Shown: positions 1 to 64,000 of the stretch, piece by piece
How the letters are laid out: every line of letters starts with the position of its first letter
Position numbering within the stretch: the first letter of the stretch is position 1
From: Robiginitalea sp.
GTDB taxonomy: Bacteria; Bacteroidota; Bacteroidia; Flavobacteriales; Flavobacteriaceae
DNA length: 64,000 bases
NCBI GenBank assembly: GCA_024638915.1
Contig: JAHEJJ010000003.1
Span: 62,001-126,000, forward strand
Direction of reading: 5' to 3'
Notes under the pieces: generated by a model
Told to the model about the DNA's origin: nothing
Databases searched by the model: none
Seen by the model: the letters and a program-made list of their open reading frames with translations, nothing else
Position numbers and translations under genes: made by a program

Positions 1-39
1 AATCCGTTCATCGAAGAAAGCAGGCAGTTTCATTATTAA
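1..39 (+). CDS. C-terminal end of an upstream gene (possibly ActF of alternative complex III)
   Basis: Frame 1 from the window edge is open for twelve codons and stops with TAA at 37-39, 19 bases before coxB. The visible peptide ends in Glu-Glu-Ser-Arg-Gln-Phe-His-Tyr. In Flavobacteriaceae the genes for alternative complex III (actA-F) usually sit directly upstream of coxBA, so this is probably the end of the last act gene. That identity rests on gene order only; the visible residues are too few to show it. Confidence 0.35.
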   Translation, partial: NPFIEESRQFHY

Positions 40-58
40 TGTGTATTAAGTTCCAACA

Positions 59-1117
59 ATGACTACATTCTTGATCTTAGCTGTTTTAGTATTAGTGGCA
101 ATTGCAATTTGGCAGATGACCAAGATATTCGAATTGTCACAGGCTAAGGCAGAAACGGCTCAGGTAGCCAGTGATAAAGATAACAGGTACAACGGCTATT
201 TGATGATGGCATTCCTGATCTTTATCTATGCCATTACTATTTTCAGTTTTGCAAAATATTCGAAATTTCTATTACCGGAAGCGGCATCAGAACACGGGGC
301 CGACTACGACTACCTCATGCTGGTTTCCTTTGGTATCATATTCTTTGTACAAACCATAACCCAGTTCTTATTGCACTATTATGGATATAAGTATAGAGGA
401 GAAAAAGGAAAAAAGGCACTCTTCTTTGCCGATAATGACCGACTTGAATTCATCTGGACCATTATCCCGGTGATCGTATTGGCCGGCTTGATACTCTGGG
501 GGCTTTACACCTGGACGAATATCATGGACATAAATGAGGACGATGATCCCTTGATCGTGGAATTATATGCGCAACAGTTCAACTGGACAGCAAGGTATGG
601 TGGTGCTGACAATGTGCTTGGAGAGGCTAATGTGCGAATGATCGATATCAACAGGGCAAATGTGCTGGGACTGGATGAATCCGATCCAAACTCAGCAGAT
701 GACATCATTGTAAAAGAACTGCACTTGCCGGTAGGGAGAAAGGTAAATTTTAAAATGAGATCTCAAGATGTATTGCATTCGGCCTATATGCCACATTTTA
801 GGGCACAGATGAATTGTGTTCCCGGAATGATCACCGAGTTCTCGTTCACACCGACAATTACTACTGCCCAGATTAGGCTAAACCCCGATGTAGTGGACAA
901 GGTCAAAAGGACCAATGCGATAAGGGCAAAGCGTGCAATCAATGGAGAACCTAATTCTGATCCATGGGAATTCGACTATGTCTTGTTATGCAATAAGATT
1001 TGTGGGAAATCGCATTACAATATGCAAATGAAGATTATCGTAGAAACCGAAGAAGAGTTTAATGCATGGATGGCTGCCCAGCAGTCCTTCAAACAGACCC
1101 TGGCTTCGGTTCAATAA
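59..1117 (+). CDS. coxB: Cytochrome c oxidase subunit II
   Basis: This subunit accepts electrons from cytochrome c through the binuclear CuA centre and passes them to subunit I in the cytoplasmic membrane. The CuA ligands are visible: His240, then Cys311, Cys315, His319 and Met322 in a C-x3-C-x3-H-x2-M arrangement. Hydrophobic segments lie near residues 3-20, 48-68, 85-108 and 130-150; the last two are the usual hairpin, and the two extra N-terminal ones are typical of Bacteroidota CoxB. The CuA domain carries an Asp-rich insertion around residues 205-220. The gene is followed 39 bases later by coxA, so the two form one operon, probably behind the alternative complex III genes. The subunit III and IV genes are about 40 kb away. 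Confidence 0.95.
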   Translation: MTTFLILAVLVLVAIAIWQMTKIFELSQAKAETAQVASDKDNRYNGYLMMAFLIFIYAITIFSFAKYSKFLLPEAASEHGADYDYLMLVSFGIIFFVQTITQFLLHYYGYKYRGEKGKKALFFADNDRLEFIWTIIPVIVLAGLILWGLYTWTNIMDINEDDDPLIVELYAQQFNWTARYGGADNVLGEANVRMIDINRANVLGLDESDPNSADDIIVKELHLPVGRKVNFKMRSQDVLHSAYMPHFRAQMNCVPGMITEFSFTPTITTAQIRLNPDVVDKVKRTNAIRAKRAINGEPNSDPWEFDYVLLCNKICGKSHYNMQMKIIVETEEEFNAWMAAQQSFKQTLASVQ

Positions 1118-1156
1118 AAGAATATGCTATTAAAAAGAAAATAAAATAATTAGATT

Positions 1157-2980
1157 ATGTCTTTAACAGCTCATGCACATGTTGATGATCACGCGCACGA
1201 TCATGGACATCATCATAAGGAAACATTTGTAACAAAGTATATTTTTAGTCAGGATCATAAAATGATCTCGAAACAGTACCTGATCACAGGTCTGATCATG
1301 GGTGTGATCGGGATAGGGATGTCCCTATTATTTAGGATGCAATTGGCCTGGCCAGGCGAATCCTTTCCAATATTCGAGACATTCCTCGGCAAATGGGCCC
1401 CAGACGGGGTGATGGATGCCGACGTATACCTGGCGCTGGTGACTATTCATGGTACCATCATGGTATTCTTTGTGCTTACGGCAGGACTAAGCGGAACTTT
1501 TAGTAACCTCCTTATTCCCTTGCAGATTGGCGCAAGAGATATGGCCTCTGGATTTCTTAATATGTTGTCGTACTGGATGTTTTTTATTTCCAGTGTGATC
1601 ATGTTGATTTCCTTGTTTGTAGAGGCCGGCCCAGCCGCTGCGGGATGGACGATCTATCCACCCTTGAGCGCACTGCCTTTAGCACAGGCGGGTTCCGGGA
1701 TGGGAATGACGCTTTGGCTTGTCTCCATGGCAATATTTATTGCCTCCTCTCTCTTAGGTTCCCTGAATTATATAGTTACGGTACTGAACCTGAGAACCAA
1801 AGGTATGTCGATGACCAGGCTACCCCTGACCATCTGGGCGTTCTTTGTCACTGCGATAATCGGGGTCATTTCTTTCCCTGTATTATTATCTGCAGCCCTT
1901 TTGTTGATCATGGACCGTAGTTTCGGAACTTCTTTCTTTCTCTCCGATATATTTATACAAGGAGAAGTTTTGCACTATCAGGGGGGATCACCGGTTTTGT
2001 TCGAGCACCTGTTTTGGTTCCTCGGACACCCGGAAGTATACATTGTTATTCTTCCCGCCATGGGAATTGTATCTGAAGTGTTGTCTGTAAATGCCCGGAA
2101 ACCTGTCTTTGGATATCGGGCGATGATTGCATCGATCCTGGCCATTGCCTTCCTTTCCACTATTGTCTGGGGCCACCATATGTTCGTTTCCGGAATGAAC
2201 CCGTTCCTGGGATCTGTTTTCACCTTTACAACATTGTTGATAGCCATTCCTTCTGCGGTGAAAGCCTTTAACTGGATTACCACGCTGTGGAAGGGGAATT
2301 TGCAATTGAATCCCGCCATGTTATTTTCTATCGGGATGGTCTCAACCTTTATCACAGGTGGATTAACCGGAATTATTCTTGGCGACAGCACCCTCGATAT
2401 CAATGTTCACGACACCTATTTTGTAGTAGCTCACTTCCACCTGGTAATGGGAATTTCAGCACTCTATGGCTTATTTGCAGGGGTGTACCACTGGTTCCCA
2501 AAAATGTTCCAGAGCAGGATGATGAACAAGAACCTGGGGTATATACATTTCTGGATTACCGCAGTTGGCTCCTATGGGATTTTCTTCCCGATGCACTTTA
2601 TCGGGATGGCAGGGGTACCCAGGAGGTATTATGAGAATACGGCATTCCCGATGTTCGATGAGTTTACCGACATTCAGGTGTTGATGACGGTTTTCGCGCT
2701 GATCACCGCAGGTGCGCAGCTCGTATTTGCCTATAATTTTGTGAGCAGTATTTTCTATGGTAAGAAAGGACCACAAAACCCATGGAAGGCCACAACACTC
2801 GAATGGGATGCTCCGATTAAACATATCCATGGAAACTGGGACGGTCCTATTCCCGAAGTTCATCGATGGTCATATGACTATAGCAAAACATACGAGAATG
2901 GAGAGTATATTCTTCCAGGACAGGATTTTGTGCCGCAGACCGTTCCCTTGCAGGAGAACGAAGAAGAACTGCAACATTAA
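1157..2980 (+). CDS. coxA: Cytochrome c oxidase subunit I
   Basis: This is the catalytic subunit of the aa3-type oxidase, which reduces oxygen to water and pumps protons. Conserved ligands are present: His98 (low-spin haem), the His291-Pro-Glu-Val-Tyr motif of CuB and the His-Tyr crosslink, His340-His341 (CuB), and His426/His428 (high-spin and low-spin haem). About twelve transmembrane helices can be traced. The length of 607 residues includes a His-rich N-terminal stretch (residues 6-21, nine His), common in Bacteroidota CoxA and of unknown role, possibly copper handling. It follows coxB and ends 20 bases before a strong terminator, so coxBA closes its operon. Confidence 0.96.
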   Translation: MSLTAHAHVDDHAHDHGHHHKETFVTKYIFSQDHKMISKQYLITGLIMGVIGIGMSLLFRMQLAWPGESFPIFETFLGKWAPDGVMDADVYLALVTIHGTIMVFFVLTAGLSGTFSNLLIPLQIGARDMASGFLNMLSYWMFFISSVIMLISLFVEAGPAAAGWTIYPPLSALPLAQAGSGMGMTLWLVSMAIFIASSLLGSLNYIVTVLNLRTKGMSMTRLPLTIWAFFVTAIIGVISFPVLLSAALLLIMDRSFGTSFFLSDIFIQGEVLHYQGGSPVLFEHLFWFLGHPEVYIVILPAMGIVSEVLSVNARKPVFGYRAMIASILAIAFLSTIVWGHHMFVSGMNPFLGSVFTFTTLLIAIPSAVKAFNWITTLWKGNLQLNPAMLFSIGMVSTFITGGLTGIILGDSTLDINVHDTYFVVAHFHLVMGISALYGLFAGVYHWFPKMFQSRMMNKNLGYIHFWITAVGSYGIFFPMHFIGMAGVPRRYYENTAFPMFDEFTDIQVLMTVFALITAGAQLVFAYNFVSSIFYGKKGPQNPWKATTLEWDAPIKHIHGNWDGPIPEVHRWSYDYSKTYENGEYILPGQDFVPQTVPLQENEEELQH

Positions 2981-3000
2981 ATCTGTTAAGAAATAAATTA

Positions 3001-3025
3001 AAGCCCGTTTTTACGGGCTTTTTTT
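3001..3025 (+). terminator. Intrinsic terminator after coxBA
   Basis: An 8-bp perfect stem (AAGCCCGT / ACGGGCTT, loop TTTT) is followed directly by five T residues. It lies 20 bases after the coxA stop codon and ends the coxBA transcript. Confidence 0.9.
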
Positions 3026-3056
3026 ATGCCTTTTACCTTAGCAAACAAGATATCCC

Positions 3057-3064
3057 TATTTTTG
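3057..3064 (+). promoter_or_regulatory. Bacteroidota -7 box (TATTTTTG) for the GIN-domain gene
   Basis: The octamer matches the Bacteroidota sigma-A -7 consensus TAnnTTTG. It overlaps the GTG at 3064, which makes that GTG unlikely as a start codon and favours the in-frame GTG at 3100. No clear -33 TTG is present at the right distance. Confidence 0.5.
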
Positions 3065-3099
3065 TGAAGGGATTAATCAACTATAATACTTATTCGAAA

Positions 3100-3924
3100 G
3101 TGAAAAAACTAATTCTGATTCTAGTCTGCCTGGGTTGCGGTATACTGCATGCCCAACGTAAACCAAAAATAAAAGGGAACAAAAATGTGGTTGAAGTTCG
3201 TGAGGATCTGCCCGACTACAAACGGATCGAGCTCAGGGACGATCTTGAGATCTCACTCCAAAAATCCAGCGAACCCGGTTATACCATTACAGCCGATGAT
3301 AATCTGATCGATATACTTAAATTCAAAGTAGAAGACAGTACCCTTGTGATCAGCGCCTTCTACGCGATTACGGCCAAAAAAAAGTTGGAAATCTCCGTAC
3401 GATATAATGAGTTGGATGCGATCGAGATCAATAGTGGTAAAATGATAACAGAATCGACCATCTCTGCAGATCAGCTGCTGCTTTTCACTTCTGGTTCTTC
3501 CAGGGCAGATCTTCAGATCAGTGCGGCCGTGACCATCTTGGAAATGGAGGGAAATAGCAAAGCAAAACTGAACATCGATACAGACTCGCTCTCCGTTCTA
3601 TTAAAGAACAAAGTGGATGCAAATATCTATTCTGTAAGCAGGCATAAAACAATGGAAATGCAAGACGATGCCCTGGCCGATGTTCAGGGAACAACAGAAA
3701 TACTTGAGATTAAATTATCAGGAACTACCAAGCTCAGGGCCCAGGAACTCGAGGGGGCTGATGTCAGGTTGGAGGCTACCGATAAAGCATCTGCTCGTAT
3801 CCGTGCTCGGGATCAATTAAAACTTGCGTCATCAGTTAATGCGAAGGTATTTCTTTATGGAGATCCTTCTATTCTGATGGATGAATTCAGCGGTAATTCC
3901 GAATTATATAAACGTCAGGACTGA
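3100..3924 (+). CDS. Secreted GIN-domain (DUF2807) protein
   Basis: This is a putative secreted or surface protein of the head-GIN family, which folds as a right-handed beta-helix; the family has no established biochemical role. I chose the GTG at 3100 because a classic signal peptide follows (two Lys, a hydrophobic core, then Leu-His-Ala-Gln as cleavage site near residue 19), and because the longer in-frame start at 3064 lies inside a -7 promoter box. The rest shows repeated short beta strands with Ser/Asn/Gly turns, as expected for the adhesin-head domain. It is flanked by terminators on both sides and is monocistronic. The length of about 275 residues is normal for the family. Confidence 0.8.
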   Translation: MKKLILILVCLGCGILHAQRKPKIKGNKNVVEVREDLPDYKRIELRDDLEISLQKSSEPGYTITADDNLIDILKFKVEDSTLVISAFYAITAKKKLEISVRYNELDAIEINSGKMITESTISADQLLLFTSGSSRADLQISAAVTILEMEGNSKAKLNIDTDSLSVLLKNKVDANIYSVSRHKTMEMQDDALADVQGTTEILEIKLSGTTKLRAQELEGADVRLEATDKASARIRARDQLKLASSVNAKVFLYGDPSILMDEFSGNSELYKRQD

Positions 3925-3928
3925 ATAA

Positions 3929-3963
3929 AAAATTCCCGAAACTTAAAGAAGCCCGGGAATTTT
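3929..3963. terminator. Bidirectional terminator between GIN gene and pckA
   Basis: Ten-base inverted arms (AAAATTCCCG and CGGGAATTTT) surround a 15-base loop. The A-rich left arm and T-rich right arm can serve both convergent genes, which end at 3924 and 3983. Confidence 0.75.
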
Positions 3964-3982
3964 CGATCAAATCAAAATAATT

Positions 3983-5587
3983 CTATGACTGCATAGAATA
4001 ATCTGCTTTTGGTCCGGCTTTAATGATAGCATCATTCACTCCGGCTTCAAACTTTTTGAAATTCTCTGCGAATAAAGAAATAAGTTTCTTTTTCTCCTTA
4101 TCGAATTGATCCTTGTCTGCCCAGGTATTTTTAGGGATAAGTACTTCGGAGGGTACATTCGGACAACTGGTTGGAATTTCAAATCCAAATTCTTCATCCC
4201 TGATAAATTCAACATTGTCGAAGTCACCATGGTGAATAGCATCTATCATGGCCCTGGTATACTTTAATTTCATTCTGGAACCGACGCCATAAGCACCACC
4301 GGTCCAACCGGTATTAACTAACCAAGCGGTCGCTCCGCGTTCTTTCATTTTTTCAGCCAGCATTTCAGCGTATTTATTCGGATGCCACATCATAAAAGCA
4401 GCACCGAAATTCGAACTGAAGGTGGCTTGTGGTTCGGTAACTCCCATTTCTGTGCCCGCCACTTTCGCAGTATATCCTGAAATGAAATGATAACTGGCCT
4501 GCTCCGGAGTTAGCCTACTCACTGGAGGGAGTACTCCAAACGCATCACAGGTCAGGAAAATAATGTGTTTTGGATGTCCGGCGATACAAGGAATTTGAAC
4601 ATTTTCTATGAAATCTATCGGATAAGATGCCCGTGTATTCTGGGTGATCGAGGTGTCTGTATAATCTACCTCATGAGTATATTTATTGTATACCACATTT
4701 TCTAATACGGTTCCAAAGCGAATCGCATTGAAAATATCCGGCTCATTCTCTGCAGAAAGATCTATCGCTTTTGCATAACAACCACCTTCGATATTGAAGA
4801 CTCCATCATCTGTCCAGCAGTGCTCATCATCACCTATTAGCCTGCGCTTAGGATCCGCACTGAGTGTAGTTTTACCAGTTCCTGAAAGACCGAACAAGAG
4901 GGTAACATCTCCTTCTTCTCCCACATTGGCTGAACAGTGCATAGGAAGTACATTCTCCAAAGGCATTAGATAATTCATAACGCCGAATAAACCTTTTTTC
5001 ATCTCCCCTGCATACTGGGTACCGAGGATAACGATCTCGCGTCTTTCCAGATTGACGTCGATACTGGTTTTCGATGTCATTTCAGAGGTATAACGGTTGG
5101 CAGGGAATCCACCTGCATTGAAGACCACGTAATCAGGCTCACCGAAATCGGACAACTCATCTGCCGTAGGCATTATTAGCATATTCTGCATAAAGAGCGC
5201 ATGATAGGCCCGTGTGCAAATGATCCTTACTTTAAGTCTATACTTTGGATCCCAACCTATAAAGGCATCCACGACGTAAAGATGATCGCATACATTCAAA
5301 TAATCCATCGCGCGCTCATGGTTTACCATAAAGGTATGCTCGTCCAATCCCATATTAATGGGACCCCAGTCGATATTGTTTTCTGAATCGGGATGGCGAA
5401 CAATACGTTTGTCCTTTGGGCTTCTACCTGTTTTTTCTCCTGAATACACCAGCAGTGCGCCAACATCTGAAATAGCAGTGCCCTTCTCAAGTCGTAAACC
5501 CAATTCGTAAAGAACGGGTACACTACTATTCCTATATACTTCTTCGGTTTCTATACCATATTTACGAAGATTGAATTTTGTAGTCAT
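3983..5587 (-). CDS. pckA: Phosphoenolpyruvate carboxykinase (ATP)
   Basis: It converts oxaloacetate and ATP to phosphoenolpyruvate, CO2 and ADP, the entry step of gluconeogenesis, in the cytoplasm. The length of 534 residues is that of the ATP-dependent family. The kinase-type P-loop (Gly-Leu-Ser-Gly-Thr-Gly-Lys-Thr, with Lys239) is intact and is followed by the second metal-binding segment around Asp-Asp-Glu-His-Cys-Trp. The R-S-P-K-D-K segment near residue 58, which binds the substrate, is also present. The gene stands alone, divergent from ruvB across a 189-base intergenic region. With the malic enzyme at 28.8 kb it connects C4 acids to PEP and pyruvate. No clear -7 box was found upstream. 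Confidence 0.96.
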   Translation of the reverse strand: MTTKFNLRKYGIETEEVYRNSSVPVLYELGLRLEKGTAISDVGALLVYSGEKTGRSPKDKRIVRHPDSENNIDWGPINMGLDEHTFMVNHERAMDYLNVCDHLYVVDAFIGWDPKYRLKVRIICTRAYHALFMQNMLIMPTADELSDFGEPDYVVFNAGGFPANRYTSEMTSKTSIDVNLERREIVILGTQYAGEMKKGLFGVMNYLMPLENVLPMHCSANVGEEGDVTLLFGLSGTGKTTLSADPKRRLIGDDEHCWTDDGVFNIEGGCYAKAIDLSAENEPDIFNAIRFGTVLENVVYNKYTHEVDYTDTSITQNTRASYPIDFIENVQIPCIAGHPKHIIFLTCDAFGVLPPVSRLTPEQASYHFISGYTAKVAGTEMGVTEPQATFSSNFGAAFMMWHPNKYAEMLAEKMKERGATAWLVNTGWTGGAYGVGSRMKLKYTRAMIDAIHHGDFDNVEFIRDEEFGFEIPTSCPNVPSEVLIPKNTWADKDQFDKEKKKLISLFAENFKKFEAGVNDAIIKAGPKADYSMQS

Positions 5588-5763
5588 TTTTCGAGTTTTA
5601 AGAAATCTAAGTGAAAGATTAAATTACTAATAATTCCATTTAACTGTGCAAAGAAGAGGATAATTCTTTGTAAAAAAACTGATATTTATCAGGATTCTGC
5701 GGGGATTAATATCGTCCCTGTTTTCGGAAAACTAAATACCGCAAATCACCCTACCTATTTTAC

Positions 5764-5771
5764 TATCTTTG
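5764..5771 (+). promoter_or_regulatory. -7 box (TATCTTTG) next to the ruvB start codon
   Basis: This is an exact match to TAnnTTTG. Its last base is only five bases before the ruvB ATG, so transcription should begin at or within a few bases of the start codon. This predicts a leaderless or nearly leaderless mRNA. Confidence 0.55.
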
Positions 5772-5776
5772 AGGAT

Positions 5777-6799
5777 ATGAATGAGAATCTCGACGCCACC
5801 GGAACGAATTACTCACCTGAGGAGCTCGAAATAGAACGCGCTCTCAGACCGGTATCATTCGATGACTTTACTGGCCAGGAGCAGGTATTGGAGAATTTGA
5901 AAATATTTGTCGAGGCCGCAAATCTGCGAAACGAGGCCCTTGATCATACCTTGTTTCATGGCCCGCCCGGACTTGGCAAGACAACTCTGGCCCACATATT
6001 GGCCAACGAACTTGGCGTAGGGATCAAAGTCACCTCAGGACCGGTTCTGGATAAACCCGGAGACCTGGCGGGCTTGCTTACCAATCTCGAAGAACGGGAT
6101 GTTTTATTCATAGATGAGATCCATAGACTCAGCCCTGTGGTGGAAGAATACCTCTACTCGGCCATGGAGGATTATAAAATCGATATTATGATCGAGACTG
6201 GGCCGAATGCCAGATCGGTTCAGATCAATTTACATCCGTTTACCTTGATTGGGGCCACCACACGTTCAGGTTTGCTTACCGCCCCGATGAGAGCCCGTTT
6301 TAGCATTACCAACCGACTGGAATATTATGATACCGAGTTGCTTTCCACTATAGTAGAGCGTAGTGCTGAGATATTAAAGGTTCCGATTACCAGCGATGCA
6401 GCTATTGAGATAGCAGGCAGAAGTCGGGGAACACCCCGTATTTCCAACGCACTACTCAGGAGGGTGCGCGACTTTGCCCAGATCAAAGGGACTGGTGATA
6501 TCGACATGAAAATATCGAGATATGGCTTAAAAGCACTGAATGTGGATGTTCATGGATTAGATGAAATGGACAACAAGATCCTGACCACCATCATTGATAA
6601 ATTCAAGGGAGGTCCGGTGGGGATTACTACCCTGGCTACTGCCGTATCTGAAAATGCCGAAACCATCGAAGAGGTATATGAACCCTTCCTGATTCAGCAA
6701 GGATTTATTATGAGAACCCCCAGAGGCAGAGAAGTGACTGAGCTGGCTTATCGTCATCTGGGCAAATTAAAAGGCGGCGGCCAGACAGATCTGTTCTGA
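5777..6799 (+). CDS. ruvB: Holliday junction branch migration ATPase RuvB
   Basis: RuvB is the hexameric AAA+ motor that, with RuvA, drives branch migration of Holliday junctions during recombination and repair. Residues 62-70 form the Walker A motif (Gly-Pro-Pro-Gly-Leu-Gly-Lys-Thr-Thr), residues 113-116 the Walker B Asp-Glu-Ile-His, and the G-A-T-T-R sensor segment with the arginine finger follows near 160-180. A winged-helix DNA-binding domain occupies the C-terminal part from about residue 260. The length of 340 is normal. The ruvA gene lies 24 kb downstream beside sprA, so the pair is split here. The ATG used matches the family's usual N-terminus. Confidence 0.97.
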
Positions 6800-6891
6800 A
6801 ATTGATAACACTTCCTTACATAAATGATTTGTACAGTAACGAAATCACCTTGCATTCGTTTAGAGAGTAGGACAAAATCTTATATTTTCCG

Positions 6892-8259
6892 ATGATCATT
6901 CGTTTGATAATACTCGCATTAGCATTTTCTTTTTTTAATCATATTCCGGGGCTCAGTGAATCCGTTAAACAGCCAGCGCAAGAGGATTTCGATCCAGTGA
7001 ACCGTTTCTTAGGCCGGTGGAAAGGTACCGCCACTACCTCCTCGGAGCAAACCCGGGTGAGTCTCGATATCATGCGTCACAAAAATGTACTTAGCGCTTC
7101 GATCAGCCTCACGGATATGGGGGTTATGGGATGGCCCGCCAAAGATATACAACTCAAGGGCAGTGAGCTGACATTACGCTTTCCCGCCGACAATTCTGAG
7201 CAGATACTTGTCCTAAAACTTTCTGATTTCACAACCGGAAAACCTTTTCTGGAAGGTAGCTGGCAGGATACGGGTCTGGAGGAACTCGCCCAGTTACGTT
7301 TGTATAAAGAACCAACGGAGCCCTCCTATTTAAGTACGTCTTTGTCCATAGAAGGTCCCGCGGGAATCCTGGATGCGGAAATAGTCCTGCCTCAGGGCGA
7401 GGGACCCTTTCCAGGAGTGGTTTTTCTCCATGGCTCCGGACCACAGCCCAAAGATGCGAACCGATTTGCAGCCTTTGCCCTTGCCGAAGAAGGTATAGCC
7501 TCCATAATATTTGATAAAAGGGGAGTTGCGGGTTCATCAGGTAATTGGCAGGGAGCCGATTTTGAAGATCTGGCCAGAGATGGTATTGCCGTGGCAAAGT
7601 ATTTTTTAGCGGAGGAGAAGATAGAATTTACCGGCTTCTTTGGCCATAGTCAGGGGGGCTGGATAGGACCCTTGGCTGCGACGCTTTGGGACGAAGCTGC
7701 ATTCGTAATAAGCAGTGCAGGCCCCGCGGTTAGCCCGGCCCGCGAAGCCCAGTGGAGTTTTATTTATAATGCAAAAAATGCAGGGGCGGGAGAAGAGGAT
7801 ATTCGCCTTATCCGCCAGGTAGTCGATAATTGGCATGAAGGCCTGAGCCTGGGGGAATGGAAGCCTTACCAAACGAGTCTTGAAATCGCCAAAACAGAAG
7901 CCTGGTTTGATGCCTCTGGACTGGAATATCTGCAATATCCTCCCGATCCTGAACATCTCAATTATTATCTGCCCTTTATGGACTATGATCCCGTACCTGT
8001 TTTGATGGAGCTCAAGGTACCGCTGTTGGCCTTGCTCACACCCGATGATGAGAGCATTGATGCGCTCGAGACCGAGGTCATATTATCAGAACTAAAAGAA
8101 TTGGGTAAGGACATCCGTATCAAAATGTACCCGGGTTACAATCACGGTTTTAGGCGAATAGGCGCAGAACACCAGATCCGATGGCCCGGATTCCCGGAAG
8201 ACTATTTTACGCTCCAGGCCAAGTTTATCAATGAAATTAAGACATTGAAAGAGCGGTGA
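6892..8259 (+). CDS. Secreted alpha/beta-hydrolase (S9/S33-like) with N-terminal accessory domain
   Basis: The protein begins with a signal-peptide-like hydrophobic segment (residues 1-20), so it probably acts in the periplasm or is secreted. Residues about 35-140 form a small beta-rich domain seen in front of many Bacteroidota hydrolases; residues about 150-455 are an alpha/beta-hydrolase. The nucleophile elbow is Gly-His-Ser253-Gln-Gly-Gly, a likely catalytic acid is Asp385 or Asp386, and His418 (Asn-His-Gly) completes the triad. The substrate cannot be read from the sequence; esters or peptides are both possible. A cytochrome P450 gene starts 45 bases downstream, which suggests co-transcription and perhaps a shared small-molecule pathway, but this is inference. 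Confidence 0.8.
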   Translation: MIIRLIILALAFSFFNHIPGLSESVKQPAQEDFDPVNRFLGRWKGTATTSSEQTRVSLDIMRHKNVLSASISLTDMGVMGWPAKDIQLKGSELTLRFPADNSEQILVLKLSDFTTGKPFLEGSWQDTGLEELAQLRLYKEPTEPSYLSTSLSIEGPAGILDAEIVLPQGEGPFPGVVFLHGSGPQPKDANRFAAFALAEEGIASIIFDKRGVAGSSGNWQGADFEDLARDGIAVAKYFLAEEKIEFTGFFGHSQGGWIGPLAATLWDEAAFVISSAGPAVSPAREAQWSFIYNAKNAGAGEEDIRLIRQVVDNWHEGLSLGEWKPYQTSLEIAKTEAWFDASGLEYLQYPPDPEHLNYYLPFMDYDPVPVLMELKVPLLALLTPDDESIDALETEVILSELKELGKDIRIKMYPGYNHGFRRIGAEHQIRWPGFPEDYFTLQAKFINEIKTLKER

Positions 8260-8304
8260 AGAACAAAATTGTTTCTATTTTAGGCTGCTTATAGCCATAT
8301 ACTC

Positions 8305-9630
8305 ATGTCTGATCTGCCAACTGTATCTCGCTGGGAAGTCATTCGCAACCGCAAGCGCATACTAAAAAATCCACTGCCTTTTCACTCAGAGAATTTTGAA
8401 AAATTCGGGGATAGCTTTAGGGTAAAAATCGGTTCGCCTTCAGGGGTGATCTTTACCCGCGATCCATCGGTTATCAGACATATCCTTCAGAAGAATCACA
8501 AGAATTACCAGAAGTCAAAATTGCAAACAGAAGATCTTGCGAAATATATCGGTCAAGGACTTCTGACTTCTAATGGGGAACATTGGAAAGTGCACCGCCG
8601 GATGATCCAACCTGCATTTCATAAGAAAAAGCTGGAAGGACTTTTGGCCATTATGAACAGGGCTATCGAAAATGAGCTGGAACAGATAAGGCCAGATAAG
8701 GTAATAGATGTATATCCAATGATGAGCGATCTGGCATTCCAGGTGGTGGCCCAATCACTGTTTAGTCGATCCGATATACGGAAAAGAATGGCTCGTCTGC
8801 AAGAGATAACCGAGAGTAACCAACGCATGTTGATACGGGAAATGAGGCAACCTTACCTAAACTGGTGGTTTCGTTTAAGCGGGAAGATAGATAGACATTT
8901 AGAAATGGCACGGAAAGGACGGGAGATCCTCAACGGGATCATTGAAGAGCGAATTAGCTCGGGAATGCGTAAGGACGACCTGCTCGACATGCTGCTGGAG
9001 GCGCGTTATGAAGACGGGACACCCATGTCGCGGAAACAACTGCTCGATGAGGTATTGATACTCTTTACAGCCGGCCATGAAACCACCGCTAATGCCTTGA
9101 GCTTTAGTTTGTTCAATATCGCCAGTAATAAGGAGGTTCAGGAAAAGCTATACAAGGAGATCGCGGATATTGATCAAGATTCGATTCGATTTCCCGATCT
9201 GTTTACCCAATTGCCTTATACTAAATGTTGCATTGAGGAATCGCTACGTCTGTACCCACCAGCCTATGTGATCGACAGGGAAGCCATTGGCAAGGATACT
9301 ATTGAAGGCCTCGAGTTGAGAAAAGGGAGTTTAGTGCTCATGTCGGTTTATGAATTGCACCGGCATGCTGATTTCTGGGAAGATCCTGAAAAATTTAGAC
9401 CGGAACGCTTTGAACAAAAACTGCCAAAAGACTATGCGCAATATTACTATCCGTTCGGGGCAGGCCCGCGCATGTGTATCGGTAATAACTTTGCCATGTA
9501 TGAAATGTTGCTTACGCTGTACAGGATCTTATCACGGTACAGTATCAGTACAAGTAAGGGAGAAATAGAGATCAATCCGCTTATTTCCTTAAAGCCAAAA
9601 AAAGCTCCGATACGCTTTGAACGAATCTAA
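8305..9630 (+). CDS. Cytochrome P450 monooxygenase
   Basis: This is a soluble haem-thiolate monooxygenase that would insert oxygen into a hydrophobic substrate. All signature motifs are intact: the I-helix oxygen-activating Ala-Gly-His258-Glu-Thr-Thr, the K-helix E312-x-x-R315, and the haem-binding loop Phe-Gly-Ala-Gly-Pro-Arg-Met-Cys391-Ile-Gly. There is no N-terminal membrane anchor and no fused reductase, and no ferredoxin gene is nearby, so electrons must come from elsewhere. The length of 441 is usual. The overall pattern resembles the class with fatty-acid-hydroxylating members, but I would not assign a CYP family or substrate. It follows the hydrolase at 6892 by 45 bases. Confidence 0.92.
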   Translation: MSDLPTVSRWEVIRNRKRILKNPLPFHSENFEKFGDSFRVKIGSPSGVIFTRDPSVIRHILQKNHKNYQKSKLQTEDLAKYIGQGLLTSNGEHWKVHRRMIQPAFHKKKLEGLLAIMNRAIENELEQIRPDKVIDVYPMMSDLAFQVVAQSLFSRSDIRKRMARLQEITESNQRMLIREMRQPYLNWWFRLSGKIDRHLEMARKGREILNGIIEERISSGMRKDDLLDMLLEARYEDGTPMSRKQLLDEVLILFTAGHETTANALSFSLFNIASNKEVQEKLYKEIADIDQDSIRFPDLFTQLPYTKCCIEESLRLYPPAYVIDREAIGKDTIEGLELRKGSLVLMSVYELHRHADFWEDPEKFRPERFEQKLPKDYAQYYYPFGAGPRMCIGNNFAMYEMLLTLYRILSRYSISTSKGEIEINPLISLKPKKAPIRFERI

Positions 9631-9782
9631 TACAGGATCATAAGAATTTAAAATTCAGTAAGATACGTAGGATTTAAAAGATTTTTCGTATATTACTATA
9701 TAAGTTTTCGGACAAAGCTGACTTCACAGAACTACCAAAAACTTCCCCCTTGTTTTTTATAACGATGGAACGGGACTTCGTT

Positions 9783-9859
9783 CGATCCTTGATCCTGTAA
9801 ATACCATAGGGTCATTACCTGAAACAACGGGTGTTTCTTGAAAACCTAATCATTAATCC
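9783..9859 (+). promoter_or_regulatory. Conserved leader shared by two paralogous lipoprotein genes (copy 1)
   Basis: This stretch aligns with 24778-24853, upstream of the paralogous lipoprotein gene, with shared blocks CGATCCT, GATCCT, AGGG, ACCTGAA, GTTTCTTGAAA and ATTAA in the same order and similar spacing. Conservation of non-coding sequence in front of diverged proteins suggests a shared operator, promoter or untranslated regulatory element. Confidence 0.55.
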
Positions 9860-9873
9860 TTAAACTCATAAAA

Positions 9874-10566
9874 ATGAGTAGAGCAATCAAATTTTTTAGT
9901 TTGATTCTTGTCGCATGCTTCATATCCTGCGTACAGGAATCGGATTCTGATCCCTTAACAGTTGATTCCAATGCTGAATCGAAACTGAACAAATTTCAAG
10001 ATGTAGACGCCAAATCTACGGTCAAACAAACTGTCGATATATTCGATGTTGTTAACGGGGTTGTCGCCGGCACTTCCACACTACATCGAAACAGTAGCGG
10101 AATTACAGTAAATTTCAAAGCTACTGGTCTTACACCCGGTTATGCCTATACAATCTGGTGGGTTATCTGGAACAATCCTGAAAACTGTACTACACCGGGG
10201 GCATGCACGGATATAGACTTTGGTATTGCAGATGCAGTTCAGGTAGAAGTTATGGGTGCCACCGGCCATGTGGTGGGAAATAGCGGTAAGGGCAATTTCA
10301 GTGCTCATTTGAATGAAAATGATGATTCAAGTACTGTCAATCCGCTTTTCGGGCTACCCGGCTATGGAGGATTACTGGATGCCCAAAAGGCAGAAGTTCA
10401 TTTGGTATTAAGAAGCCATGGACCTGCCATTCCAGGAATGGTAAACGAACAGATCAGTTCTTATGAAGGAGGATGCGATGATCCATTCGCCATTCCGCCA
10501 TTTACTGAAATTCCGGATGAAGTAGGCGAATGCGGGGATATTTATGCTTCTATTCATCAACCTTAA
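9874..10566 (+). CDS. Secreted lipoprotein of unknown function, paralogue 1
   Basis: I do not recognise a named family. Residues 1-19 are a lipoprotein-type signal with Cys15 and Cys19 as candidate lipid sites, followed by an acidic stretch (Glu-Ser-Asp-Ser-Asp) as in surface-exported Bacteroidota lipoproteins. The mature part looks beta-rich, with Trp-rich (Thr-Ile-Trp-Trp-Val), Gly-Lys-Gly-Asn-Phe-Ser-Ala-His and Leu-Arg-Ser-His-Gly-Pro blocks and four conserved Cys that could form disulphides. It is a clear paralogue of the product of 24872-25519 over its whole length. The layout loosely recalls CHRD-like beta sandwiches, but I would not assign that. It precedes an AraC/TPR regulator whose own paralogue neighbours the second copy, so regulator and lipoprotein appear to have duplicated together. 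Confidence 0.75.
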   Translation: MSRAIKFFSLILVACFISCVQESDSDPLTVDSNAESKLNKFQDVDAKSTVKQTVDIFDVVNGVVAGTSTLHRNSSGITVNFKATGLTPGYAYTIWWVIWNNPENCTTPGACTDIDFGIADAVQVEVMGATGHVVGNSGKGNFSAHLNENDDSSTVNPLFGLPGYGGLLDAQKAEVHLVLRSHGPAIPGMVNEQISSYEGGCDDPFAIPPFTEIPDEVGECGDIYASIHQP

Positions 10567-10586
10567 AACACAAAATCCACTAAGGG

Positions 10587-10616
10587 AAAAACCGATGCTT
10601 CTGCTTCGGTTTTTTT
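10587..10616 (+). terminator. Intrinsic terminator after lipoprotein paralogue 1
   Basis: The arms ACCGATGC and GCTTCGGT pair with one T-T mismatch around a TTCT loop, preceded by A residues and followed by six T residues. It lies 20 bases after the stop codon. Confidence 0.8.
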
Positions 10617-10727
10617 ATGTCTGATCAAAGTCATTGTCAATCGTTTTAAAATTCACTAATTAGTGGGAAAATACTTGATCTTGTTTAGTCGTGTTTTGGA
10701 CTATGGGATTATGACAATTACCGTGAT

Positions 10728-12638
10728 ATGCTACACGTCAGTCAGAATATTGACCAAAAATTTATCGACCGTTTACAGCAAATTCTCGAGGAGAACATTG
10801 AAAATGAGCATTTTGGAGTAAGTGAGCTTGCCATGGCGGTTGGCGTTAGTCGTTCTAACCTGCATCGTAAAGTGCATGCCTACAATGGGAATTCTACCAG
10901 CCAGTTTATCAGGGAATTCAGACTTAAAAAAGCTATTGCCTTACTGCAGCATCAGGAGGGAACGGTTGCTGAAATAGCGTATCGGGTCGGTTTTTCAAGT
11001 CCGACTTATTTCAATACGTGCTTTAAGGATTACTATGGGTACCCGCCGGGGGAAGCTAAAACGATCCATCAGCGTACTTCATTTGAAAACCCAGATCGAC
11101 CCGGAATTAACAGTAAATATGAAGGGCTAAACAGCAGATGGATGCTGGGTCTGTTGTTAACCCTTATGATGATCGCCGTACTCAGCACCTCCTATTACAT
11201 AAGAATTGGTCAACCCAGCGATAGGGCTCAATCAGAATATACAATAAAGCAAAAGTCCATTGCTGTACTGCCGATTAAAAATTGGAGTGGCAATCCCGAT
11301 CTGGACTATATAGGCGATGGTATGACCGATGCCATTATTACAAGGCTAACAAAGATCAGCTCGATTGCAAAAGTGACCCCATTTACTTCGGTTATGCAAT
11401 ACAAAGCGTCCGAAAAAAGTGCTGTGAATATCGCCGAAGAATTAAGTGTTACTCATATACTTCAGGGAAATTTTCAATTATCAGGCGATCAGATAAAGAT
11501 AAAGCTGCAACTGATCGATGGTCACAACAATACCCATTCCTGGTCGGAAGAATACAATGGTACCTGGAATAGCGATGATGTATTCCAAATCCAGTCAAAT
11601 GTTGTAGAACATATTGCTGAAAGGATGGATGTGACCATAGTTGATGAAGAAAAGGAAGCCTTGAATAAGAACCCTACCCAGAACAGGGAAGCGTATAACT
11701 ATTGGTTAAAGGCGAAATATCAATCGTTAAAATATACGAAAGAAGGTATGGAGAATGCATTACCCCTATTTGAAAAAGCCATAGACCTCGATTCGAACTT
11801 TATTGAGCCCTACGTGGATATGGCCTACGTGTATCTTTTCGGTGGTGGAAGCTGGGGTTTACATACCGAAAAGGAAGCCTGGCAAACAGCCAAAGGGCTT
11901 TTGATCGATGCCAAAAAGATCGACAGTACCAACCTGCGGGTTAAAAGTGCATTGACCGACGGCCTGTATATATATGAATGGGATTTTGAAACGATGGAGA
12001 GGAATTATAGAACTGCAAGTAATCTGGGGATTATCTATAGACTTCAATCAGGTAGGCATAGCGAAGCGCTGGAGGTGATAGAGTACTTTTATAAAGAGCA
12101 ACCTCAAAGTGTGTTCTATCATTCTTTTAAAGCCCAGGCCCTGTATTTTTTAGATCGAAAACAGGAAGCCTCAGATCTTTTGAGAAGTTCGGATAAACTG
12201 TATTCGGACCAGATTATGTATCTGAGAGCAGCGTCCAGATTTCATTATTATCTTGAGAATTATGCGGCCTCTAAAGCGCTTCTGACCAAACTGTTGGCTC
12301 AATTTCCGGATCGTCCACCTGTGGTGCTTTGGCTTGGGGCATTGCATAAAACCCGCGATGATGATATTGAGGGGGCGAACCTATATCTGCGTGAGTTAAA
12401 GAGACGATTTAATACCGGAGAATCTGGAAGCCCCGCATGGTTTCTTGCACTTTATTACAGCTCAACAGCCGATCCTGAAAAGGCCATTGAATGGCTCCGG
12501 AGGTCTTATGAAAATCACGATATGGAAATGATCTGGTTACGTGAGGAACCAGCATTAAGACCTCTGAGAGATGACCCCAGATACCTGGGAATATACCACA
12601 AAGTAGGTTTCCCCTTGCCTGCAAAAACTCCTCGTTAG
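10728..12638 (+). CDS. Membrane-tethered AraC-type regulator with TolB-like and TPR sensor, paralogue 1
   Basis: This appears to be a one-component transcription regulator spanning the membrane. Residues about 10-110 are an AraC-type double helix-turn-helix, at the N-terminus rather than the usual C-terminal position, with the typical Gly-Phe-Ser-Ser-Pro-Thr-Tyr-Phe second recognition segment. One transmembrane helix follows at 138-158. Residues about 175-290 form a TolB/FlgO-like domain (Ser-Ile-Ala-Val-Leu-Pro start) as found in CadC-type and cyclase-type regulators, and 310-600 are TPR-like repeats. Topology would place the DNA-binding part in the cytoplasm and the TPR sensor in the periplasm. 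The product of 21922-23886 is a paralogue, with near-identical C-terminal blocks (Ser-Gly-Ser-Pro-Ala-Trp-Phe-Leu-Ala-Leu-Tyr-Tyr). Likely targets are the neighbouring small secreted proteins. Confidence 0.85.
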   Translation: MLHVSQNIDQKFIDRLQQILEENIENEHFGVSELAMAVGVSRSNLHRKVHAYNGNSTSQFIREFRLKKAIALLQHQEGTVAEIAYRVGFSSPTYFNTCFKDYYGYPPGEAKTIHQRTSFENPDRPGINSKYEGLNSRWMLGLLLTLMMIAVLSTSYYIRIGQPSDRAQSEYTIKQKSIAVLPIKNWSGNPDLDYIGDGMTDAIITRLTKISSIAKVTPFTSVMQYKASEKSAVNIAEELSVTHILQGNFQLSGDQIKIKLQLIDGHNNTHSWSEEYNGTWNSDDVFQIQSNVVEHIAERMDVTIVDEEKEALNKNPTQNREAYNYWLKAKYQSLKYTKEGMENALPLFEKAIDLDSNFIEPYVDMAYVYLFGGGSWGLHTEKEAWQTAKGLLIDAKKIDSTNLRVKSALTDGLYIYEWDFETMERNYRTASNLGIIYRLQSGRHSEALEVIEYFYKEQPQSVFYHSFKAQALYFLDRKQEASDLLRSSDKLYSDQIMYLRAASRFHYYLENYAASKALLTKLLAQFPDRPPVVLWLGALHKTRDDDIEGANLYLRELKRRFNTGESGSPAWFLALYYSSTADPEKAIEWLRRSYENHDMEMIWLREEPALRPLRDDPRYLGIYHKVGFPLPAKTPR

Positions 12639-12788
12639 CTGATCTATATTTCTTTGCTTCAACAATAGTGCAGGGATTACAAAAAAACCTTAAACGATCT
12701 TCAACATAGCTGTTTGGTCTCGCATGATTTTAATCCTGAAATTAGTTATGATCAGATTAAAAGAATGTTTAACCTAAAAATTTATGTC

Positions 12789-13304
12789 ATGAGAAAATGG
12801 ATATTTGGCTTTTTATTCCTGGGTTTGGCCAGCCTGACCTATTCGCAGCAACCCCAGACAGAAGTAAATGAGGTAGTCCTGGAAGGGGTAACGGTTACCT
12901 CGCCAAATTTGGATTACCTGGCTATGGTTCAGGACAAAAACACTCCTGAGACCGTAAAAAGACTGGAACGGAAAGCCGCAAGTTTTGATCTATTGGAATC
13001 CCCTGTTTATAACAAAATAGACAAGGCTTATGAGGTCTTCTTTTCCAACAGCAAAGGGCGTATCGTTGCCACCTATGATGATGGAGGCAAGATATTATCT
13101 TCGGTTGAAAAATTTGCAAATGTTGTAGTACCCGGGCCGATACGAAATACCGTATACCAGGCGTACCCGGAATGGACAATGAGTGAGAACACCTACAGGG
13201 TGACTTACTTTCAGAACAAGGGGGTTAAAAAAACCTATCATTTCCAAATTACAAAAGGGGATGAAACTAAGAATCTTAAAGTAATATGGAAAGCCACACG
13301 TTAG
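12789..13304 (+). CDS. Secreted PepSY-like protein, paralogue 1
   Basis: This is a small periplasmic protein of about 171 residues. I start it at the ATG at 12789, not at the in-frame GTG at 12714, because a clean signal peptide begins there (Met-Arg-Lys, hydrophobic core, Tyr-Ser-Gln cleavage site). The mature part has two repeats of the PepSY/BLIP-like pattern, with the motif Tyr-Pro-Glu-Trp-Thr in the second. It is a paralogue of the product of 21039-21599, sharing Val-Gln-Asp, Thr-Pro and Leu-Glu blocks. Databases often label relatives as nicotinate-nucleotide adenylyltransferase, but none of that enzyme's motifs is present and the protein is exported. It follows the AraC/TPR regulator and ends in a terminator. 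Its function is unknown; binding or inhibition in the periplasm is one possibility. Confidence 0.75.
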   Translation: MRKWIFGFLFLGLASLTYSQQPQTEVNEVVLEGVTVTSPNLDYLAMVQDKNTPETVKRLERKAASFDLLESPVYNKIDKAYEVFFSNSKGRIVATYDDGGKILSSVEKFANVVVPGPIRNTVYQAYPEWTMSENTYRVTYFQNKGVKKTYHFQITKGDETKNLKVIWKATR

Positions 13305-13332
13305 AGAAAAGGGTGCCCTTTAATCCCTGATA

Positions 13333-13366
13333 AATCGCTTAGACTGTTGTTTAGGCGATTTTTTTT
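13333..13366 (+). terminator. Intrinsic terminator after PepSY-like paralogue 1
   Basis: Ten-base arms (AATCGCTTAG / TTAGGCGATT, two G-T pairs) enclose an eight-base loop and are followed by six T residues. Confidence 0.8.
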
Positions 13367-13509
13367 ATACCGTTGCCACTATCTACTGATCTATTTTTAC
13401 CAATTATTGAGCTATTTTTTATATTTTAAAATCGGTAACATGCTTTAATTTAGATAAAGTCCAGCCTAAGATTTAAATAATCTGATTGTCAATAATCACA
13501 GCTTGAATC

Positions 13510-14604
13510 ATGCCGATTTACATGGATAGACATATGGTCCCTGGGATAGAAGCCAAACACGCGGCCGAAGCACATCGTGAGGATCTTAAAATACAGGAGG
13601 AATATGGCTGTCGCTGTATGACCTATTGGGTTGATGAAGATCGGGGAAGCGCCTTCTGCCTGATCGATGCACCAGATATCGACTCAGTTAAAAGAATGCA
13701 TGATCGCGCCCATGGGTTAATGCCTCATGAGATTATTCAGGTGAACAGCAATGTGGTGGAAGCTTTTTTAGGCAGGATAGCAGATCCAAATGCGATACCC
13801 GACGGGACAACCCCTGATTTAAAAATATTTAATGATCCCGCATTTCGGATAATCCTGGTGAGTACCACAACAGCTGAAGGACTGTTAAGACATAGGGTGG
13901 GAAATGCGAAGGCCAGCCTCCTTAACAAGCTCTATCATGAAATAATGAGAAAACAATTGAGCGTTCACGAGGGGCGTGAGGTGGAACTCAAAGGAGGAGG
14001 TTTTATTGCTTCTTTCGTATCGGTAAACCAGGCCGTTGAATGTGCTTTTGCCGTTATGGACGATTTACATATTGCCGGCGAATTAATCGATCTCCGTATC
14101 GGACTTAATGCCGGTATGCCTGTAAGTAAGAGCAAAGAGCTATTTGGGGATACTGTGGCAATGGCCCGCTACCTTTGCAGTATCGGGAAAGAAAATCAGA
14201 TGGTTATGGCTCCGATCATCAGAGAGATCTACAAAGGCGAGCGAAAAAATAACACAGACGAATCATTTAAATGGATATCACCTTCTGATGAAAATTTCCT
14301 TCAACTCTTAATGGAGACTCTTAGAAATAACTGGCAGGACCCACAGTTCGGGCTGATGGATTTCTGCGACCAAATGTCGATGAGTAAATCCAAACTCTAT
14401 AGGAAGTGTACAGAACTCACCCACATGTCGATTAATGAGCTATTGCGCGATTACCGCCTAAACCAGGCACTTCATTTGCTAAAAACTGACCGGAATATCG
14501 CCCAAACCACTTTCGATTGCGGATTTAACAGTCCTTCTTACTTTACGAAATGCTTTCAGCAACGATACGGGGTACAACCTCTGGTATATGCGAAAGAACT
14601 CTGA
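13510..14604 (+). CDS. Three-domain regulator: DUF4242, degenerate nucleotide-cyclase domain, AraC-type HTH
   Basis: Residues 1-92 resemble DUF4242 (ferredoxin-like small-ligand or metal-binding fold) and carry Cys34, Cys36 and Cys50. Residues about 112-242 look like a class III adenylate/guanylate cyclase homology domain: Glu-Leu-Lys-Gly-Gly-Gly-Phe at 159-165 takes the place of the usual K-x-x-G-D, and Leu-Arg-Ile-Gly-Leu-Asn-Ala-Gly at 195-202 matches the family. The second metal-binding Asp is Gly here, and the first metal site (around Val117-Ser118) also lacks Asp, so it should be catalytically dead and may act as a sensor or dimeriser. Residues 262-364 are an AraC-type HTH with Gly-Phe-Asn-Ser-Pro-Ser-Tyr-Phe. 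There is no membrane segment. The next gene encodes a secreted DUF4242 protein, a likely target or partner. Confidence 0.8.
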   Translation: MPIYMDRHMVPGIEAKHAAEAHREDLKIQEEYGCRCMTYWVDEDRGSAFCLIDAPDIDSVKRMHDRAHGLMPHEIIQVNSNVVEAFLGRIADPNAIPDGTTPDLKIFNDPAFRIILVSTTTAEGLLRHRVGNAKASLLNKLYHEIMRKQLSVHEGREVELKGGGFIASFVSVNQAVECAFAVMDDLHIAGELIDLRIGLNAGMPVSKSKELFGDTVAMARYLCSIGKENQMVMAPIIREIYKGERKNNTDESFKWISPSDENFLQLLMETLRNNWQDPQFGLMDFCDQMSMSKSKLYRKCTELTHMSINELLRDYRLNQALHLLKTDRNIAQTTFDCGFNSPSYFTKCFQQRYGVQPLVYAKEL

Positions 14605-14699
14605 TCATTGATTCAAATTTGATAATTGTTGATCGATTCGAAACAGCGATATACCTGAGACGATACTAGGTTTGCTATATAAACTTAAAACCAGGTATT

Positions 14700-15101
14700 A
14701 TGAAAACATTTCAATCTACATTTAGTCTTCTTTTTCTCATCATGTTCGGTTCATTGTCGGTTTTTGCACAAGGTCAGGATGTTATCTACACGAAGATGGC
14801 CAAAGAAAAACTCGCTGATAATCCGGATTTAAAAACCTATTTGATCGAAAGGGAAATTCCGGGCGCGGGCTCCCTCAGCTCCGAGGATCTTAGGGACATC
14901 TCCCAAAAGTCGTGTTCCGTGATTGAGGATATGGGTCCGCAGATTCAGTGGATACATAGCTATGTCACCAAAGACAAGGTATATTGTATCTATAAAGCTG
15001 AAAATAAAGAAATGATCAGGGAACATGCCGAAAAAGGAGGTTTCCCGGCCAACCATATTACCGAATTGTCTACGGTGATCAACCCCACTACGGCCCGTTA
15101 A
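14700..15101 (+). CDS. Secreted DUF4242 protein
   Basis: A signal peptide (about residues 1-23, ending Val-Phe-Ala) is followed by a single DUF4242 domain with the family blocks Glu-Arg-Glu-Ile-Pro-Gly-Ala-Gly, Gln-Ile-Gln-Trp-(Ile)-His-Ser-Tyr and Glu-His-Ala-Glu-Lys-Gly-Gly-Phe-Pro-Ala-Asn. The family includes a nickel-binding Streptomyces protein, but most members are uncharacterised and the ligand here is unknown. It lies 95 bases after the DUF4242/AraC regulator, so ligand sensing by a shared fold inside and outside the cell is conceivable. Its leader contains ATACCTGA, similar to part of the lipoprotein leader. A terminator follows. Confidence 0.8.
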   Translation: MKTFQSTFSLLFLIMFGSLSVFAQGQDVIYTKMAKEKLADNPDLKTYLIEREIPGAGSLSSEDLRDISQKSCSVIEDMGPQIQWIHSYVTKDKVYCIYKAENKEMIREHAEKGGFPANHITELSTVINPTTAR

Positions 15102-15128
15102 AATATTTTGGATAATGTTTTTTGTCTA

Positions 15129-15158
15129 AGCCATCTTATAAGCAAAAGGATGGCTTTT
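15129..15158 (+). terminator. Probable terminator after the DUF4242 gene
   Basis: Seven-base arms (AGCCATC / GATGGCT) with a 13-base loop are followed by three further T residues. The rest of the gap to 15367 is AT-rich and holds no gene that I can see. Confidence 0.6.
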
Positions 15159-15367
15159 GCTATTCTTTTCATCTTAGGTCTAAGTATATAATTTATAGGG
15201 AATTACCCTATCTAATCTATGGTTTTTTCGTATATTTAATAGTTTCCGGTTTTATTATTCGACTACTTTTTCCCCACAAAAATTAGTACTTCTGTTCCAA
15301 TTTTTCTTGCTTGCTGTTAACCTATTAAGTTGGCCATAGACTAAATAACAACCTAACTCGTAGAATA

Positions 15368-16801
15368 ATGAAAACATTTAAAACTATTTCATTCCTGTGC
15401 CTATCTTTAATATTCACTAATTGTAAGCAAGATGACTCCTTTTTCAAATTACCTGTTGTGGAAGAGGAAACCGTACGTGCTGAATCTTCTAGTGATATCT
15501 TCCCTAATCGCAATGATGAAGAACAAATTATTCGAAACCAAGTCATATTTAAATTTAATGATAAAACGACAAGAGATCAAATAAGAACCCAATTTGAGAG
15601 TATTAGAACTCAAATTGACACCTGTTCATGTGGAGATTTAATGTATGAACTTTGGACATTAGATGATACACAAATTGATGTGGAAGGGGCTATTGGACAA
15701 GTTGAAGATAATGGTGGTGGTGGAGTTGAAGGTGAAAACCAATTCATAATTCAATTACCCTCAGGCACATTACCAACTGATACTATACCAAAAGAAGATA
15801 GACTTGGTGTTATAAGAGGATTAACTTTCAGCCAGATTAATAGTGAACCGAGAGTAAATATTGCCATAATTGATACTGGCATAGATCTTAAACGTAATAT
15901 AGATGCCAGCAAGTTTCTTTATAACACACGGGATATTTTTGAATGTCGTAATCAAACATCAGGTTGGAATTTTGTAGATGGGAATGAAGATATATCTGCG
16001 GAAAATGACCATGGAACTTTCGTAACCGGAATTATTACAGATGCTCTATCAAGTTCCCAATTGGTCCCAGATGGTATCAAATACAGTATTCTTCCAATAA
16101 AGGCCTTTGACATCAATGGTCGTAGCACCTATTGGGACATTGTTTGTTCCTTTGCATATGTTAATCAGGTGCAGAAAATAAATAAGAATATTCATATTGT
16201 AGACGCCAGTTTTGGCTACGACTTCGAAAGTATTGAAGACAGTGTCGAATTAGAAAGACTGCATGATCGTCAGTCTATTCTCCGAGATTTAATTTATCAG
16301 TTAAAGGAAAGTACAGTGGTTGTTACATCGGCAGGAAATAGAAACAATGATAACAACGTCATCCCACATTACCCATCTGGATTTAATGATAATCCTATTA
16401 ACATTGATAATAACGTTGTAATTGACTCACTAGACAACATTGTTGGTGTTGGTGGCTGGTCATTGGACCAAGAAAGTCAAAGATTGTCAATTGGAAATTA
16501 TGGAAATAATACTATCGATTTAGGAGCCAAATACTTTCAACACCATATGACTTTTGAATATAGGGATATCCGAGATGGCCTTGGTTTTCATATTAGAGAA
16601 ACTGCAAGTGTAGATGGTACTTCTTATGGTACGGCATTAGTAACAGCAAAACTAGCAGAACAAATATACGATGAATCCATAAGTACAAGGGGCATTAATG
16701 AATTACCTGCTGTTACAATCGAAAACTTTTTTAATTCAAACTTTATAGACAAAGATGTAGGACTTCAAGCAAATTTTATTAACGGGAAGTTTCTTAAGTA
16801 A
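15368..16801 (+). CDS. S8 (subtilisin-like) serine protease, putative lipoprotein
   Basis: A secreted endopeptidase. The N-terminus is a lipoprotein-type signal ending at Cys19, followed by Lys-Gln-Asp-Asp, an acidic surface-export-like signal; the lipobox itself (Phe-Thr-Asn-Cys) is weak. Residues about 55-150 form a propeptide-like domain with Cys-Ser-Cys-Gly and a Gly-rich linker. The catalytic triad is complete: Asp169 (Ile-Asp-Thr-Gly), His215 (His-Gly-Thr-Phe) and Ser419 (Gly-Thr-Ser-Tyr-Gly), with oxyanion Asn324. It ends 10 bases before the TPR-CHAT gene, so the two proteases are co-transcribed. Its base composition is much more AT-rich than that of the genes on either side, indicating a different origin. 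The natural substrate is unknown; the CHAT partner is one candidate. Confidence 0.88.
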   Translation: MKTFKTISFLCLSLIFTNCKQDDSFFKLPVVEEETVRAESSSDIFPNRNDEEQIIRNQVIFKFNDKTTRDQIRTQFESIRTQIDTCSCGDLMYELWTLDDTQIDVEGAIGQVEDNGGGGVEGENQFIIQLPSGTLPTDTIPKEDRLGVIRGLTFSQINSEPRVNIAIIDTGIDLKRNIDASKFLYNTRDIFECRNQTSGWNFVDGNEDISAENDHGTFVTGIITDALSSSQLVPDGIKYSILPIKAFDINGRSTYWDIVCSFAYVNQVQKINKNIHIVDASFGYDFESIEDSVELERLHDRQSILRDLIYQLKESTVVVTSAGNRNNDNNVIPHYPSGFNDNPINIDNNVVIDSLDNIVGVGGWSLDQESQRLSIGNYGNNTIDLGAKYFQHHMTFEYRDIRDGLGFHIRETASVDGTSYGTALVTAKLAEQIYDESISTRGINELPAVTIENFFNSNFIDKDVGLQANFINGKFLK

Positions 16802-16811
16802 TTAGACGAAA

Positions 16812-19574
16812 TTGAAATATATACTTAGTTTAATTCTATTCTGCTTTTCATCTGGTCTCTATGCTCAGGAATATGAACAATTATTGGCTATCATTGAATT
16901 GCCAATTGCTCAGATTGAAAAGCAACAGAAAATAGATTCTTTCCTCCTGCTAAATGAATCAAGGTTAAATCAAAGCGTTTTGGCTGATTGTTATCATGAT
17001 TTAGGCAGTAAATGGTATTATCCAAATTCAATTAAAATTTCAGGTGGCCTTAATTTGGAAAAAGCAATTAGCTACACATCTAAGTCTTTGGCAATTAAAA
17101 GAAAACTTAATAATCTCGAGGACTGCAGTATAAACAAAACTCTCAATAATCTAGGTTTTTTTCATTTCTTAAATTACGATATTTATGAGGCCATAGATGC
17201 ATATAAGGAACTTGAAGAGAATGGGCACATTTATTGTTCTGACCGCAAAAACGGTAAGGATAAGGTTAGATGGTCGCAGCAGCAATTGACGAAAATCTAT
17301 AAAATTTTAGGTAATTATTATGCAGCTCTAGATATCTGTGATCGAATGTTAAATATTTATTATGATGCAATATATACTGCAGATATAAGCGTTTTGATCG
17401 CGACAGAAGCCCATATTCTTCGCGCAGAAACGTATTTTTTGATTGATCCAATTGAGCATAATGATAAAATAATAAAGAATCTCGATAAAGCAGTATCATT
17501 TAATAAACCATCTGCCAGTCGATATGAGAAAAACATTGCTCGCATCCTAAATTTAAGGGCAAATTGTCAGTTCATAGCTGAGGATTTTCAAGCTGCCCTA
17601 ATTACATATTCGAGTGTTCTAGATTATTTTAGTGAGACAGATTCCCTCAACAAAGCAGTTATCTACAGCAATAAAGGATATTGCTTAAACAAACTTGGCA
17701 GCTATGATGATGCCGAGGTTGCTCTAAGCCAGGCTATAGACCTCAATCCACTCAACGGAGATGCATTTAATAATTTAGGGGACCTTAAATTGGCCAATGG
17801 TGATTTTTTTAGGTCCATGGTATTCTATAACAAGGCCATTGCTCTTGAAATAAATAAAGAGTTAAAAACGCCCTATTTTGAAATACCCAGCATCAAACAG
17901 CTTGAATCTGCAGTGAACAAAACATCCCTCCTTAATCACATGGTCACCAAAGCCAATGCCTGGCTCACCTGGTATGAACACGAACCGGATACGTCCCATT
18001 TGGAACATGCCCTGGAGACCTTTGACCTTGCGGATCAACTCGTAGACCTGATTCGCTTTGAAAGCACCGAACAGCAATCCAAGCTTTTTTGGCGTGAAAA
18101 AGGGGCCAGTCTTTATTCGAAAGCCGTGGAGGTATGTTACCTGCTTGATAAACCGGAGCGGGCCTTTTATTTTATGGAACGCAATAAGGCGCTTTTGCTC
18201 CTTGAAGACCTGGGCCATGAGGAAGCGAAACGCATCGCCGGTCTTCCTGTTGCGGCTGCCCAGCAAGAATTTAAACTCCGCCGGCAGATCTTTCTGGCCG
18301 AAAACGACCTGATTGAAGCTGATACCCATCAGCATATAGAAGACCTTAGAAATTCCGTACGCCGGGCAAAAACTCAATATGAGGCTTATATAGATTCCCT
18401 GAACACCGCTTACCCCGATTATGCCCGCTATAAAAGAAAGACCGATATAATCACCTTTGATAAACTAAGAAGCAAATACCTCTTGCCTGATCAGTATGTG
18501 CTCCATTACATAGTCAACGAGGAAGATGGATACGGCCTTTTGAATACAACAGCCTCCAGCCAACTGTTCCGATTTGAAAATATCGAACCATTCAACAAGG
18601 ATATCAAAACTTATATGAGCTTGCTCTCCAATGGCACATCCGATCTGGATACCTTTTATGATCTTTCTTATAAACTATATCAACAACTATTCCCTGAAGA
18701 AATAAGAGATCGCCTTCAGGGAAAACAGCTATTGATCGTGCCCGATTACAACCTCCAGCGTATCCCCTTTGAGACGCTGGTAACAGACATCTCCGGTCTG
18801 CACTACCTCATAGAAGATGCCGAAATAAGCTATGCTTATTCGCTTTCACTGCTGGAGCGGCAATCAATCAATACAAGGGAATTTGACGCATCGGTTATCG
18901 CCATGGCACCGGTCAAGTTCGGGTCCGATGGTCTTGGGACCCTTCGGTACAGCGAAGATGAAGCTGTGGCAATCAGCGATTTGTTCCAGGGAGACCTCTA
19001 TATAAGGGAGCAGGCTTCCAAGGCTAATTTTACCCGGGATGCCAGCGGACACAAGATCATCCACCTCGCTACACATGCCGATCTTGGTGATGGAGAAAAC
19101 CCCTGGATCGCCTTCAGCGATGGCAAGATGTATCTGAAAGAGATCTACGCCACGCCCACCCAATCCGAAATGGTGGTCCTGAGCGCCTGCAACACCTCCC
19201 AGGGGGATCTTAAGCCTGGAGAGGGCATCATGAGCCTGGCAAGGGGGTTCTTTTATTCAGGTGCCAACAGCGTAGTATCATCGCTATGGCCGATAACAGA
19301 TAAAGGAGGGCGGGATATTATGCAGTCTTTCTACAAAAATTTGAATGAGGGGCATACCAAATCTGCTGCCCTGAGAAAGGCCAAGCTGGACTATCTCCAC
19401 AATACGGAAGTGCCGGAATTAAAGCATCCTTATTACTGGGCAGGATTCGTGGTCTTAGGAGACAATGCTCCGCTTGTTGAGGCCGGTTCTGTATACTGGT
19501 TTCTGGTGGTTTTAGCTCTTACGGTGGGTCTCATATTTCTTGGCATACACCGACTATCGAAGTTCGGCAAGTAA
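16812..19574 (+). CDS. Exported membrane-anchored TPR-CHAT caspase-like protease
   Basis: The start is TTG at 16812, supported by the signal peptide that follows at once (cleavage after Leu-Tyr-Ala) and by the 10-base gap to the S8 gene; no in-frame ATG lies nearby. Residues about 50-345 are tetratricopeptide repeats, the clearest at 285-345. Residues about 560-880 form a CHAT domain, a caspase/separase-fold cysteine protease, with the dyad His755 (His-Leu-Ala-Thr-His-Ala) and Cys793 (Ser-Ala-Cys-Asn-Thr) intact. A transmembrane helix lies at about 893-911 with a short basic tail. The protease domain should therefore face the periplasm, which is unusual compared with the studied cytoplasmic CHAT proteases. 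GC content jumps near residue 350, exactly between TPRs and the CHAT half. The 3' end overlaps the convergent anti-sigma-like gene by 21 bases. Confidence 0.88.
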   Translation: MKYILSLILFCFSSGLYAQEYEQLLAIIELPIAQIEKQQKIDSFLLLNESRLNQSVLADCYHDLGSKWYYPNSIKISGGLNLEKAISYTSKSLAIKRKLNNLEDCSINKTLNNLGFFHFLNYDIYEAIDAYKELEENGHIYCSDRKNGKDKVRWSQQQLTKIYKILGNYYAALDICDRMLNIYYDAIYTADISVLIATEAHILRAETYFLIDPIEHNDKIIKNLDKAVSFNKPSASRYEKNIARILNLRANCQFIAEDFQAALITYSSVLDYFSETDSLNKAVIYSNKGYCLNKLGSYDDAEVALSQAIDLNPLNGDAFNNLGDLKLANGDFFRSMVFYNKAIALEINKELKTPYFEIPSIKQLESAVNKTSLLNHMVTKANAWLTWYEHEPDTSHLEHALETFDLADQLVDLIRFESTEQQSKLFWREKGASLYSKAVEVCYLLDKPERAFYFMERNKALLLLEDLGHEEAKRIAGLPVAAAQQEFKLRRQIFLAENDLIEADTHQHIEDLRNSVRRAKTQYEAYIDSLNTAYPDYARYKRKTDIITFDKLRSKYLLPDQYVLHYIVNEEDGYGLLNTTASSQLFRFENIEPFNKDIKTYMSLLSNGTSDLDTFYDLSYKLYQQLFPEEIRDRLQGKQLLIVPDYNLQRIPFETLVTDISGLHYLIEDAEISYAYSLSLLERQSINTREFDASVIAMAPVKFGSDGLGTLRYSEDEAVAISDLFQGDLYIREQASKANFTRDASGHKIIHLATHADLGDGENPWIAFSDGKMYLKEIYATPTQSEMVVLSACNTSQGDLKPGEGIMSLARGFFYSGANSVVSSLWPITDKGGRDIMQSFYKNLNEGHTKSAALRKAKLDYLHNTEVPELKHPYYWAGFVVLGDNAPLVEAGSVYWFLVVLALTVGLIFLGIHRLSKFGK

Positions 19575-20270
19575 TTGCTCAGCTTCACTGGAATTATACG
19601 CTCCTTGCTCCACTATTTTTTCGAGTTCCGTTATAGCCTGCTTTTTATCGTCGAGCTGTAAATAGGCCATCGCCAGGTACCAACCCGCCCGGTCTGTCAA
19701 CTTATCCTCAGACGCTGAGTATTCCTTGAGAAGTAAAATGGCTTCCTCTGCCCGCCCTAATTCAAGCAGGGCATTCGCCATATAAAATTGATAGTAAGTT
19801 TGGTCCTCGGTTTCGAGGAGATCGCGGAACCTGTCATAGGCCTCTTGATATCGACCGGTTTCATAAGCCTCAAAAGCTGTATCTTTTGCATTCGCAGTAT
19901 TTCCTCTCTCCAGGGGGTTTACTACATTGGGATAGTTTTCAAAGTAATTTTCATAGAGGTCGGAAGAAGAAACGGGCCTGTTTAGGTTATAGAATATAGC
20001 CAATCCCAATACTGCAAATATCGAGGCGGCTACCAATAGTTTTTTCCATGTACCAGACGTCGGCCTGTTTTCCTGAAATTCCGACTCGAGTTCACCGACC
20101 ATTTTTCTCAAGGGATCTTTCTCTGCATTAACCACTTCCCGAAGATTCTCTTGAAAAGCTACTTCACGGGCAAATTCTTCGTCGCTACCAAAAAGGATAT
20201 CGAATTCTGATCGCTCTTTAGCACTCAGAGATCCCTGTAGATATTTCTCAATAAGCATCGTGTGATCCAT
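19554..20270 (-). CDS. Anti-sigma-like membrane protein with periplasmic TPRs
   Basis: I start the gene at the ATG at 20270, ten bases after the sigma factor stop codon, instead of the far upstream in-frame ATG that would overlap the sigma gene. The N-terminal 65 residues match the cytoplasmic part of Bacteroidota anti-sigma factors (Ile-Glu-Lys-Tyr-Leu-x-Gly-x-Leu-Ser start, acidic Glu-Phe blocks), without a zinc motif. One transmembrane helix lies at about 76-95, and the C-terminal 130 residues are TPR-like repeats placed in the periplasm. It probably binds the sigma factor and releases it on a periplasmic signal. It is convergent with the TPR-CHAT gene and overlaps its end by 21 bases, so degradation by that protease is an attractive but untested idea. 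Confidence 0.75.
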   Translation of the reverse strand: MDHTMLIEKYLQGSLSAKERSEFDILFGSDEEFAREVAFQENLREVVNAEKDPLRKMVGELESEFQENRPTSGTWKKLLVAASIFAVLGLAIFYNLNRPVSSSDLYENYFENYPNVVNPLERGNTANAKDTAFEAYETGRYQEAYDRFRDLLETEDQTYYQFYMANALLELGRAEEAILLLKEYSASEDKLTDRAGWYLAMAYLQLDDKKQAITELEKIVEQGAYNSSEAEQLLAELR

Positions 20271-20280
20271 CGTCTTGATT

Positions 20281-20817
20281 TTACATTTGGTTTCGTAGCT
20301 TTTCAAGACAACGGTGTTTCTGGACTTTGGCAACGTTTGCATTCCTAAGTCCGGCTTTATCCGCCATCTCTTCAAGTGTTAGTCCTCTGTAGTAGAATAA
20401 AGTTAACAGCTCCCGGCATTTTTCGTCTAATGCTTTAAAATATTTTCTTAGTTGGCGCTGTGCGGTGCTTAATGCATCGCTTTGATCGAATGTAATATTA
20501 ATTTCCTCTTCGCGCTCAATTCGCAGATTGGCATCATATGGCACCATCTTTCCTTTATACTTAAATAAGTCGTAAATCATATGCTTCCCGATCTGGAAGA
20601 GGTAAGTTTTCATACTGCATTGCACCTTTTCCAATTTCCCGTTTTTCGAGTGTTTAATAAGTGCGAGGAAAGCTTCCTGGTAGATATCGGAAAGATCGCT
20701 GTCATCCAACTGATAGCGCCGTGCAAAGCCAAAGAACTGACCGCGGAATAAATCGTAAATGGCCTTGATTTTTAGCCGGTCTTCTGATATGAGATCTGCA
20801 ACCTTTTTTGGATCCAT
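20281..20817 (-). CDS. ECF-type RNA polymerase sigma factor
   Basis: This is a sigma-70 family protein of about 178 residues containing only regions 2 and 4. Region 2 shows Asp-Ile-Tyr-Gln-Glu-Ala-Phe followed by the basic Lys-Thr-Tyr-Leu-Phe-Gln-Ile-Gly helix; region 4 near the C-terminus has Cys-Arg-Glu-Leu-Leu and an HTH ending in Lys-His-Arg-Cys-Leu-Glu-Lys-Leu. I prefer the ATG at 20817 over the in-frame GTG at 20835. It is followed ten bases later by the anti-sigma-like TPR protein, forming a sigma/anti-sigma operon. Similar ECF/TPR pairs occur beside CHAT genes in other Bacteroidota as far as I recall. Its regulon cannot be read here. Confidence 0.88.
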   Translation of the reverse strand: MDPKKVADLISEDRLKIKAIYDLFRGQFFGFARRYQLDDSDLSDIYQEAFLALIKHSKNGKLEKVQCSMKTYLFQIGKHMIYDLFKYKGKMVPYDANLRIEREEEINITFDQSDALSTAQRQLRKYFKALDEKCRELLTLFYYRGLTLEEMADKAGLRNANVAKVQKHRCLEKLRNQM

Positions 20818-20937
20818 CACGGTTTTTTTTCCCACGGACTGTTAACCTTCCGATTACCTGCGGCACTAAGTGTAAATGAATAAAAAATTCCATCTAATTC
20901 TAAAGCAGGGTATTATGGCACTACTATCAAAGATATA

Positions 20938-20945
20938 CAGAAATG
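20938..20945 (-). promoter_or_regulatory. -7 box (TATCTTTG on the minus strand) for the sigma operon
   Basis: The plus strand reads CAAAGATA, the complement of TAnnTTTG. It lies 120 bases upstream of the sigma start codon; no -33 TTG was found, so support is moderate. It would mean housekeeping transcription with a long leader. Confidence 0.4.
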
Positions 20946-21038
20946 AGGATTTTCGGACCATAAAGGTAGTCGCGAAAAATACCGCTCCCGCACTTTTCAT
21001 TTTAAAACTGAATATTAATCCTTTTAAATAGTTGAATC

Positions 21039-21599
21039 ATGAGAAATTTAATCATCGGTATGTTTTTTATAGGTCTTACCAACCTAGCATTTGGGCAACA
21101 AAAAGAAGATGTTGCTAAAGAAGTTGAACTTGCGGAAGTTACCTTGACCGCACCTAATTCGGACTATCTACTGGCAGTCCAGGACCGTCAGACACCAGCA
21201 GCTGCCCGTGCGCTGGAAAGTATGGCAGCTAATTACGACGTAAAGGCGTCTCCTCATTTTAATGCGGTAAGCAAGATTTATGAAGTCACCTTTAGAAATG
21301 GGCAAGGATCAATTTATGCCGTCTATGATCCGGCTGGAGAAATGCTCGCCGCATTCGAGAACATCAAAAATGTGAGTCCGCCTGTAGCCTTGAGAGAGAC
21401 AATCTTTGAAGAGAATCCCGGATGGACTATCGTCAAGAGCAAGTACCAGGTCCGTTACTTAAATGGAAAGGATGCCAAAAGGCAATACAAGGCTCAATTG
21501 CGAAATGGGAAGAAGAAAAAGACCATGAAATACCAAATTCAAGGCACTTCTGATATCGCAGAGAAATTGGATGCTATCCTGGCCGAAAATCGCAAATAA
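21039..21599 (+). CDS. Secreted PepSY-like protein, paralogue 2
   Basis: This protein of 186 residues has a signal peptide (about residues 1-19, ending Phe-Gly-Gln) and a PepSY/BLIP-like body. It matches the product of 12789-13304 along its length: Glu-Val-Thr-Leu-Thr-(Ala)-Pro-Asn start, Val-Gln-Asp, Thr-Pro, Ala-Ala-Asn-Tyr-Asp and Pro-Gly-Trp-Thr blocks. A basic Lys-rich tail is extra. It is divergent from the sigma operon, and the AraC/TPR regulator follows it, so regulator and PepSY-like protein are neighbours as in the first copy but in the opposite order. Its function is unknown. Confidence 0.75.
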   Translation: MRNLIIGMFFIGLTNLAFGQQKEDVAKEVELAEVTLTAPNSDYLLAVQDRQTPAAARALESMAANYDVKASPHFNAVSKIYEVTFRNGQGSIYAVYDPAGEMLAAFENIKNVSPPVALRETIFEENPGWTIVKSKYQVRYLNGKDAKRQYKAQLRNGKKKKTMKYQIQGTSDIAEKLDAILAENRK

Positions 21600-21620
21600 A
21601 GCTGATTTAAATTAGCATCG

Positions 21621-21648
21621 ACCGTCCGGTTTCCGGACGGTTTTTTTT
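21621..21648 (+). terminator. Intrinsic terminator after PepSY-like paralogue 2
   Basis: A perfect GC-rich stem (ACCGTCCGG / CCGGACGGT) with a three-base loop runs into a long T tract. The following 270 bases up to the regulator are AT-rich without a gene. Confidence 0.92.
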
Positions 21649-21921
21649 GTGCTTCTATTAATTTGGTTGCCGGCTCCATTTTGATTTCCTTTGGATTTGT
21701 ATTATAAAATTTTAAAATCCTCTTCGGCCGATATTTTTATTCTCAATGGTTTGTCCTTAAGACCATGCAGATTTTTTTAGTGATTGGCTAAATTATCAGA
21801 TCAGCACACTTAGGTTGCAGATTAATTTTTCAAAAGGTTAAGCTATATTGTTTAACTTACAATTTCTTGGCTTATACTTTGGTGTGTATAGGGATTGAAC
21901 GTCTTTCCAATAATTGATCTT

Positions 21922-23886
21922 ATGTATAAGGAAAATTCTCTTGAAGATATATTTATACGGAAGCTATCTGGCATTCTGGATCTGCGCTTGGGAGATGAAA
22001 ATTTTGGAATAACGGAATTAGCCACGGAAGTCGGATTGAGCAGGTCACAATTGCACCGCAGACTTAAAAAAATCAGTGGTAAATCTACAAGTCTGTTCAT
22101 ACGCGAATACAGACTTTCGAGGGCTCTGGAGATGCTAAAGGGGAATGAAGCCACAGTATCTGAGATTGCGTTTAGAGTGGGATTTAAGAGTCCAACCTAT
22201 TTTAACTCCAGCTTCAAAAAAAAATATGGCTATCCTCCCGGGGAAGTAAAATTTAGAAATTCAAAGACCTTTACAGACAAGGAACGGCAGGCTGAGAATA
22301 CTGAGAAGCAATACTCAGCGTCCGATAAACCGGGAAAACCTGTGAATAAGAGAAAGGTTTTCTTAATTGCCTCCATCATGGTATTGGCTATTACTTCGGC
22401 AGTTATTTACACACTCTATGGCTATCACAAATTGGCTCCGGTTGCTGTAATCTCGAAGAACCCGGATAAATCAATCGCTGTTCTCCCGTTTAAAAACTAT
22501 AGTGGAGATTCCACCCTCGACCCTTTTTGTGACGGCATGACTGATGAAGTAATCTCAAGGCTCACAAAAATAAAATCGATTCGTAAAGTTACCTCACGAA
22601 CCTCGGTGTTTAATTATAAAGACACAGATAAAAGTATTCCGGAAATAGGTGCCGAGTTAAATGTCACACATATACTGGAAGGAAATTTCCAAAAATCAGG
22701 AGATAAAATTAAAGTTAAGCTACAACTCATCGATGCTTCCAGGGATGAGCATTTTTGGTCTGATGAGTATTCAGGCGAATGGGATAGCAACGATATTTTC
22801 GCTATACAGGCAGCAGTTGCCGAAAATGTGGCAGAACATATGGATGTTGAAGTTTCAGAAGAAGAGTATTTAGACATACAACATAGACCAACTGAGAATA
22901 AAGAGGCGTACAGAAATTACCTCCAGGCACAGTCTCAAAAGTATAAGGAGAATGAGCAAGCGTATTCGAATGCAATCCCATTATACAGGAACGCGATCAA
23001 ATTAGATTCCAATTTTATTGAACCTTATATAGGGTTAGCAGACGTTTGGTTGTCAGGAGGACTGGTTTGGGGAATATATTCAGAACAAGAGGCCTGGGCA
23101 AATGGCAAAAAGGCCCTTGAAAAAGCCAGGGCCATCAATGATAGTTATACAGGACTACAGGACATGTTGCAAACAGGGTATTTTTACTATGACTGGGACA
23201 TGGTGGGAGTGGAACCCTATTTTCAATACAGGCTGGAGAATCATGTTTTTGACAGGACCCCGAGTATTGATGCTGACTTTGGTATTAAGACGGGAAGGTA
23301 TGAAGAAGTAATAGTGAATATGGACAAAAATATTGCCGAGGATCCTTCCGTTGGCATTTTCTACACATTTAAAGGAATGGCCATGTTGTTGGCAGGTAGA
23401 AAAGATGAAGCTGCTTCGATGTTGGAAAAAAGTATTCCACTTCATAGTGATAACTGGTGGTACTTGCGTGAATCTGCCAAATTACTTTATTATCTGGGAG
23501 ACTATACTAAATCTAAAGAACAGATTGCTAAAATGAAACGCAATTATCCCGATTATCCACCAATACTTATGTGGTTCGATGCTATATATGCTTGCAGGGA
23601 TGGTCGAACAGATGAAGCGGAAGCGTACTTAATGGAGTTGGAAAATGAATACCAGAAGGGATCTTCAGGAAGCCCTGCCTGGTTTCTGGCCCTTTATTAT
23701 TGCTCAAATAAGGATTATGAAAAAACCTTCAATTGGCTCCAAAAATCATATCAAAACCATGAAGTGGAAATGACCTGGTTAAAAGAAGAAGCCCTCTTGC
23801 AACCGTTGAAAAACGATACACGGTATTTAGATTTATATAATCAAGTTGGATTCTCTAGGTTCGATGACTATCTGGCGAAAAAGTAG
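21922..23886 (+). CDS. Membrane-tethered AraC-type regulator with TolB-like and TPR sensor, paralogue 2
   Basis: I use the ATG at 21922 rather than the in-frame TTG at 21895, because it aligns with the start of paralogue 1 (10728). The N-terminal AraC-type HTH spans residues about 8-108, a transmembrane helix about 146-165, the TolB/FlgO-like domain about 182-300 (Ser-Ile-Ala-Val-Leu-Pro, then Asp-Gly-Met-Thr-Asp) and TPR-like repeats the rest. It therefore has a cytoplasmic DNA-binding head and a periplasmic sensor. The two paralogues are closest in the HTH and in the last 80 residues. It stands between PepSY-like paralogue 2 and two secreted lipoproteins, the probable targets. Confidence 0.85.
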   Translation: MYKENSLEDIFIRKLSGILDLRLGDENFGITELATEVGLSRSQLHRRLKKISGKSTSLFIREYRLSRALEMLKGNEATVSEIAFRVGFKSPTYFNSSFKKKYGYPPGEVKFRNSKTFTDKERQAENTEKQYSASDKPGKPVNKRKVFLIASIMVLAITSAVIYTLYGYHKLAPVAVISKNPDKSIAVLPFKNYSGDSTLDPFCDGMTDEVISRLTKIKSIRKVTSRTSVFNYKDTDKSIPEIGAELNVTHILEGNFQKSGDKIKVKLQLIDASRDEHFWSDEYSGEWDSNDIFAIQAAVAENVAEHMDVEVSEEEYLDIQHRPTENKEAYRNYLQAQSQKYKENEQAYSNAIPLYRNAIKLDSNFIEPYIGLADVWLSGGLVWGIYSEQEAWANGKKALEKARAINDSYTGLQDMLQTGYFYYDWDMVGVEPYFQYRLENHVFDRTPSIDADFGIKTGRYEEVIVNMDKNIAEDPSVGIFYTFKGMAMLLAGRKDEAASMLEKSIPLHSDNWWYLRESAKLLYYLGDYTKSKEQIAKMKRNYPDYPPILMWFDAIYACRDGRTDEAEAYLMELENEYQKGSSGSPAWFLALYYCSNKDYEKTFNWLQKSYQNHEVEMTWLKEEALLQPLKNDTRYLDLYNQVGFSRFDDYLAKK

Positions 23887-24093
23887 TTGACTTTATTTCG
23901 CACAACTGAATTTTACTGGCAGTATTTTTCACCTTTTTCCTTCCCTATACATCAATGACACAAGACTTACAACTATGTTGCATTGATCCACCTATTTTTT
24001 TAATCTATTGCATCATTACTTAATATAAGGTAACGATATAATTGAAATCTTTATGGTAACATCAAATCGATTAAAACTTTAAAATTCAGAATC

Positions 24094-24606
24094 ATGAAAA
24101 TAAAAATGACAATTACATTGATAGTGACTTTAACCCTCATTAATATAGGTTGCCAGCAGGCTGAGGAAAAGAAAGTAGACACAGATGTGGTTGTTGATAT
24201 TGTGAAGGATGATTTTCCTGAGTACCAGCAGGAGATTAAACAGGTTTTGGACGGTATTTTTCAGAGTTTTAAGGATAAAGATGCCGATAAACTTATCTCA
24301 TATCACGTATATGGACCGAAGTTTACAGAGTACAGAAATGATGGGCCTCGTTTTGGTTCCGAAGGTAACGAAGAATACGAAAGAGGCTTTGTAGGTGCTA
24401 TAGAAGATTGGGACTATAATTTAAACGACCTGAAGATCGATGTGTTTGGAGAAGTGGCGGTTGTAACTTTCGAGGCAGACTTCAGACCCACCATGGAGGC
24501 TGAAAAAGTTCAAATTTGGGCCAACGTAACTTTGGTTTTTGTCAAGACAAATGGTGCCTGGAAAATAACGCATGAACACTTTACACAATTCGAAAAGAAG
24601 GCCTGA
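24094..24606 (+). CDS. SnoaL-like (NTF2-fold) lipoprotein
   Basis: The N-terminus is a lipoprotein signal with Ile-Gly-Cys20 followed by Gln-Gln-Ala-Glu-Glu. Residues about 45-168 fit the SnoaL/DUF4440 cone fold: an N-terminal helix with Phe-Lys-Asp-Lys-Asp-Ala-Asp, a central Tyr-rich segment, and the closing strands ending Gly-Ala-Trp-Lys-Ile-Thr-His-Glu-His-Phe. This fold can bind small molecules or act as a subunit; no catalytic residue can be assigned. It has no counterpart in the first copy of the duplicated set. It lies 207 bases after the regulator and 265 before lipoprotein paralogue 2, each gap being large enough for its own promoter. Confidence 0.75.
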   Translation: MKIKMTITLIVTLTLINIGCQQAEEKKVDTDVVVDIVKDDFPEYQQEIKQVLDGIFQSFKDKDADKLISYHVYGPKFTEYRNDGPRFGSEGNEEYERGFVGAIEDWDYNLNDLKIDVFGEVAVVTFEADFRPTMEAEKVQIWANVTLVFVKTNGAWKITHEHFTQFEKKA

Positions 24607-24777
24607 CCATAAGGGCAATTATAATATTCCTGTGACATGGCCTTTAGAAATTCGCCGGCCATAGAATTGAATTAATCATTTAAAGTTTCCCGTATAATAA
24701 GCCTGGATTTGAAAAAACCCAGGAAAATTGCGAACTCACTTTCAATCTACCTCATTAGAAGTGATTAGTTACCGATG

Positions 24778-24853
24778 CGATCCTATGATCCTTTAATCCT
24801 TAAGGGACATATACCTGAAGCGAAGAACGTTTCTTGAAACTTTAATTATTAAC
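24778..24853 (+). promoter_or_regulatory. Conserved leader shared by two paralogous lipoprotein genes (copy 2)
   Basis: It aligns with 9783-9859 in order and spacing (CGATCCT, GATCCT, AAGGG, ATACCTGAA, GTTTCTTGAAA, ATTAA). The rest of the 265-base gap before it shows no gene. Confidence 0.55.
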
Positions 24854-24871
24854 CAATTTTAGATATGTATT

Positions 24872-25519
24872 ATGAAAACAATTATGAAATTATTATTCGT
24901 CCTGTTATTATTTGTGGGCGCCTCTTGTTCCGATGAACCAGATGAAGCAGAATTTACTACCGTTAATGCTTCTGCAAATACCAAATCCTCAACCGCGGTA
25001 TTTAATACAATTACAGGCGATATAATCGGGACCTCAATCCTCCATAGAAACAGCAATGGAGTTACGGTAAATTTTAAAACTACCGATCTAATGCCCGGCC
25101 ATGCTTACACTTTATGGTGGGTGGTATGGAACAAACCGGAGAACTGTATTGTGCCTGGGGAATGTACCGAAGCAGATTTTGCCAATGCCCTTGATGTTGA
25201 GGTACAGTTACTTTATGCGGCAGGAAATGTGGCGGGAAATAATGGGAAAGGGAATTTCTCGGCTCATTTAAATGAAAATGATGACACAGGTTCCATACAT
25301 GAGCTCTTTGGCCTGCCTAATTTTGGAGGATTACAAAATGCAGAAACGGCCGAAATACATGCGGTATTGAGAAGTCACGGGCCTAAAATTCCAGGACAGG
25401 TAAGCGAACAGATAAGTTCCTATGAAGGAGGTTGTACAGTTTTTTTACCGCCCTTTACCCAAATCCCAGTTGAGGAAGGGGAATGTGGTGATATCATAGC
25501 TGCACTCCACAGATTATAG
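24872..25519 (+). CDS. Secreted lipoprotein of unknown function, paralogue 2
   Basis: The product is 215 residues with a clear lipobox (Gly-Ala-Ser-Cys19) and acidic residues directly after it (Ser-Asp-Glu-Pro-Asp-Glu), the pattern for surface-exposed lipoproteins in this phylum. It shares with paralogue 1 (9874-10566) the blocks Leu-His-Arg-Asn-Ser, Pro-Gly-x-Ala-Tyr-Thr, Trp-Trp-Val, Gly-Lys-Gly-Asn-Phe-Ser-Ala-His-Leu-Asn-Glu-Asn-Asp-Asp, Leu-Arg-Ser-His-Gly-Pro and Gln-Ile-Ser-Ser-Tyr-Glu-Gly-Gly-Cys. Identity is highest in these core strands and lowest behind the lipid anchor, as for a conserved fold with a flexible stem. No function is assigned. A strong terminator follows. Confidence 0.75.
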   Translation: MKTIMKLLFVLLLFVGASCSDEPDEAEFTTVNASANTKSSTAVFNTITGDIIGTSILHRNSNGVTVNFKTTDLMPGHAYTLWWVVWNKPENCIVPGECTEADFANALDVEVQLLYAAGNVAGNNGKGNFSAHLNENDDTGSIHELFGLPNFGGLQNAETAEIHAVLRSHGPKIPGQVSEQISSYEGGCTVFLPPFTQIPVEEGECGDIIAALHRL

Positions 25520-25572
25520 GTATTATTTTTATCGCCTTGTAAGCGCAAACCAAAGTATTTCCTTTTAATTCA

Positions 25573-25600
25573 AAACCGAAGTTGACTACTTCGGTTTTTT
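25573..25600 (+). terminator. Intrinsic terminator after lipoprotein paralogue 2
   Basis: A perfect 10-bp stem (AAACCGAAGT / ACTTCGGTTT) with a five-base loop ends in six T residues. Confidence 0.9.
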
Positions 25601-25664
25601 AATTTTGATGGATTATTACGTCCTGAGTCTTCCGAAGCGAATAAAACTAATATCCGAAAGGAAT

Positions 25665-25672
25665 TATCTTTG
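25665..25672 (+). promoter_or_regulatory. -7 box (TATCTTTG) for queG
   Basis: This is an exact TAnnTTTG match 63 bases upstream of the queG ATG. No good -33 TTG is visible. Confidence 0.5.
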
Positions 25673-25735
25673 TTTCGTACCTTGGTTTCCTAGACGACCT
25701 TCGTTTCAATAAAGAATTACTTTTTGTCTGTTGCC

Positions 25736-26656
25736 ATGAGTATTAAAACAAAACATACCGACCTGATAAAAACCGAAGCCCAACGCCTCGGTTTTTTGTC
25801 CTGCGGCATTGCTAAAGCGGAATTTCTGGAAGAAGAGGCACCACGTCTTGAGCGATGGCTAAAGGAAAATCGGCATGGTGAAATGCAGTATATGGAAAAC
25901 CATTTCGACAAACGTCTCGACCCGCGAAAGCTTGTACCCGGGGCCAAATCTGTAGTTTCCCTTCTGTACAATTATTACCCTTCCGAGAGCCAGATTGACA
26001 ATACTTACAAGATCTCGAAATATGCCTATGGAATGGACTATCATTTTGTGATCAAAGACAAGCTAAAGGAATTCATGCATAACCTTCAGGAAGAGATAGG
26101 AGAGATACACGGACGGGCTTTTGTGGATTCTGCGCCTGTTTTGGAAAAGGCCTGGGCGGCCCGAAGTGGTCTGGGCTGGATCGGGAAACACAGCAACCTG
26201 CTAACTCAACAACTAGGTTCTTTCTACTTTCTGGCAGAGCTTGTCCTCGACCTGGAATTAGAAAGTGATCACCCGGTTACCGATCATTGTGGCGACTGTA
26301 CCGCCTGTATAGATGCCTGCCCGACCGAGGCCATTATCCAACCTTATGTGGTGGATGGTAGTAAATGTATATCGTACTTCACCATCGAATTGAAGAACGA
26401 GATTCCCGCCTCCTATAAAGGTAGATTGGACGACTGGGTCTTTGGATGTGATGTCTGCCAGGATGTCTGTCCATGGAACCGCTTTTCAGAAGCACATGAG
26501 GAACCTCTTTTTAATCCACATACTGCATTGCTTTCCATGGACAAAAAAGAATGGCAGGAGATTTCGCAAGACGTCTTTAATAGTGTTTTTCAAAAATCTG
26601 CCGTGAAGCGTACCAAATACACCGGACTTAAGAGAAATATTAAATTTCTTGATTAA
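25736..26656 (+). CDS. queG: Epoxyqueuosine reductase
   Basis: QueG reduces epoxyqueuosine to queuosine in the wobble position of tRNAs for Asn, Asp, His and Tyr, using a cobalamin cofactor and two [4Fe-4S] clusters. The ferredoxin motifs are intact: [12 protein letters not shown], and further on [11 protein letters not shown]. The N-terminal DUF1730 part precedes them. I start at the ATG at 25736, four codons after an in-frame TTG. The length of 306 is typical; the C-terminal HEAT-like repeats of longer homologues are absent. A terminator-like hairpin lies inside the first 60 bases of the gene. Confidence 0.95.
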
Positions 26657-26765
26657 TCTATATTTTTACTACATCGTTTTCGTGAGCAAATAGACTAATT
26701 TTTAAAGAAGATTATATCAAGAACACACATAAAACTTTATATTCAAGCACTTGAATCCAATTGTT

Positions 26766-26773
26766 TATATTTG
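26766..26773 (+). promoter_or_regulatory. -7 box (TATATTTG) for the MFS transporter gene
   Basis: This is an exact TAnnTTTG match ending 34 bases before the ATG; the -33 element is not clear. Confidence 0.5.
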
Positions 26774-26807
26774 GAATTAGACCAAACCAATCAACCAAGC
26801 GAATCTT

Positions 26808-28262
26808 ATGAAGATTAGGAAACCCGAATTAAGCTTTTGGCAGATCTGGAATATGAATGTTGGATTTTTTGGGATCCAATTCAGTTTTGGTCTGCAACAA
26901 ACCGCTATAAATCCTATTTTTTCCTTCCTGGGAGCCCATCATGAAGAATTGCCATTACTCAATCTGGCAGGCCCGGTAACGGGACTACTGATACAACCTC
27001 TTATCGGGGCAATATCCGATAAAACATGGTCTCCAAGATGGGGGAGGAGGAAACCTTTTTTCTTGATCGGTGCCATTGGAGCCAGTTTATGTCTTTTCGC
27101 ATTTCCATTTAGTCCTCATCTTTGGTTTGCTGTAGGTTTACTTTGGATATTAGACGCCTGTAATAATACAGCCATGGAACCCTATAGAGCTTTTATAGGG
27201 GATAAACTTCCGGATAATCAATTAACCTATGGCTTTCAAATGCAAAGTTTGTTTGTTGGGGCGGGGATTACCCTTGCGAACTTTTCTTTGTTTCTTTTTC
27301 AAGACTGGTTTAGCGTTCCCGCGGTTACGGGAGAGCTCTGTACTACGGGGGCCGAAGCGGCTTCCGCAATACCTAAATGGGTGTATTATTCATTTTTCTT
27401 AGGAGCGATAGCTTCGGTGACCACCATATTGTGGTCTGTGCTAAAAACACCAGAAATTCCTCCCTCAGACGAAGAATTGGCTCACATAAAAGAGCGTAAG
27501 GAAGGTAAATCTCTCCTGAAAAGAACGTTCGAACCTTTGGTGGAAATCTATCATGCTATAGGGGATATGCCCAAACTCATGTGGAATCTCTCGGCGGTGT
27601 ATTTATTTCAATGGTATGCCCTATTTGTCTATTGGCAATTTATCACCCCGATGCTTCGCACTAGTTTGTACGGGATCAGCAATAGCGATACAGAGAAGTT
27701 CGACACCATTATGGCGTCGTGCAAAAGCGGAGCGGAAATCAGTACTACCGATATGTCCTTTGCGCAAAATATTCAACTGTTGTCTGAACAGGCCCTTGCG
27801 CAAACCGGTCTGATGAATGGCACCTATAACATGGTAACCATGGTAGTAGCTTTGGCCCTCGTGCCATTTGCACGAAAGTACAGTTCGAAAATCGTATATG
27901 TCCTCAGCTTGCTACTAACCGGGATTGCGCTGTTGAGCATGCCCTTTATTAAAGATCAATACTTTTTGCTACTGCCCATGGTACTATTCGGAATTGGCTG
28001 GGCCGCGATGATGGGAATCCCCTATGCCATGGTGTCTAAAGTAATTCCTGAAGAACGGCGTGGAGTCTATATGGGTATCGTAAATATGATGATCGTAGTA
28101 CCCATGCTGTTACAAACGATAAGCTTCGGGGCCATCATCAAATACACCCTGAATAATAACGCTATCAATGCTATCCTCTTTGGCGGTGTATTCTTTATTA
28201 TTGCTGCTTTGTTGGCTATGAGACTTAAAGTCGCTTCACAAAAAGCTGAGATACAAAAATGA
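26808..28262 (+). CDS. MFS transporter, sugar/proton symporter type (SLC45/GPH-like)
   Basis: This is a cytoplasmic-membrane transporter of 484 residues with about twelve helices. The loop motif Arg-Trp-Gly-Arg-Arg-Lys-Pro-Phe after helix 2 and the opening Asn-x-Gly-Phe-Phe-Gly-Ile-Gln-x-Ser-Phe match the group of Bacteroidota MFS proteins related to SLC45/sucrose carriers, often found in maltose and alpha-glucan clusters. Here no glycoside hydrolase or SusCD pair is nearby, so the substrate remains open, with a disaccharide most likely. An extra loop with two Cys lies between helices 5 and 6 (around residue 180). It is monocistronic. Confidence 0.85.
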   Translation: MKIRKPELSFWQIWNMNVGFFGIQFSFGLQQTAINPIFSFLGAHHEELPLLNLAGPVTGLLIQPLIGAISDKTWSPRWGRRKPFFLIGAIGASLCLFAFPFSPHLWFAVGLLWILDACNNTAMEPYRAFIGDKLPDNQLTYGFQMQSLFVGAGITLANFSLFLFQDWFSVPAVTGELCTTGAEAASAIPKWVYYSFFLGAIASVTTILWSVLKTPEIPPSDEELAHIKERKEGKSLLKRTFEPLVEIYHAIGDMPKLMWNLSAVYLFQWYALFVYWQFITPMLRTSLYGISNSDTEKFDTIMASCKSGAEISTTDMSFAQNIQLLSEQALAQTGLMNGTYNMVTMVVALALVPFARKYSSKIVYVLSLLLTGIALLSMPFIKDQYFLLLPMVLFGIGWAAMMGIPYAMVSKVIPEERRGVYMGIVNMMIVVPMLLQTISFGAIIKYTLNNNAINAILFGGVFFIIAALLAMRLKVASQKAEIQK

Positions 28263-28457
28263 TAAAAGATCATATATCAATATATCTCTTCGAATGCAGC
28301 AATAGTCGATCTTCAAAAAGGAAATAGTTGGCCGTAACAATTTGAAGATTGTGCGGCACAAGAGTTCTAAGAGAAGCTTAGCTAGAGTAAATTAGGGCCA
28401 GTTCCTGTGATAATCTGTACTAATATCGTGGGATATCGAATAAATAAATTTAAATAG
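28263..28457. other. Intergenic stretch without recognisable feature
   Basis: This is the left part of the 527-base gap between the MFS and malic enzyme genes. It has short AT-rich repeats (ATATATCAATATATC) but no open frame, terminator or -7 box that I trust. Confidence 0.5.
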
Positions 28458-28654
28458 AAAACGGGCGGACTCGGAGTATTGGGTATCACGTTCATTGTGG
28501 TATATCTGATAGGCATCATTATATGGAATTTCGGAAGGGAAAAGGAGCCCTCTTCGTCGGATTCTTGAAAATACCTGTGATCATTATAATGGTCGTTACC
28601 GCGGTATTGGGACTCCTTCTTTTCAATGATTTGGATATTTCGAGCCACAATTAG
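28458..28654 (+). pseudogene. Frameshifted remnant of a small membrane protein gene
   Basis: Reading from 28458, one frame encodes a hydrophobic helix (Gly-Ile-Thr-Phe-Ile-Val-Val-Tyr-Leu-Ile-Gly-Ile-Ile) and then stops. The +1 frame continues with a second hydrophobic helix (Val-Ile-Ile-Ile-Met-Val-Val-Thr-Ala-Val-Leu-Gly-Leu-Leu) and ends at the TAG at 28652. Joined near 28530, the frames would give a two-helix protein of about 65 residues. No ATG precedes it and a TAG stands directly upstream at 28455, so start and frame are both lost. I cannot name the family; it could also be chance hydrophobicity. Confidence 0.4.
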
Positions 28655-28789
28655 CAATTGACCGACGCTTCGGTATGCAACGATCTTTCTGATAGTCTGA
28701 ACCTTACTTACCCTGTTTTGCTGTTTAAATTGCTCCCTCGTTGTTAACTTCCAAAGAATACCCTTAAATTAGCTTTACATTACCTTTTT

Positions 28790-31087
28790 ATGGCCAACGA
28801 AAAGAAGAGACGGGAAGCATTGATATATCATGCCAAACCGCAACCGGGTAAGATTAAAATCGTACCTACAAAACCCTATGCAACCCAAAGGGACCTGGCG
28901 CTGGCTTATTCACCAGGGGTGGCAGAGCCATGTCTGGAGATCAAGAAGAACAAAGAAAAAGTATACAAGTACACAGCCAAAGGTAATATTGTTGCCATTA
29001 TTTCAAACGGTACTGCAGTACTTGGCCTGGGTGATATTGGACCCGAGGCGGCCAAACCCGTTATGGAGGGGAAGAGCTTGCTGTTCAAGATTTTTGCTGA
29101 TATCGACGGGATCGACATCGAACTCGATACCAAAGACGTGGAAAAATTTATCGAGACTGTCAAAACGATTGCCCCTACTTTTGGCGGGATCAACCTGGAA
29201 GATATCAAAGCTCCGGAGGCCTTCGAGATTGAACGCAGACTCAATGACGAGCTCGATATACCTGTGATGCACGACGATCAGCATGGGACCGCGATCATTT
29301 CCGCTGCCGCTTTGTTAAATGCACTGGAACTCGCCCAAAAGAAAATCGATAAGGTGAAGATCGTGATCAGCGGGGCCGGTGCCGCTGCGGTGTCTTGTAG
29401 CCGTATGTACAAAGCCTTCGGAGCGAGGGTAGAGAATATGATCATGCTCGACAGCAAGGGAGTAATACGTCAGGACCGGGAACAATTGAGCACTGAAAAA
29501 AAAGAGTTCGCCACGCCGTTGAAAATAGATACCCTGGAAGAAGCTCTGAAAAATGCAGATGTCTTTATCGGTTTGTCAGTTGCCAATATTGTTAGTCCCG
29601 CGATGTTGAAAACAATGGCCAAGAAGCCTATCGTGTTTGCGATGGCTAATCCCGATCCTGAGATAGACTATAAGCTGGCCTGTAAAACACGCGACGATAT
29701 CATTATGGCGACCGGACGTTCGGATCATCCCAACCAGGTAAATAATGTACTGGGGTTTCCATTTATTTTCAGGGGAGCGCTCGATGTCAGGTCCACAAAG
29801 ATCAATGAGGACATGAAAATGGCGGCCACTCTGGCACTGGCGAAACTGGCTAAAGAACCCGTTCCCGAACAGGTGAATATTGCATACGGAGCCACAAGGT
29901 TGACCTTTGGAAAGAACTACATCATCCCCAAACCTTTCGATCCAAGGCTAATTGCCGAGATACCTCTGGCGGTGGCCAAAGCTGCTATAGAAAGCGGTGT
30001 GGCCCAATCGCCCATAGAGGACTGGGACAGATACCGTGAAGAACTATTGAGACGATCAGGGGGAGACAATAAGGTCATGCGGCTGTTAATGGATAGAGCT
30101 AAAAGCAATCCCAAAAAGATCGTATTTGCCGAGGCCAATCATCTGGATGTTTTAAGATCTGCACAGATCGTCTACGAGGAAGGAATTGCGATGCCCATTT
30201 TACTGGGCAACAAGGAAGATGTTCTTGCCTTAAAAAAAGAGCTGGAATTCGATGCCGAGGTTCCTATAATCGACCCCAAAAGTGACGCAGCAAAAGGCAA
30301 AAGAATGGATTATGCCGAGCGCTTTTTTGAAAATCGAAAACGGCATGGGGTTACTCTATATGGTGCCCGCACCAAAATGAGGGAGCGTAATTATTTCGGT
30401 GCGATGATGGTGCTCGAAGGCGATGCCGATGGTATGATCTCAGGGCATTCGCGTGCCTTTACCAATGTCGTAAAACCGATATTCGAGGTTATCGGAAGGG
30501 CCAATAGGGTTTCAAGGGCTGCTACGGCGCACATTATGATCACAGAACGGGGGCCGCTTATATTGGCCGACACTTCCATCAACATAGATCCGAATGCCGA
30601 AGAATTGGCCGAAATCACTCGTATGACCGCTAGTCTGGGTAGTGCCTTTGGGTTTAACCCTGTTCTGGCCTTGCTTTCGTTCTCCAATTTTGGTTCATCG
30701 AACCATCCCCATGCTGCCAAAGTACGTGAGGCGATAGGTATTTTGCATAAGAAAAACCCGGAACTGATCGTCGATGGCGAAATCCAAACCGATTTTGCCC
30801 TGAACAAAAAACTAAGGAGGTCGCAGTTTCCATTTTCAACGCTCAATGGCCAACATGTCAACACATTGATTTTCCCCAATCTGGAATCGGCCAATATCAC
30901 CTATAAACTATTGAAGGAACTCCATGCCGCAGAATCCATAGGTCCTATTATGTTAGGTTTGCGCAAAGCAGTTCATGTTCTGCAATTAGGTGCTAGCGTG
31001 GAGGAAATCGTGAATATGACCGCCGTTGCAGTGATCGATGCCCAGGAAAGGGAAAAGCGAAAAAAGGCTAAAACAATTAAAATCTAA
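28790..31087 (+). CDS. maeB: NADP-dependent malic enzyme with fused phosphotransacetylase domain
   Basis: It decarboxylates malate to pyruvate with NADP+ in the cytoplasm. Residues 1 to about 430 are the malic enzyme with the Tyr-Ser-Pro-Gly-Val-Ala-Glu-Pro motif, the metal-binding His-Asp-Asp-Gln-His-Gly-Thr-Ala and the nucleotide-binding Gly-Ala-Gly-Ala-Ala-Ala. Residues about 430-765 are a phosphotransacetylase-like domain, thought to regulate the enzyme (for example by acetyl-CoA) instead of catalysing acetyl transfer. The length of 765 is typical of this fused MaeB type. It is followed 48 bases later by ruvA. With pckA it balances C4 and C3 pools. Confidence 0.95.
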   Translation: MANEKKRREALIYHAKPQPGKIKIVPTKPYATQRDLALAYSPGVAEPCLEIKKNKEKVYKYTAKGNIVAIISNGTAVLGLGDIGPEAAKPVMEGKSLLFKIFADIDGIDIELDTKDVEKFIETVKTIAPTFGGINLEDIKAPEAFEIERRLNDELDIPVMHDDQHGTAIISAAALLNALELAQKKIDKVKIVISGAGAAAVSCSRMYKAFGARVENMIMLDSKGVIRQDREQLSTEKKEFATPLKIDTLEEALKNADVFIGLSVANIVSPAMLKTMAKKPIVFAMANPDPEIDYKLACKTRDDIIMATGRSDHPNQVNNVLGFPFIFRGALDVRSTKINEDMKMAATLALAKLAKEPVPEQVNIAYGATRLTFGKNYIIPKPFDPRLIAEIPLAVAKAAIESGVAQSPIEDWDRYREELLRRSGGDNKVMRLLMDRAKSNPKKIVFAEANHLDVLRSAQIVYEEGIAMPILLGNKEDVLALKKELEFDAEVPIIDPKSDAAKGKRMDYAERFFENRKRHGVTLYGARTKMRERNYFGAMMVLEGDADGMISGHSRAFTNVVKPIFEVIGRANRVSRAATAHIMITERGPLILADTSINIDPNAEELAEITRMTASLGSAFGFNPVLALLSFSNFGSSNHPHAAKVREAIGILHKKNPELIVDGEIQTDFALNKKLRRSQFPFSTLNGQHVNTLIFPNLESANITYKLLKELHAAESIGPIMLGLRKAVHVLQLGASVEEIVNMTAVAVIDAQEREKRKKAKTIKI

Positions 31088-31135
31088 CACTTTTAGTTTG
31101 AAAGTTATTGAATCATTGCCTGACCAGCATTTTAT

Positions 31136-31717
31136 ATGATCTCACATCTTAAAGGAAAACTCGTAGAAAAAAACCCTACCCATCTGGTGGTCGAGTGTGG
31201 AGGGGTAGGCTATTTTGTCAATATTTCACTACATACCTATTCCCAGATAGCCGATGAAGAATCAGTACTTGTGTACACTCATTTAATGGTAAGGGAAGAT
31301 GCCCATATTTTGTATGGATTTGCGGATAGATCGGAAAGGGAAATGTTCCGGCTTCTCATATCTGTATCAGGTATTGGAGCCAGCACTGCGCGAACACTTT
31401 TATCTTCACTTTCACCCGAACAGGCACGCGATGCCATAGCCTCTGCTGACGTGGCGAAAATACAGGGGGTTAAGGGAATCGGAGCGAAAACTGCGCAAAG
31501 GGTTATTGTCGACCTAAAAGACAAGATTTTGAAATTCTATGATATAAGTGAAGTTTCACCCCATTCGAACAATACAAATAGAGAAGAAGCGTTATCAGCT
31601 TTAGAGGTTCTTGGATTCGTCAGAAAGCAGGCCGAAAGGGCCGTAGACAAGGCGTTAGGCCAAGATCCTTCTCTGAGCGCCGAGGACATTATTAAACTGG
31701 CGCTTCAAAATTTGTAA
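31136..31717 (+). CDS. ruvA: Holliday junction branch migration protein RuvA
   Basis: RuvA binds Holliday junctions as a tetramer and loads RuvB. The 193-residue product has the N-terminal OB fold (residues 1-62), two helix-hairpin-helix motifs near 72-135 (Val-Ser-Gly-Ile-Gly and Val-Lys-Gly-Ile-Gly-Ala-Lys-Thr-Ala) and the C-terminal RuvB-binding three-helix domain (about 145-193). It sits five bases ahead of sprA, an arrangement common in Flavobacteriaceae, which couples a repair gene to the secretion translocon. ruvB is elsewhere, at 5777. Confidence 0.96.
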   Translation: MISHLKGKLVEKNPTHLVVECGGVGYFVNISLHTYSQIADEESVLVYTHLMVREDAHILYGFADRSEREMFRLLISVSGIGASTARTLLSSLSPEQARDAIASADVAKIQGVKGIGAKTAQRVIVDLKDKILKFYDISEVSPHSNNTNREEALSALEVLGFVRKQAERAVDKALGQDPSLSAEDIIKLALQNL

Positions 31718-31722
31718 CTAGT

Positions 31723-34700
31723 TTGGAAAAAGGGGCAGAATCAATACTTAAATCCAACCAATTTAAGCTTTTTTTCCTGTGTATATTATGCCTGGTATTC
31801 TACCAAAATACTCTGGCGCAGGAAACCGACGAACAACAGCTTGATTCGGTACAAACCGGGGTAGCCCTTGGTAGAATTGCCTTTGAGAATCCAGCAAGTA
31901 TCGTCACAAAATATACCTACGACCCAGTTCTGGACCGTTACATTTACACCGAAAGTGTTGGTGATTTCGATATAAATTATCCCGTTATCTTGAGTCCGGA
32001 GCAGTATTTTGAACTGGTCCGTAAGGAGAGTATGAAATCCTATTTCAAAGAGAAATTGGATGCCTTTAGCGGAAAAAAAGAAGGTTCTGAAGAGGCTCGT
32101 AAAAATTTACTTCCGAATTTCTATGTCAATAGTGGCTTCTTCGAATCCGTTTTTGGTGGTAATTCTATAGAGGTGATACCCCAGGGATCTGTCGCCATGG
32201 ACCTGGGCGTTATTTGGCAAAAAAACGACAACCCGGCTTTGTCTCCAAGGAACCGTACCAATCTGTCCTTCGATTTTGATCAGCGGATCAGCCTTAGCCT
32301 ACTGGGAAAAATCGGAGAACGCCTGGAGATTACAGCGAACTACGATACCGAAGCTACGTTTGATTTCCAGAATCTGGTAAAACTCGATTATACCCCTACC
32401 GAAGATGATATTCTGCGAAAGATTGAAGTAGGTAATGTAAATTTTCCCTTAAACAGTTCTCTGATCAAAGGAGCACAAAGCCTGTTTGGGGTTAAAACAC
32501 AACTTCAGTTCGGACGCACCACGGTAACCGCTGTTTTCTCTGAGCAAAGGTCGCAGAATAATACAGTTGTGGCTCAGGGGGGTGGAACCCTTACGGATTT
32601 TGAACTCACCGCTATCGATTACGATGAGGACAGGCACTTTTTCCTGTCGCAGTTTTTTAGAGATCGTTATGATGATGCGTTGCTGAACTATCCTTATATC
32701 AACAGTCAAATTCAGATCACCCGACTTGAGGTATGGGTCACCAACCGTACCCAGCAGACGCTAAACGTCCGTAATGTGGTGGCTATTCAAGACCTTGGAG
32801 AAGCGATCAAAGACAACACCCGTATCGGTCTATTCAATGGCGAACCAGCAGGTTTTTTCGATACCGGTGTGCCGAATTTTGAGCTTCCCAGAAATGATGC
32901 CAACCTATACGACCCTGCGCAGATCGATGCAGGAGGCGTACTCACCTCAGAGATCAGGAATATAGCCACGGTCGACCAGGGCTTCAATATCGGAACCGCC
33001 TATCAGATCAACCAGGGTTTTGACTATGCTATACTCGAAAATGCCCGAAAACTCGAACAAGGCAGGGACTACCAGTTCGAATCACAACTCGGCTATATTT
33101 CCCTTAACCAGCGACTGAGCAATGATGAAGTACTGGGTGTAGCCTATCAATTCACTTTTAATGGCCAGGTATTCCAGGTGGGGGAATTTGCCAATGGCGG
33201 AATCGACGCAACTACCGTATCCCCGGGAGTGGAATTGCAGGTAAATAACAACACCCTCATACTAAAACTCCTGAAAAGTAATATTACCAATGTGGCAGAT
33301 CCCATCTGGGATCTGATGATGAAAAACATCTACTCAACAGGCGCTTTTCAGTTGAGCCAGGAAGATTTTAAATTCAATATCCTTTATTCCGATCCCACTC
33401 CAAGGAACTATATCACCCCGGTGGTTCAGGGTCCTGGTACGGGATGGCCCGACGAAACGGATCCTAATGGCCCTCTCGAACAACGGATCCTTCTCGATGT
33501 CTTTAATCTCGATCGATTGAACGTATACAACGATGTTCAGCGCGGTGGAGATGGTTTCTTCGATTTTATCCCGGGAATCACGGTCAATACCCAAAATGGC
33601 CAGATTATATTTACCAAGGTGGAACCCTTTGGCGCATACCTTTTTGATTTACTGGGGGGAGGTACCTATGATATCGATAACGACCAGGGATATAACGATA
33701 ATCAGCAGAAGTACGTCTTTAGGAATATGTACGCCAAAACCAAGGCGGCTTCGCTCCAGGATGCACAGAAAAACAGGTTCCGACTCAGGGGGCGGTATAA
33801 GTCTGAAGGAAGTAGCGGAATTCCGATCGGGGCCTTCAATGTACCACGGGGTTCAGTCAGGGTAACCGCCGGGGGCCGCCAATTACAGGAAGGTATTGAC
33901 TACACGGTGAACTACCAGGCCGGAACGGTCCAGATTCTCGATCCCAGCCTTCAGGCCTCCAATACACCGATCAATATCGATGTGGAAAACAACGCTGTAT
34001 TTGGCCAACAGACCCGTCGCTTTACCGGTATCAATGTGGATCATCAGTTCAATGAAAAGTTTACGCTTGGAGCGACCTTTTTGAATCTGAATGAACGGCC
34101 GCTCACTCAAAAATCCAATTTTGGGCTCGAACCCGTGAACAATACAATTTTTGGACTAAACGGAAATGTATCGACTGAGATCCCATTCCTGACCAGACTG
34201 GTCAATAAATTACCCAATATAGACACCGATGTGCCTTCGAATCTCTCGTTCCGGGGCGAAGTGGCGGTGCTAAGACCTAATTCGCCTAAAACCGCTGATT
34301 TCAATGGGGAGACCACGGCATATCTGGACGACTTCGAAGGAGCTCAGGCCCTAATCGATATTCGCTCATCACTGGGATGGTTCCTGGCCAGTGCGCCACA
34401 GGAATTTAAACAAGACGGGGAGACCGATCTCGAAACAGGATACGAAAGGGCTAAAGTGGCCTGGTATACCATCGACCCTATATTCTATACTAACCAGAGG
34501 CCAGCCGGAATTACCGATAACGATATTTCCACCAACGAAACCAGAAGGGTCTTTATCGACGAGATCTTTCCTCAAACAGATATTGCCCAGGGCCAGACCA
34601 CCGTACAAAACACCTTAGACATCGCTTACTACCCCAACAATAAAGGCCCTTATAATGCCAGCCCTAATTTCGATGCGCTGACCTCGGACGAGAAATGGGG

Positions 34701-37700
34701 TGGTGTAATGCGATCCTTGAGCAGCACCAACTTTGAGCAATCGAATGTGGAATTTGTTCAATTTTGGGTCTTGGACCCCTTTGTTGATGGTATTGCCACC
34801 GGACCTGGTGAACTCGTAATCAACCTGGGGAATATTTCCGAGGATGTACTTGAGGATGGAAGAAAACAATATGAGAATGGCTTACCCGGTATTAATAGCA
34901 ACGACCTGACCAACTCCACCGTTTGGGGCAGGGTACCGGCTACTCAATCGCTGGTTTACGCTTTCGATGCGGATGAAGCAAACCGCGCCTTACAGGATAT
35001 CGGTTTCGACGGTCTTCCCGATGAAGAAGAGGCTGCACAGGGCTATAACGGGCCCGCAGACGACCCAGCACTGGATAATTATGTCTACTATCTGAACCGA
35101 GACGGGAATATTCTGGAGCGGTATACCGATTTCAACAACGTGGATGGGAACTCCCCGGTACAGGTTACGAATACCAACAGAGGGTCCACCACGCTTCCCG
35201 ATGTGGAAGATGTAGACCGGGATCTCACAATGAACACCATCAACAGCTATTTTGAATATCGAATATCGATAGAGCCCAATACCACCATTGACGATCTTTA
35301 CGTTACCGACATCAATGAAGGGACTACACCAACCCTCCCCAATGGAGACCAGCTAAACAGGAGATGGATACAGTATAAAATACCACTGGCCGATTTCACG
35401 GATGCAGTTGGAGGTATTGTCGATTTCCGTTCCATCAGTTATATGCGGATGTATATCACAGGATTCGATGATCCTGTGGTACTGAGGTTTGCGACTCTCG
35501 ATCTGGTTCGGGGCGACTGGCGTAACTATACCAATTCCCTGCAACCCGGCGAGGACCCACCGGAAGACGACGGCACAGTTGTAGACGTCAATACCGTAAA
35601 TATCGAGGAGAACAGCCAGAGAACACCTATCCCATATGTCTTACCACCAGGTGTTCAAAGAGAACAGCTCAACAATAATAACACCATCATCCGGCAGAAT
35701 GAACAGTCGCTTTCCTTCAATTTTGACGGTCTTGAGCCACAGGATTCACGAGGGGTATTCAAAAATGTTGATGTCGATATGCGACAGTATAAGCGCCTTA
35801 AAATGTTTATGCACGCTGAAGAGATCGCCGAATCGGACTACGTCGACGGCGAGATTCCAATAGTTGGATTTCTGCGTATGGGTACCGACTTTACCGATAA
35901 CTTTTACCAGATTGAAGTGCCGCTGGAATTCACTCCTTTTGGATCTATTTCTCCCGATATCATCTGGCCCTCGGTAAACGAACTGGATGTGGAACTGGCC
36001 GATCTGCGAAAGATAAAATCGCAGGGTATCTCCGATCAGTCATTAGGCGGATTGGTTTTTTATGAAATTGTTGGTGGTGAAGTGGTCCAGGTTGATGAAT
36101 TTGCGCCGAGGACCTTGGGTCAGATACGGATTGGAATTAGAGGAAACCCTTCGTTGGGAAGTATTCGGAGTATAATGGTGGGGGTAAAAAATATCGACGA
36201 TCTCCCTGCCCGGGCAGAGGTATGGTTCAACGAACTAAGGCTGGCAGGATTCGACAATGATGGCGGGTGGGCGGCCACAGCATCCATGGATGCCAATATT
36301 GCCGACTTCGCGAATGTTTCGGCTACAGGAGGAATAAGTACCTCTGGCTTCGGCGCGATCAATCAGCGACCCAATGAGCGTTTGCGGGAGGATGCGATTA
36401 ATTATGACGTGGTCACCAATGTGGAAGTTGGCCAGCTCTTTCCTAAGAATTGGAACTTGCAGATTCCTTTTAATTACGGCATAGCGGAACAACTGATCAC
36501 GCCCGAATTCGACCCGGTTTATGATGATCTTAAGCTGGAAGACCGCATTGCAGCAGCTGATACTCCAGCTGAAGCTCAGGCTATTGAAGAGCAGGCCGAA
36601 GACTATACAAAACGCACCAGCATCAATTTTATCGGAGTTCGTAAAAACAGAGGCAGTGAGGCCGAGGAGAATTTCTTCGATATCGAGAATTTCACATTTA
36701 ATTACTCGTATAACGAGACAGACCACCGCGATTTTGAAGTGGCCGAACTCAGGGATCAGGGAGTACAAACCGGATTTGTCTATAATTATAATTTTAAACC
36801 GGCCTCTGTAGAACCCTTTAAAAAGAACGATTCGATCTTTAGGAGTCGCTATTGGCAATGGCTCAAGGATTTGAATTTTAATCTCCTGCCGGCAAGTCTG
36901 GCCATACAATCGGATATCAACCGGCAGTTGAACCAGCAACGTTTTAGGGATGTACTGGAGCCCGGGGTGGAACGGCTGGAGTTGCCTTTGTTGCAACAAC
37001 GCAATTATCTATTTAATTGGCAGTATGCACTTAACTACAGTTTATCCAAATCGCTTCGCCTAAACCTTACTTCCTCAAATAACAGGATCGTAAGGAATTA
37101 TTTCACGGAAGCAGGCAATCCCGATTCAGACATCAATCCCGAACTCGGAATTTGGGATGGATTTTTCGATATAGGGGAGCCCAACAGGCATGCGCAACAG
37201 TTTCAGTTGAATTATGACATACCGTTTAATAAGATACCTTTCCTGGACTTCATCAATACCCAATACACCTATACCGCCAATTTCGATTGGCAGAGGGGTG
37301 GAGATGCTATACGGGAGGTGACTGGAGAAGACATCAATACGGTGCAGAATGCCAGTACCCATACGATAACAGCGGCATTGAGCATGCCTCGTTTTTACGA
37401 TATCATCGGGCTTAAAAAACGCGAAGGGAAAGGCGATGATATTGAGGTCAGGGTGGATAAAGCCGGTAATCCGGCCGATGGTAAGAAAAAGAAAAGCAAG
37501 GGTAAAACCGGTCCTGCCGTAAATACGCTGATCGATATAGTTACCATGGTTAAAAGGCTCAATGTGAATTATAGCCAGAATAGCGGTCAGGTCCTGCCAG
37601 GATACACCCAATCGCTGGGTTTCATAGGCACCACCCGTCCAAGCCTTGGATTTGTATTCGGCAGCCAGGCCGATGTTCGTTTTGAAGCCGCACGCAACGG

Positions 37701-38868
37701 ATGGCTAACTGTTTTTCCGGAGTTTAACGAACAGTTTACCAAACGTACCAACAAGCAATTGAATATAACGGCGACGGCACAACCGATATCGGACCTCACA
37801 ATCGATATAGTAGCCGATCGGCAATCCCTCAGATCTTTTCAGGAGAACTTCAGGGTGGAAAATGGTGAATACATTCCACTAACACCCTTCAATTCTGGAA
37901 ATTTTAGTATATCGACAATAATGATCGGGACCTCTTTCAGCACAAGTGATGAACTGACTTCCAGTACTTTTGAGGCATTCAAGGACAACAGGATTGCCAT
38001 CGCCAACAGGCTGGTCAATGAACAAGGTTTACCTGACGAGGGGGTTGATGATGACGGTTTCCCCATCCGCTACAGCAAGACGAACCAGGATGTGCTTTTA
38101 CCGGCCTTTTTCGCCGCCTATAGCGGGCAGGATGTGAACCGGGTGACCCTGGGCGCCTTCAGAAATATCCCTCTTCCGAACTGGAATATCAAGTATACCG
38201 GCCTGATGAAGAACAAGTGGTTCAGGAAAAAGTTCAAACGCTTTTCACTCAGCCATGGATATCGCGCCAGTTACAGTATAAACCTCTTTCAAACCAACCT
38301 GGAACGCCAACAGCTTATCAACGACGGATTACCACCCTATAATACCGAGAACCAGGACATTCTGCCGGAACAGATCATCAACAACGTGGTGCTTACAGAC
38401 CAGTTCAATCCACTGATGAGGGTCGATTTCGAAATGGCCAATTCACTCAGTGTGCTGGCTGAAGTCCGTACAGACCGGGCTCTATCGCTCAGTTTCGACA
38501 ACTCCTTGCTGACCGAGATCAACGGAAAGGAATATACCTTAGGTTTAGGTTACCGGTTCAAGGACGTCAAAGTGGTAACCCGTATCGCAGGGGAAAAACA
38601 AAGATTAAAAGGAGATCTTAACCTGAAAGCCGATGTTTCACTGAGAGACAATATCACCATCATACGGAATTTGGACATCGATAGCAATCAGATCACCTCC
38701 GGCCAGAACCTTCTCTCGATTAAGTTTACGGCGGACTATGCCCTGAGCAAAAACCTCAACGCACTTTTCTTTTTCGACCATTCCTTTTCTAAATTTGCGG
38801 TTTCCACTGCCTTCCCACAGACGACGATAAATACAGGCTTTACGCTGCGATATAATTTTGGAAATTAA
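31723..38868 (+). CDS. sprA: SprA/Sov, type IX secretion outer-membrane translocon
   Basis: SprA is the very large outer-membrane beta-barrel through which the type IX secretion system exports adhesins and enzymes; in gliding Flavobacteria it is needed for motility. The product has 2381 residues, the usual size, with a signal peptide near residues 14-33 (cleavage around Leu-Ala-Gln). The body has many amphipathic strands rich in Asn, Tyr and Asp, and ends in a typical outer-membrane terminal strand (Arg-Tyr-Asn-Phe-Gly-Asn). The start is a TTG five bases after the ruvA stop, which implies translational coupling. Other type IX-related genes in the window are the PorP/SprF protein at 60690 and possibly the VWA neighbour. 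The frame is uninterrupted. Confidence 0.95.
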   Translation: MEKGAESILKSNQFKLFFLCILCLVFYQNTLAQETDEQQLDSVQTGVALGRIAFENPASIVTKYTYDPVLDRYIYTESVGDFDINYPVILSPEQYFELVRKESMKSYFKEKLDAFSGKKEGSEEARKNLLPNFYVNSGFFESVFGGNSIEVIPQGSVAMDLGVIWQKNDNPALSPRNRTNLSFDFDQRISLSLLGKIGERLEITANYDTEATFDFQNLVKLDYTPTEDDILRKIEVGNVNFPLNSSLIKGAQSLFGVKTQLQFGRTTVTAVFSEQRSQNNTVVAQGGGTLTDFELTAIDYDEDRHFFLSQFFRDRYDDALLNYPYINSQIQITRLEVWVTNRTQQTLNVRNVVAIQDLGEAIKDNTRIGLFNGEPAGFFDTGVPNFELPRNDANLYDPAQIDAGGVLTSEIRNIATVDQGFNIGTAYQINQGFDYAILENARKLEQGRDYQFESQLGYISLNQRLSNDEVLGVAYQFTFNGQVFQVGEFANGGIDATTVSPGVELQVNNNTLILKLLKSNITNVADPIWDLMMKNIYSTGAFQLSQEDFKFNILYSDPTPRNYITPVVQGPGTGWPDETDPNGPLEQRILLDVFNLDRLNVYNDVQRGGDGFFDFIPGITVNTQNGQIIFTKVEPFGAYLFDLLGGGTYDIDNDQGYNDNQQKYVFRNMYAKTKAASLQDAQKNRFRLRGRYKSEGSSGIPIGAFNVPRGSVRVTAGGRQLQEGIDYTVNYQAGTVQILDPSLQASNTPINIDVENNAVFGQQTRRFTGINVDHQFNEKFTLGATFLNLNERPLTQKSNFGLEPVNNTIFGLNGNVSTEIPFLTRLVNKLPNIDTDVPSNLSFRGEVAVLRPNSPKTADFNGETTAYLDDFEGAQALIDIRSSLGWFLASAPQEFKQDGETDLETGYERAKVAWYTIDPIFYTNQRPAGITDNDISTNETRRVFIDEIFPQTDIAQGQTTVQNTLDIAYYPNNKGPYNASPNFDALTSDEKWGGVMRSLSSTNFEQSNVEFVQFWVLDPFVDGIATGPGELVINLGNISEDVLEDGRKQYENGLPGINSNDLTNSTVWGRVPATQSLVYAFDADEANRALQDIGFDGLPDEEEAAQGYNGPADDPALDNYVYYLNRDGNILERYTDFNNVDGNSPVQVTNTNRGSTTLPDVEDVDRDLTMNTINSYFEYRISIEPNTTIDDLYVTDINEGTTPTLPNGDQLNRRWIQYKIPLADFTDAVGGIVDFRSISYMRMYITGFDDPVVLRFATLDLVRGDWRNYTNSLQPGEDPPEDDGTVVDVNTVNIEENSQRTPIPYVLPPGVQREQLNNNNTIIRQNEQSLSFNFDGLEPQDSRGVFKNVDVDMRQYKRLKMFMHAEEIAESDYVDGEIPIVGFLRMGTDFTDNFYQIEVPLEFTPFGSISPDIIWPSVNELDVELADLRKIKSQGISDQSLGGLVFYEIVGGEVVQVDEFAPRTLGQIRIGIRGNPSLGSIRSIMVGVKNIDDLPARAEVWFNELRLAGFDNDGGWAATASMDANIADFANVSATGGISTSGFGAINQRPNERLREDAINYDVVTNVEVGQLFPKNWNLQIPFNYGIAEQLITPEFDPVYDDLKLEDRIAAADTPAEAQAIEEQAEDYTKRTSINFIGVRKNRGSEAEENFFDIENFTFNYSYNETDHRDFEVAELRDQGVQTGFVYNYNFKPASVEPFKKNDSIFRSRYWQWLKDLNFNLLPASLAIQSDINRQLNQQRFRDVLEPGVERLELPLLQQRNYLFNWQYALNYSLSKSLRLNLTSSNNRIVRNYFTEAGNPDSDINPELGIWDGFFDIGEPNRHAQQFQLNYDIPFNKIPFLDFINTQYTYTANFDWQRGGDAIREVTGEDINTVQNASTHTITAALSMPRFYDIIGLKKREGKGDDIEVRVDKAGNPADGKKKKSKGKTGPAVNTLIDIVTMVKRLNVNYSQNSGQVLPGYTQSLGFIGTTRPSLGFVFGSQADVRFEAARNGWLTVFPEFNEQFTKRTNKQLNITATAQPISDLTIDIVADRQSLRSFQENFRVENGEYIPLTPFNSGNFSISTIMIGTSFSTSDELTSSTFEAFKDNRIAIANRLVNEQGLPDEGVDDDGFPIRYSKTNQDVLLPAFFAAYSGQDVNRVTLGAFRNIPLPNWNIKYTGLMKNKWFRKKFKRFSLSHGYRASYSINLFQTNLERQQLINDGLPPYNTENQDILPEQIINNVVLTDQFNPLMRVDFEMANSLSVLAEVRTDRALSLSFDNSLLTEINGKEYTLGLGYRFKDVKVVTRIAGEKQRLKGDLNLKADVSLRDNITIIRNLDIDSNQITSGQNLLSIKFTADYALSKNLNALFFFDHSFSKFAVSTAFPQTTINTGFTLRYNFGN

Positions 38869-38937
38869 CCACATTGAGGGGATTTCCTGAGGAATAAACA
38901 GCCCTCTGAGCAATCGTTTTTCGGCCGAGTTTTTTAT

Positions 38938-38968
38938 TTGAAAACCTTACCAATATCCCTTACATTTG
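38938..38968 (+). promoter_or_regulatory. Promoter upstream of gcvH (TTG - 20 nt - TACATTTG)
   Basis: A -33 TTG at 38938 and a -7 TACATTTG at 38961-38968 stand at the spacing expected for Bacteroidota. Transcription would start about 60 bases before the gcvH ATG. Confidence 0.65.
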
Positions 38969-39034
38969 CGAGCAACTATGGCGTTAGTGATGTGTGTAAT
39001 CCACACCTAAAAGCAAAATTCAATTCATAAAAGT

Positions 39035-39415
39035 ATGGAAATTCCTTCCGAACTAAAGTATACAAAGGATCACGAATGGATCCGTATAGAGGGTGATCTC
39101 GCGACCGTTGGCATCACTGATTTCGCCCAGGGCGAACTTGGTGATATCGTCTATGTAGAAGTGGAAACGGTTGAAGAATCACTCGAAAGGGAAGAGGTAT
39201 TTGGCACAGTTGAGGCGGTAAAGACCGTTTCCGACCTTTTCCTTCCTCTCAGTGGAGAGATCATCGAATTCAACGAAGCCCTGGAAGACGCCCCTGAAAC
39301 TGTAAATTCGGATCCCTATGGTGAGGGTTGGATGATAAAGATCAAAATTCAAAATTCTGATGAAGTTTCCGATCTGCTCACCGATCAGCAGTACAAGGAA
39401 TTAATAGGTGCTTAA
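39035..39415 (+). CDS. gcvH: Glycine cleavage system H protein
   Basis: This lipoylated carrier shuttles the aminomethyl group between the P, T and L proteins of the glycine cleavage system. The lipoyl attachment Lys63 sits in the motif Val-Glu-Ala-Val-Lys-Thr-Val-Ser, and the hammerhead lipoyl fold with Tyr-Thr-Lys-Asp-His-Glu-Trp start is complete. The length of 126 is normal. The P and T protein genes are not nearby. It overlaps the following VanZ-family gene by eight bases. Confidence 0.96.
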
Positions 39416-39809
39416 ATCGTATAAATACACCTTTGCGTTCTTCGCGTGGATGTCTCTTATCACTTACCTGAGCCTTGCCAGTATAACCGCGTACGGGGGT
39501 TTACCAATAGAGATACCCCATCTGGATAAGCTGGTACATTTCACCTTTTACTTCGTGGGTAGCATACTGGCCTGCTTCTTTGTCCGAGAGCGCACATCTG
39601 GCAGGATTTCCTTCAAAAAGACCTCGGTATACACGGCGATATTCATGACCTTTTTTGGAATGATGATTGAGTTTTTGCAATATTTCCTGACCTACGATCG
39701 CAGTGGGGAAATCCTCGATTTCACCGCCAATTTCATAGGCGTCATAGTGGGTTTGATTCTTGTAAAATTCCTCTTTTCTGCCAATTCAGGTTTAAAATGG
39801 AGATATTAA
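39408..39809 (+). CDS. VanZ-family membrane protein
   Basis: This is a small membrane protein of 133 residues with four hydrophobic segments (about 8-26, 44-60, 72-90, 107-124). The His-Leu-Asp-Lys-Leu-Val-His-Phe and Phe-Gly-Met-Met-Ile-Glu-x-Leu-Gln motifs are those of the VanZ-like family, whose founding member raises teicoplanin resistance. The role in Bacteroidota is unknown. It starts at a GTG inside the end of gcvH, so the two are translationally coupled, a common pairing in this family of bacteria. Confidence 0.85.
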
Positions 39810-39862
39810 TTGCTTTTTTATTAAATTAATAGTTAAATTAGCGAAGATTAAATCAAAGAAAT

Positions 39863-40567
39863 ATGGAACTGAAAAAGAACCCAAAAGCAGACCTTAGAAG
39901 GAATAGCAGCTTTTATTTCGTGCTTGGTCTGGCATTGGTTATGGCGTTGGTTTATGGCGCTCTGGAATGGAAGACGTATGATAAGACAAGTGAATACGAT
40001 ATCTCCCTGAATGTGGAAGAGTCGCTTGACGAAGAAGTGCCGATGACCGAACAGATCAAAACGCCACCACCTCCACCACCTCCGGCAGCACCGGAAGTTA
40101 TCGAGGTTGTGGAAGACGAAGAAGAAGTACAAGAAACGGTTATTGAATCTACCGAGACCAGCCAGGAGGAAGAGGTAATTGAGGTAGAGGATGTTGAGGT
40201 GGATGAAGTGGAAGAAGATATCGATGTACCTTTTGCAGTAATCGAAGATGTGCCCATTTTCCCCGGATGTGAAGGGGCCAGTGATAAAAGAGCCTGTTTT
40301 AATGAGATGATGCAAAAGCATATCAGGAAAAATTTCCGTTATCCAGAGATCGCCCAGGAAATGGGGATCCAGGGAAGGGTTAACGTGATGTTCACGATCC
40401 AAAAAGATGGTTCAATCGGAAATATCCGTTACCGAGGACCTGATAAGAATTTGGAAGCAGAAGCATTGAGAATTATTGAAAAACTTCCTAAGATGACGCC
40501 AGGCAAACAAAGGGGTCGTGCCGTAAGGGTTCCCTTTAGTATTCCGATTACCTTTAAGTTGCAGTAA
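39863..40567 (+). CDS. TonB-family energy transducer
   Basis: It transfers energy from the ExbBD motor to outer-membrane transporters. The protein has a short cytoplasmic part, one transmembrane helix (about residues 17-34), a Pro-rich segment (about 65-76), a strongly acidic linker (about 80-135) and a C-terminal TonB domain (about 145-234) with Gly-Arg-Val-Asn-Val-Met-Phe-Thr-Ile and the terminal Phe-Ser-Ile-Pro-Ile-Thr-Phe-Lys. Pro and Glu/Asp spacers are normal for spanning the periplasm. No exbB or exbD lies next to it. It probably follows gcvH-vanZ in one transcript, 53 bases later, and is ended by a strong terminator. Confidence 0.9.
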   Translation: MELKKNPKADLRRNSSFYFVLGLALVMALVYGALEWKTYDKTSEYDISLNVEESLDEEVPMTEQIKTPPPPPPPAAPEVIEVVEDEEEVQETVIESTETSQEEEVIEVEDVEVDEVEEDIDVPFAVIEDVPIFPGCEGASDKRACFNEMMQKHIRKNFRYPEIAQEMGIQGRVNVMFTIQKDGSIGNIRYRGPDKNLEAEALRIIEKLPKMTPGKQRGRAVRVPFSIPITFKLQ

Positions 40568-40583
40568 TTCACAATATAATTAT

Positions 40584-40615
40584 AAACCCGGTAGACAGCT
40601 ACCGGGTTTTTTTTT
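40584..40615 (+). terminator. Intrinsic terminator after the TonB gene
   Basis: A perfect 11-bp stem (AAACCCGGTAG / CTACCGGGTTT) with a four-base loop is followed by a run of T residues. Confidence 0.93.
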
Positions 40616-40679
40616 GCCCTTCCCATACCGAATCCCAAAGCAACACATTATTAATTATTTGATAAACGCCTATATTTCG

Positions 40680-40710
40680 TTGCAAGAGTTTTAATCGGGC
40701 CTTATCTTTG
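40680..40710 (+). promoter_or_regulatory. Promoter of the cyoE-cox operon (TTG - 20 nt - TATCTTTG)
   Basis: A -33 TTG at 40680-40682 and a -7 TATCTTTG at 40703-40710 fit the Bacteroidota consensus. The leader contains a 6-bp inverted repeat (CCAGAC / GTCTGG, 40722-40741) before the ATG at 40764. Confidence 0.65.
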
Positions 40711-40763
40711 CATGCCATTTCCCAGACCGTAAAAAGTCTGGAATTGTTCGAAACTCATACCTG

Positions 40764-41666
40764 ATGAAAACCGCATTGAATCCGGTGAATAGCAATTCTC
40801 TTGCATCCGTATTTACCGACTTTAAGGAGATTACAAAGGCGCGATTGGCGATCAGTGTTGTCTTTTCTTCCATCGCCGGTTATTTATTGGGGACATACGA
40901 AATCGAGTTGATGTCATTATTGCTTCTGGGCTTTGGTGGTTATTGTATGGTAGGAGCTTCCAATGCTTATAATCAGGTCATTGAACGCGATCTTGATGCT
41001 TTGATGAATCGTACCCGCAACCGACCTGTCGCCTCAGGGAGAATGAGTGTTAACAGCGCGATCCTTATCGCTGCCATCATGACTGTTCTTGGGGTGGTAT
41101 CGCTCTACTATCTCAGTCCGAAAACAGCCATGTTTGGGGCTATATCCATATTTCTTTATACCTGTGTTTATACCCCTTTGAAGACGAAAACTCCTTTGGC
41201 TGTTTTTGTAGGGGCATTCCCCGGTGCGATACCCTTCATGCTGGGATGGGTAGCGGCCACCAATGATTTTGGAATCGAACCCGGCACCTTGTTCATGATC
41301 CAGTTCTTCTGGCAATTTCCTCATTTCTGGGCCCTTGGCTGGATACTTGACGATGACTATAACAAAGCGGGTTTCAAACTACTGCCCACTGGAAAAAAAG
41401 ATAAAGGGACGGCGCTTCAGATCATTATGTATACTTTTTGGATGATCATTATTTCTGTCATACCTGCATTTGGAATCACCGGACGGCTGCACCTGTCGCT
41501 TCCAGCAGCGGTCCTCGTGCTGATGATGGGGCTTGTGATGTTGTATTTTGCTTTTAGATTATTTGAAAGACGTGATAATAAGACTGCGAGGGGATTGATG
41601 ATCGCCAGTGTGAGTTATATAACGCTTATACAAATCACCTATGTAGTCGATAAATTTCTGTACTAA
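40764..41666 (+). CDS. cyoE: Haem O synthase (protohaem IX farnesyltransferase)
   Basis: It attaches a farnesyl group to haem B to make haem O, the precursor of haem A for the aa3 oxidase, in the cytoplasmic membrane. The prenyltransferase motif Asn-x-x-x-Asp (Asn-Gln-Val-Ile-Glu-Arg-Asp-Leu-Asp) with Met-Asn-Arg-Thr-Arg-Asn-Arg-Pro follows helix 2, and the second Asp-rich motif Asp-Asp-Asp-Tyr lies near residue 195. The length of 300 and about eight helices are usual. It opens an operon with coxC-type, CoxIV and copper-assembly genes, three bases before the next start. Confidence 0.95.
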   Translation: MKTALNPVNSNSLASVFTDFKEITKARLAISVVFSSIAGYLLGTYEIELMSLLLLGFGGYCMVGASNAYNQVIERDLDALMNRTRNRPVASGRMSVNSAILIAAIMTVLGVVSLYYLSPKTAMFGAISIFLYTCVYTPLKTKTPLAVFVGAFPGAIPFMLGWVAATNDFGIEPGTLFMIQFFWQFPHFWALGWILDDDYNKAGFKLLPTGKKDKGTALQIIMYTFWMIIISVIPAFGITGRLHLSLPAAVLVLMMGLVMLYFAFRLFERRDNKTARGLMIASVSYITLIQITYVVDKFLY

Positions 41667-41669
41667 ACC

Positions 41670-42251
41670 ATGGATGTAACTCAAACTTCTCCTGAAGAAA
41701 AAAGAGCCAGAGCCAAGAAAATGATGCTCTGGTTTGGAATGGCTAGCCTGATCATGGGTTTTGCCGGTTGGACCAGTGCCTACATCGTAAGCAGTAAAAG
41801 GGAAGATTGGATCGATGATTTTATGCTGCCTTCTGCATTCTTTTTCAGCACTGTAATGATTATAGCAAGCAGCATCACTTATATTCTGGCCCAAAAGTCC
41901 TTGAAAAAAGAGGAGAACTCCAACTGTACAAAGTGGTTAATCCTAACCTTTGTATTGGGAATTGGCTTTATCATTGTTCAATTTTTAGGTTTTTCACAAT
42001 TGATCGGTCAGGGGTATTATTTTACCGGCCCAAGCAGTAGCATCACCATGTCTTACATTTTCCTGATAGCCGCAGTACATGTTATACATGTTTTAGCAGG
42101 ACTCCTTTCACTGTTGGTGGTGATGATAAAGCAGTTCAGGGGAAAATATTCTGCCGGCAATATGTTAGGAATGGAATTGGGAGCCACCTTCTGGCATTTT
42201 TTAGATCTTTTGTGGGTGTACCTGGTTCTGTTTTTCTATTTCTACAGATAA
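41670..42251 (+). CDS. Haem-copper oxidase subunit III-like protein
   Basis: This integral membrane protein of 193 residues with five helices resembles the short subunit III family (Gly-Trp-Thr-Ser-Ala-Tyr, Gly-Gln-Gly-Tyr-Tyr-Phe-Thr-Gly, His-Val-Ile-His-Val-Leu-Ala-Gly, Phe-Trp-His-Phe-Leu-Asp-Leu-Leu-Trp). Flavobacteria carry it together with a longer true subunit III, as here (42345). It is probably a subunit or assembly part of the aa3 oxidase. It follows cyoE directly. Confidence 0.88.
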   Translation: MDVTQTSPEEKRARAKKMMLWFGMASLIMGFAGWTSAYIVSSKREDWIDDFMLPSAFFFSTVMIIASSITYILAQKSLKKEENSNCTKWLILTFVLGIGFIIVQFLGFSQLIGQGYYFTGPSSSITMSYIFLIAAVHVIHVLAGLLSLLVVMIKQFRGKYSAGNMLGMELGATFWHFLDLLWVYLVLFFYFYR

Positions 42252-42286
42252 AATCCAAAATTCACGGGTTTTACCGAATTCCACTT

Positions 42287-42314
42287 TTGTTTGTAGTAAA
42301 AAAATGTAAATTTG
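42287..42314 (+). promoter_or_regulatory. Possible internal promoter (TTG - 17 nt - TAAATTTG)
   Basis: The -7 box at 42307-42314 is exact and a TTG is at 42287. The 93-base gap inside the cox operon could allow separate expression of the long subunit III. Confidence 0.5.
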
Positions 42315-42344
42315 CCATTAATCTCTTAACACCAATCTCAATTT

Positions 42345-43319
42345 ATGGAAACATCGGTTACCACTGCTTCGGAAGGCCGCGTATGGGGAGGCGGAAACAG
42401 ACCATTAGACGCCAGTTATGGCAAACTGATGATGTGGTTCTTTATCGTTTCAGATGCGCTGACATTTTCGGGCTTTCTGGCCTCATATGGTTTTTCCCGA
42501 TTTAAGTTTATCGAGACATGGCCTATCGCCGATGAGGTGTTTACCCACGTACCCTTTTTTCACGGTAATTTTCCGATGTACTATGTGGCGTTCATGACCT
42601 TCATACTGATTATGTCGTCTGTAACCATGGTACTCGCCGTGGATGCTGGCCATAAAATGATACAGAAGAAAGTAATACTCTATATGTTCCTCACTATTAT
42701 TGGAGGGGCGATCTTCGTCGGGTCACAGGCATGGGAGTGGGCAACTTTCATCAAGGGTGACTATGGTGCTATTGAGACTAAAGGCGGTCGTATATTGCAG
42801 TTCGTCAAGGCCGATACCGGTGAACGTGCTGCATTGGCAGATTTTGCGAAGACCCTGCCTGGTGAAAGAGTTGATCATGAGCGAAGAAACGGTATATGGT
42901 TTTACCAGGATAAGGCACTACCCTCTTTTACAGTCAATGAAGTCACCGAAGGGCTACTGGCAAATCCAAATATTTTAATAAGGACAGAAACGATAACCGA
43001 AGCTGGTGAAAAACAGCTTCTGACACGGGAGGAATCGCTCACCAGGATAAAAGACGCCACGGAGGTAGTTGAAGGCGCGAATCTGATCCACAATGAATAT
43101 GGGAGCCGGCTATTTGCCGATTTCTTCTTTTTTATCACAGGATTTCATGGATTCCACGTTTTCTCCGGGGTAGTGATTAATATTATTATATTCTTTAATA
43201 TCATACTGGGCACCTATGAGCGTAGGGGCCATTATGAAATGGTGGAGAAAGTAGGACTGTACTGGCACTTTGTTGACCTGGTATGGGTATTTGTATTTAC
43301 GTTTTTCTATCTGGTTTAA
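42345..43319 (+). CDS. coxC: Cytochrome c oxidase subunit III
   Basis: Subunit III stabilises the oxidase core. The 324-residue protein has the conserved helices with Gly-Phe-His-Gly-Phe-His-Val and Tyr-Trp-His-Phe-Val-Asp-Leu-Val-Trp near the C-terminus. Compared with the classical protein it carries a hydrophilic insertion at about residues 140-240 (rich in Glu, Thr and Arg), typical of Bacteroidota; it would face one side of the membrane and might contact another respiratory complex. It lies between the short subunit III-like gene and the CoxIV gene. Confidence 0.93.
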   Translation: METSVTTASEGRVWGGGNRPLDASYGKLMMWFFIVSDALTFSGFLASYGFSRFKFIETWPIADEVFTHVPFFHGNFPMYYVAFMTFILIMSSVTMVLAVDAGHKMIQKKVILYMFLTIIGGAIFVGSQAWEWATFIKGDYGAIETKGGRILQFVKADTGERAALADFAKTLPGERVDHERRNGIWFYQDKALPSFTVNEVTEGLLANPNILIRTETITEAGEKQLLTREESLTRIKDATEVVEGANLIHNEYGSRLFADFFFFITGFHGFHVFSGVVINIIIFFNIILGTYERRGHYEMVEKVGLYWHFVDLVWVFVFTFFYLV

Positions 43320-43334
43320 ATTTAAGATTAGTAT

Positions 43335-43718
43335 ATGGCGCACGAACATAAACTCGAAATTTTCAGAGGCCTGCTAAAGTTTAAGTCGAACACCCAAAAA
43401 ATTTGGGGCGTACTTGTATTCCTAACCATAGTAACAGGAGTTGAGGTAGTTCTGGGTATTACGAAACCCTACGTGCTTACCAGCAATACTTTTGTCGGGA
43501 TGAAGATTCTAAACTGGATATTCATCGCACTGACCCTGGTAAAGGCATACTACATCGCCTGGGATTTCATGCATCTGCGTGACGAAAAAAATTCACTGCG
43601 AAGAGCGGTGGTGTGGACACCGATTTTCCTTGTGAGTTACCTGATTTTTATATTGCTGTACGAGGCAGACTATATCTATACGGTCTTCAGGGACGGATTC
43701 GTCACCTGGGATTTCTAA
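43335..43718 (+). CDS. Cytochrome c oxidase subunit IV family protein
   Basis: This is a small membrane protein of 127 residues with three helices (about 26-45, 55-75, 94-115) and the motif Tyr-Tyr-Ile-Ala-Trp-Asp-Phe-Met-His-Leu-Arg-Asp-Glu, which marks the prokaryotic CoxIV family. It is an accessory subunit of the aa3 oxidase. It begins 15 bases after coxC and is followed by a terminator, so the structural cox part ends here. Confidence 0.9.
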   Translation: MAHEHKLEIFRGLLKFKSNTQKIWGVLVFLTIVTGVEVVLGITKPYVLTSNTFVGMKILNWIFIALTLVKAYYIAWDFMHLRDEKNSLRRAVVWTPIFLVSYLIFILLYEADYIYTVFRDGFVTWDF

Positions 43719-43737
43719 AAAGGAATTAACATTATAG

Positions 43738-43766
43738 AAAGACGGTATCAGCACCGTCTTTTTTAT
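43738..43766 (+). terminator. Intrinsic terminator after the CoxIV gene
   Basis: A nine-base stem (AAAGACGGT / ACCGTCTTT) with a six-base loop is followed by T residues. The next -7 box begins directly in its tail. Confidence 0.85.
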
Positions 43767-43771
43767 TTTTG
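43764..43771 (+). promoter_or_regulatory. -7 box (TATTTTTG) for the SCO1 operon
   Basis: This TAnnTTTG match lies 19 bases before the GTG start at 43791 and overlaps the tail of the terminator just before it. Confidence 0.55.
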
Positions 43772-43790
43772 CAGCATTTCGAAAAGACTT

Positions 43791-44426
43791 GTGAAAAAGA
43801 AATTTGTTTTAATAATATTATTTGTATTTCCCCTGGTGGTATATCTCTTCTTTGCTTCAGGGGTTACCAATTTTGGGAGATTACCGGTAATCACTCAAAA
43901 TATCGGGGAGCTAGATCAGCTTGATACTTCTGTACGGTTTTCAGGTAAGATAACAATACTGGGGTTTTTAGGGGAAAATCTCGAGCTGAAGAAGACCAAT
44001 GCCTTTAATCTCAACCAAAAGATATATAAACGTTTTTTTGAGTTCAAAGACTTTCAAATGGTGATGTTAGTTCCAAAGGGTACGGAAGCTAAAGTAGTAT
44101 CCCTGGAAAGGGAATTAAGCGCCCTGGCCGATACGCGCAATTGGAAATTTATTTATGCGGAAGAAACCGAGATCCGACAACTTTTCGATGCTTTAAAAAC
44201 GAACCTCGTGCTCGATCAGTACCTCAGTACCCACTATGTGTTTATCATCGATAAAGAGAGAAATCTGAGGGGAAGAAATGATGACGAAGATGAAGGCCTG
44301 AAATTTGGATTCGATGCAACCTCAGTAGCCGATATTAACAATAAAATGGTAGACGATGTTAAAATTATTCTGGCCGAGTATCGCTTGGCTCTGAAGAAAC
44401 GTAAAACGGTAAACCAGGCCCCGTGA
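43791..44426 (+). CDS. Membrane-anchored thioredoxin-fold-like protein without cysteines
   Basis: The protein of 211 residues begins at GTG with an N-terminal membrane anchor (about residues 5-22). The body has the order of a thioredoxin/SCO fold (strand Ile-Thr-Ile-Leu-Gly-Phe, helix, strand Phe-Gln-Met-Val-Met-Leu-Val, later Tyr-Val-Phe-Ile-Ile-Asp-Lys before a turn) but contains no cysteine at all, so it cannot bind copper or act as a redox protein in the SCO way. It overlaps the SCO1 gene by four bases and is co-transcribed with it. A scaffold role in oxidase assembly is plausible. The function is not known. Confidence 0.65.
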   Translation: MKKKFVLIILFVFPLVVYLFFASGVTNFGRLPVITQNIGELDQLDTSVRFSGKITILGFLGENLELKKTNAFNLNQKIYKRFFEFKDFQMVMLVPKGTEAKVVSLERELSALADTRNWKFIYAEETEIRQLFDALKTNLVLDQYLSTHYVFIIDKERNLRGRNDDEDEGLKFGFDATSVADINNKMVDDVKIILAEYRLALKKRKTVNQAP

Positions 44427-45151
44427 AAAAGAACAAGTATACATATGTATGGGTTTCATTGGTGGTGTTGGTCTTTGGCATCATTTTTATTCCGAAAATT
44501 GTTAGCAGGATCAGCCAGGAAAAAGTGGTAGAAGAGAACAGAATGCATCAACTCGATTCGCCTGATAGACTGGCATATATTACCCTAAATGGTGAGAGGC
44601 GTAAGGTGCCTGAATTTTCTTTTATCAATCAGGACAGTATGGTAATTTCCAATGAGGATTACATGGGTAAGGTATTCGTTGTCGATTTTTTCTTTACCAC
44701 CTGCCCCAGTATCTGTCCATTGATGAGCAGAAACCTGGTGGAGCTGCAGGAGGAGTTCAGGGAATTCGACAATTTCGGACTGGCGTCTTTTACCATCAAC
44801 CCCCAGCATGATACACCAGCAGTTTTAAAGCAATACGCTGAAAGTTATGGCATTTCCGATATGGATTGGCATTTGCTAACCGGTGATTTGGAACAGGTGT
44901 ACGACCTTGCCAATACAGGGTTTAACATATATGCGGCAGTAGATGAGCAGGTGCCCGGAGGATTTGAGCACTCCGGTCTGTTTGCCCTGATCGATAAGCA
45001 GGGATATATCAGAAGCAGGCTCGATGATTATGGGAATCCCATCATCTATTACAGGGGAACGATCTCTGAGCAACAGCAAACAAATGCCGAAGGTGAAACC
45101 CAGCAGATCACCATGTTGAAAGAAGATATACAGAAGCTATTGGATGAATAA
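44423..45151 (+). CDS. SCO1/SenC copper chaperone
   Basis: It delivers copper to the CuA site of oxidase subunit II in the periplasm. After an N-terminal anchor (about 8-24) comes a thioredoxin fold with the copper ligands Cys94 and Cys98 (Thr-Thr-Cys-Pro-Ser-Ile-Cys-Pro) and His183 (Gly-Phe-Glu-His-Ser-Gly). All three are intact. The gene starts at a GTG overlapping the previous stop by four bases and overlaps the DUF420 gene by eight, so this is a tightly coupled assembly operon. The length of 242 is normal. Confidence 0.94.
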   Translation: MKKNKYTYVWVSLVVLVFGIIFIPKIVSRISQEKVVEENRMHQLDSPDRLAYITLNGERRKVPEFSFINQDSMVISNEDYMGKVFVVDFFFTTCPSICPLMSRNLVELQEEFREFDNFGLASFTINPQHDTPAVLKQYAESYGISDMDWHLLTGDLEQVYDLANTGFNIYAAVDEQVPGGFEHSGLFALIDKQGYIRSRLDDYGNPIIYYRGTISEQQQTNAEGETQQITMLKEDIQKLLDE

Positions 45152-45686
45152 ATCGATCGAAATAGAAAAACGCGAAAAAAGATTCAACCGTTGGATTACG
45201 GTGATCTCGATCATCGTCCCTTTGGCAGTAGCCCTGCTCTTTGGAGTACGACTGCCAAATGTTGACCCTCTCTATTTCCTGCCACCGGTTTATGCCAGTA
45301 TGAACGGGATTACAGCGCTCTTATTGATCGTGGCGGTCTGGGCGATTAAGAATGGTAAAAGACAATTACACCAAAAACTGATGACGACATGTATCCTGTT
45401 GTCCCTTTTGTTTTTGCTGATGTACATTGCATATCATATGACTTCCGATGCCACTCCTTACGGCGGAAAAGGGGTTTGGCGATATGTATATTTTACGATT
45501 TTGATATCGCACATTGCCCTGTCGATTATCATTATCCCGTTGGTGTTAAAAACATATGCCCGTGCTTATTTGAAGAAATTTGATTCGCATAAAAAGTTGG
45601 CGAAGATCACTTTTCCCATATGGCTTTATGTGGCGGTTTCAGGTGTTATTGTATATTTAATGATATCCCCTTTTTATGTGTATTGA
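45144..45686 (+). CDS. DUF420 membrane protein (oxidase-assembly associated)
   Basis: The 180-residue product has five hydrophobic helices and the family pattern: Leu-Pro-Asn-Val-Asp start of the first loop, His in Leu-His-Gln-Lys-Leu-Met, Tyr-His after helix 3, a Gly-rich Tyr-Gly-Gly-Lys-Gly loop, and His in helix 4. DUF420 proteins (CtaM-like) accompany aa3 oxidase genes and are thought to help assembly. It overlaps both neighbours. Confidence 0.85.
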   Translation: MNKSIEIEKREKRFNRWITVISIIVPLAVALLFGVRLPNVDPLYFLPPVYASMNGITALLLIVAVWAIKNGKRQLHQKLMTTCILLSLLFLLMYIAYHMTSDATPYGGKGVWRYVYFTILISHIALSIIIIPLVLKTYARAYLKKFDSHKKLAKITFPIWLYVAVSGVIVYLMISPFYVY

Positions 45687-45957
45687 TAGGAAGAATAAAA
45701 TCTTAGATCGCTACAAATCTTCGACGGTGTTATCCACCAAATACGTTGCTATTGTTGTGTTGATCATCATGCTATGCTTCCCCTTTGAAGCCTCTTCCCA
45801 ATGTGCGATGTGCCGGGCTGTACTGGAAAGCTCTGGTGAGAATTCCATGGCAGAAGGTATCAACGACGGCATCGTTTATCTAATGGCAATTCCTTACATT
45901 CTGGTGGCATTTCTTTTTTATTTTGTTTATCGAAAATTAAAAGGCAGTCCCGCTTAA
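45676..45957 (+). CDS. Small membrane protein with C-x-x-C motif, cytochrome oxidase neighbourhood
   Basis: This 93-residue protein starts at an ATG inside the end of the DUF420 gene (11-base overlap). It has a first hydrophobic helix (about 23-38), then Ser-Gln-Cys-Ala-Met-Cys-Arg-Ala, a loop with Gly-Ile-Asn-Asp-Gly-Ile, and a second helix (about 67-85) with a Lys-rich end. The pattern recurs in Bacteroidota next to SCO1 and DUF420. The two Cys could bind copper or haem or form a disulphide, but no function is established. Confidence 0.75.
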   Translation: MCIDRKNKILDRYKSSTVLSTKYVAIVVLIIMLCFPFEASSQCAMCRAVLESSGENSMAEGINDGIVYLMAIPYILVAFLFYFVYRKLKGSPA

Positions 45958-46061
45958 TCTTTTTTTAACACTTTTTAATACGCCTAAGTGTAACAATTCC
46001 CATTGCTTTTAGTCTTATTTAAGTACGTACAGAGTTCATCAATCAACAAGTTACCAACCCG

Positions 46062-47309
46062 ATGTTTGATATTGAGAGATGGCAGGAGATATTTGATACC
46101 ATCCGTAAAAACAAATTGCGCACTTTTCTTACGGGGCTTTCAGTAGCCTCCGGCATCTTTATTCTTGTTATCTTATTGGGTTTCGGCCAGGGTTTGCAAA
46201 ACGGTGTGGCCAATGAATTCGCCGAGGATGCAAGTAACAGGATATGGGTTTGGACACAGACAACTACAAAGGAATATAAAGGATTAAATCCTGGCAGGCC
46301 GATACAACTTCGAAACGAAAATCACAAATTTATCGAGCGTCAATTCAAGGAGGAACTTGATCACAGATCGGCTGTCTTCAGGATTCGCGATGCAAGTGTA
46401 TATTATAAAAAGGAAGTGCTCAGCTATAGTGTTCAGGGAATTTCTTATGGATATCAGTTTATCGATAACCAGCATATGTCGGCCGGTAGATTTATTAACC
46501 AATTAGATGAAGAATCGGCGGCCAAGGTAGTCGTGATAAGCAATAAGATCCGCAGGGAGGTTTTTGATAAAGACCAGGACCCGGTTAATGAATTTCTCGA
46601 TATAGCCGGCATAAAATTTAAGATTGTCGGTGTGTACGGTGATCACGGTGGAGACCGTGAGGAAGAGAGGATCTTTATTCCCATTACCACAGCTCAACGT
46701 GTATTCAATGGGGCCGATAGGGTGAATAACCTGAGCTATACCCTTAAACCGGCATCTTCGTTTAATGAAGCGGTAGAAGCTTCGTTGAATTTTGATGAGG
46801 GGTTACAAAAATATCTCCGAGAAGCTCATATTGTGGCTCCAGATGATCCAAGTGCCATCAACACCTTTAATTCTCTAAGGGAGGCAAGACGCTATTATAA
46901 TCTCGTAGATGGCATGAAAATGTTTTTCTGGTTCGTGGGAATCTGCACCATCATTGCAGGAGTAGTTGGCGTGAGTAACATAATGCTTATTGTAGTCAAG
47001 GATCGTACCCGGGAAATCGGAATACGCAAAGCGCTCGGTGCCAAACCATGGTCGATAATTGCCATGATTCTTCACGAATCTACATTTATTACCGCGATTT
47101 CAGGATTTGGAGGGTTGATTTTTAGCATGGCCATACTTGAATTTCTTGGCCCCTACATCGAAATAGAATATGTGTTAAACCCGTCGGTTAACTTCAATGT
47201 GGCGATATCCACTGTATTTGTTTTGATCCTGGCTGGAATGATCGCAGGGTTTTTCCCAGCCTGGAGGGCTGCCCGGATTCACACCATTGAAGCATTAAGG
47301 GATGAGTAA
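46062..47309 (+). CDS. MacB/FtsX-type ABC transporter permease 1
   Basis: The 415-residue product has one N-terminal helix (about 20-42), a large periplasmic MacB-like domain (about 50-275) and three C-terminal helices of the FtsX domain, with Gly-Val-Ser-Asn-Ile-Met-Leu-Ile-Val and Lys-Asp-Arg-Thr-Arg-Glu-Ile-Gly-Ile-Arg-Lys-Ala-Leu-Gly. Such permeases move substrates from the periplasm or inner membrane towards an adaptor and TolC. It has no fused ATPase. It opens the eight-gene export operon, and no ATPase gene precedes it, so it must rely on the ATPase at 49854 or one elsewhere. Confidence 0.9.
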   Translation: MFDIERWQEIFDTIRKNKLRTFLTGLSVASGIFILVILLGFGQGLQNGVANEFAEDASNRIWVWTQTTTKEYKGLNPGRPIQLRNENHKFIERQFKEELDHRSAVFRIRDASVYYKKEVLSYSVQGISYGYQFIDNQHMSAGRFINQLDEESAAKVVVISNKIRREVFDKDQDPVNEFLDIAGIKFKIVGVYGDHGGDREEERIFIPITTAQRVFNGADRVNNLSYTLKPASSFNEAVEASLNFDEGLQKYLREAHIVAPDDPSAINTFNSLREARRYYNLVDGMKMFFWFVGICTIIAGVVGVSNIMLIVVKDRTREIGIRKALGAKPWSIIAMILHESTFITAISGFGGLIFSMAILEFLGPYIEIEYVLNPSVNFNVAISTVFVLILAGMIAGFFPAWRAARIHTIEALRDE

Positions 47310-47342
47310 AGATGAGACAAATAATAAATAATCCTCCAACTA

Positions 47343-48602
47343 ATGTTTAGCAGGGACAGGTGGAATGAAATATTAGAAGTGCTGACGACCAACTGGTTCA
47401 GGACAGTACTTACCGCATTCGGTGTCTTTTGGGGTATTCTTATACTCATTTTGTTGTTGTCTGCCGGAAAAGGCATGGAAAATGGGATCAAAGGCGAATG
47501 GGGTGATATCGCTACCAATTCCCTTTGGGTATGGACCAGGAATACCACCTTGCCTCATAAGGGTTTACCTAAAGGAAGGAGTTTCGAATATAAACTACAG
47601 GATGTACAGTCATTAAAGGATAAGGTCCCCAACCTTCGAATTATCTCGCCTAGAAACAGTCTCGGTGGTTACAGGGGTGCTAACAACGTTATAAGAGGTC
47701 TGCGTACCGGCGCTTTTGGTGTTTACGGAGATTTTCCTTCCTTTATCGATCAAGAACCCATGGATATTATTAATGGCCGCTTTATCAACCAATCTGATAT
47801 AAATGATAAACGAAAGGTGGCCATTATCGGAGAAGGGGTAAAGAAAAGCCTCTATGATATCGGACAAGAAGTATTGGGAACCTATATCAAAATACAGGGA
47901 GTAAATTTTATGGTGGTGGGCATCTACCGTAAAAAGAACCTGGATGGGGATGGAGAGGAGGCCCAAAATCAAATTTTTATACCCTTTACATCTTTTGGAC
48001 AGGCATTTAACACCGGTGACGACGTGGGCTCCATGATGATCACGGCGATCGATGGAGTTTCTATAACAAGTTTAAAAGATAGGATTATCAAAGTGCTCAA
48101 AGAAAAACATAAAATTCATCCTGATGATCGGCGAGCGATAGGAAATTTCGACATGTATGAGGAATTCAGCAGGATCGAGAGATTTTTTGTAGCGTTGAAC
48201 ATCATGGGATATTTTATTGGGATCCTGGTGCTGCTCTCCGGAATTATCGGTGTGAGTAATATTATGCTTATTGTGATTAAAGAGCGTACTAAAGAAATCG
48301 GGATCCGCAGAGCTTTAGGAGAAGACCCCTGGTCTATAAGGAAGCAGATTCTTCTAGAGTCGGTTTTTTTAACGATCATATCCGGAATGATGGGTATCAT
48401 CATCGGGGCATTTGCTATTTATGGCATCAATGCACTTTTGGATGCCAATGGACCAGTAGACATGTTCGTAAACCCAACGGTTAGCCTTGGCGTGGTGACT
48501 ATCGCCCTGGTAATACTGATCATTTCGGGATTATTGGCTGGGTTTATACCGGCTCAGAGCGCCATCAGGATCAAACCCATAGATGCCCTAAGAACGGAAT
48601 AA
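47343..48602 (+). CDS. MacB/FtsX-type ABC transporter permease 2
   Basis: The 419-residue permease has the same layout as permease 1: a helix at about 18-40, a periplasmic MacB-like domain, and three C-terminal helices with Gly-Val-Ser-Asn-Ile-Met-Leu-Ile-Val and Lys-Glu-Arg-Thr-Lys-Glu-Ile-Gly-Ile-Arg. It begins 33 bases after permease 1 and likely pairs with it as a heterodimer. The adaptor gene follows 46 bases later. Transported substrates are unknown; lipoproteins, peptides or antibiotics occur in the family. Confidence 0.9.
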   Translation: MFSRDRWNEILEVLTTNWFRTVLTAFGVFWGILILILLLSAGKGMENGIKGEWGDIATNSLWVWTRNTTLPHKGLPKGRSFEYKLQDVQSLKDKVPNLRIISPRNSLGGYRGANNVIRGLRTGAFGVYGDFPSFIDQEPMDIINGRFINQSDINDKRKVAIIGEGVKKSLYDIGQEVLGTYIKIQGVNFMVVGIYRKKNLDGDGEEAQNQIFIPFTSFGQAFNTGDDVGSMMITAIDGVSITSLKDRIIKVLKEKHKIHPDDRRAIGNFDMYEEFSRIERFFVALNIMGYFIGILVLLSGIIGVSNIMLIVIKERTKEIGIRRALGEDPWSIRKQILLESVFLTIISGMMGIIIGAFAIYGINALLDANGPVDMFVNPTVSLGVVTIALVILIISGLLAGFIPAQSAIRIKPIDALRTE

Positions 48603-48648
48603 CAGAATTAGAATATCATATATACATCAATCATAGAAGACATTAACC

Positions 48649-49761
48649 ATGAAAAAATCGATAACCGTCATCATCCTGATCTTAATAGTCGTTGCCTTTG
48701 GTTTTTCGATGGTATACCTCTACCAAAAAAATGCTGAGGATCCCATCGTTTATGAAACCGAGAAGCCGAGTACGCAGACCATCATAAAAAAGGCAGTAGC
48801 TACGGGCAGTATATTGCCGCTCGAAGAGGTGCTGATAAAACCCAATATTTCAGGTGTTATCGAAGAGATTTACGTAGAAGGGGGCGACTATGTGAAAACC
48901 GGCGATTTACTTGCTAAGATCCGCGTTGTTCCAAACCTCAATGCCCTCAACGACGCCAGGAACGATATCGATGAGGCCAAGATAAACCTCGACGATCAAA
49001 AACGAAATTTCGACAGGCAAAAAAGCCTGTTCGACAAAGGTGTTATTTCACAGGTCGACCTCGAAAGGGCGCAGGTAAGCTTCGATCAGGCAAAGCAAGC
49101 CTATCAGGCTGCAAATAAGCGCTATGATATTGTAAAGACCGGAACTACCCGTGGTCTCAGCAGTGCGGCCAATACCCTTATCCGTACCACAGTAACCGGA
49201 ATGGTGCTAGAAGTTCCGGTAGAGGTTGGAAATCAGGTTATTGAAAGCAATAATTTTAACGAGGGAACCACCATAGCGGCGGTGGCCGATGTGGAAAAAA
49301 TGATTTTTGAAGGAAAGGTAGACGAATCTGAGGTAGGGAAGATCAAAGAGAACTTACCCCTGGAAATCACTGTTGGTGCGCTGGAAGACCAGATTTTTGA
49401 TGCGATACTAGACTATATAGCACCTAAGGGTAACGAGGAGAATGGCGCGATACAATTCGAGATCAAAGGAACATTGACCAAAGCCGATTCCATATTTATC
49501 AGAGCTGGTCTGAGCGCCAATGCCTCTATCATCCTCGACCGTGCCGACAGCGTTCTGGCATTGAAGGAAGCCCTGATACAGTTCGACCCTGAAACCAAGA
49601 AACCCTTCGTTGAAGTGGCCACCGGCGAGCAGCAATTCGAGCGCAGAGATGTTGTGCTGGGAATCAGCGACGGTATCTACGTAGAGGTTAAATCAGGCGT
49701 ACAGACAGACGATGATATTAAGGTCTGGAATGAGATTGAAGCGGATGAATTCGACGGATAG
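48649..49761 (+). CDS. HlyD/MacA-type periplasmic adaptor 1
   Basis: This membrane-fusion protein of 370 residues links the inner-membrane permease to TolC. It has an N-terminal anchor (about 5-24), a barrel-sandwich half motif (Pro-Asn-Ile-Ser-Gly-Val-Ile), a coiled-coil hairpin (about 100-160, with Phe-Asp-Lys-Gly-Val-Ile-Ser), and a beta-barrel with Glu-Gly-Lys-Val-Asp-Glu-Ser-Glu-Val. It is a clear paralogue of the product of 53088-54224. The two adaptors may serve the two permease pairs. Confidence 0.9.
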   Translation: MKKSITVIILILIVVAFGFSMVYLYQKNAEDPIVYETEKPSTQTIIKKAVATGSILPLEEVLIKPNISGVIEEIYVEGGDYVKTGDLLAKIRVVPNLNALNDARNDIDEAKINLDDQKRNFDRQKSLFDKGVISQVDLERAQVSFDQAKQAYQAANKRYDIVKTGTTRGLSSAANTLIRTTVTGMVLEVPVEVGNQVIESNNFNEGTTIAAVADVEKMIFEGKVDESEVGKIKENLPLEITVGALEDQIFDAILDYIAPKGNEENGAIQFEIKGTLTKADSIFIRAGLSANASIILDRADSVLALKEALIQFDPETKKPFVEVATGEQQFERRDVVLGISDGIYVEVKSGVQTDDDIKVWNEIEADEFDG

Positions 49762-49853
49762 CCTTTAGGGATCAAATAGTCACTTAGATTTTGTAACATT
49801 TTAACAAATAGAATGTCCTATTACCGGGACGGAAAACTCCATAAATCATCACT

Positions 49854-50567
49854 ATGGCAACAATGATTGAAATAAAAGACCTGCACAAGTCCTATCAAAT
49901 GGGCAAGAATTCCCTTCATGTTTTAAAAGGGATCGATTTTTCCGCAGAAGAGGGCGAACTCGTAGCTATTATGGGCTCTTCAGGATCCGGTAAGTCTACG
50001 CTTCTCAACATTCTGGGCCTGCTCGACGTAGCCGATTCAGGGGAGTATCTTCTTGATGGTAAGTTGATCAAAAACCTAAACGAGACCAAAGCCGCAAAGT
50101 ATCGGAATAAGTTTCTGGGATTTATTTTCCAGTCCTTTAATCTGATCAATTATAAAAGTGCGCTGGAGAATGTTACCCTGCCGCTCTATTACCAGGGGGT
50201 AAACCGAAAGGAACGACAGCGTAAGGCGATGAAATACCTCGAAATGGTAGGCCTAAAAGAATGGTCGCATCACCTTCCCAATGAGCTTTCCGGTGGTCAG
50301 AAACAAAGGGTAGCCATCGCCAGGGCCATGGTCGGTGAGCCCAAGGTGATATTGGCCGATGAGCTTACAGGTGCCCTGGACAGCACCACTTCTTACGAAG
50401 TGATGGATGTGATACAAAAGATCAACGACCAGGGTAATACCATACTCGTGGTAACACACGAGAACGACATTGCACATATGTGTAAAAGGATTATCTACCT
50501 AAAAGATGGAGTTATTGAAGAAGATAAAAAAATTAAACAGGTAAGAGCCTCTGAATATGTTCAGTAG
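49854..50567 (+). CDS. ABC transporter ATP-binding protein (MacB/LolD type)
   Basis: This is the energising subunit of the exporter. Walker A occupies residues 41-49 (Gly-Ser-Ser-Gly-Ser-Gly-Lys-Ser-Thr), the signature Leu-Ser-Gly-Gly-Gln 145-149, Walker B with Asp-Glu 169-170, and the H-loop His follows in Val-Val-Thr-His-Glu. The segment after Walker B reads Leu-Thr-Gly where most relatives have Pro-Thr-Gly, a minor change. The 237-residue length is normal. It is the only ATPase among four permeases and overlaps permease 3 by 11 bases. Confidence 0.94.
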   Translation: MATMIEIKDLHKSYQMGKNSLHVLKGIDFSAEEGELVAIMGSSGSGKSTLLNILGLLDVADSGEYLLDGKLIKNLNETKAAKYRNKFLGFIFQSFNLINYKSALENVTLPLYYQGVNRKERQRKAMKYLEMVGLKEWSHHLPNELSGGQKQRVAIARAMVGEPKVILADELTGALDSTTSYEVMDVIQKINDQGNTILVVTHENDIAHMCKRIIYLKDGVIEEDKKIKQVRASEYVQ

Positions 50568-51786
50568 AGACACATGGAAAGAAATATTTGAGACTATCCA
50601 GAAAAACAAGCTCCGGACCTTCTTGTCTGGGTTTACAGTGGCTCTGGGGATTCTCATATTTGTTTCACTCTACGGATTGGGTAACGGGCTGATCAATACT
50701 TTTGACAAATTTTTTCAGGACGACGCTACCAATACCATATTCCTCTTCCCAGGAAGAACGAGTATTCCTTACAAAGGATATAAATCTGAAAGATTGATCG
50801 AATTCGACAACAGCGACGTGGAAGATATCAAAAAAAACTTCGCCATGTTCGTAGAATATACCACCCCCAGGATTGAGAGGAATGCACTTGTAAAATATAG
50901 GGAGGAATCCAATAATTACCAGACCAGAGCGGTAGACTGGGCCCATCAGTTCGCTGAAAAGACCATTATAATGAAAGGTCGCTACCTGAATGTTGAAGAC
51001 ATTAAAAATAAGACCAAGCATGCTGTGATTGGACGCTTGGTGGAAAAAGACCTCTTCAGCGGCCGGGAGTCCATGGGAAAGTATATCGATGTGGGTGGCA
51101 GTGTATTTAAGGTGGTGGGGGTATTTCAGGACGATGGGGGAGATGACGAGGAACGACGCATTTATATTCCATATACTACCCGCCAGCGTATTGAAAAAAA
51201 TATAGACGAGGTCGATTTCATGATAGTAGGGTTCAAACCTGAAATCGGCTATGCGGGGGCAATGGCCCTTCAAAATAGCATCGACAAATATTTGAAGGAC
51301 AAAAAATTTATCAGCCCGGACGACCGTAACGGAATATTTATACGAAACATTGCAGACCAGTTAAAGCAAAACCAGCAATTTGCAAGCGTACTTCAATTGA
51401 TCGTAACCTTCGTTGCGATCGGTACTATAATCGCGGGCATCATCGGGATCAGTAATATTATGGTGTTTGTGGTAAAGGAGCGTACCAAAGAACTTGGTAT
51501 CCGCAAGGCTTTAGGCGCTACACCCAAAGCTGTGATCAGGTCGATATTGCTCGAGTCTGTATTTATCACCACTATTTCCGGCTTTATCGGAATGCTCGTG
51601 GGCATCGCCATCCTGAGATCGTTGGGAAACGAACTGGAAGATTATTTTATACTGAACCCTTATATCAGTACAGGACTTGCCGTGATGGCCACCCTGATGC
51701 TGATATTTTTTGGTGCCCTGGCCGGATACGTTCCTGCAAGAAGGGCAGCGCGAATTAAACCAATTATAGCCCTAAGAGACGAATAA
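50557..51786 (+). CDS. MacB/FtsX-type ABC transporter permease 3
   Basis: The 409-residue permease overlaps the ATPase gene, so the two are translationally coupled and probably form the complex core. Layout: helix at about 20-42, periplasmic MacB-like domain, three C-terminal helices with Gly-Ile-Ser-Asn-Ile-Met-Val-Phe-Val and Lys-Glu-Arg-Thr-Lys-Glu-Leu-Gly-Ile-Arg-Lys-Ala. It is most similar in layout to permease 1 and lies one base before permease 4. Confidence 0.9.
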   Translation: MFSRDTWKEIFETIQKNKLRTFLSGFTVALGILIFVSLYGLGNGLINTFDKFFQDDATNTIFLFPGRTSIPYKGYKSERLIEFDNSDVEDIKKNFAMFVEYTTPRIERNALVKYREESNNYQTRAVDWAHQFAEKTIIMKGRYLNVEDIKNKTKHAVIGRLVEKDLFSGRESMGKYIDVGGSVFKVVGVFQDDGGDDEERRIYIPYTTRQRIEKNIDEVDFMIVGFKPEIGYAGAMALQNSIDKYLKDKKFISPDDRNGIFIRNIADQLKQNQQFASVLQLIVTFVAIGTIIAGIIGISNIMVFVVKERTKELGIRKALGATPKAVIRSILLESVFITTISGFIGMLVGIAILRSLGNELEDYFILNPYISTGLAVMATLMLIFFGALAGYVPARRAARIKPIIALRDE

Positions 51787-51787
51787 G

Positions 51788-53050
51788 ATGAATTTCATTT
51801 TCGATAGAAATACATGGCAGGAGATCTTTGGCTCGATTCAAAAGAACAAAGTACGTACGATTATTACGGTTATTGGGGTACTCTGGGGTATTTTTATCTA
51901 CATCACCTTGGCCGGTTCTGCGCAGGGAATGGATAATGGTTTTGAGAAAGCTTTTGAAACCGTAGCCAGGAATAGTTTATTTGCCTGGTCACAGTCGACC
52001 AGCAAACCTTATGCGGGCTACAAGACAGGAAGAAGCCTTCAGTTAAAAGTCCGCGATGGAGAAATCCTCGCGAACAAGATCCCGGAAATAAAGTATATCG
52101 CTCCGATCAATGCCAGGGGTGTATTTGGCGATTCGGCTGCTACTGCCGTTAGAGGAGGCAAATCGGGCAGTTATGCTGTCTATGGCTATATACCTGTATA
52201 TGCCAAAATAGCGACCAAAAAAATATATGACAACGGCCGTTTTTTCAATAAGGAGGATATGGAACAGTCCCGAAAAGTCTGTGTTATCGGCGAAAGAACT
52301 CAGCAGGAACTCTTTGAAAAGGATGAAGACCCCATTGGAGGATATATCAGAGTCGATGATATCTATTTCCAGGTGGTAGGGGTACATAAATTTACCCAGA
52401 CCACACCTTTTGAGAACGATGGTGATATTTTTATCCCCTTTTCCACTTTCAGAAAAATTTTCAATAAAGGAGATAATGTCGACTTTTTTGCCATCGCCGC
52501 CTATGACGATGCCGATGTGGTACAGGTAGAGAAAGATGTAAAAGCGGTATTGAGAAGAAATCATAAGGTACACCCTGAGGACGAGCGGGCCTTTGGGGCT
52601 TTTAATCTGGGTGAGATCTTTAACAAGATCATGGGTTTCTCCAAGGGGATTACCTTTTTATCGCTGATCGTCGGTTTGGCGACCATTCTTGCCGGAGTAA
52701 TCGGCATTGGAAATATCCTTTTGATATCCGTTAAAGAGCGTACCAAGGAATTAGGGATCAGGAGGGCACTTGGGGCAACCCCTCGTGAGGTTCGGTTGCA
52801 GATCATTCTGGAATCGGTCTTTCTGACGCTTATTGCCGGGATTGTTGGGATCATCCTAGGGGCGTTGGTGTTGAGTGCTCTAAATTCGGCTACCGAGGGT
52901 ATTGATTTTCCCTATACCAATCCAACATTGCCTGTACCTCTTGTTGTCGGGGCGCTGATGATCATGGTCATTCTGGGAACCCTGATCGGACTTATCCCAG
53001 CACAAAGAGCTGTTAGCATAAAACCAATTGACGCTTTGCGCGAGGAGTAA
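51788..53050 (+). CDS. MacB/FtsX-type ABC transporter permease 4
   Basis: The 420-residue permease begins one base after permease 3 ends. It has an N-terminal helix (about 20-45), a periplasmic MacB-like domain and the three C-terminal helices, with Gly-Ile-Gly-Asn-Ile-Leu-Leu-Ile-Ser in place of the usual Ser-Asn-Ile-Met. It resembles permease 2 in position within its cassette and in the Trp-Gly-Ile/Trp-Gly-Ile-Phe start of helix 1. The adaptor gene follows 37 bases later. Confidence 0.9.
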   Translation: MNFIFDRNTWQEIFGSIQKNKVRTIITVIGVLWGIFIYITLAGSAQGMDNGFEKAFETVARNSLFAWSQSTSKPYAGYKTGRSLQLKVRDGEILANKIPEIKYIAPINARGVFGDSAATAVRGGKSGSYAVYGYIPVYAKIATKKIYDNGRFFNKEDMEQSRKVCVIGERTQQELFEKDEDPIGGYIRVDDIYFQVVGVHKFTQTTPFENDGDIFIPFSTFRKIFNKGDNVDFFAIAAYDDADVVQVEKDVKAVLRRNHKVHPEDERAFGAFNLGEIFNKIMGFSKGITFLSLIVGLATILAGVIGIGNILLISVKERTKELGIRRALGATPREVRLQIILESVFLTLIAGIVGIILGALVLSALNSATEGIDFPYTNPTLPVPLVVGALMIMVILGTLIGLIPAQRAVSIKPIDALREE

Positions 53051-53087
53051 TAAACGGAATTGATAAACACAGACAAATAATCGAGCC

Positions 53088-54224
53088 ATGAATAAAATTG
53101 TTAAATACGCATTAATCATAATATTAGGTCTGGGCGTTCTCTGGGCAGCTGCATTTTTCATCAAATCGAATAGTAAATCGGTGATTACCTACGAGACCAA
53201 AAATCCTTTTACAGCCAGTATAGAAAAGAAAACGGTGGCCACCGGTAAGGTAATCCCCAAGGACGAGGTGGAGATCAAACCTCAGATCTCGGGCATTATT
53301 GATAAGATTTACCTTGAGGAAGGAGTGAAGGTGAAGGCCGGTGAACTGATCGCCACCATTAAGGTAGTACCCAATGAACAGGCCTTGAACCAGGCAAAAG
53401 GACGGGTTCGTAACGCCGAAATTGCGCTCAATAATGTCAAGATTGAATACAACCGGAACAAGGCGCTATTCGACAAAGGGGTAATTTCCAGCCAGGCTTT
53501 TAACGAACTGCAATTACAGTTCGATCAGGCCCTTCAGGAACTCGATAACGCACGTGCCGATTACAGAATTATTCGGCTGGGCTCTGCAGGAGGTTCTTCC
53601 AGTGCAAATACCTATATACGGGCTACGGTAGATGGCACCATCCTGGAGATCCCCGTACGGAAAGGCGACCAGGTGATCCAAAGTAATAATTTTAACGATG
53701 GAACCACCATCGCCTCGATTGCAGACCTCGGGAAAATGATATTTGAAGGAAAGGTCGATGAGGGTGAAGTAGATAAGCTTGAGCTCGGAATGCCGCTCGA
53801 GATCAGCCTCGGGGCTATCGAAGACAAGAAGTTCGATGCCAAATTGAAATTCATCGCTCCAAAAGGCACCGAAGAATCCGGAGCGGTACAGTTTAAAATA
53901 GAGGGCGATGTTCAGGTTGACAGCAGTTTTATGATCCGTGCGGGTTACAGTGCTAATGCATCCATGGTCCTGGAGCGTAAAGACAGTATAATGGTGATCC
54001 CCGAAGCCCTGCTGCAGTTCGATAAGGAGACCGATGAGCCTTATGTTGAAATCATGACAGGAGATCAGAAATTTGAACGAAAAGATATCGAGATTGGGAT
54101 CTCAGACGGGGTAAATGTTGAGATCGTTTCCGGGCTTAGCGAAGAAGATAAGGTGAAAGTCTGGAATGAAACCGAACCGATCAAGAAAGGGGAAGAGGAT
54201 GAGGACGAAGAGGAAGACGCTTAG
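53088..54224 (+). CDS. HlyD/MacA-type periplasmic adaptor 2
   Basis: The 378-residue membrane-fusion protein has an N-terminal anchor (about 6-24), a lipoyl/barrel-sandwich motif (Pro-Gln-Ile-Ser-Gly-Ile-Ile), a coiled-coil hairpin and a beta-barrel domain, all as in adaptor 1. Its tail is strongly acidic (last 15 residues, mostly Glu and Asp), which adaptor 1 lacks. It lies directly before the TolC gene. Confidence 0.9.
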   Translation: MNKIVKYALIIILGLGVLWAAAFFIKSNSKSVITYETKNPFTASIEKKTVATGKVIPKDEVEIKPQISGIIDKIYLEEGVKVKAGELIATIKVVPNEQALNQAKGRVRNAEIALNNVKIEYNRNKALFDKGVISSQAFNELQLQFDQALQELDNARADYRIIRLGSAGGSSSANTYIRATVDGTILEIPVRKGDQVIQSNNFNDGTTIASIADLGKMIFEGKVDEGEVDKLELGMPLEISLGAIEDKKFDAKLKFIAPKGTEESGAVQFKIEGDVQVDSSFMIRAGYSANASMVLERKDSIMVIPEALLQFDKETDEPYVEIMTGDQKFERKDIEIGISDGVNVEIVSGLSEEDKVKVWNETEPIKKGEEDEDEEEDA

Positions 54225-54268
54225 TAAAAAATCAATCAAAAAGTATTAATACAATCAAAAGACAACTT

Positions 54269-55609
54269 ATGAAACTCAAGATATTCGTAATTCTATTACT
54301 TACCCTGACCCTTGGTTTGCAAGCTCAGCAAAGGAAATGGACTTTGGAAGAATGTGTAACCTATGCGGTGGAAAACAATCTCACGGTGCAACAGTTCGAG
54401 CTCGATCTGGAGGATGCCAAGATCGATAAATCGGACGCGATCGGTAATTTCTTACCAACGCTCAATGGTCAGTTGAACGCAGCGGTAAATACAGGGCTGT
54501 CCTTTGACCCAACAACAAACCAACCGGTAAACGCAACCCAGTTTACCTCTTCCGGAGTGGTTAGTTCCCAGATCAATCTCTTCGATGGATTGAGCAATGT
54601 ACATCAATTGAATAGGGCAAAACTCAATGCTATTGCCAATCAATACCGCCTCGATGATCTGGTGGATGATATCCGGCTTAATGTGGCCAATTCCTATTTA
54701 CAGGTATTGTCTAACAAGGAATCCTTAAAGGTGGCCAGGGCACAATATGTGGTTACTGAACAGGATCTTAAAAGAACAAAGGAACTGGTAGAGTCCGGGG
54801 TTGTTCCACGCGGGGATCTGTTGGAAATCGAAGCGACTGCTGCCAACCAGGAACAGGCCATCGTTAATGGGGAAAGCCTTGTTACCATTGCCCTGATTAA
54901 CCTGGCCCAGTTATTACAGATCACGGATTATGAAAATTTTGATGTTGCCGACGAAGAATTCGATGTACCTCTGGCCGAAATATTAGGCAACTCTCCTAAG
55001 GAGATTTTTGCTAAAGCGATGGAATTCAGAAATGACATTAGGTTTTCTCAAGCCAATGTAGAACTTGCAGAGAAGGATCTGTCGATTTCGAAGGCTGGTA
55101 CTTTCCCGTCATTAGGAGCATTTTTCAATTATAATACGCGATATTCCGATAATTTCTTTGACCCGCTTACCGGTTTGGTGATTCCTTTCGATCAGCAGTT
55201 ATGGATCAATGATGGGGTTTCCTTTGGCGGCCAGATCAGCATACCTGTTTTTAACGGGAACAGCATTAAAAACAGTATCAAGAGGTCGAAGATCTCTCTC
55301 GAAAAAGCTAAGATGCAGTTCGAGCAAGACAAGTTGGAGTTGGAAACCACGATCAACCAGGCCTATGTAGATGTCCAGAGTTTTGGCAAGGCCTATGAGG
55401 CTGCCGAAAAGACGCTGGAAGCAAGGCAGACCTCATTGGACTATGCCAGGGAACGGTATGATGTAGGTCTGATGAATGCATTCGACTATGGCCAGGCACA
55501 AGCCAGGCGCGACGATGCGGCAGCCGACGCCATTCGCACCAAATATGAATATATTTTTCGTATAAAGATCCTGGAGTTCTATTTCGGCCTGCCCATTGTA
55601 TTAAACTAG
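54269..55609 (+). CDS. TolC-family outer-membrane channel
   Basis: The 446-residue protein has a signal peptide (about residues 1-19, ending Leu-Gln-Ala-Gln), then the family start Trp-Thr-Leu-Glu-Glu-Cys-Val, two OEP repeats with long helices, and the closing Glu-Phe-Tyr-Phe-Gly-Leu-Pro. It forms the outer-membrane exit duct. It is the only TolC of this operon and must serve both adaptor/permease cassettes. Confidence 0.93.
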   Translation: MKLKIFVILLLTLTLGLQAQQRKWTLEECVTYAVENNLTVQQFELDLEDAKIDKSDAIGNFLPTLNGQLNAAVNTGLSFDPTTNQPVNATQFTSSGVVSSQINLFDGLSNVHQLNRAKLNAIANQYRLDDLVDDIRLNVANSYLQVLSNKESLKVARAQYVVTEQDLKRTKELVESGVVPRGDLLEIEATAANQEQAIVNGESLVTIALINLAQLLQITDYENFDVADEEFDVPLAEILGNSPKEIFAKAMEFRNDIRFSQANVELAEKDLSISKAGTFPSLGAFFNYNTRYSDNFFDPLTGLVIPFDQQLWINDGVSFGGQISIPVFNGNSIKNSIKRSKISLEKAKMQFEQDKLELETTINQAYVDVQSFGKAYEAAEKTLEARQTSLDYARERYDVGLMNAFDYGQAQARRDDAAADAIRTKYEYIFRIKILEFYFGLPIVLN

Positions 55610-55611
55610 GT

Positions 55612-55619
55612 TATCTTTG
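55612..55619 (+). promoter_or_regulatory. -7 box (TATCTTTG) at the tsaB start
   Basis: This exact TAnnTTTG lies eight bases before the ATG at 55628 and overlaps the in-frame GTG at 55619. It suggests a separate and nearly leaderless tsaB transcript. Confidence 0.55.
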
Positions 55620-55627
55620 TGGCCGTT

Positions 55628-56299
55628 ATGGCCATAATACTCAACATCGAAACCGCTACTACCAATTGTTCGGTATCCATCGCACATAAGGGGAAGACCC
55701 TATCGTTGATCGAGGAAGACCATGCGCGTTATTCCCACTCCGAACAGCTGCATCTTTTCATCGAACGCAGTCTGAAAGAGGCAAAAATTCAGCCCACAGA
55801 CCTCGATGCGGTGGCCGTTAGCAAGGGGCCTGGGTCCTATACCGGTCTTAGAATTGGGGTTTCTACTGCCAAAGGCCTTTGTTACGCCCTCGATATCCCC
55901 ATGATTTCGATCAGTACACTTGAGAGTATGGCTCAATCGGTTGATGTCGAAAGTGGTTATATTATTCCATTACTTGATGCACGGCGAATGGAGGTCTATG
56001 CTGCCGTGTTTGATCATAATGGTGAATTGATCAAACCTGCCTGGGCCGAAGTGGTCGATGAAAATTCCTTCTCCGAATTTATGAATGAAAAACCCTTGTA
56101 CCTGCTTGGCGATGGGGCCATAAAATGCCGGGAAATACTTCAAGGGCCTCGCTTGAACTATTTTCCAGAGTATCTACCTTCGGCAAAAACCATGTCGGAG
56201 ATGTCGTATAATGCCTTTAAAAAGGGCCTGTTTGAAAACACTGCGTATTTCGAACCCTTCTATTTAAAAGATTTCATCGCAACGAAGTCTAAAAAGTAA
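55628..56299 (+). CDS. tsaB: tRNA threonylcarbamoyladenosine biosynthesis protein TsaB
   Basis: TsaB is the scaffold partner of TsaD in making the t6A37 modification on tRNAs that read ANN codons. The start Ile-Leu-Asn-Ile-Glu-Thr-Ala-Thr and the motif Ser-Lys-Gly-Pro-Gly-Ser-Tyr-Thr-Gly-Leu-Arg-Ile-Gly are those of the family. I choose the ATG at 55628, because the upstream GTG at 55619 lies in the -7 box. Its stop is one base from the convergent mscS stop. Confidence 0.93.
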   Translation: MAIILNIETATTNCSVSIAHKGKTLSLIEEDHARYSHSEQLHLFIERSLKEAKIQPTDLDAVAVSKGPGSYTGLRIGVSTAKGLCYALDIPMISISTLESMAQSVDVESGYIIPLLDARRMEVYAAVFDHNGELIKPAWAEVVDENSFSEFMNEKPLYLLGDGAIKCREILQGPRLNYFPEYLPSAKTMSEMSYNAFKKGLFENTAYFEPFYLKDFIATKSKK

Positions 56300-56300
56300 G

Positions 56301-57149
56301 CTATCCGGCAAATTCTCTTTGGGCAGTGCTTTTGGCAGCATGAACCTCCAGTTGGGGGAATGGGATTTTGATCTCTGCTTCATCGAATCGATGCTTGAGT
56401 GTTTCCAGTGTATGGAAATGCGCATTCCAGAAATCTGCATTCTTTGCCCAGAAACGCAGTGTTAACACCACAGAACTGTCGGCCAAAGCATCCACGTAAA
56501 CCTCTGGTACAGGTTCCTTGAGTATCATATCGTTCTCCGAGCATATTTCAAGCAGGATTTGTTTGGCCATTTTGATATCGGAATCATAGCTGATACCCAC
56601 ATTGATCTTGTCTCTCCGGACTTCTTCGGCGTTATAGTTGACAATATTATTGTTCGAAAGGGGACCGTTTGGCACGATGGCGACCTGGTTTCCGAAGGTG
56701 GTGAGTTTTGTGGTGAAGATCGTAATTTCCTTAACCGTACCATCGATACCCTGTGCGGAAATAAAATCACCGACTTTAAAAGGTTTAAAGACAAAAATCA
56801 ATATCCCACCTGCAAAATTGGAAAGAGAGCCTTGTAAGGCGAGCCCTATGGCGATGCCCGCCGAGGCCAGAATAGCGATCAGAGAGGAAGTTTTCACGCC
56901 TAGTTGAGTGATCACCAATACAATAAGAATAACTTTCAAAGTTACCCTGATCAGGCTATATAAGAAAGATTCCAGAGTGGGGTCGTAGTCCACTCTGTCA
57001 AAATAGCGTTTTAATATACGAGACACTAGTCCAATTATCCAAAGGCCTGCAAGAAGTATAATCATGGCCATAACGAGATCTGGAGCAATGCTCCAGAACC
57101 ATTCAACCGCCTTGTCTACATGTACCTGGTAATTCCCAAATTTTTCCAT
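56301..57149 (-). CDS. mscS: Small-conductance mechanosensitive channel, MscS family
   Basis: This channel releases ions and solutes when the membrane is stretched by hypo-osmotic shock. The 282-residue protein has three helices (about 18-40, 60-82, 88-112), with a Gly/Ala-rich pore helix (Ala-Ser-Ala-Gly-Ile-Ala-Ile-Gly-Leu-Ala-Leu-Gln-Gly), then the beta domain with Val-Gly-Asp-Phe-Ile and the C-terminal cytoplasmic part. The size is that of canonical MscS. Its promoter is well defined upstream; it is convergent with tsaB with one base between the stop codons. Confidence 0.92.
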   Translation of the reverse strand: MEKFGNYQVHVDKAVEWFWSIAPDLVMAMIILLAGLWIIGLVSRILKRYFDRVDYDPTLESFLYSLIRVTLKVILIVLVITQLGVKTSSLIAILASAGIAIGLALQGSLSNFAGGILIFVFKPFKVGDFISAQGIDGTVKEITIFTTKLTTFGNQVAIVPNGPLSNNNIVNYNAEEVRRDKINVGISYDSDIKMAKQILLEICSENDMILKEPVPEVYVDALADSSVVLTLRFWAKNADFWNAHFHTLETLKHRFDEAEIKIPFPQLEVHAAKSTAQREFAG

Positions 57150-57167
57150 AACTCAAATTTTCTTCTG

Positions 57168-57197
57168 CAAATTTAGTGAAGATTTATGGAGTTTCAA
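57168..57197 (-). promoter_or_regulatory. Promoter of mscS (TTG - 19 nt - TAAATTTG, minus strand)
   Basis: On the minus strand a -33 TTG (57197-57195) and a -7 TAAATTTG (57175-57168) stand exactly 19 bases apart. The -7 box ends 18 bases before the ATG. Confidence 0.7.
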
Positions 57198-57210
57198 GAC
57201 CTTGTTGAAT

Positions 57211-59328
57211 TCAGTTTCCTTTGCCTGCGGCCAGCTGCTCCAAAGCTTCATCTATCGATTCCACCGGTAATTTACAACTGCCGTTTTCACATATATAAAA
57301 CAGTGTACTTCCTTGTTTATAACGGTTTTTCAGCAATCCTATACTTCCATTTTCCGATGTGGCTGTAATAATACTGTTGGGAAGATAATTATGCTGTAGT
57401 TCTCTGGCCTTGTTTAAAAATTCGTCTCCTACAATAGCAATTTCATAAAAAGGAGAAGAATGATATAATATGCTATTCAACCAGTTGGCATGGCTCTCCG
57501 GGTGGTCCATAATCCTCTTTTGCATTTGCAAGGTCATTCTAAGAGCTATTTTGTCAAAATCAGACTCCAGAAAGAATCGGGAAAGTTTAAAGAGGTTATT
57601 GCACATTATGGAATTGGAAGCAGGGATTACGTTGTCTGTTGTTTCAAGTGTTCGGCGGATGGTGAATTCCTCATTTTTTGAACTAAAGAAGAACAGTCCG
57701 CTATTATCATCATAATAGTTTCGGAGACATTGTTCGGCCAGCTCCTTGGCCGTGAACAACCATTTTTCTTCAAAGCTGACCTCGTATAATCCTAAATAGC
57801 CATCGATCAGAGCAGCATAGTCTTCCAGATAACCTGCGATGCTGCTTTTGCCTTCTTTGTGGTTATGGTACAGACCATCTGGTTGCCGTAGAAAGTTTTT
57901 TTGAAGGAAAATGGCGTTTTGTCGGGCCAGATTGAGATATTTCTCATCACCGAGGAATCTGTAAGCATCGGTGAGCCCTTTCAGCATCAGGCCATTCCAG
58001 GAACAAAGGATCTTGTCATCGAGTCTGGGTCTACTTCTTTTGGCTCTTTCAGCCAACAATAGTTCACGGCAGTTTTCTATCTTTTTCAGAAGATCCCCTT
58101 CGCTAATCTGATTTTTTTGGGCAACTTCCGAATCAGCTAAATCCCTTATCAGTACGTAATTACCATTTTCCCACAGACCATAGCTGTTGATGTTAAAATA
58201 ATCTTTGAAAAGCGGAAAGAGATCGCCGAGGATATTCTCCAGCTCTTTTTCCTTCCAGACATAATAGGCCCCTTCTTCCAGCTTGCCCTCATCGTCGAGA
58301 CTGTCTGCGTCCAGAGAGGAGTAAAATCCGCCTTCATCACTCATTAATTCGTCTACCAGGAACGCTATGGTCCTGCGCACCACATCGGCATATAACTCAT
58401 TTCCAGTCTGCCCATAGGCCTTGGCATAAACGCTGGTGAGAAGAGCATTGTCGTACAGCATCTTTTCGAAATGAGGAACGTGCCATCGGGTATCCACAGA
58501 ATAGCGCGCGAATCCACCACCGATCTGGTCAAAGACCCCTCCATAGGCCATCCTGGTTAATGTGGTGTTGAAATAGTCATCGATAGCCTCATCCTTACTG
58601 ATCCAGGCATAGTGCAAAAGGAAGTCGAGATTTACCGGCATCATGAATTTCGGAGCACGGTTATACCCACCCTTTTTGGTGTCGAAGTGCCGGGACCACT
58701 TACCTACAAGATCTTTTAGTTCTTCTGACGACATGATGCCTGTGGCTGCTTCCTCGGAAACCAGGTTAATTTGCCGTATACCTTTGGCAAGATCTGTCGC
58801 GTAGTTTTCTATTTTTTCGGGATCTTCTCTGTACAATTTCGCAAGTTGCTCCAGTGCGCGGATCCACTGCTCCTTTTTAACATAGGTAGCCCCCCAGAAC
58901 GGGCGTCCATCGGGCAAGGCGACTATATTCAATGGCCATCCTCCCTGACCGGTCATCATCTGGAGAGCATCCATATAGATATGATCTACATCGGGTCGCT
59001 CCTCCCGATCAACCTTTATATTGATAAAATGGGTGTTCATAGTTCCTGCTACCTCTTCGTCCTCAAAACACTCCCTTTCCATTACATGGCACCAATGACA
59101 GGCCGCATATCCAATGCTGATCAGGAGTAGTTTATTCTCTTTTCTGGCTTTTTCAAGCACTTCCGGTTTCCACGCGAACCAATCTACAGGATTATGGGCG
59201 TGTTGAAGTAAATAAGGACTAGATTCTTGTATCAACCCGTTGGTAAATCGATGGATCATATCCCTGGGATTTTGTGAAAAAACGGTCAGTGAGCATAAAA
59301 GCACAGCCCATTTACCGGAAGTTTTCAT
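57211..59328 (-). CDS. Thioredoxin-domain protein of the DUF255/YyaL (SSP411) family
   Basis: The 705-residue protein combines an N-terminal thioredoxin-like domain with the redox motif Cys77-His-Trp-Cys80 (Ala-Ala-Cys-His-Trp-Cys-His-Val-Met) and a C-terminal alpha/alpha-barrel like that of glycosidases and epimerases. The family start [15 protein letters not shown] is complete. The preceding 20 residues look like a signal peptide, which would make it periplasmic; an internal Met24 would give a cytoplasmic form. Substrate and reaction are unknown. Confidence 0.88.
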
Positions 59329-59349
59329 CTTATAAAATAAAGTTTATGT

Positions 59350-59375
59350 AAAAAAAAAGCGCCCGCAGGCGCTTT
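59350..59375 (-). terminator. Intrinsic terminator after the dodecin gene
   Basis: On the minus strand AAAGCGCC / GGCGCTTT pairs around a four-base loop and is followed by a T run. It ends the dodecin transcript 20 bases after the stop codon and separates it from the DUF255 gene. Confidence 0.88.
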
Positions 59376-59395
59376 ACATCGTAGCAAGGGCGCTA

Positions 59396-59596
59396 TCAGA
59401 CCACCTCAAAAGTGATCTTGACATTTACCCTGTATTCCGCAATTTTGCCATTGTCTACAGTAGCGCTTTGTTCGCTGACATAAACAGAACGGATTTTGTT
59501 GACAGATTTTGCAGCTTGTGCCACAGCGTTTTGAGCGGCATCTTCCCAGCTTTCACTGGAATTTGCCATGATCTCTATAACTTTTAATACAGACAT
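59396..59596 (-). CDS. Dodecin family flavin-binding protein
   Basis: Dodecins are 12-subunit shells that store or buffer flavins in the cytoplasm. The 66-residue product shows the family's opening (Val-x-Lys-Val-Ile-Glu-Ile), Ser-Ser-Glu-Ser-Trp-Glu-Asp-Ala-Ala with the conserved Trp that stacks on the flavin, and the closing Tyr-Arg-Val-Asn-Val-Lys-Ile-Thr-Phe-Glu-Val. It is monocistronic. Confidence 0.93.
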   Translation of the reverse strand: MSVLKVIEIMANSSESWEDAAQNAVAQAAKSVNKIRSVYVSEQSATVDNGKIAEYRVNVKITFEVV

Positions 59597-59666
59597 GAAT
59601 ACTATTTTTTTGGTTTAGCTTAAAGGTAGTGAATCCTCCTAAATTTGGCTAATAAAGTCAACGAAA

Positions 59667-60566
59667 TCAACCATTAATCGCCACCACTTCTCCGACCTTA
59701 TCGCCCAGCATATTTTTAAGCATGGTTTCAATGCCATTTCTCAGGGTAAAGGTAGAAGAGGGGCAACCGCTGCAAGCCCCCTGGAGGATAACGTTGACCG
59801 TTTTGCTTTCGGGTTCATAAGACTGGAAAAGGATATTTCCTCCGTCGCTTGCAACAGCGGGCTTTACATATTCGTCCAGGATATTTATAATCTCCAGAGA
59901 AGTGGAATCCATATCGGTATGGTCCGAAGCCGAATTTTGTGCCTGATGGCCGATCTTCTCAGCTTTATCCGAAACGACGGTTTTTCCTGAAGCCAAAAAC
60001 TCCCTTATCATTTCTCTTAGCTCCATGGTAATATCCTCCCATGTGGCCACCTCATATTTGGTCACGGAGATATAATTCTCATCGAGAAAGACCTCTTTAA
60101 CATAAGACAGACCAAATAGTTGGGAAGCCAGGGCCGATTCACTTGCCTCATCAATATTTTTGAATTCGAACATGGCGGGTACGATCTTTCGGTTGGCTAC
60201 AAACTTCATTACGGCTGGATTGGGGGTTACCTCTGCATAAACCGTAGTGGCGATCTTAGTAGATTTTTCATCTTCAAGGATCAATGGAGCCCCCGAATTC
60301 AGATATTCCACCAATTGCTGGGCCACCTCGTCTTTCACGTCATCCCATTCCACGATATCGAATCGTTCCAGGGCGATAAAATTCCCGGAAATGTACACTG
60401 TTTTTATAAACGGCAGGTAGAAAAGCTGCTGCGCTAGCGGTGAATTCTTCGCTTCGTCTATGTTTTTATACTCATAATTTCCTGCTTCAATCAGAAAATC
60501 ATTCGCCTCAAATTTGAGGACGGCCGGATTAGTAGTTTTTTTAACCGTGATATGGAACTCTTTCAT
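59667..60566 (-). CDS. Nfu/NifU-like Fe-S cluster carrier with duplicated N-terminal domain
   Basis: I start at the ATG at 60566, because a -7 box lies between it and the farther in-frame start. Residues about 1-95 and 105-190 are two copies of the Nfu N-terminal domain (Asn-Pro-Ala-Val-x-Lys-Phe, Lys-Asn-Ile-Asp-Glu-Ala, Ala-x-Gln-Leu-Phe). Residues about 220-299 are the NifU-like C-terminal domain with the cluster-binding Cys265-x-x-Cys268 (Ala-Cys-Ser-Gly-Cys-Pro-Ser-Ser). It assists delivery of [4Fe-4S] clusters to target enzymes such as QueG and aconitase-type proteins. The tandem N-terminal domain appears frequent in Bacteroidota. Confidence 0.9.
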   Translation of the reverse strand: MKEFHITVKKTTNPAVLKFEANDFLIEAGNYEYKNIDEAKNSPLAQQLFYLPFIKTVYISGNFIALERFDIVEWDDVKDEVAQQLVEYLNSGAPLILEDEKSTKIATTVYAEVTPNPAVMKFVANRKIVPAMFEFKNIDEASESALASQLFGLSYVKEVFLDENYISVTKYEVATWEDITMELREMIREFLASGKTVVSDKAEKIGHQAQNSASDHTDMDSTSLEIINILDEYVKPAVASDGGNILFQSYEPESKTVNVILQGACSGCPSSTFTLRNGIETMLKNMLGDKVGEVVAING

Positions 60567-60581
60567 ATGCATCAATTTATG

Positions 60582-60589
60582 CAAAAATA
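60582..60589 (-). promoter_or_regulatory. -7 box (TATTTTTG on the minus strand) for the Nfu gene
   Basis: The plus strand reads CAAAAATA. It lies 16 bases before the ATG at 60566, giving a very short leader. Confidence 0.55.
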
Positions 60590-60689
60590 CAACCATTTTC
60601 TGAGCTTATAAGGATATACTAAAGCTCTCTTTCATCCGTTATACATTATATTTAAGACAATCAATAACTAAGTACCCCAATCTTTCTAG

Positions 60690-61688
60690 ATGAAAAATCG
60701 GCTGATCCTTCTCTTTTCTATCTTCTGTTTTAGTCTATTGAGTAACGCACAGGAAGGACTTCCGGTCTATTTCGACTATCTCGCTGATAATTATTATCTG
60801 GTGCATCCTTCAATGGCAGGAATAGGAGAAGGTGGTAAAATACGTTTAACAGCCAGAAAGCAGTGGTTTAGTGTAGATGAAGCTCCCAGTTTGCAAACCC
60901 TGAGTGCACATTTCAGAATACCCGACACCAGGAGTGGGGTAGGCGCCATAATTTTTAACGATGCGAACGGTTACCATTCACAAACCGGATTAAAACTGAC
61001 TTATGCGCATCATCTGCCTTTCGGGGAGGATTTTAGAATTCTCAATCAGCTTTCGCTGGGTCTTAGCGCAGGATTTATCCAGAGTAGACTGGATGAAAGT
61101 GAATTTGTGTCTGTAATACCGGACCCCATTATTGGAGGAGGACAAAACAATGCGAGTTATTTCAATGTCGATATGGGGGCGTCGTATAACTATATGGAGT
61201 TCTATACTCATGTTACCATACTCAATCTCCTGGGAAGTGGAAGGGATCTGTATACAGCCATCGAATTTGATAATCTGCGGAGGTACCTGGTACAGGTGGG
61301 TTATATATTTGGCAAATCTTCCGTGCGCATAGAACCTTCTGTTTTGTTCCAACTAACCGAATTTACCGAAGAAGAAACAGTCGATATCAATGCAAAAGTT
61401 TACAAAGATGTCAGCTTTGGCACCATTTGGGCAGGACTATCCTATAGAAGAAGTTTCGATGGCGCCCAATTCCAGACCGACGGTTCTTTTGGAGAACAAC
61501 GGCTTCAACTGTTCACCCCCATAGTAGGCGTCAATGTTAATCGTTTTATGTTTTCCTACAACTATTCGTACCAGTCTGGTGACATTAGATTGGATAATGG
61601 AGGATTTCACCAGATCACCCTGGGTTATGATTTCGGGCCGGAGCGTGAAAATCGCTATGATTGTTTTTGTCCTTCCGCGAATTATTAA
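60690..61688 (+). CDS. PorP/SprF family type IX secretion-associated membrane protein
   Basis: The 332-residue protein has a signal peptide (about residues 1-21, ending Ser-Asn-Ala-Gln) and the PorP/SprF pattern: Tyr-Phe-Asp-Tyr-Leu, Asn-Tyr-Tyr-Leu-Val-His-Pro-Ser-Met-Ala-Gly start, Arg-Lys-Gln-Trp-Phe, and a beta-barrel-like series of strands ending in Gly-Tyr-Asp-Phe-Gly. Members help export or anchor specific type IX substrates such as SprB. Usually a large adhesin gene lies beside them; none is visible here, so the partner is unknown. Confidence 0.9.
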   Translation: MKNRLILLFSIFCFSLLSNAQEGLPVYFDYLADNYYLVHPSMAGIGEGGKIRLTARKQWFSVDEAPSLQTLSAHFRIPDTRSGVGAIIFNDANGYHSQTGLKLTYAHHLPFGEDFRILNQLSLGLSAGFIQSRLDESEFVSVIPDPIIGGGQNNASYFNVDMGASYNYMEFYTHVTILNLLGSGRDLYTAIEFDNLRRYLVQVGYIFGKSSVRIEPSVLFQLTEFTEEETVDINAKVYKDVSFGTIWAGLSYRRSFDGAQFQTDGSFGEQRLQLFTPIVGVNVNRFMFSYNYSYQSGDIRLDNGGFHQITLGYDFGPERENRYDCFCPSANY

Positions 61689-61698
61689 GCATTTAAAA

Positions 61699-61724
61699 TG
61701 CCCACCGATGATCATCGGCAGGCA
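61699..61724. terminator. Inverted repeat between convergent porP and VWA genes
   Basis: The 14-base palindrome CCGATGATCATCGG is flanked by TGCC and GGCA arms with two mismatches between them. It can form a hairpin for both strands, but T tracts are weak, so it is a likely, not certain, bidirectional terminator. Confidence 0.5.
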
Positions 61725-61729
61725 ATTCT

Positions 61730-62890
61730 TTATTTATTTTCCCAGTTAAAATTTTTCCGCGACGCCTGTTTTTTGATCGCATTTAACATGGCGCTTTCAA
61801 GTTCCCCTTGTTGTTCTTTTTGATTTTGGGCGAGGAAGGACTGGCGTTTTGCGTCTAATTCCCGGATTTCCTTTTGTATTTGTTCGCGTTCAGCCTTATT
61901 AGACGCGATATGGGCTTCCAGTTCCTTGTCGGATTTAGAGCGCAATTCTGAAGGCAAATGCTCTCGCTTTACCTCGCCGACATCGAAATCCTCGTCTTCG
62001 GCTGCATCAACAAGGTCCCAGGACGAATTTTTATAGTATCCAGAGCTTTTACTGACAGCGCGTTTAACGGCCACAGCTTCTTCCAGTTCCATAGCATTGG
62101 CATCCTGGGCAGATTGGTTGGCCATTCTGGCCGTCCCTTGATATCCGTAGGAAATATAGGTATTGTTTAGCTTCTTGTTCAGTCTGATAATAATCTCATC
62201 ATAGGGTGTGGGTACATGTACAATCTTCCTGTTATGATCGATAGCCATATATTCACCTCCGGTGAGTCGGGCTCCTTTCTGCCATTCCGTCTGAATACCT
62301 TGTTGGTAATCCCCACAGAAAATCGTATTGACCACGATATCCATTTCCCTGGCCTGACTTACGGCATCACGATAGTCTAGTTTTCCCTGGGTAAAAGGCT
62401 CATTTCCTGCGATGAAGATCATCCTTAAATGATCTGGATTTTTATTCCAGTCGAGCTGTTCTATTGAAGTATGGATCACCTGTCCGCAATACTCCTCACC
62501 CCCGTTTGTGGTAAGTGAGAAGAGCTTCTGCGATATTTCGTCCAGGTCAGCGCTAAATCCCAGTACCTGTTGTATATAGCCTTCTCTGGATGAGAGATCA
62601 TTATTTCCATACTGGTAGAGGGCAATTTCTAAGCTGGGGCTTTTACGATGACTACATCTGGCATAGGTAAATTCGTTGACGATATCCCACAACTGGGCTT
62701 TCGCCTGGTTGATAAGTCCGTCCATACTGTTGCTGGTATCGAGCAAAAGGGCGATTTGTACTTTGTTATCGTGTACAAGACTGTTATTTTGATACGTTTC
62801 TATGATATCTAAATAGGGAACTGTTGCCGTAGAATCAGATGAATTCAGGCCTAGTAAGCCTAGAATTACTAAGGTGAGGAGCGATTTCAT
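61730..62890 (-). CDS. Secreted VWA-domain protein
   Basis: The 386-residue protein has a signal peptide (about 1-16), a von Willebrand factor A domain with the metal-ion site Asp51-Thr-Ser-Asn-Ser55 and the Thr/Asp residues further on, and a C-terminal, charged, probably coiled-coil tail (about 300-386, rich in Lys, Glu and Gln). The VWA domain suggests metal-dependent binding to another protein in the periplasm or on the surface. I see no further domain. It stands alone, convergent with the PorP gene. Confidence 0.82.
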   Translation of the reverse strand: MKSLLTLVILGLLGLNSSDSTATVPYLDIIETYQNNSLVHDNKVQIALLLDTSNSMDGLINQAKAQLWDIVNEFTYARCSHRKSPSLEIALYQYGNNDLSSREGYIQQVLGFSADLDEISQKLFSLTTNGGEEYCGQVIHTSIEQLDWNKNPDHLRMIFIAGNEPFTQGKLDYRDAVSQAREMDIVVNTIFCGDYQQGIQTEWQKGARLTGGEYMAIDHNRKIVHVPTPYDEIIIRLNKKLNNTYISYGYQGTARMANQSAQDANAMELEEAVAVKRAVSKSSGYYKNSSWDLVDAAEDEDFDVGEVKREHLPSELRSKSDKELEAHIASNKAEREQIQKEIRELDAKRQSFLAQNQKEQQGELESAMLNAIKKQASRKNFNWENK

Positions 62891-63101
62891 ATTGTCTTTT
62901 TTTAGAGTTATTTGTAATAAAAGTAGACTCGCTTAGACTTCAATAAAAACCGAAATGAGCAAAGTGGCCGTTTGGGTGAGCCAGGGAGAGCAGCTAGTTC
63001 GTAAACGCCTAAAAACCTATTATTTATAGCTGTCTCCATGGCTTTGACGATTTTTTATTGCAACTTAAAACAACTAAGTTTACCGGGATTTATACATAAC
63101 T

Positions 63102-64000
63102 ATGAGGGCCGGCATTATCATATTGGCATTTATAATACTGGGTATTGCCCAACTTAATTCTCAGATTGATAAAAGGGAATCTTCTCCCGAGGGGCGCAGT
63201 ACACCCGATCAGTTCCATGCATTGCTCGATTCGGCTCAGGCCAACAAGAGATCGGATATAGATAAGAGCATCGATTTTATCACCCTCGCCCTTGAGGGCT
63301 TGTCCGACAGAGGGAATGAAAAAGAAAGGGCTTTAGCCTTAACAACCCTAGGGGAGATCTATCAGTACTACAAGCAGTACGATCTGGCCATTTCCAACTA
63401 TCGCGATGCACAAGCCATAAATAGAACAACACAAACCGCCATATTACTTGGTCAGGTCCTGATCCGGATTCGTGATTACAAAGAGGCAGAATCTATACTC
63501 TTACCATTGATCGAATTGGATGGAATGGTGCCTTATCAGCGTATACAGCTGTATGAAAATCTTGGAGATGTGTATGCCGGACTTGGGGATGCATCTCAGG
63601 CCGTGGCTTATTACGAGGAGGGACTGGTCATTGCCCGTAAAAACAGGATCTCACCCAAAGTGCCTGACCTCAACTCCAAAATTGCCGACGTCTATGCCAG
63701 CGATAACCGCTCGCAGGAAGCTGAGGCCTATTATGGCTATTCTCTGGATCAGGCCGCGGCACAAACCCCGAAAAGGGCCGTTCGGGAGAATGAAAAGGTG
63801 GCTGATTTCTACAATCGTGAAAGTCGATATGAAGACGAGATCAAACTAAGAAAGAAGAGTTTATCTAAACTTGGGGACATTCAGGTCCCAGCGGCAGAAA
63901 GCACCGGAGTATCGCAAGTTGAAGACTCTATTACAGCCCAGCAGATCAACTATAAGATTGCGAATGCTTATGTGGAGCAGGATAAGCTAGACGAGGCCAT
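63102..64000 (+). CDS. TPR-repeat protein, N-terminal part (runs off the window)
   Basis: The open frame starts at the ATG at 63102 and continues past the end of the window, so at least 299 residues are visible. A signal peptide (about residues 1-20, ending Leu-Asn-Ser-Gln) is followed by TPR units with Leu-Gly-Glu-Ile-Tyr, Leu-Gly-Asp-Val-Tyr-Ala-Gly-Leu-Gly-Asp and Ala-x-x-Tyr-Tyr blocks. In Bacteroidota such a start most often belongs to a TPR sensor histidine kinase or a TPR/LuxR-type regulator; the deciding C-terminal part is missing here. The preceding 211 bases are AT-rich and hold no other gene. Confidence 0.8.
   Translation, partial: MRAGIIILAFIILGIAQLNSQIDKRESSPEGRSTPDQFHALLDSAQANKRSDIDKSIDFITLALEGLSDRGNEKERALALTTLGEIYQYYKQYDLAISNYRDAQAINRTTQTAILLGQVLIRIRDYKEAESILLPLIELDGMVPYQRIQLYENLGDVYAGLGDASQAVAYYEEGLVIARKNRISPKVPDLNSKIADVYASDNRSQEAEAYYGYSLDQAAAQTPKRAVRENEKVADFYNRESRYEDEIKLRKKSLSKLGDIQVPAAESTGVSQVEDSITAQQINYKIANAYVEQDKLDEA

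Follow-up and report, generated by a model that had tools for sequence, protein, structure and literature searches.

A TPR-CHAT putative protease linked to an ECF sigma factor and an anti-sigma-like membrane protein in Flavobacteriaceae

Introduction

The window analysed here is a stretch of 64,000 nucleotides of Robiginitalea sp. DNA. Its positions 15368-20817 encode, on the plus strand, a lipoprotein S8 protease and a secreted TPR-CHAT protein; convergent to these, on the minus strand, lie an ECF sigma factor gene and a TPR anti-sigma-like gene. This arrangement raises the question whether the four genes form one signalling system, and which protease, if any, acts on the inhibitor of the sigma factor. 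A preliminary description proposed a cascade in which the S8 protease activates CHAT and CHAT in turn cuts the anti-sigma protein. In this study, we show that CHAT, the ECF sigma factor and the anti-sigma family constitute a real and widespread signalling module of Flavobacteriaceae. The adjacency of CHAT to a sigma switch suggests that envelope proteolysis turns genes on.

Results

Gene content and topology

The locus comprises the following features.

15368..16801, plus strand: lipoprotein subtilase (S8), 477 aa, with Asp169, His215 and Ser419 (Pfam Peptidase_S8, 1.8e-17)
15527..15754, plus strand: prodomain-like N-terminal domain of the S8 protein, residues 54-129 (AF2 secondary structure, hhalign)
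16812..19574, plus strand: secreted TPR-CHAT protein, C-terminally anchored, 920 aa (Pfam CHAT, PF12770, 2.9e-56; TPR matches)
18669..19463, plus strand: CHAT domain, residues 620-884, with His755 and Cys793 (Pfam, invariant dyad)
19491..19547, plus strand: C-terminal transmembrane (TM) helix of TPR-CHAT, residues 894-912 (hydropathy; helix 894-919 in the AF2 model)
19554..20270, minus strand: anti-sigma-like one-TM TPR protein, 238 aa, counted from the first plausible Met (TPR matches, family alignment, topology in relatives)
19983..20039, minus strand: TM helix of the anti-sigma-like protein, residues 113-131 (sequence topology)
19905..19907, minus strand: Arg122 (Arg-Gly) of the anti-sigma-like protein, between TM helix and first TPR (column conservation)
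20281..20817, minus strand: ECF sigma factor, 178 aa counted from Met (Sigma70_r2, Sigma70_r4)

The complete S8 triad, the gap of 10 bases between the S8 and TPR-CHAT genes, the His-Cys dyad (His755-Cys793), the signal peptide and the C-terminal anchor were all confirmed as first described. TPR-CHAT begins with a TTG start 10 bases behind the S8 stop, its signal peptide ends in YAQ, and its anchor is followed by a basic tail. The 3' ends of the convergent CHAT and anti-sigma-like genes overlap by 21 bases. PF12770 scores 191.5 bits on the window protein against a cut-off of 24 and has this one match in the whole genome; the AF2 model of TPR-CHAT has a pLDDT of 86.7. His and Cys are invariant in 61/61, 47/47 and, among diverse Bacteroidota, 28/28 rows, and four alignments of CHAT-profile matches retain the Cys together with the latter His of the HxxxH motif. 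With a dyad that appears catalytically intact, the window CHAT is a putative protease. A role in defence was considered and rejected, the PADLOC matches being weak (subtilase, 0.0044; BovA, 2.4e-5).

The sigma factor is recognised by Sigma70_r2 (1.3e-8), Sigma70_r4 (1.2e-5) and TIGR02937, sigma70-ECF (1.5e-20). Its partner matches TPR_19 (6.2e-7) and is labelled anti-sigma because its gene lies directly behind the ECF gene, and because of its topology and length. The convergent ECF sigma factor and TPR membrane protein of the preliminary description stand, but the N-terminus of the latter, which has one TM helix, falls below the cut-off of every curated anti-sigma model (NF052375 of NCBIfam: E 0.0033, 17.4 bits, cut-off 100).

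Topology was surveyed in 140 CHAT and 130 anti-sigma-like proteins, sets that hold some duplicates where a genome is present in two collections: a C-terminal TM helix is present in 133/140 CHAT relatives, with a basic tail behind it in 132/133, while 115/130 anti-sigma-like relatives have one TM helix and 114/130 have more basic residues before it than after it. An N-terminal hydrophobic stretch was found in 60/140 CHAT proteins with a strict hydropathy window and in 131/140 with a looser signal-peptide pattern. The CHAT domain is thus predicted to be extracytoplasmic in nearly all relatives examined, in agreement with the periplasm-facing CHAT first suggested. That setting was initially called unusual; this is correct in comparison with the CRISPR TPR-CHATs, whereas in our sample of Flavobacteriaceae it is the rule. 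The C-terminal TPRs of the anti-sigma-like protein are likewise predicted to be extracytoplasmic, with its N-terminus on the sigma side.

Arg122 belongs to the second most conserved column of the anti-sigma-like family (R or K in 113/121 relatives). Arg-Gly as a CHAT-specific cut site was rejected, as it does not separate homologues with and without a CHAT neighbour: the column is basic in 11/17 homologues without CHAT on the fragment vs 8/14 with CHAT, a weak control in which the pair was called in 31/40 loci, several of the 17 fragments are cut short by the end of a contig, and CHAT occurs elsewhere in several of these genomes. In a ninth CHAT-linked homologue (L236) the Arg is shifted by one place, and the tandem CHAT class (L087, L088, L220, L241, L243) lacks Arg-Gly. 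Arg122 is a weak lead, a candidate cleavage or docking site.

Linkage of CHAT with the sigma pair

The neighbourhood picked out in the window recurs elsewhere. CHAT, ECF sigma and TPR anti-sigma genes occur together in 58/61 Flavobacteriaceae loci, a sample in which 60 loci were hand-chosen, mostly as top CHAT matches, and lean to close relatives; in seven of the 58 paired loci the pair lies 3.8-5.2 kb off, with three to five genes between. Linkage was also seen in 72/79 named loci, whose organisms are partly shared with the other counts. Among the matches listed, the anti-sigma family lies at most 12 kb from CHAT in 118/139 typed CHAT matches; these represent 87 genomes instead of 92, rows that match by TPRs alone and second fragments of a gene already counted having been left out, and CHAT counts are to be read as "at least", with at most four candidates scored per genome. 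Conversely, 21 of the 138 anti-sigma matches listed have no CHAT match within 12 kb, but of 20 of these inspected, four in fact have an adjoining CHAT gene, missed because of the limit on CHAT candidates.

In a set of 199 genomes, CHAT and the anti-sigma family are both present in 77, CHAT without the family in 10 and the family without CHAT in 5, again among the matches listed, and for these the odds ratio of co-occurrence is about 165 (Fisher p 2.6e-37, ignoring kinship). ECF/anti-sigma pairs are common in the Bacteroidota phylum, and this would favour a mere chance neighbourhood of common genes. Against the strength of the co-occurrence, and against a paralogue test in which the true pairing tops both the CHAT-anti-sigma and the CHAT-sigma distance correlation among 1152 within-genome permutations, such an explanation is hardly credible. 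Outside the class, this type of pair lies beside CHAT in at most 3/20 fragments; on two other CHAT fragments there, a sigma gene is accompanied by another kind of membrane or zinc-finger partner.

The gene slot ahead of CHAT

The S8 protein has a lipobox-like IFTNC with Cys19, and its AF2 model (pLDDT 84.5) shows a subtilisin fold. Cys19, Asp169, His215 and Ser419 are invariant in 49/49 aligned S8 rows. From the lipobox Cys onwards the protein reads CKQDDS; the LES consensus of surface-exposed Bacteroidota lipoproteins, as given in PMC5080379, has Lys or a polar residue and two acidic residues after this Cys. Two or more acidic residues at +2 to +6 occur in 37/67 S8 proteins and 26/39 slot lipoproteins, by a rough lipobox rule that takes some wrong Cys and was applied without a control set.

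After removal of identical CHATs, 131 slots were surveyed. S8 occupies 61/131; a further 40/131 hold a small lipoprotein related to S8 solely through the prodomain-like N-terminal domain, and about 12/131 an unrelated lipoprotein (a class of 14 rows, of which L087 and L088 are actually the anti-sigma gene). In the AF2 model, residues 54-129 of the S8 protein fold as b-a-b-b-a-b. An hhalign comparison of this domain with a profile of 42 slot lipoproteins gave a probability of 94.5 and E 7.4e-8 over 45 columns, located at columns 67-116 and hence beyond the signal-peptide stretch; against the same 42 slot lipoproteins, 17 control proteins, among them the anti-sigma genes L087 and L088 and three non-lipoproteins, reached a probability of 81.8, over the signal-peptide stretch only. 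On the CHAT tree the slot type switches at least 10 times while the sigma/anti-sigma pair persists.

Because many loci have a prodomain-like or unrelated lipoprotein without S8 catalytic domain, we regard S8 as an addition specific to certain clades and not as a constant trigger. Activation of CHAT by S8 finds no support as a general rule in the slot survey and was rejected as such. The frequency of S8 ahead of CHAT, together with its invariant triad and lipobox Cys, agrees with the cascade first proposed, from S8 through CHAT to the anti-sigma protein; weighed against the slots that lack S8 and their repeated changes of type, we regard this cascade as very improbable.

Structural relatives of TPR-CHAT

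The solved folds closest to the TPR-CHAT model are Csx29, separase and DdvA. With Foldseek, the model matched Csx29 with Csx30 at 7.2e-14; by VIA, Z was 27-28 for CRISPR TPR-CHAT chains, aligned over about 570-610 residues, and 23.2 for DdvA, aligned over 620 residues (model residues 20-883). As far as the model goes, the fold is shared with Csx29; a shared fold by itself proves no function. At the level of sequence, a profile of the CHAT domain matches DdvA with E 3.5e-11 and, with E about 1e-7, CRISPR TPR-CHATs. The window CHAT domain alone as a sequence query against solved structures returned nothing useful, and for profiles of full-length CHAT and anti-sigma proteins the best 60 matches each were TPR or TPR-like repeat proteins. 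The organism of DdvA we take to be Myxococcus, a name alongside which DdvA occurs in literature titles; no paper on its CHAT domain was found among the titles listed. By their titles, PDB entries 8ROT and 8RW5 of DdvA are a transmembrane anti-sigma factor. In Craspase, the substrate of Csx29 is Csx30, an inhibitor that binds the ECF factor CASP-sigma (PMC10028731). The pairing of CHAT with a sigma inhibitor put forward for the window hence has two precedents with solved structures. The genome to which the window belongs (completeness 98.39) gave no match to RAMP family PF03787, which is matched in 4/14 control genomes, and none of the csx29 models in PADLOC match the four window proteins.

Fusion in DdvA shows that both parts can form one unit, which fits a non-proteolytic role as well. 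CHAT might be a scaffold that retains or frees the anti-sigma-like protein by TPR-TPR pairing, with no cut being made; the TPRs of both partners are predicted to face the same compartment. Yet His and Cys are invariant in every row examined, for which a mere scaffold has no use, and we consider this role unlikely.

Sequence elements upstream of the module

Among divergent loci, 43/72 have a directional GGGTAAC ahead of the lipoprotein/CHAT operon (reverse 0/72), and in such loci it is found before 54/471 genes near the module vs 0/210 far genes; the nearby genes with the element include genes for lipoproteins, for type IX cargo and for peptide export. This pattern would be expected of a local sigma factor that controls the operon of its own protease. 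GGGTAAC is absent ahead of the window's CHAT operon, and the convergent class to which the window belongs has it forward in 0/40. In convergent loci, GGTTAAC occurs near the sigma gene (23/39 forward) but was discarded as unspecific, since its reverse precedes 109/1003 other genes.

The GGGTAAC element bears on a different order of events. Here envelope stress would reach the sigma/anti-sigma pair by other means, and CHAT and the lipoprotein would be induced as outputs, an operon whose periplasmic proteases (CHAT and, where present, S8) have other targets. The GGGTAAC sites speak for it, and S8 would be a natural envelope effector. They are missing, however, in convergent loci, where linkage is equally tight, and the anti-sigma/TPR-CHAT fusion of DdvA and the cut made by Csx29 in a sigma inhibitor suggest a place for CHAT upstream of sigma. 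We therefore hold this order to be rather improbable, though the most serious of the competing explanations.

Discussion

CHAT cutting the anti-sigma-like protein in the periplasm is our best reading. The analysis establishes gene content, topology by sequence, intact catalytic residues, conserved linkage, partner co-variation and fold kinship; this cleavage, a communication of the lipoprotein with CHAT and the order of the steps are inferred. The C-terminal helix would anchor TPR-CHAT in the inner membrane and leave both its TPR sensor and its caspase-fold domain periplasmic. Alongside it, the anti-sigma-like protein would likewise turn its TPRs towards the periplasm and, through its N-terminus, retain the ECF sigma factor on the cytoplasmic side. 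CHAT would be switched on by a cue in the periplasm, which its TPRs would read together with the lipoprotein encoded just upstream (a pro-S8 protease in the window; elsewhere the prodomain-like part only, or another lipoprotein). CHAT would then make the site-1 cut in the periplasmic part of the anti-sigma-like protein, and an M50 site-2 protease would complete the cleavage and free sigma. Two PF02163 matches to M50 site-2-type proteases exist in the genome, but are weakly informative since 14/14 control genomes match too. For this trans-envelope proteolytic switch as a whole we see about an even chance.

If it is right, caspase-fold proteases govern transcription across the envelope in a whole marine bacterial family, TPR-CHAT is a concrete candidate site-1 protease for Bacteroidota sigma factors, and the RNA-guided Craspase switch is one case of a broader protease/sigma-inhibitor pairing. 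More tentatively, and with considerable doubt, TPR-CHAT, ECF sigma and membrane inhibitor may form a general CRISPR-independent Bacteroidota envelope unit, in which a caspase-like cut made in the periplasm would release the sigma factor, gated by a lipid-anchored subtilisin-prodomain-like protein. Such a unit would be kin to the Craspase and DdvA pairings, with the gate protein alone or fused to a subtilase. A protease prodomain would then be reused to regulate a second, unrelated protease, and a stand-alone lipoprotein made from a subtilisin-prodomain-like domain would be a new regulatory part. Among the titles found, none concerns the present module, and only CRISPR papers unite TPR-CHAT with sigma factors; ECF classification tables may record the linkage.

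Among known systems, type III-E Craspase (Csx29/Csx30/CASP-sigma) shares with the window a TPR-CHAT protein with His-Cys dyad, a similar overall fold and a TPR-CHAT gene near genes for an ECF sigma factor and its inhibitor, which in Craspase is the protease substrate (PMC10028731, excerpt). Csx29 is activated by RNA bound to Cas7-11, and the same excerpt mentions no export signal, whereas the window TPR-CHAT is, by sequence, exported and membrane-anchored and the putative sigma inhibitor is a one-TM TPR protein. Pro-subtilases (PvSUB1, pro-subtilisins, fervidolysin) resemble the window S8 protein in combining a prodomain-like N-terminus with an S8 domain and intact triad; unlike them, the window protein has a predicted lipid anchor ahead of the prodomain, and a domain related to this prodomain also stands alone in the same gene slot. 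DdvA joins anti-sigma function to a TPR-CHAT region, as the window pairs them, but in one fused chain; in the window the two parts lie in separate convergent ORFs for two membrane proteins. In DegS/RseA/RseP, a membrane anti-sigma factor is freed stepwise by a periplasmic protease and then by a site-2 protease, as proposed for the present module. DegS is a PDZ serine protease, whereas the site-1 protease proposed here would be a CHAT cysteine protease with TPRs.

Organisation of the module in Robiginitalea

The preliminary description named four genes, and the layout it gave is confirmed at the window coordinates:

15368-16801, forward strand, S8 lipoprotein
16812-19574, forward strand, TPR-CHAT protein
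19554-20270, reverse strand, anti-sigma-like TPR protein
20281-20817, reverse strand, ECF sigma factor

The catalytic residues it named are also present, S8 Ser419 together with Asp169 and His215, and CHAT Cys793 together with His755. PF12770 has a single match in this genome (approximately 3.0 Mb, 98.39% complete), and the nearest relative among the loci found is a Eudoraea metagenome assembly (CHAT identity 63%), which places the host within Flavobacteriaceae, near that genus.

Mirrored paralogues lie on either side of the module (9874-13304 and 21039-25519). They encode lipoprotein-like proteins of 230 and 215 aa (about 52-59% identical), regulators of 636 and 663 aa (43% identical; the first with AraC-type HTH and TPR by Pfam) and secreted proteins of 196 and 186 aa (40% identical). 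Immediately ahead of the S8 gene (13510-15101) are two SCO4226-like (PF14026) genes, one with a fused AraC-type HTH.

Linkage of CHAT to a sigma/anti-sigma pair

The CHAT protein was matched in at least 92 of 199 family genomes, some matches being TPR-only. Sixty neighbourhoods were fetched and their genes called by script; with the window added, 61 loci were compared. An ECF gene followed by a TPR anti-sigma-like gene lies on the same fragment as CHAT in 58 of the 61 loci including the window, so that the expected co-occurrence of the CHAT, ECF and TPR genes in other genomes is borne out. Among these 58, the pair faces CHAT convergently in 28, lies on the opposite strand upstream of CHAT in 23 (mostly with only the lipoprotein or S8 gene in between) and shares the strand of CHAT in 7. 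It is distant in 7/58, at 3.8-5.2 kb with 3-5 intervening genes. No pair was seen at L069 and L081, both with a short CHAT, or at L077.

The anti-sigma family was searched separately by profile in the same 199 genomes. Among the matches listed, CHAT and the anti-sigma family coincide in 77 genomes, against 10 with only CHAT and 5 with only the anti-sigma family; the odds ratio is 165 and Fisher p is 2.6e-37, uncorrected for kinship. An anti-sigma match lies within 12 kb of at least 118 of 139 typed CHAT matches, and a CHAT match within 12 kb of at least 117 of 138 typed anti-sigma matches, where very roughly 0.7% is expected by chance. When 20 of the 21 CHAT-less anti-sigma matches were fetched, a CHAT gene in fact adjoined in 4; these linkage figures are therefore lower bounds. 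A named set from a second collection, its organisms partly shared with the first, has the pair in 72/79 loci. Of the seven misses, the fragments of L135, L166, L182 and L188 end less than 1.5 kb from CHAT and those of L145, L179 and L189 do not.

In five multi-module genomes, partners were swapped among paralogues and CHAT distances correlated with partner distances. True pairing gave the highest correlation of 1152 permutations for CHAT/anti-sigma and likewise for CHAT/sigma. This shows that modules travel as units; linked inheritance alone could yield the same correlation.

The linkage falls off with taxonomic distance. Within the class but outside this family, profiles find the pair in 11 of 17 loci (from 13 genomes), one of them weakly; in the phylum outside this class, at most 3 of 20 loci have it, and a broader sigma profile added no further pairs. 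In two of these 20, a different sigma gene adjoins CHAT: at L124:10505-11956 a zf-HC2 membrane protein stands beside a weak sigma region 4 match, and at L128:9712-11348 an ECF-type sigma gene stands beside a fibronectin type III domain protein, its membrane helices judged by eye. Since these sigma genes have non-TPR partners, other kinds of sigma control may pair with CHAT further out.

Topology and proposed mechanism

Of 140 CHAT proteins, 133 have a C-terminal transmembrane segment (TM), and in 132 of those 133 basic residues are more numerous behind the TM than ahead of it; 131 of the 140 show a signal-peptide pattern whose last two positions are a small residue and Gln. Anti-sigma-like proteins have a single TM in 115/130 and a median of 144 residues past it; the N-terminal side is the richer in basic residues in 114/130. 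From these sequence features, the CHAT domain and the TPR parts of both proteins should face the periplasm.

In the mechanism we propose, CHAT would be the site-1 protease cutting the anti-sigma protein, and an M50 site-2 protease would act together with it; the genome encodes two M50 site-2-type proteases. We judge this reading to be evenly balanced between right and wrong. CHAT might instead serve as a scaffold, which is less likely because the His-Cys dyad is unvarying in all rows examined. An Arg-Gly motif that follows the TM of the anti-sigma protein was a candidate cut site but proved not to be discriminating. A second CHAT class (approximately 950-1090 aa) stands in tandem behind sigma and anti-sigma genes (L087, L088, L220, L241, L243), and the motif is absent from its anti-sigma proteins.

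The gene preceding CHAT

Lipobox Cys19 and the triad of the S8 protein are invariant (49/49 rows). Its model (pLDDT 84.5) comprises a b-a-b-b-a-b domain (residues 54-129) followed by a subtilisin fold, and full-length matches include prodomain-bearing subtilases; by order and fold, the N-terminal domain is probably a prodomain. Within it, S8 relatives carry a C-x-C motif (Cys86 invariant in 49/49, Cys88 present in 90% or more).

Many loci have proteins of approximately 120-260 aa in place of S8. Of 42 such small proteins, 36 have a lipobox-like start. A profile built from all 42 aligns with the N-terminal domain of S8 (hhalign probability 94.5, E 7.4e-8, 45 columns past the signal peptide); singly, nine of the small proteins matched an extended domain profile at E <1e-3. 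Seventeen other proteins from the position before CHAT gave no match to that domain (hhalign probability 0.2). In a set of 131 non-identical CHAT genes, 61 are preceded by S8, 40 by a member of the prodomain-like group, about 12 by a different lipoprotein and the remainder by other genes; along the CHAT tree the type of neighbour changed at least 10 times. The lipid-anchored N-terminal domain is therefore more constant here than the S8 domain. For this reason activation of CHAT by S8, as first suggested, is not accepted as a general mechanism; S8 may be an effector or second output. Two alike small lipoprotein-like genes stand in tandem before CHAT in the L063:9357-11000 region.

A promoter-like element

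GGGTAAC precedes the lipoprotein/CHAT operon in 43/72 loci of the divergent orientation class, and in reverse sense in 0/72. A T-rich spacer follows, often with a GAAC-like element approximately 15-18 bases further. Before 1003 other genes of the fetched loci (150 aa or more) it occurs 53 times forward and 9 times reverse; in divergent loci it marks 54/471 genes near the module versus 0/210 far genes. Non-divergent loci have it before 2/101 CHAT-operon genes, and it is absent from the window's own locus. Such a pattern agrees with recognition of the element as a promoter by the local sigma factor, a sigma/DNA link that we infer. The main rival to the protease reading, in which CHAT and its lipoprotein are themselves the sigma outputs, we consider rather unlikely.

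Behind an S8-less CHAT module at L192:9705-15409 come genes for a C39/VKOR/thioredoxin protein, itself preceded by GGGTAAC, a C39-peptidase ABC exporter, HlyD and an 89-aa protein that begins like a GG leader peptide; genes of comparable size are seen at other loci as well. The sigma factor of this module may control export of a bacteriocin-type peptide. Large secreted proteins with a Por_Secre_tail (type IX secretion tail) also lie near CHAT modules (L051:10203-12554, L149:12672-14588, L169:3318-6227), with GGGTAAC upstream in L051 and L149 and, in L169, before a 132-aa gene just ahead.

Comparison with known CHAT systems

No account of the Flavobacteriaceae module turned up among the surveyed titles on CHAT with sigma factors, and ECF classification tables may already record the linkage. 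The AlphaFold2 CHAT model (mean pLDDT 86.7, 47 sequences) has Csx29 with Csx30 (8eey_B, 7.2e-14) as its best Foldseek match. VIA aligns it with CRISPR TPR-CHAT 7y9x_B (Z 28.3, 571 residues), separase 5fby matches the CHAT part (Z 25.9 over 306 residues), and DdvA 8rot, titled transmembrane anti-sigma factor, matches model residues 20-883 (Z 23.2 over 620 residues). A sequence profile built from 28 diverse CHAT domains also detects DdvA (3.5e-11; entry name CHAT domain-containing protein) and the CRISPR TPR-CHATs (about 1e-7), and the four matches whose alignments were inspected keep the second His of HxxxH and the Cys.

Strecker et al. (PMC10028731) give H615/C658 as the catalytic pair of Csx29, describe its substrate Csx30 as a protein that binds the ECF factor CASP-sigma and inhibits it, and liken the system to DegS and RseA. 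Type III-E CRISPR would be expected to include a RAMP-family gene, whereas the window's genome has no RAMP-family match, so the module is not of that type. Nor is it a DdvA-type fusion, because CHAT and anti-sigma are two ORFs here and one chain in DdvA. CHAT is thus associated with sigma inhibition in three forms: within an RNA-guided complex, fused to the inhibitor in a single chain and, in this module, alongside it as a separate membrane protein. If the cleavage reading holds, the window module would work like both the Csx29 system and DdvA.
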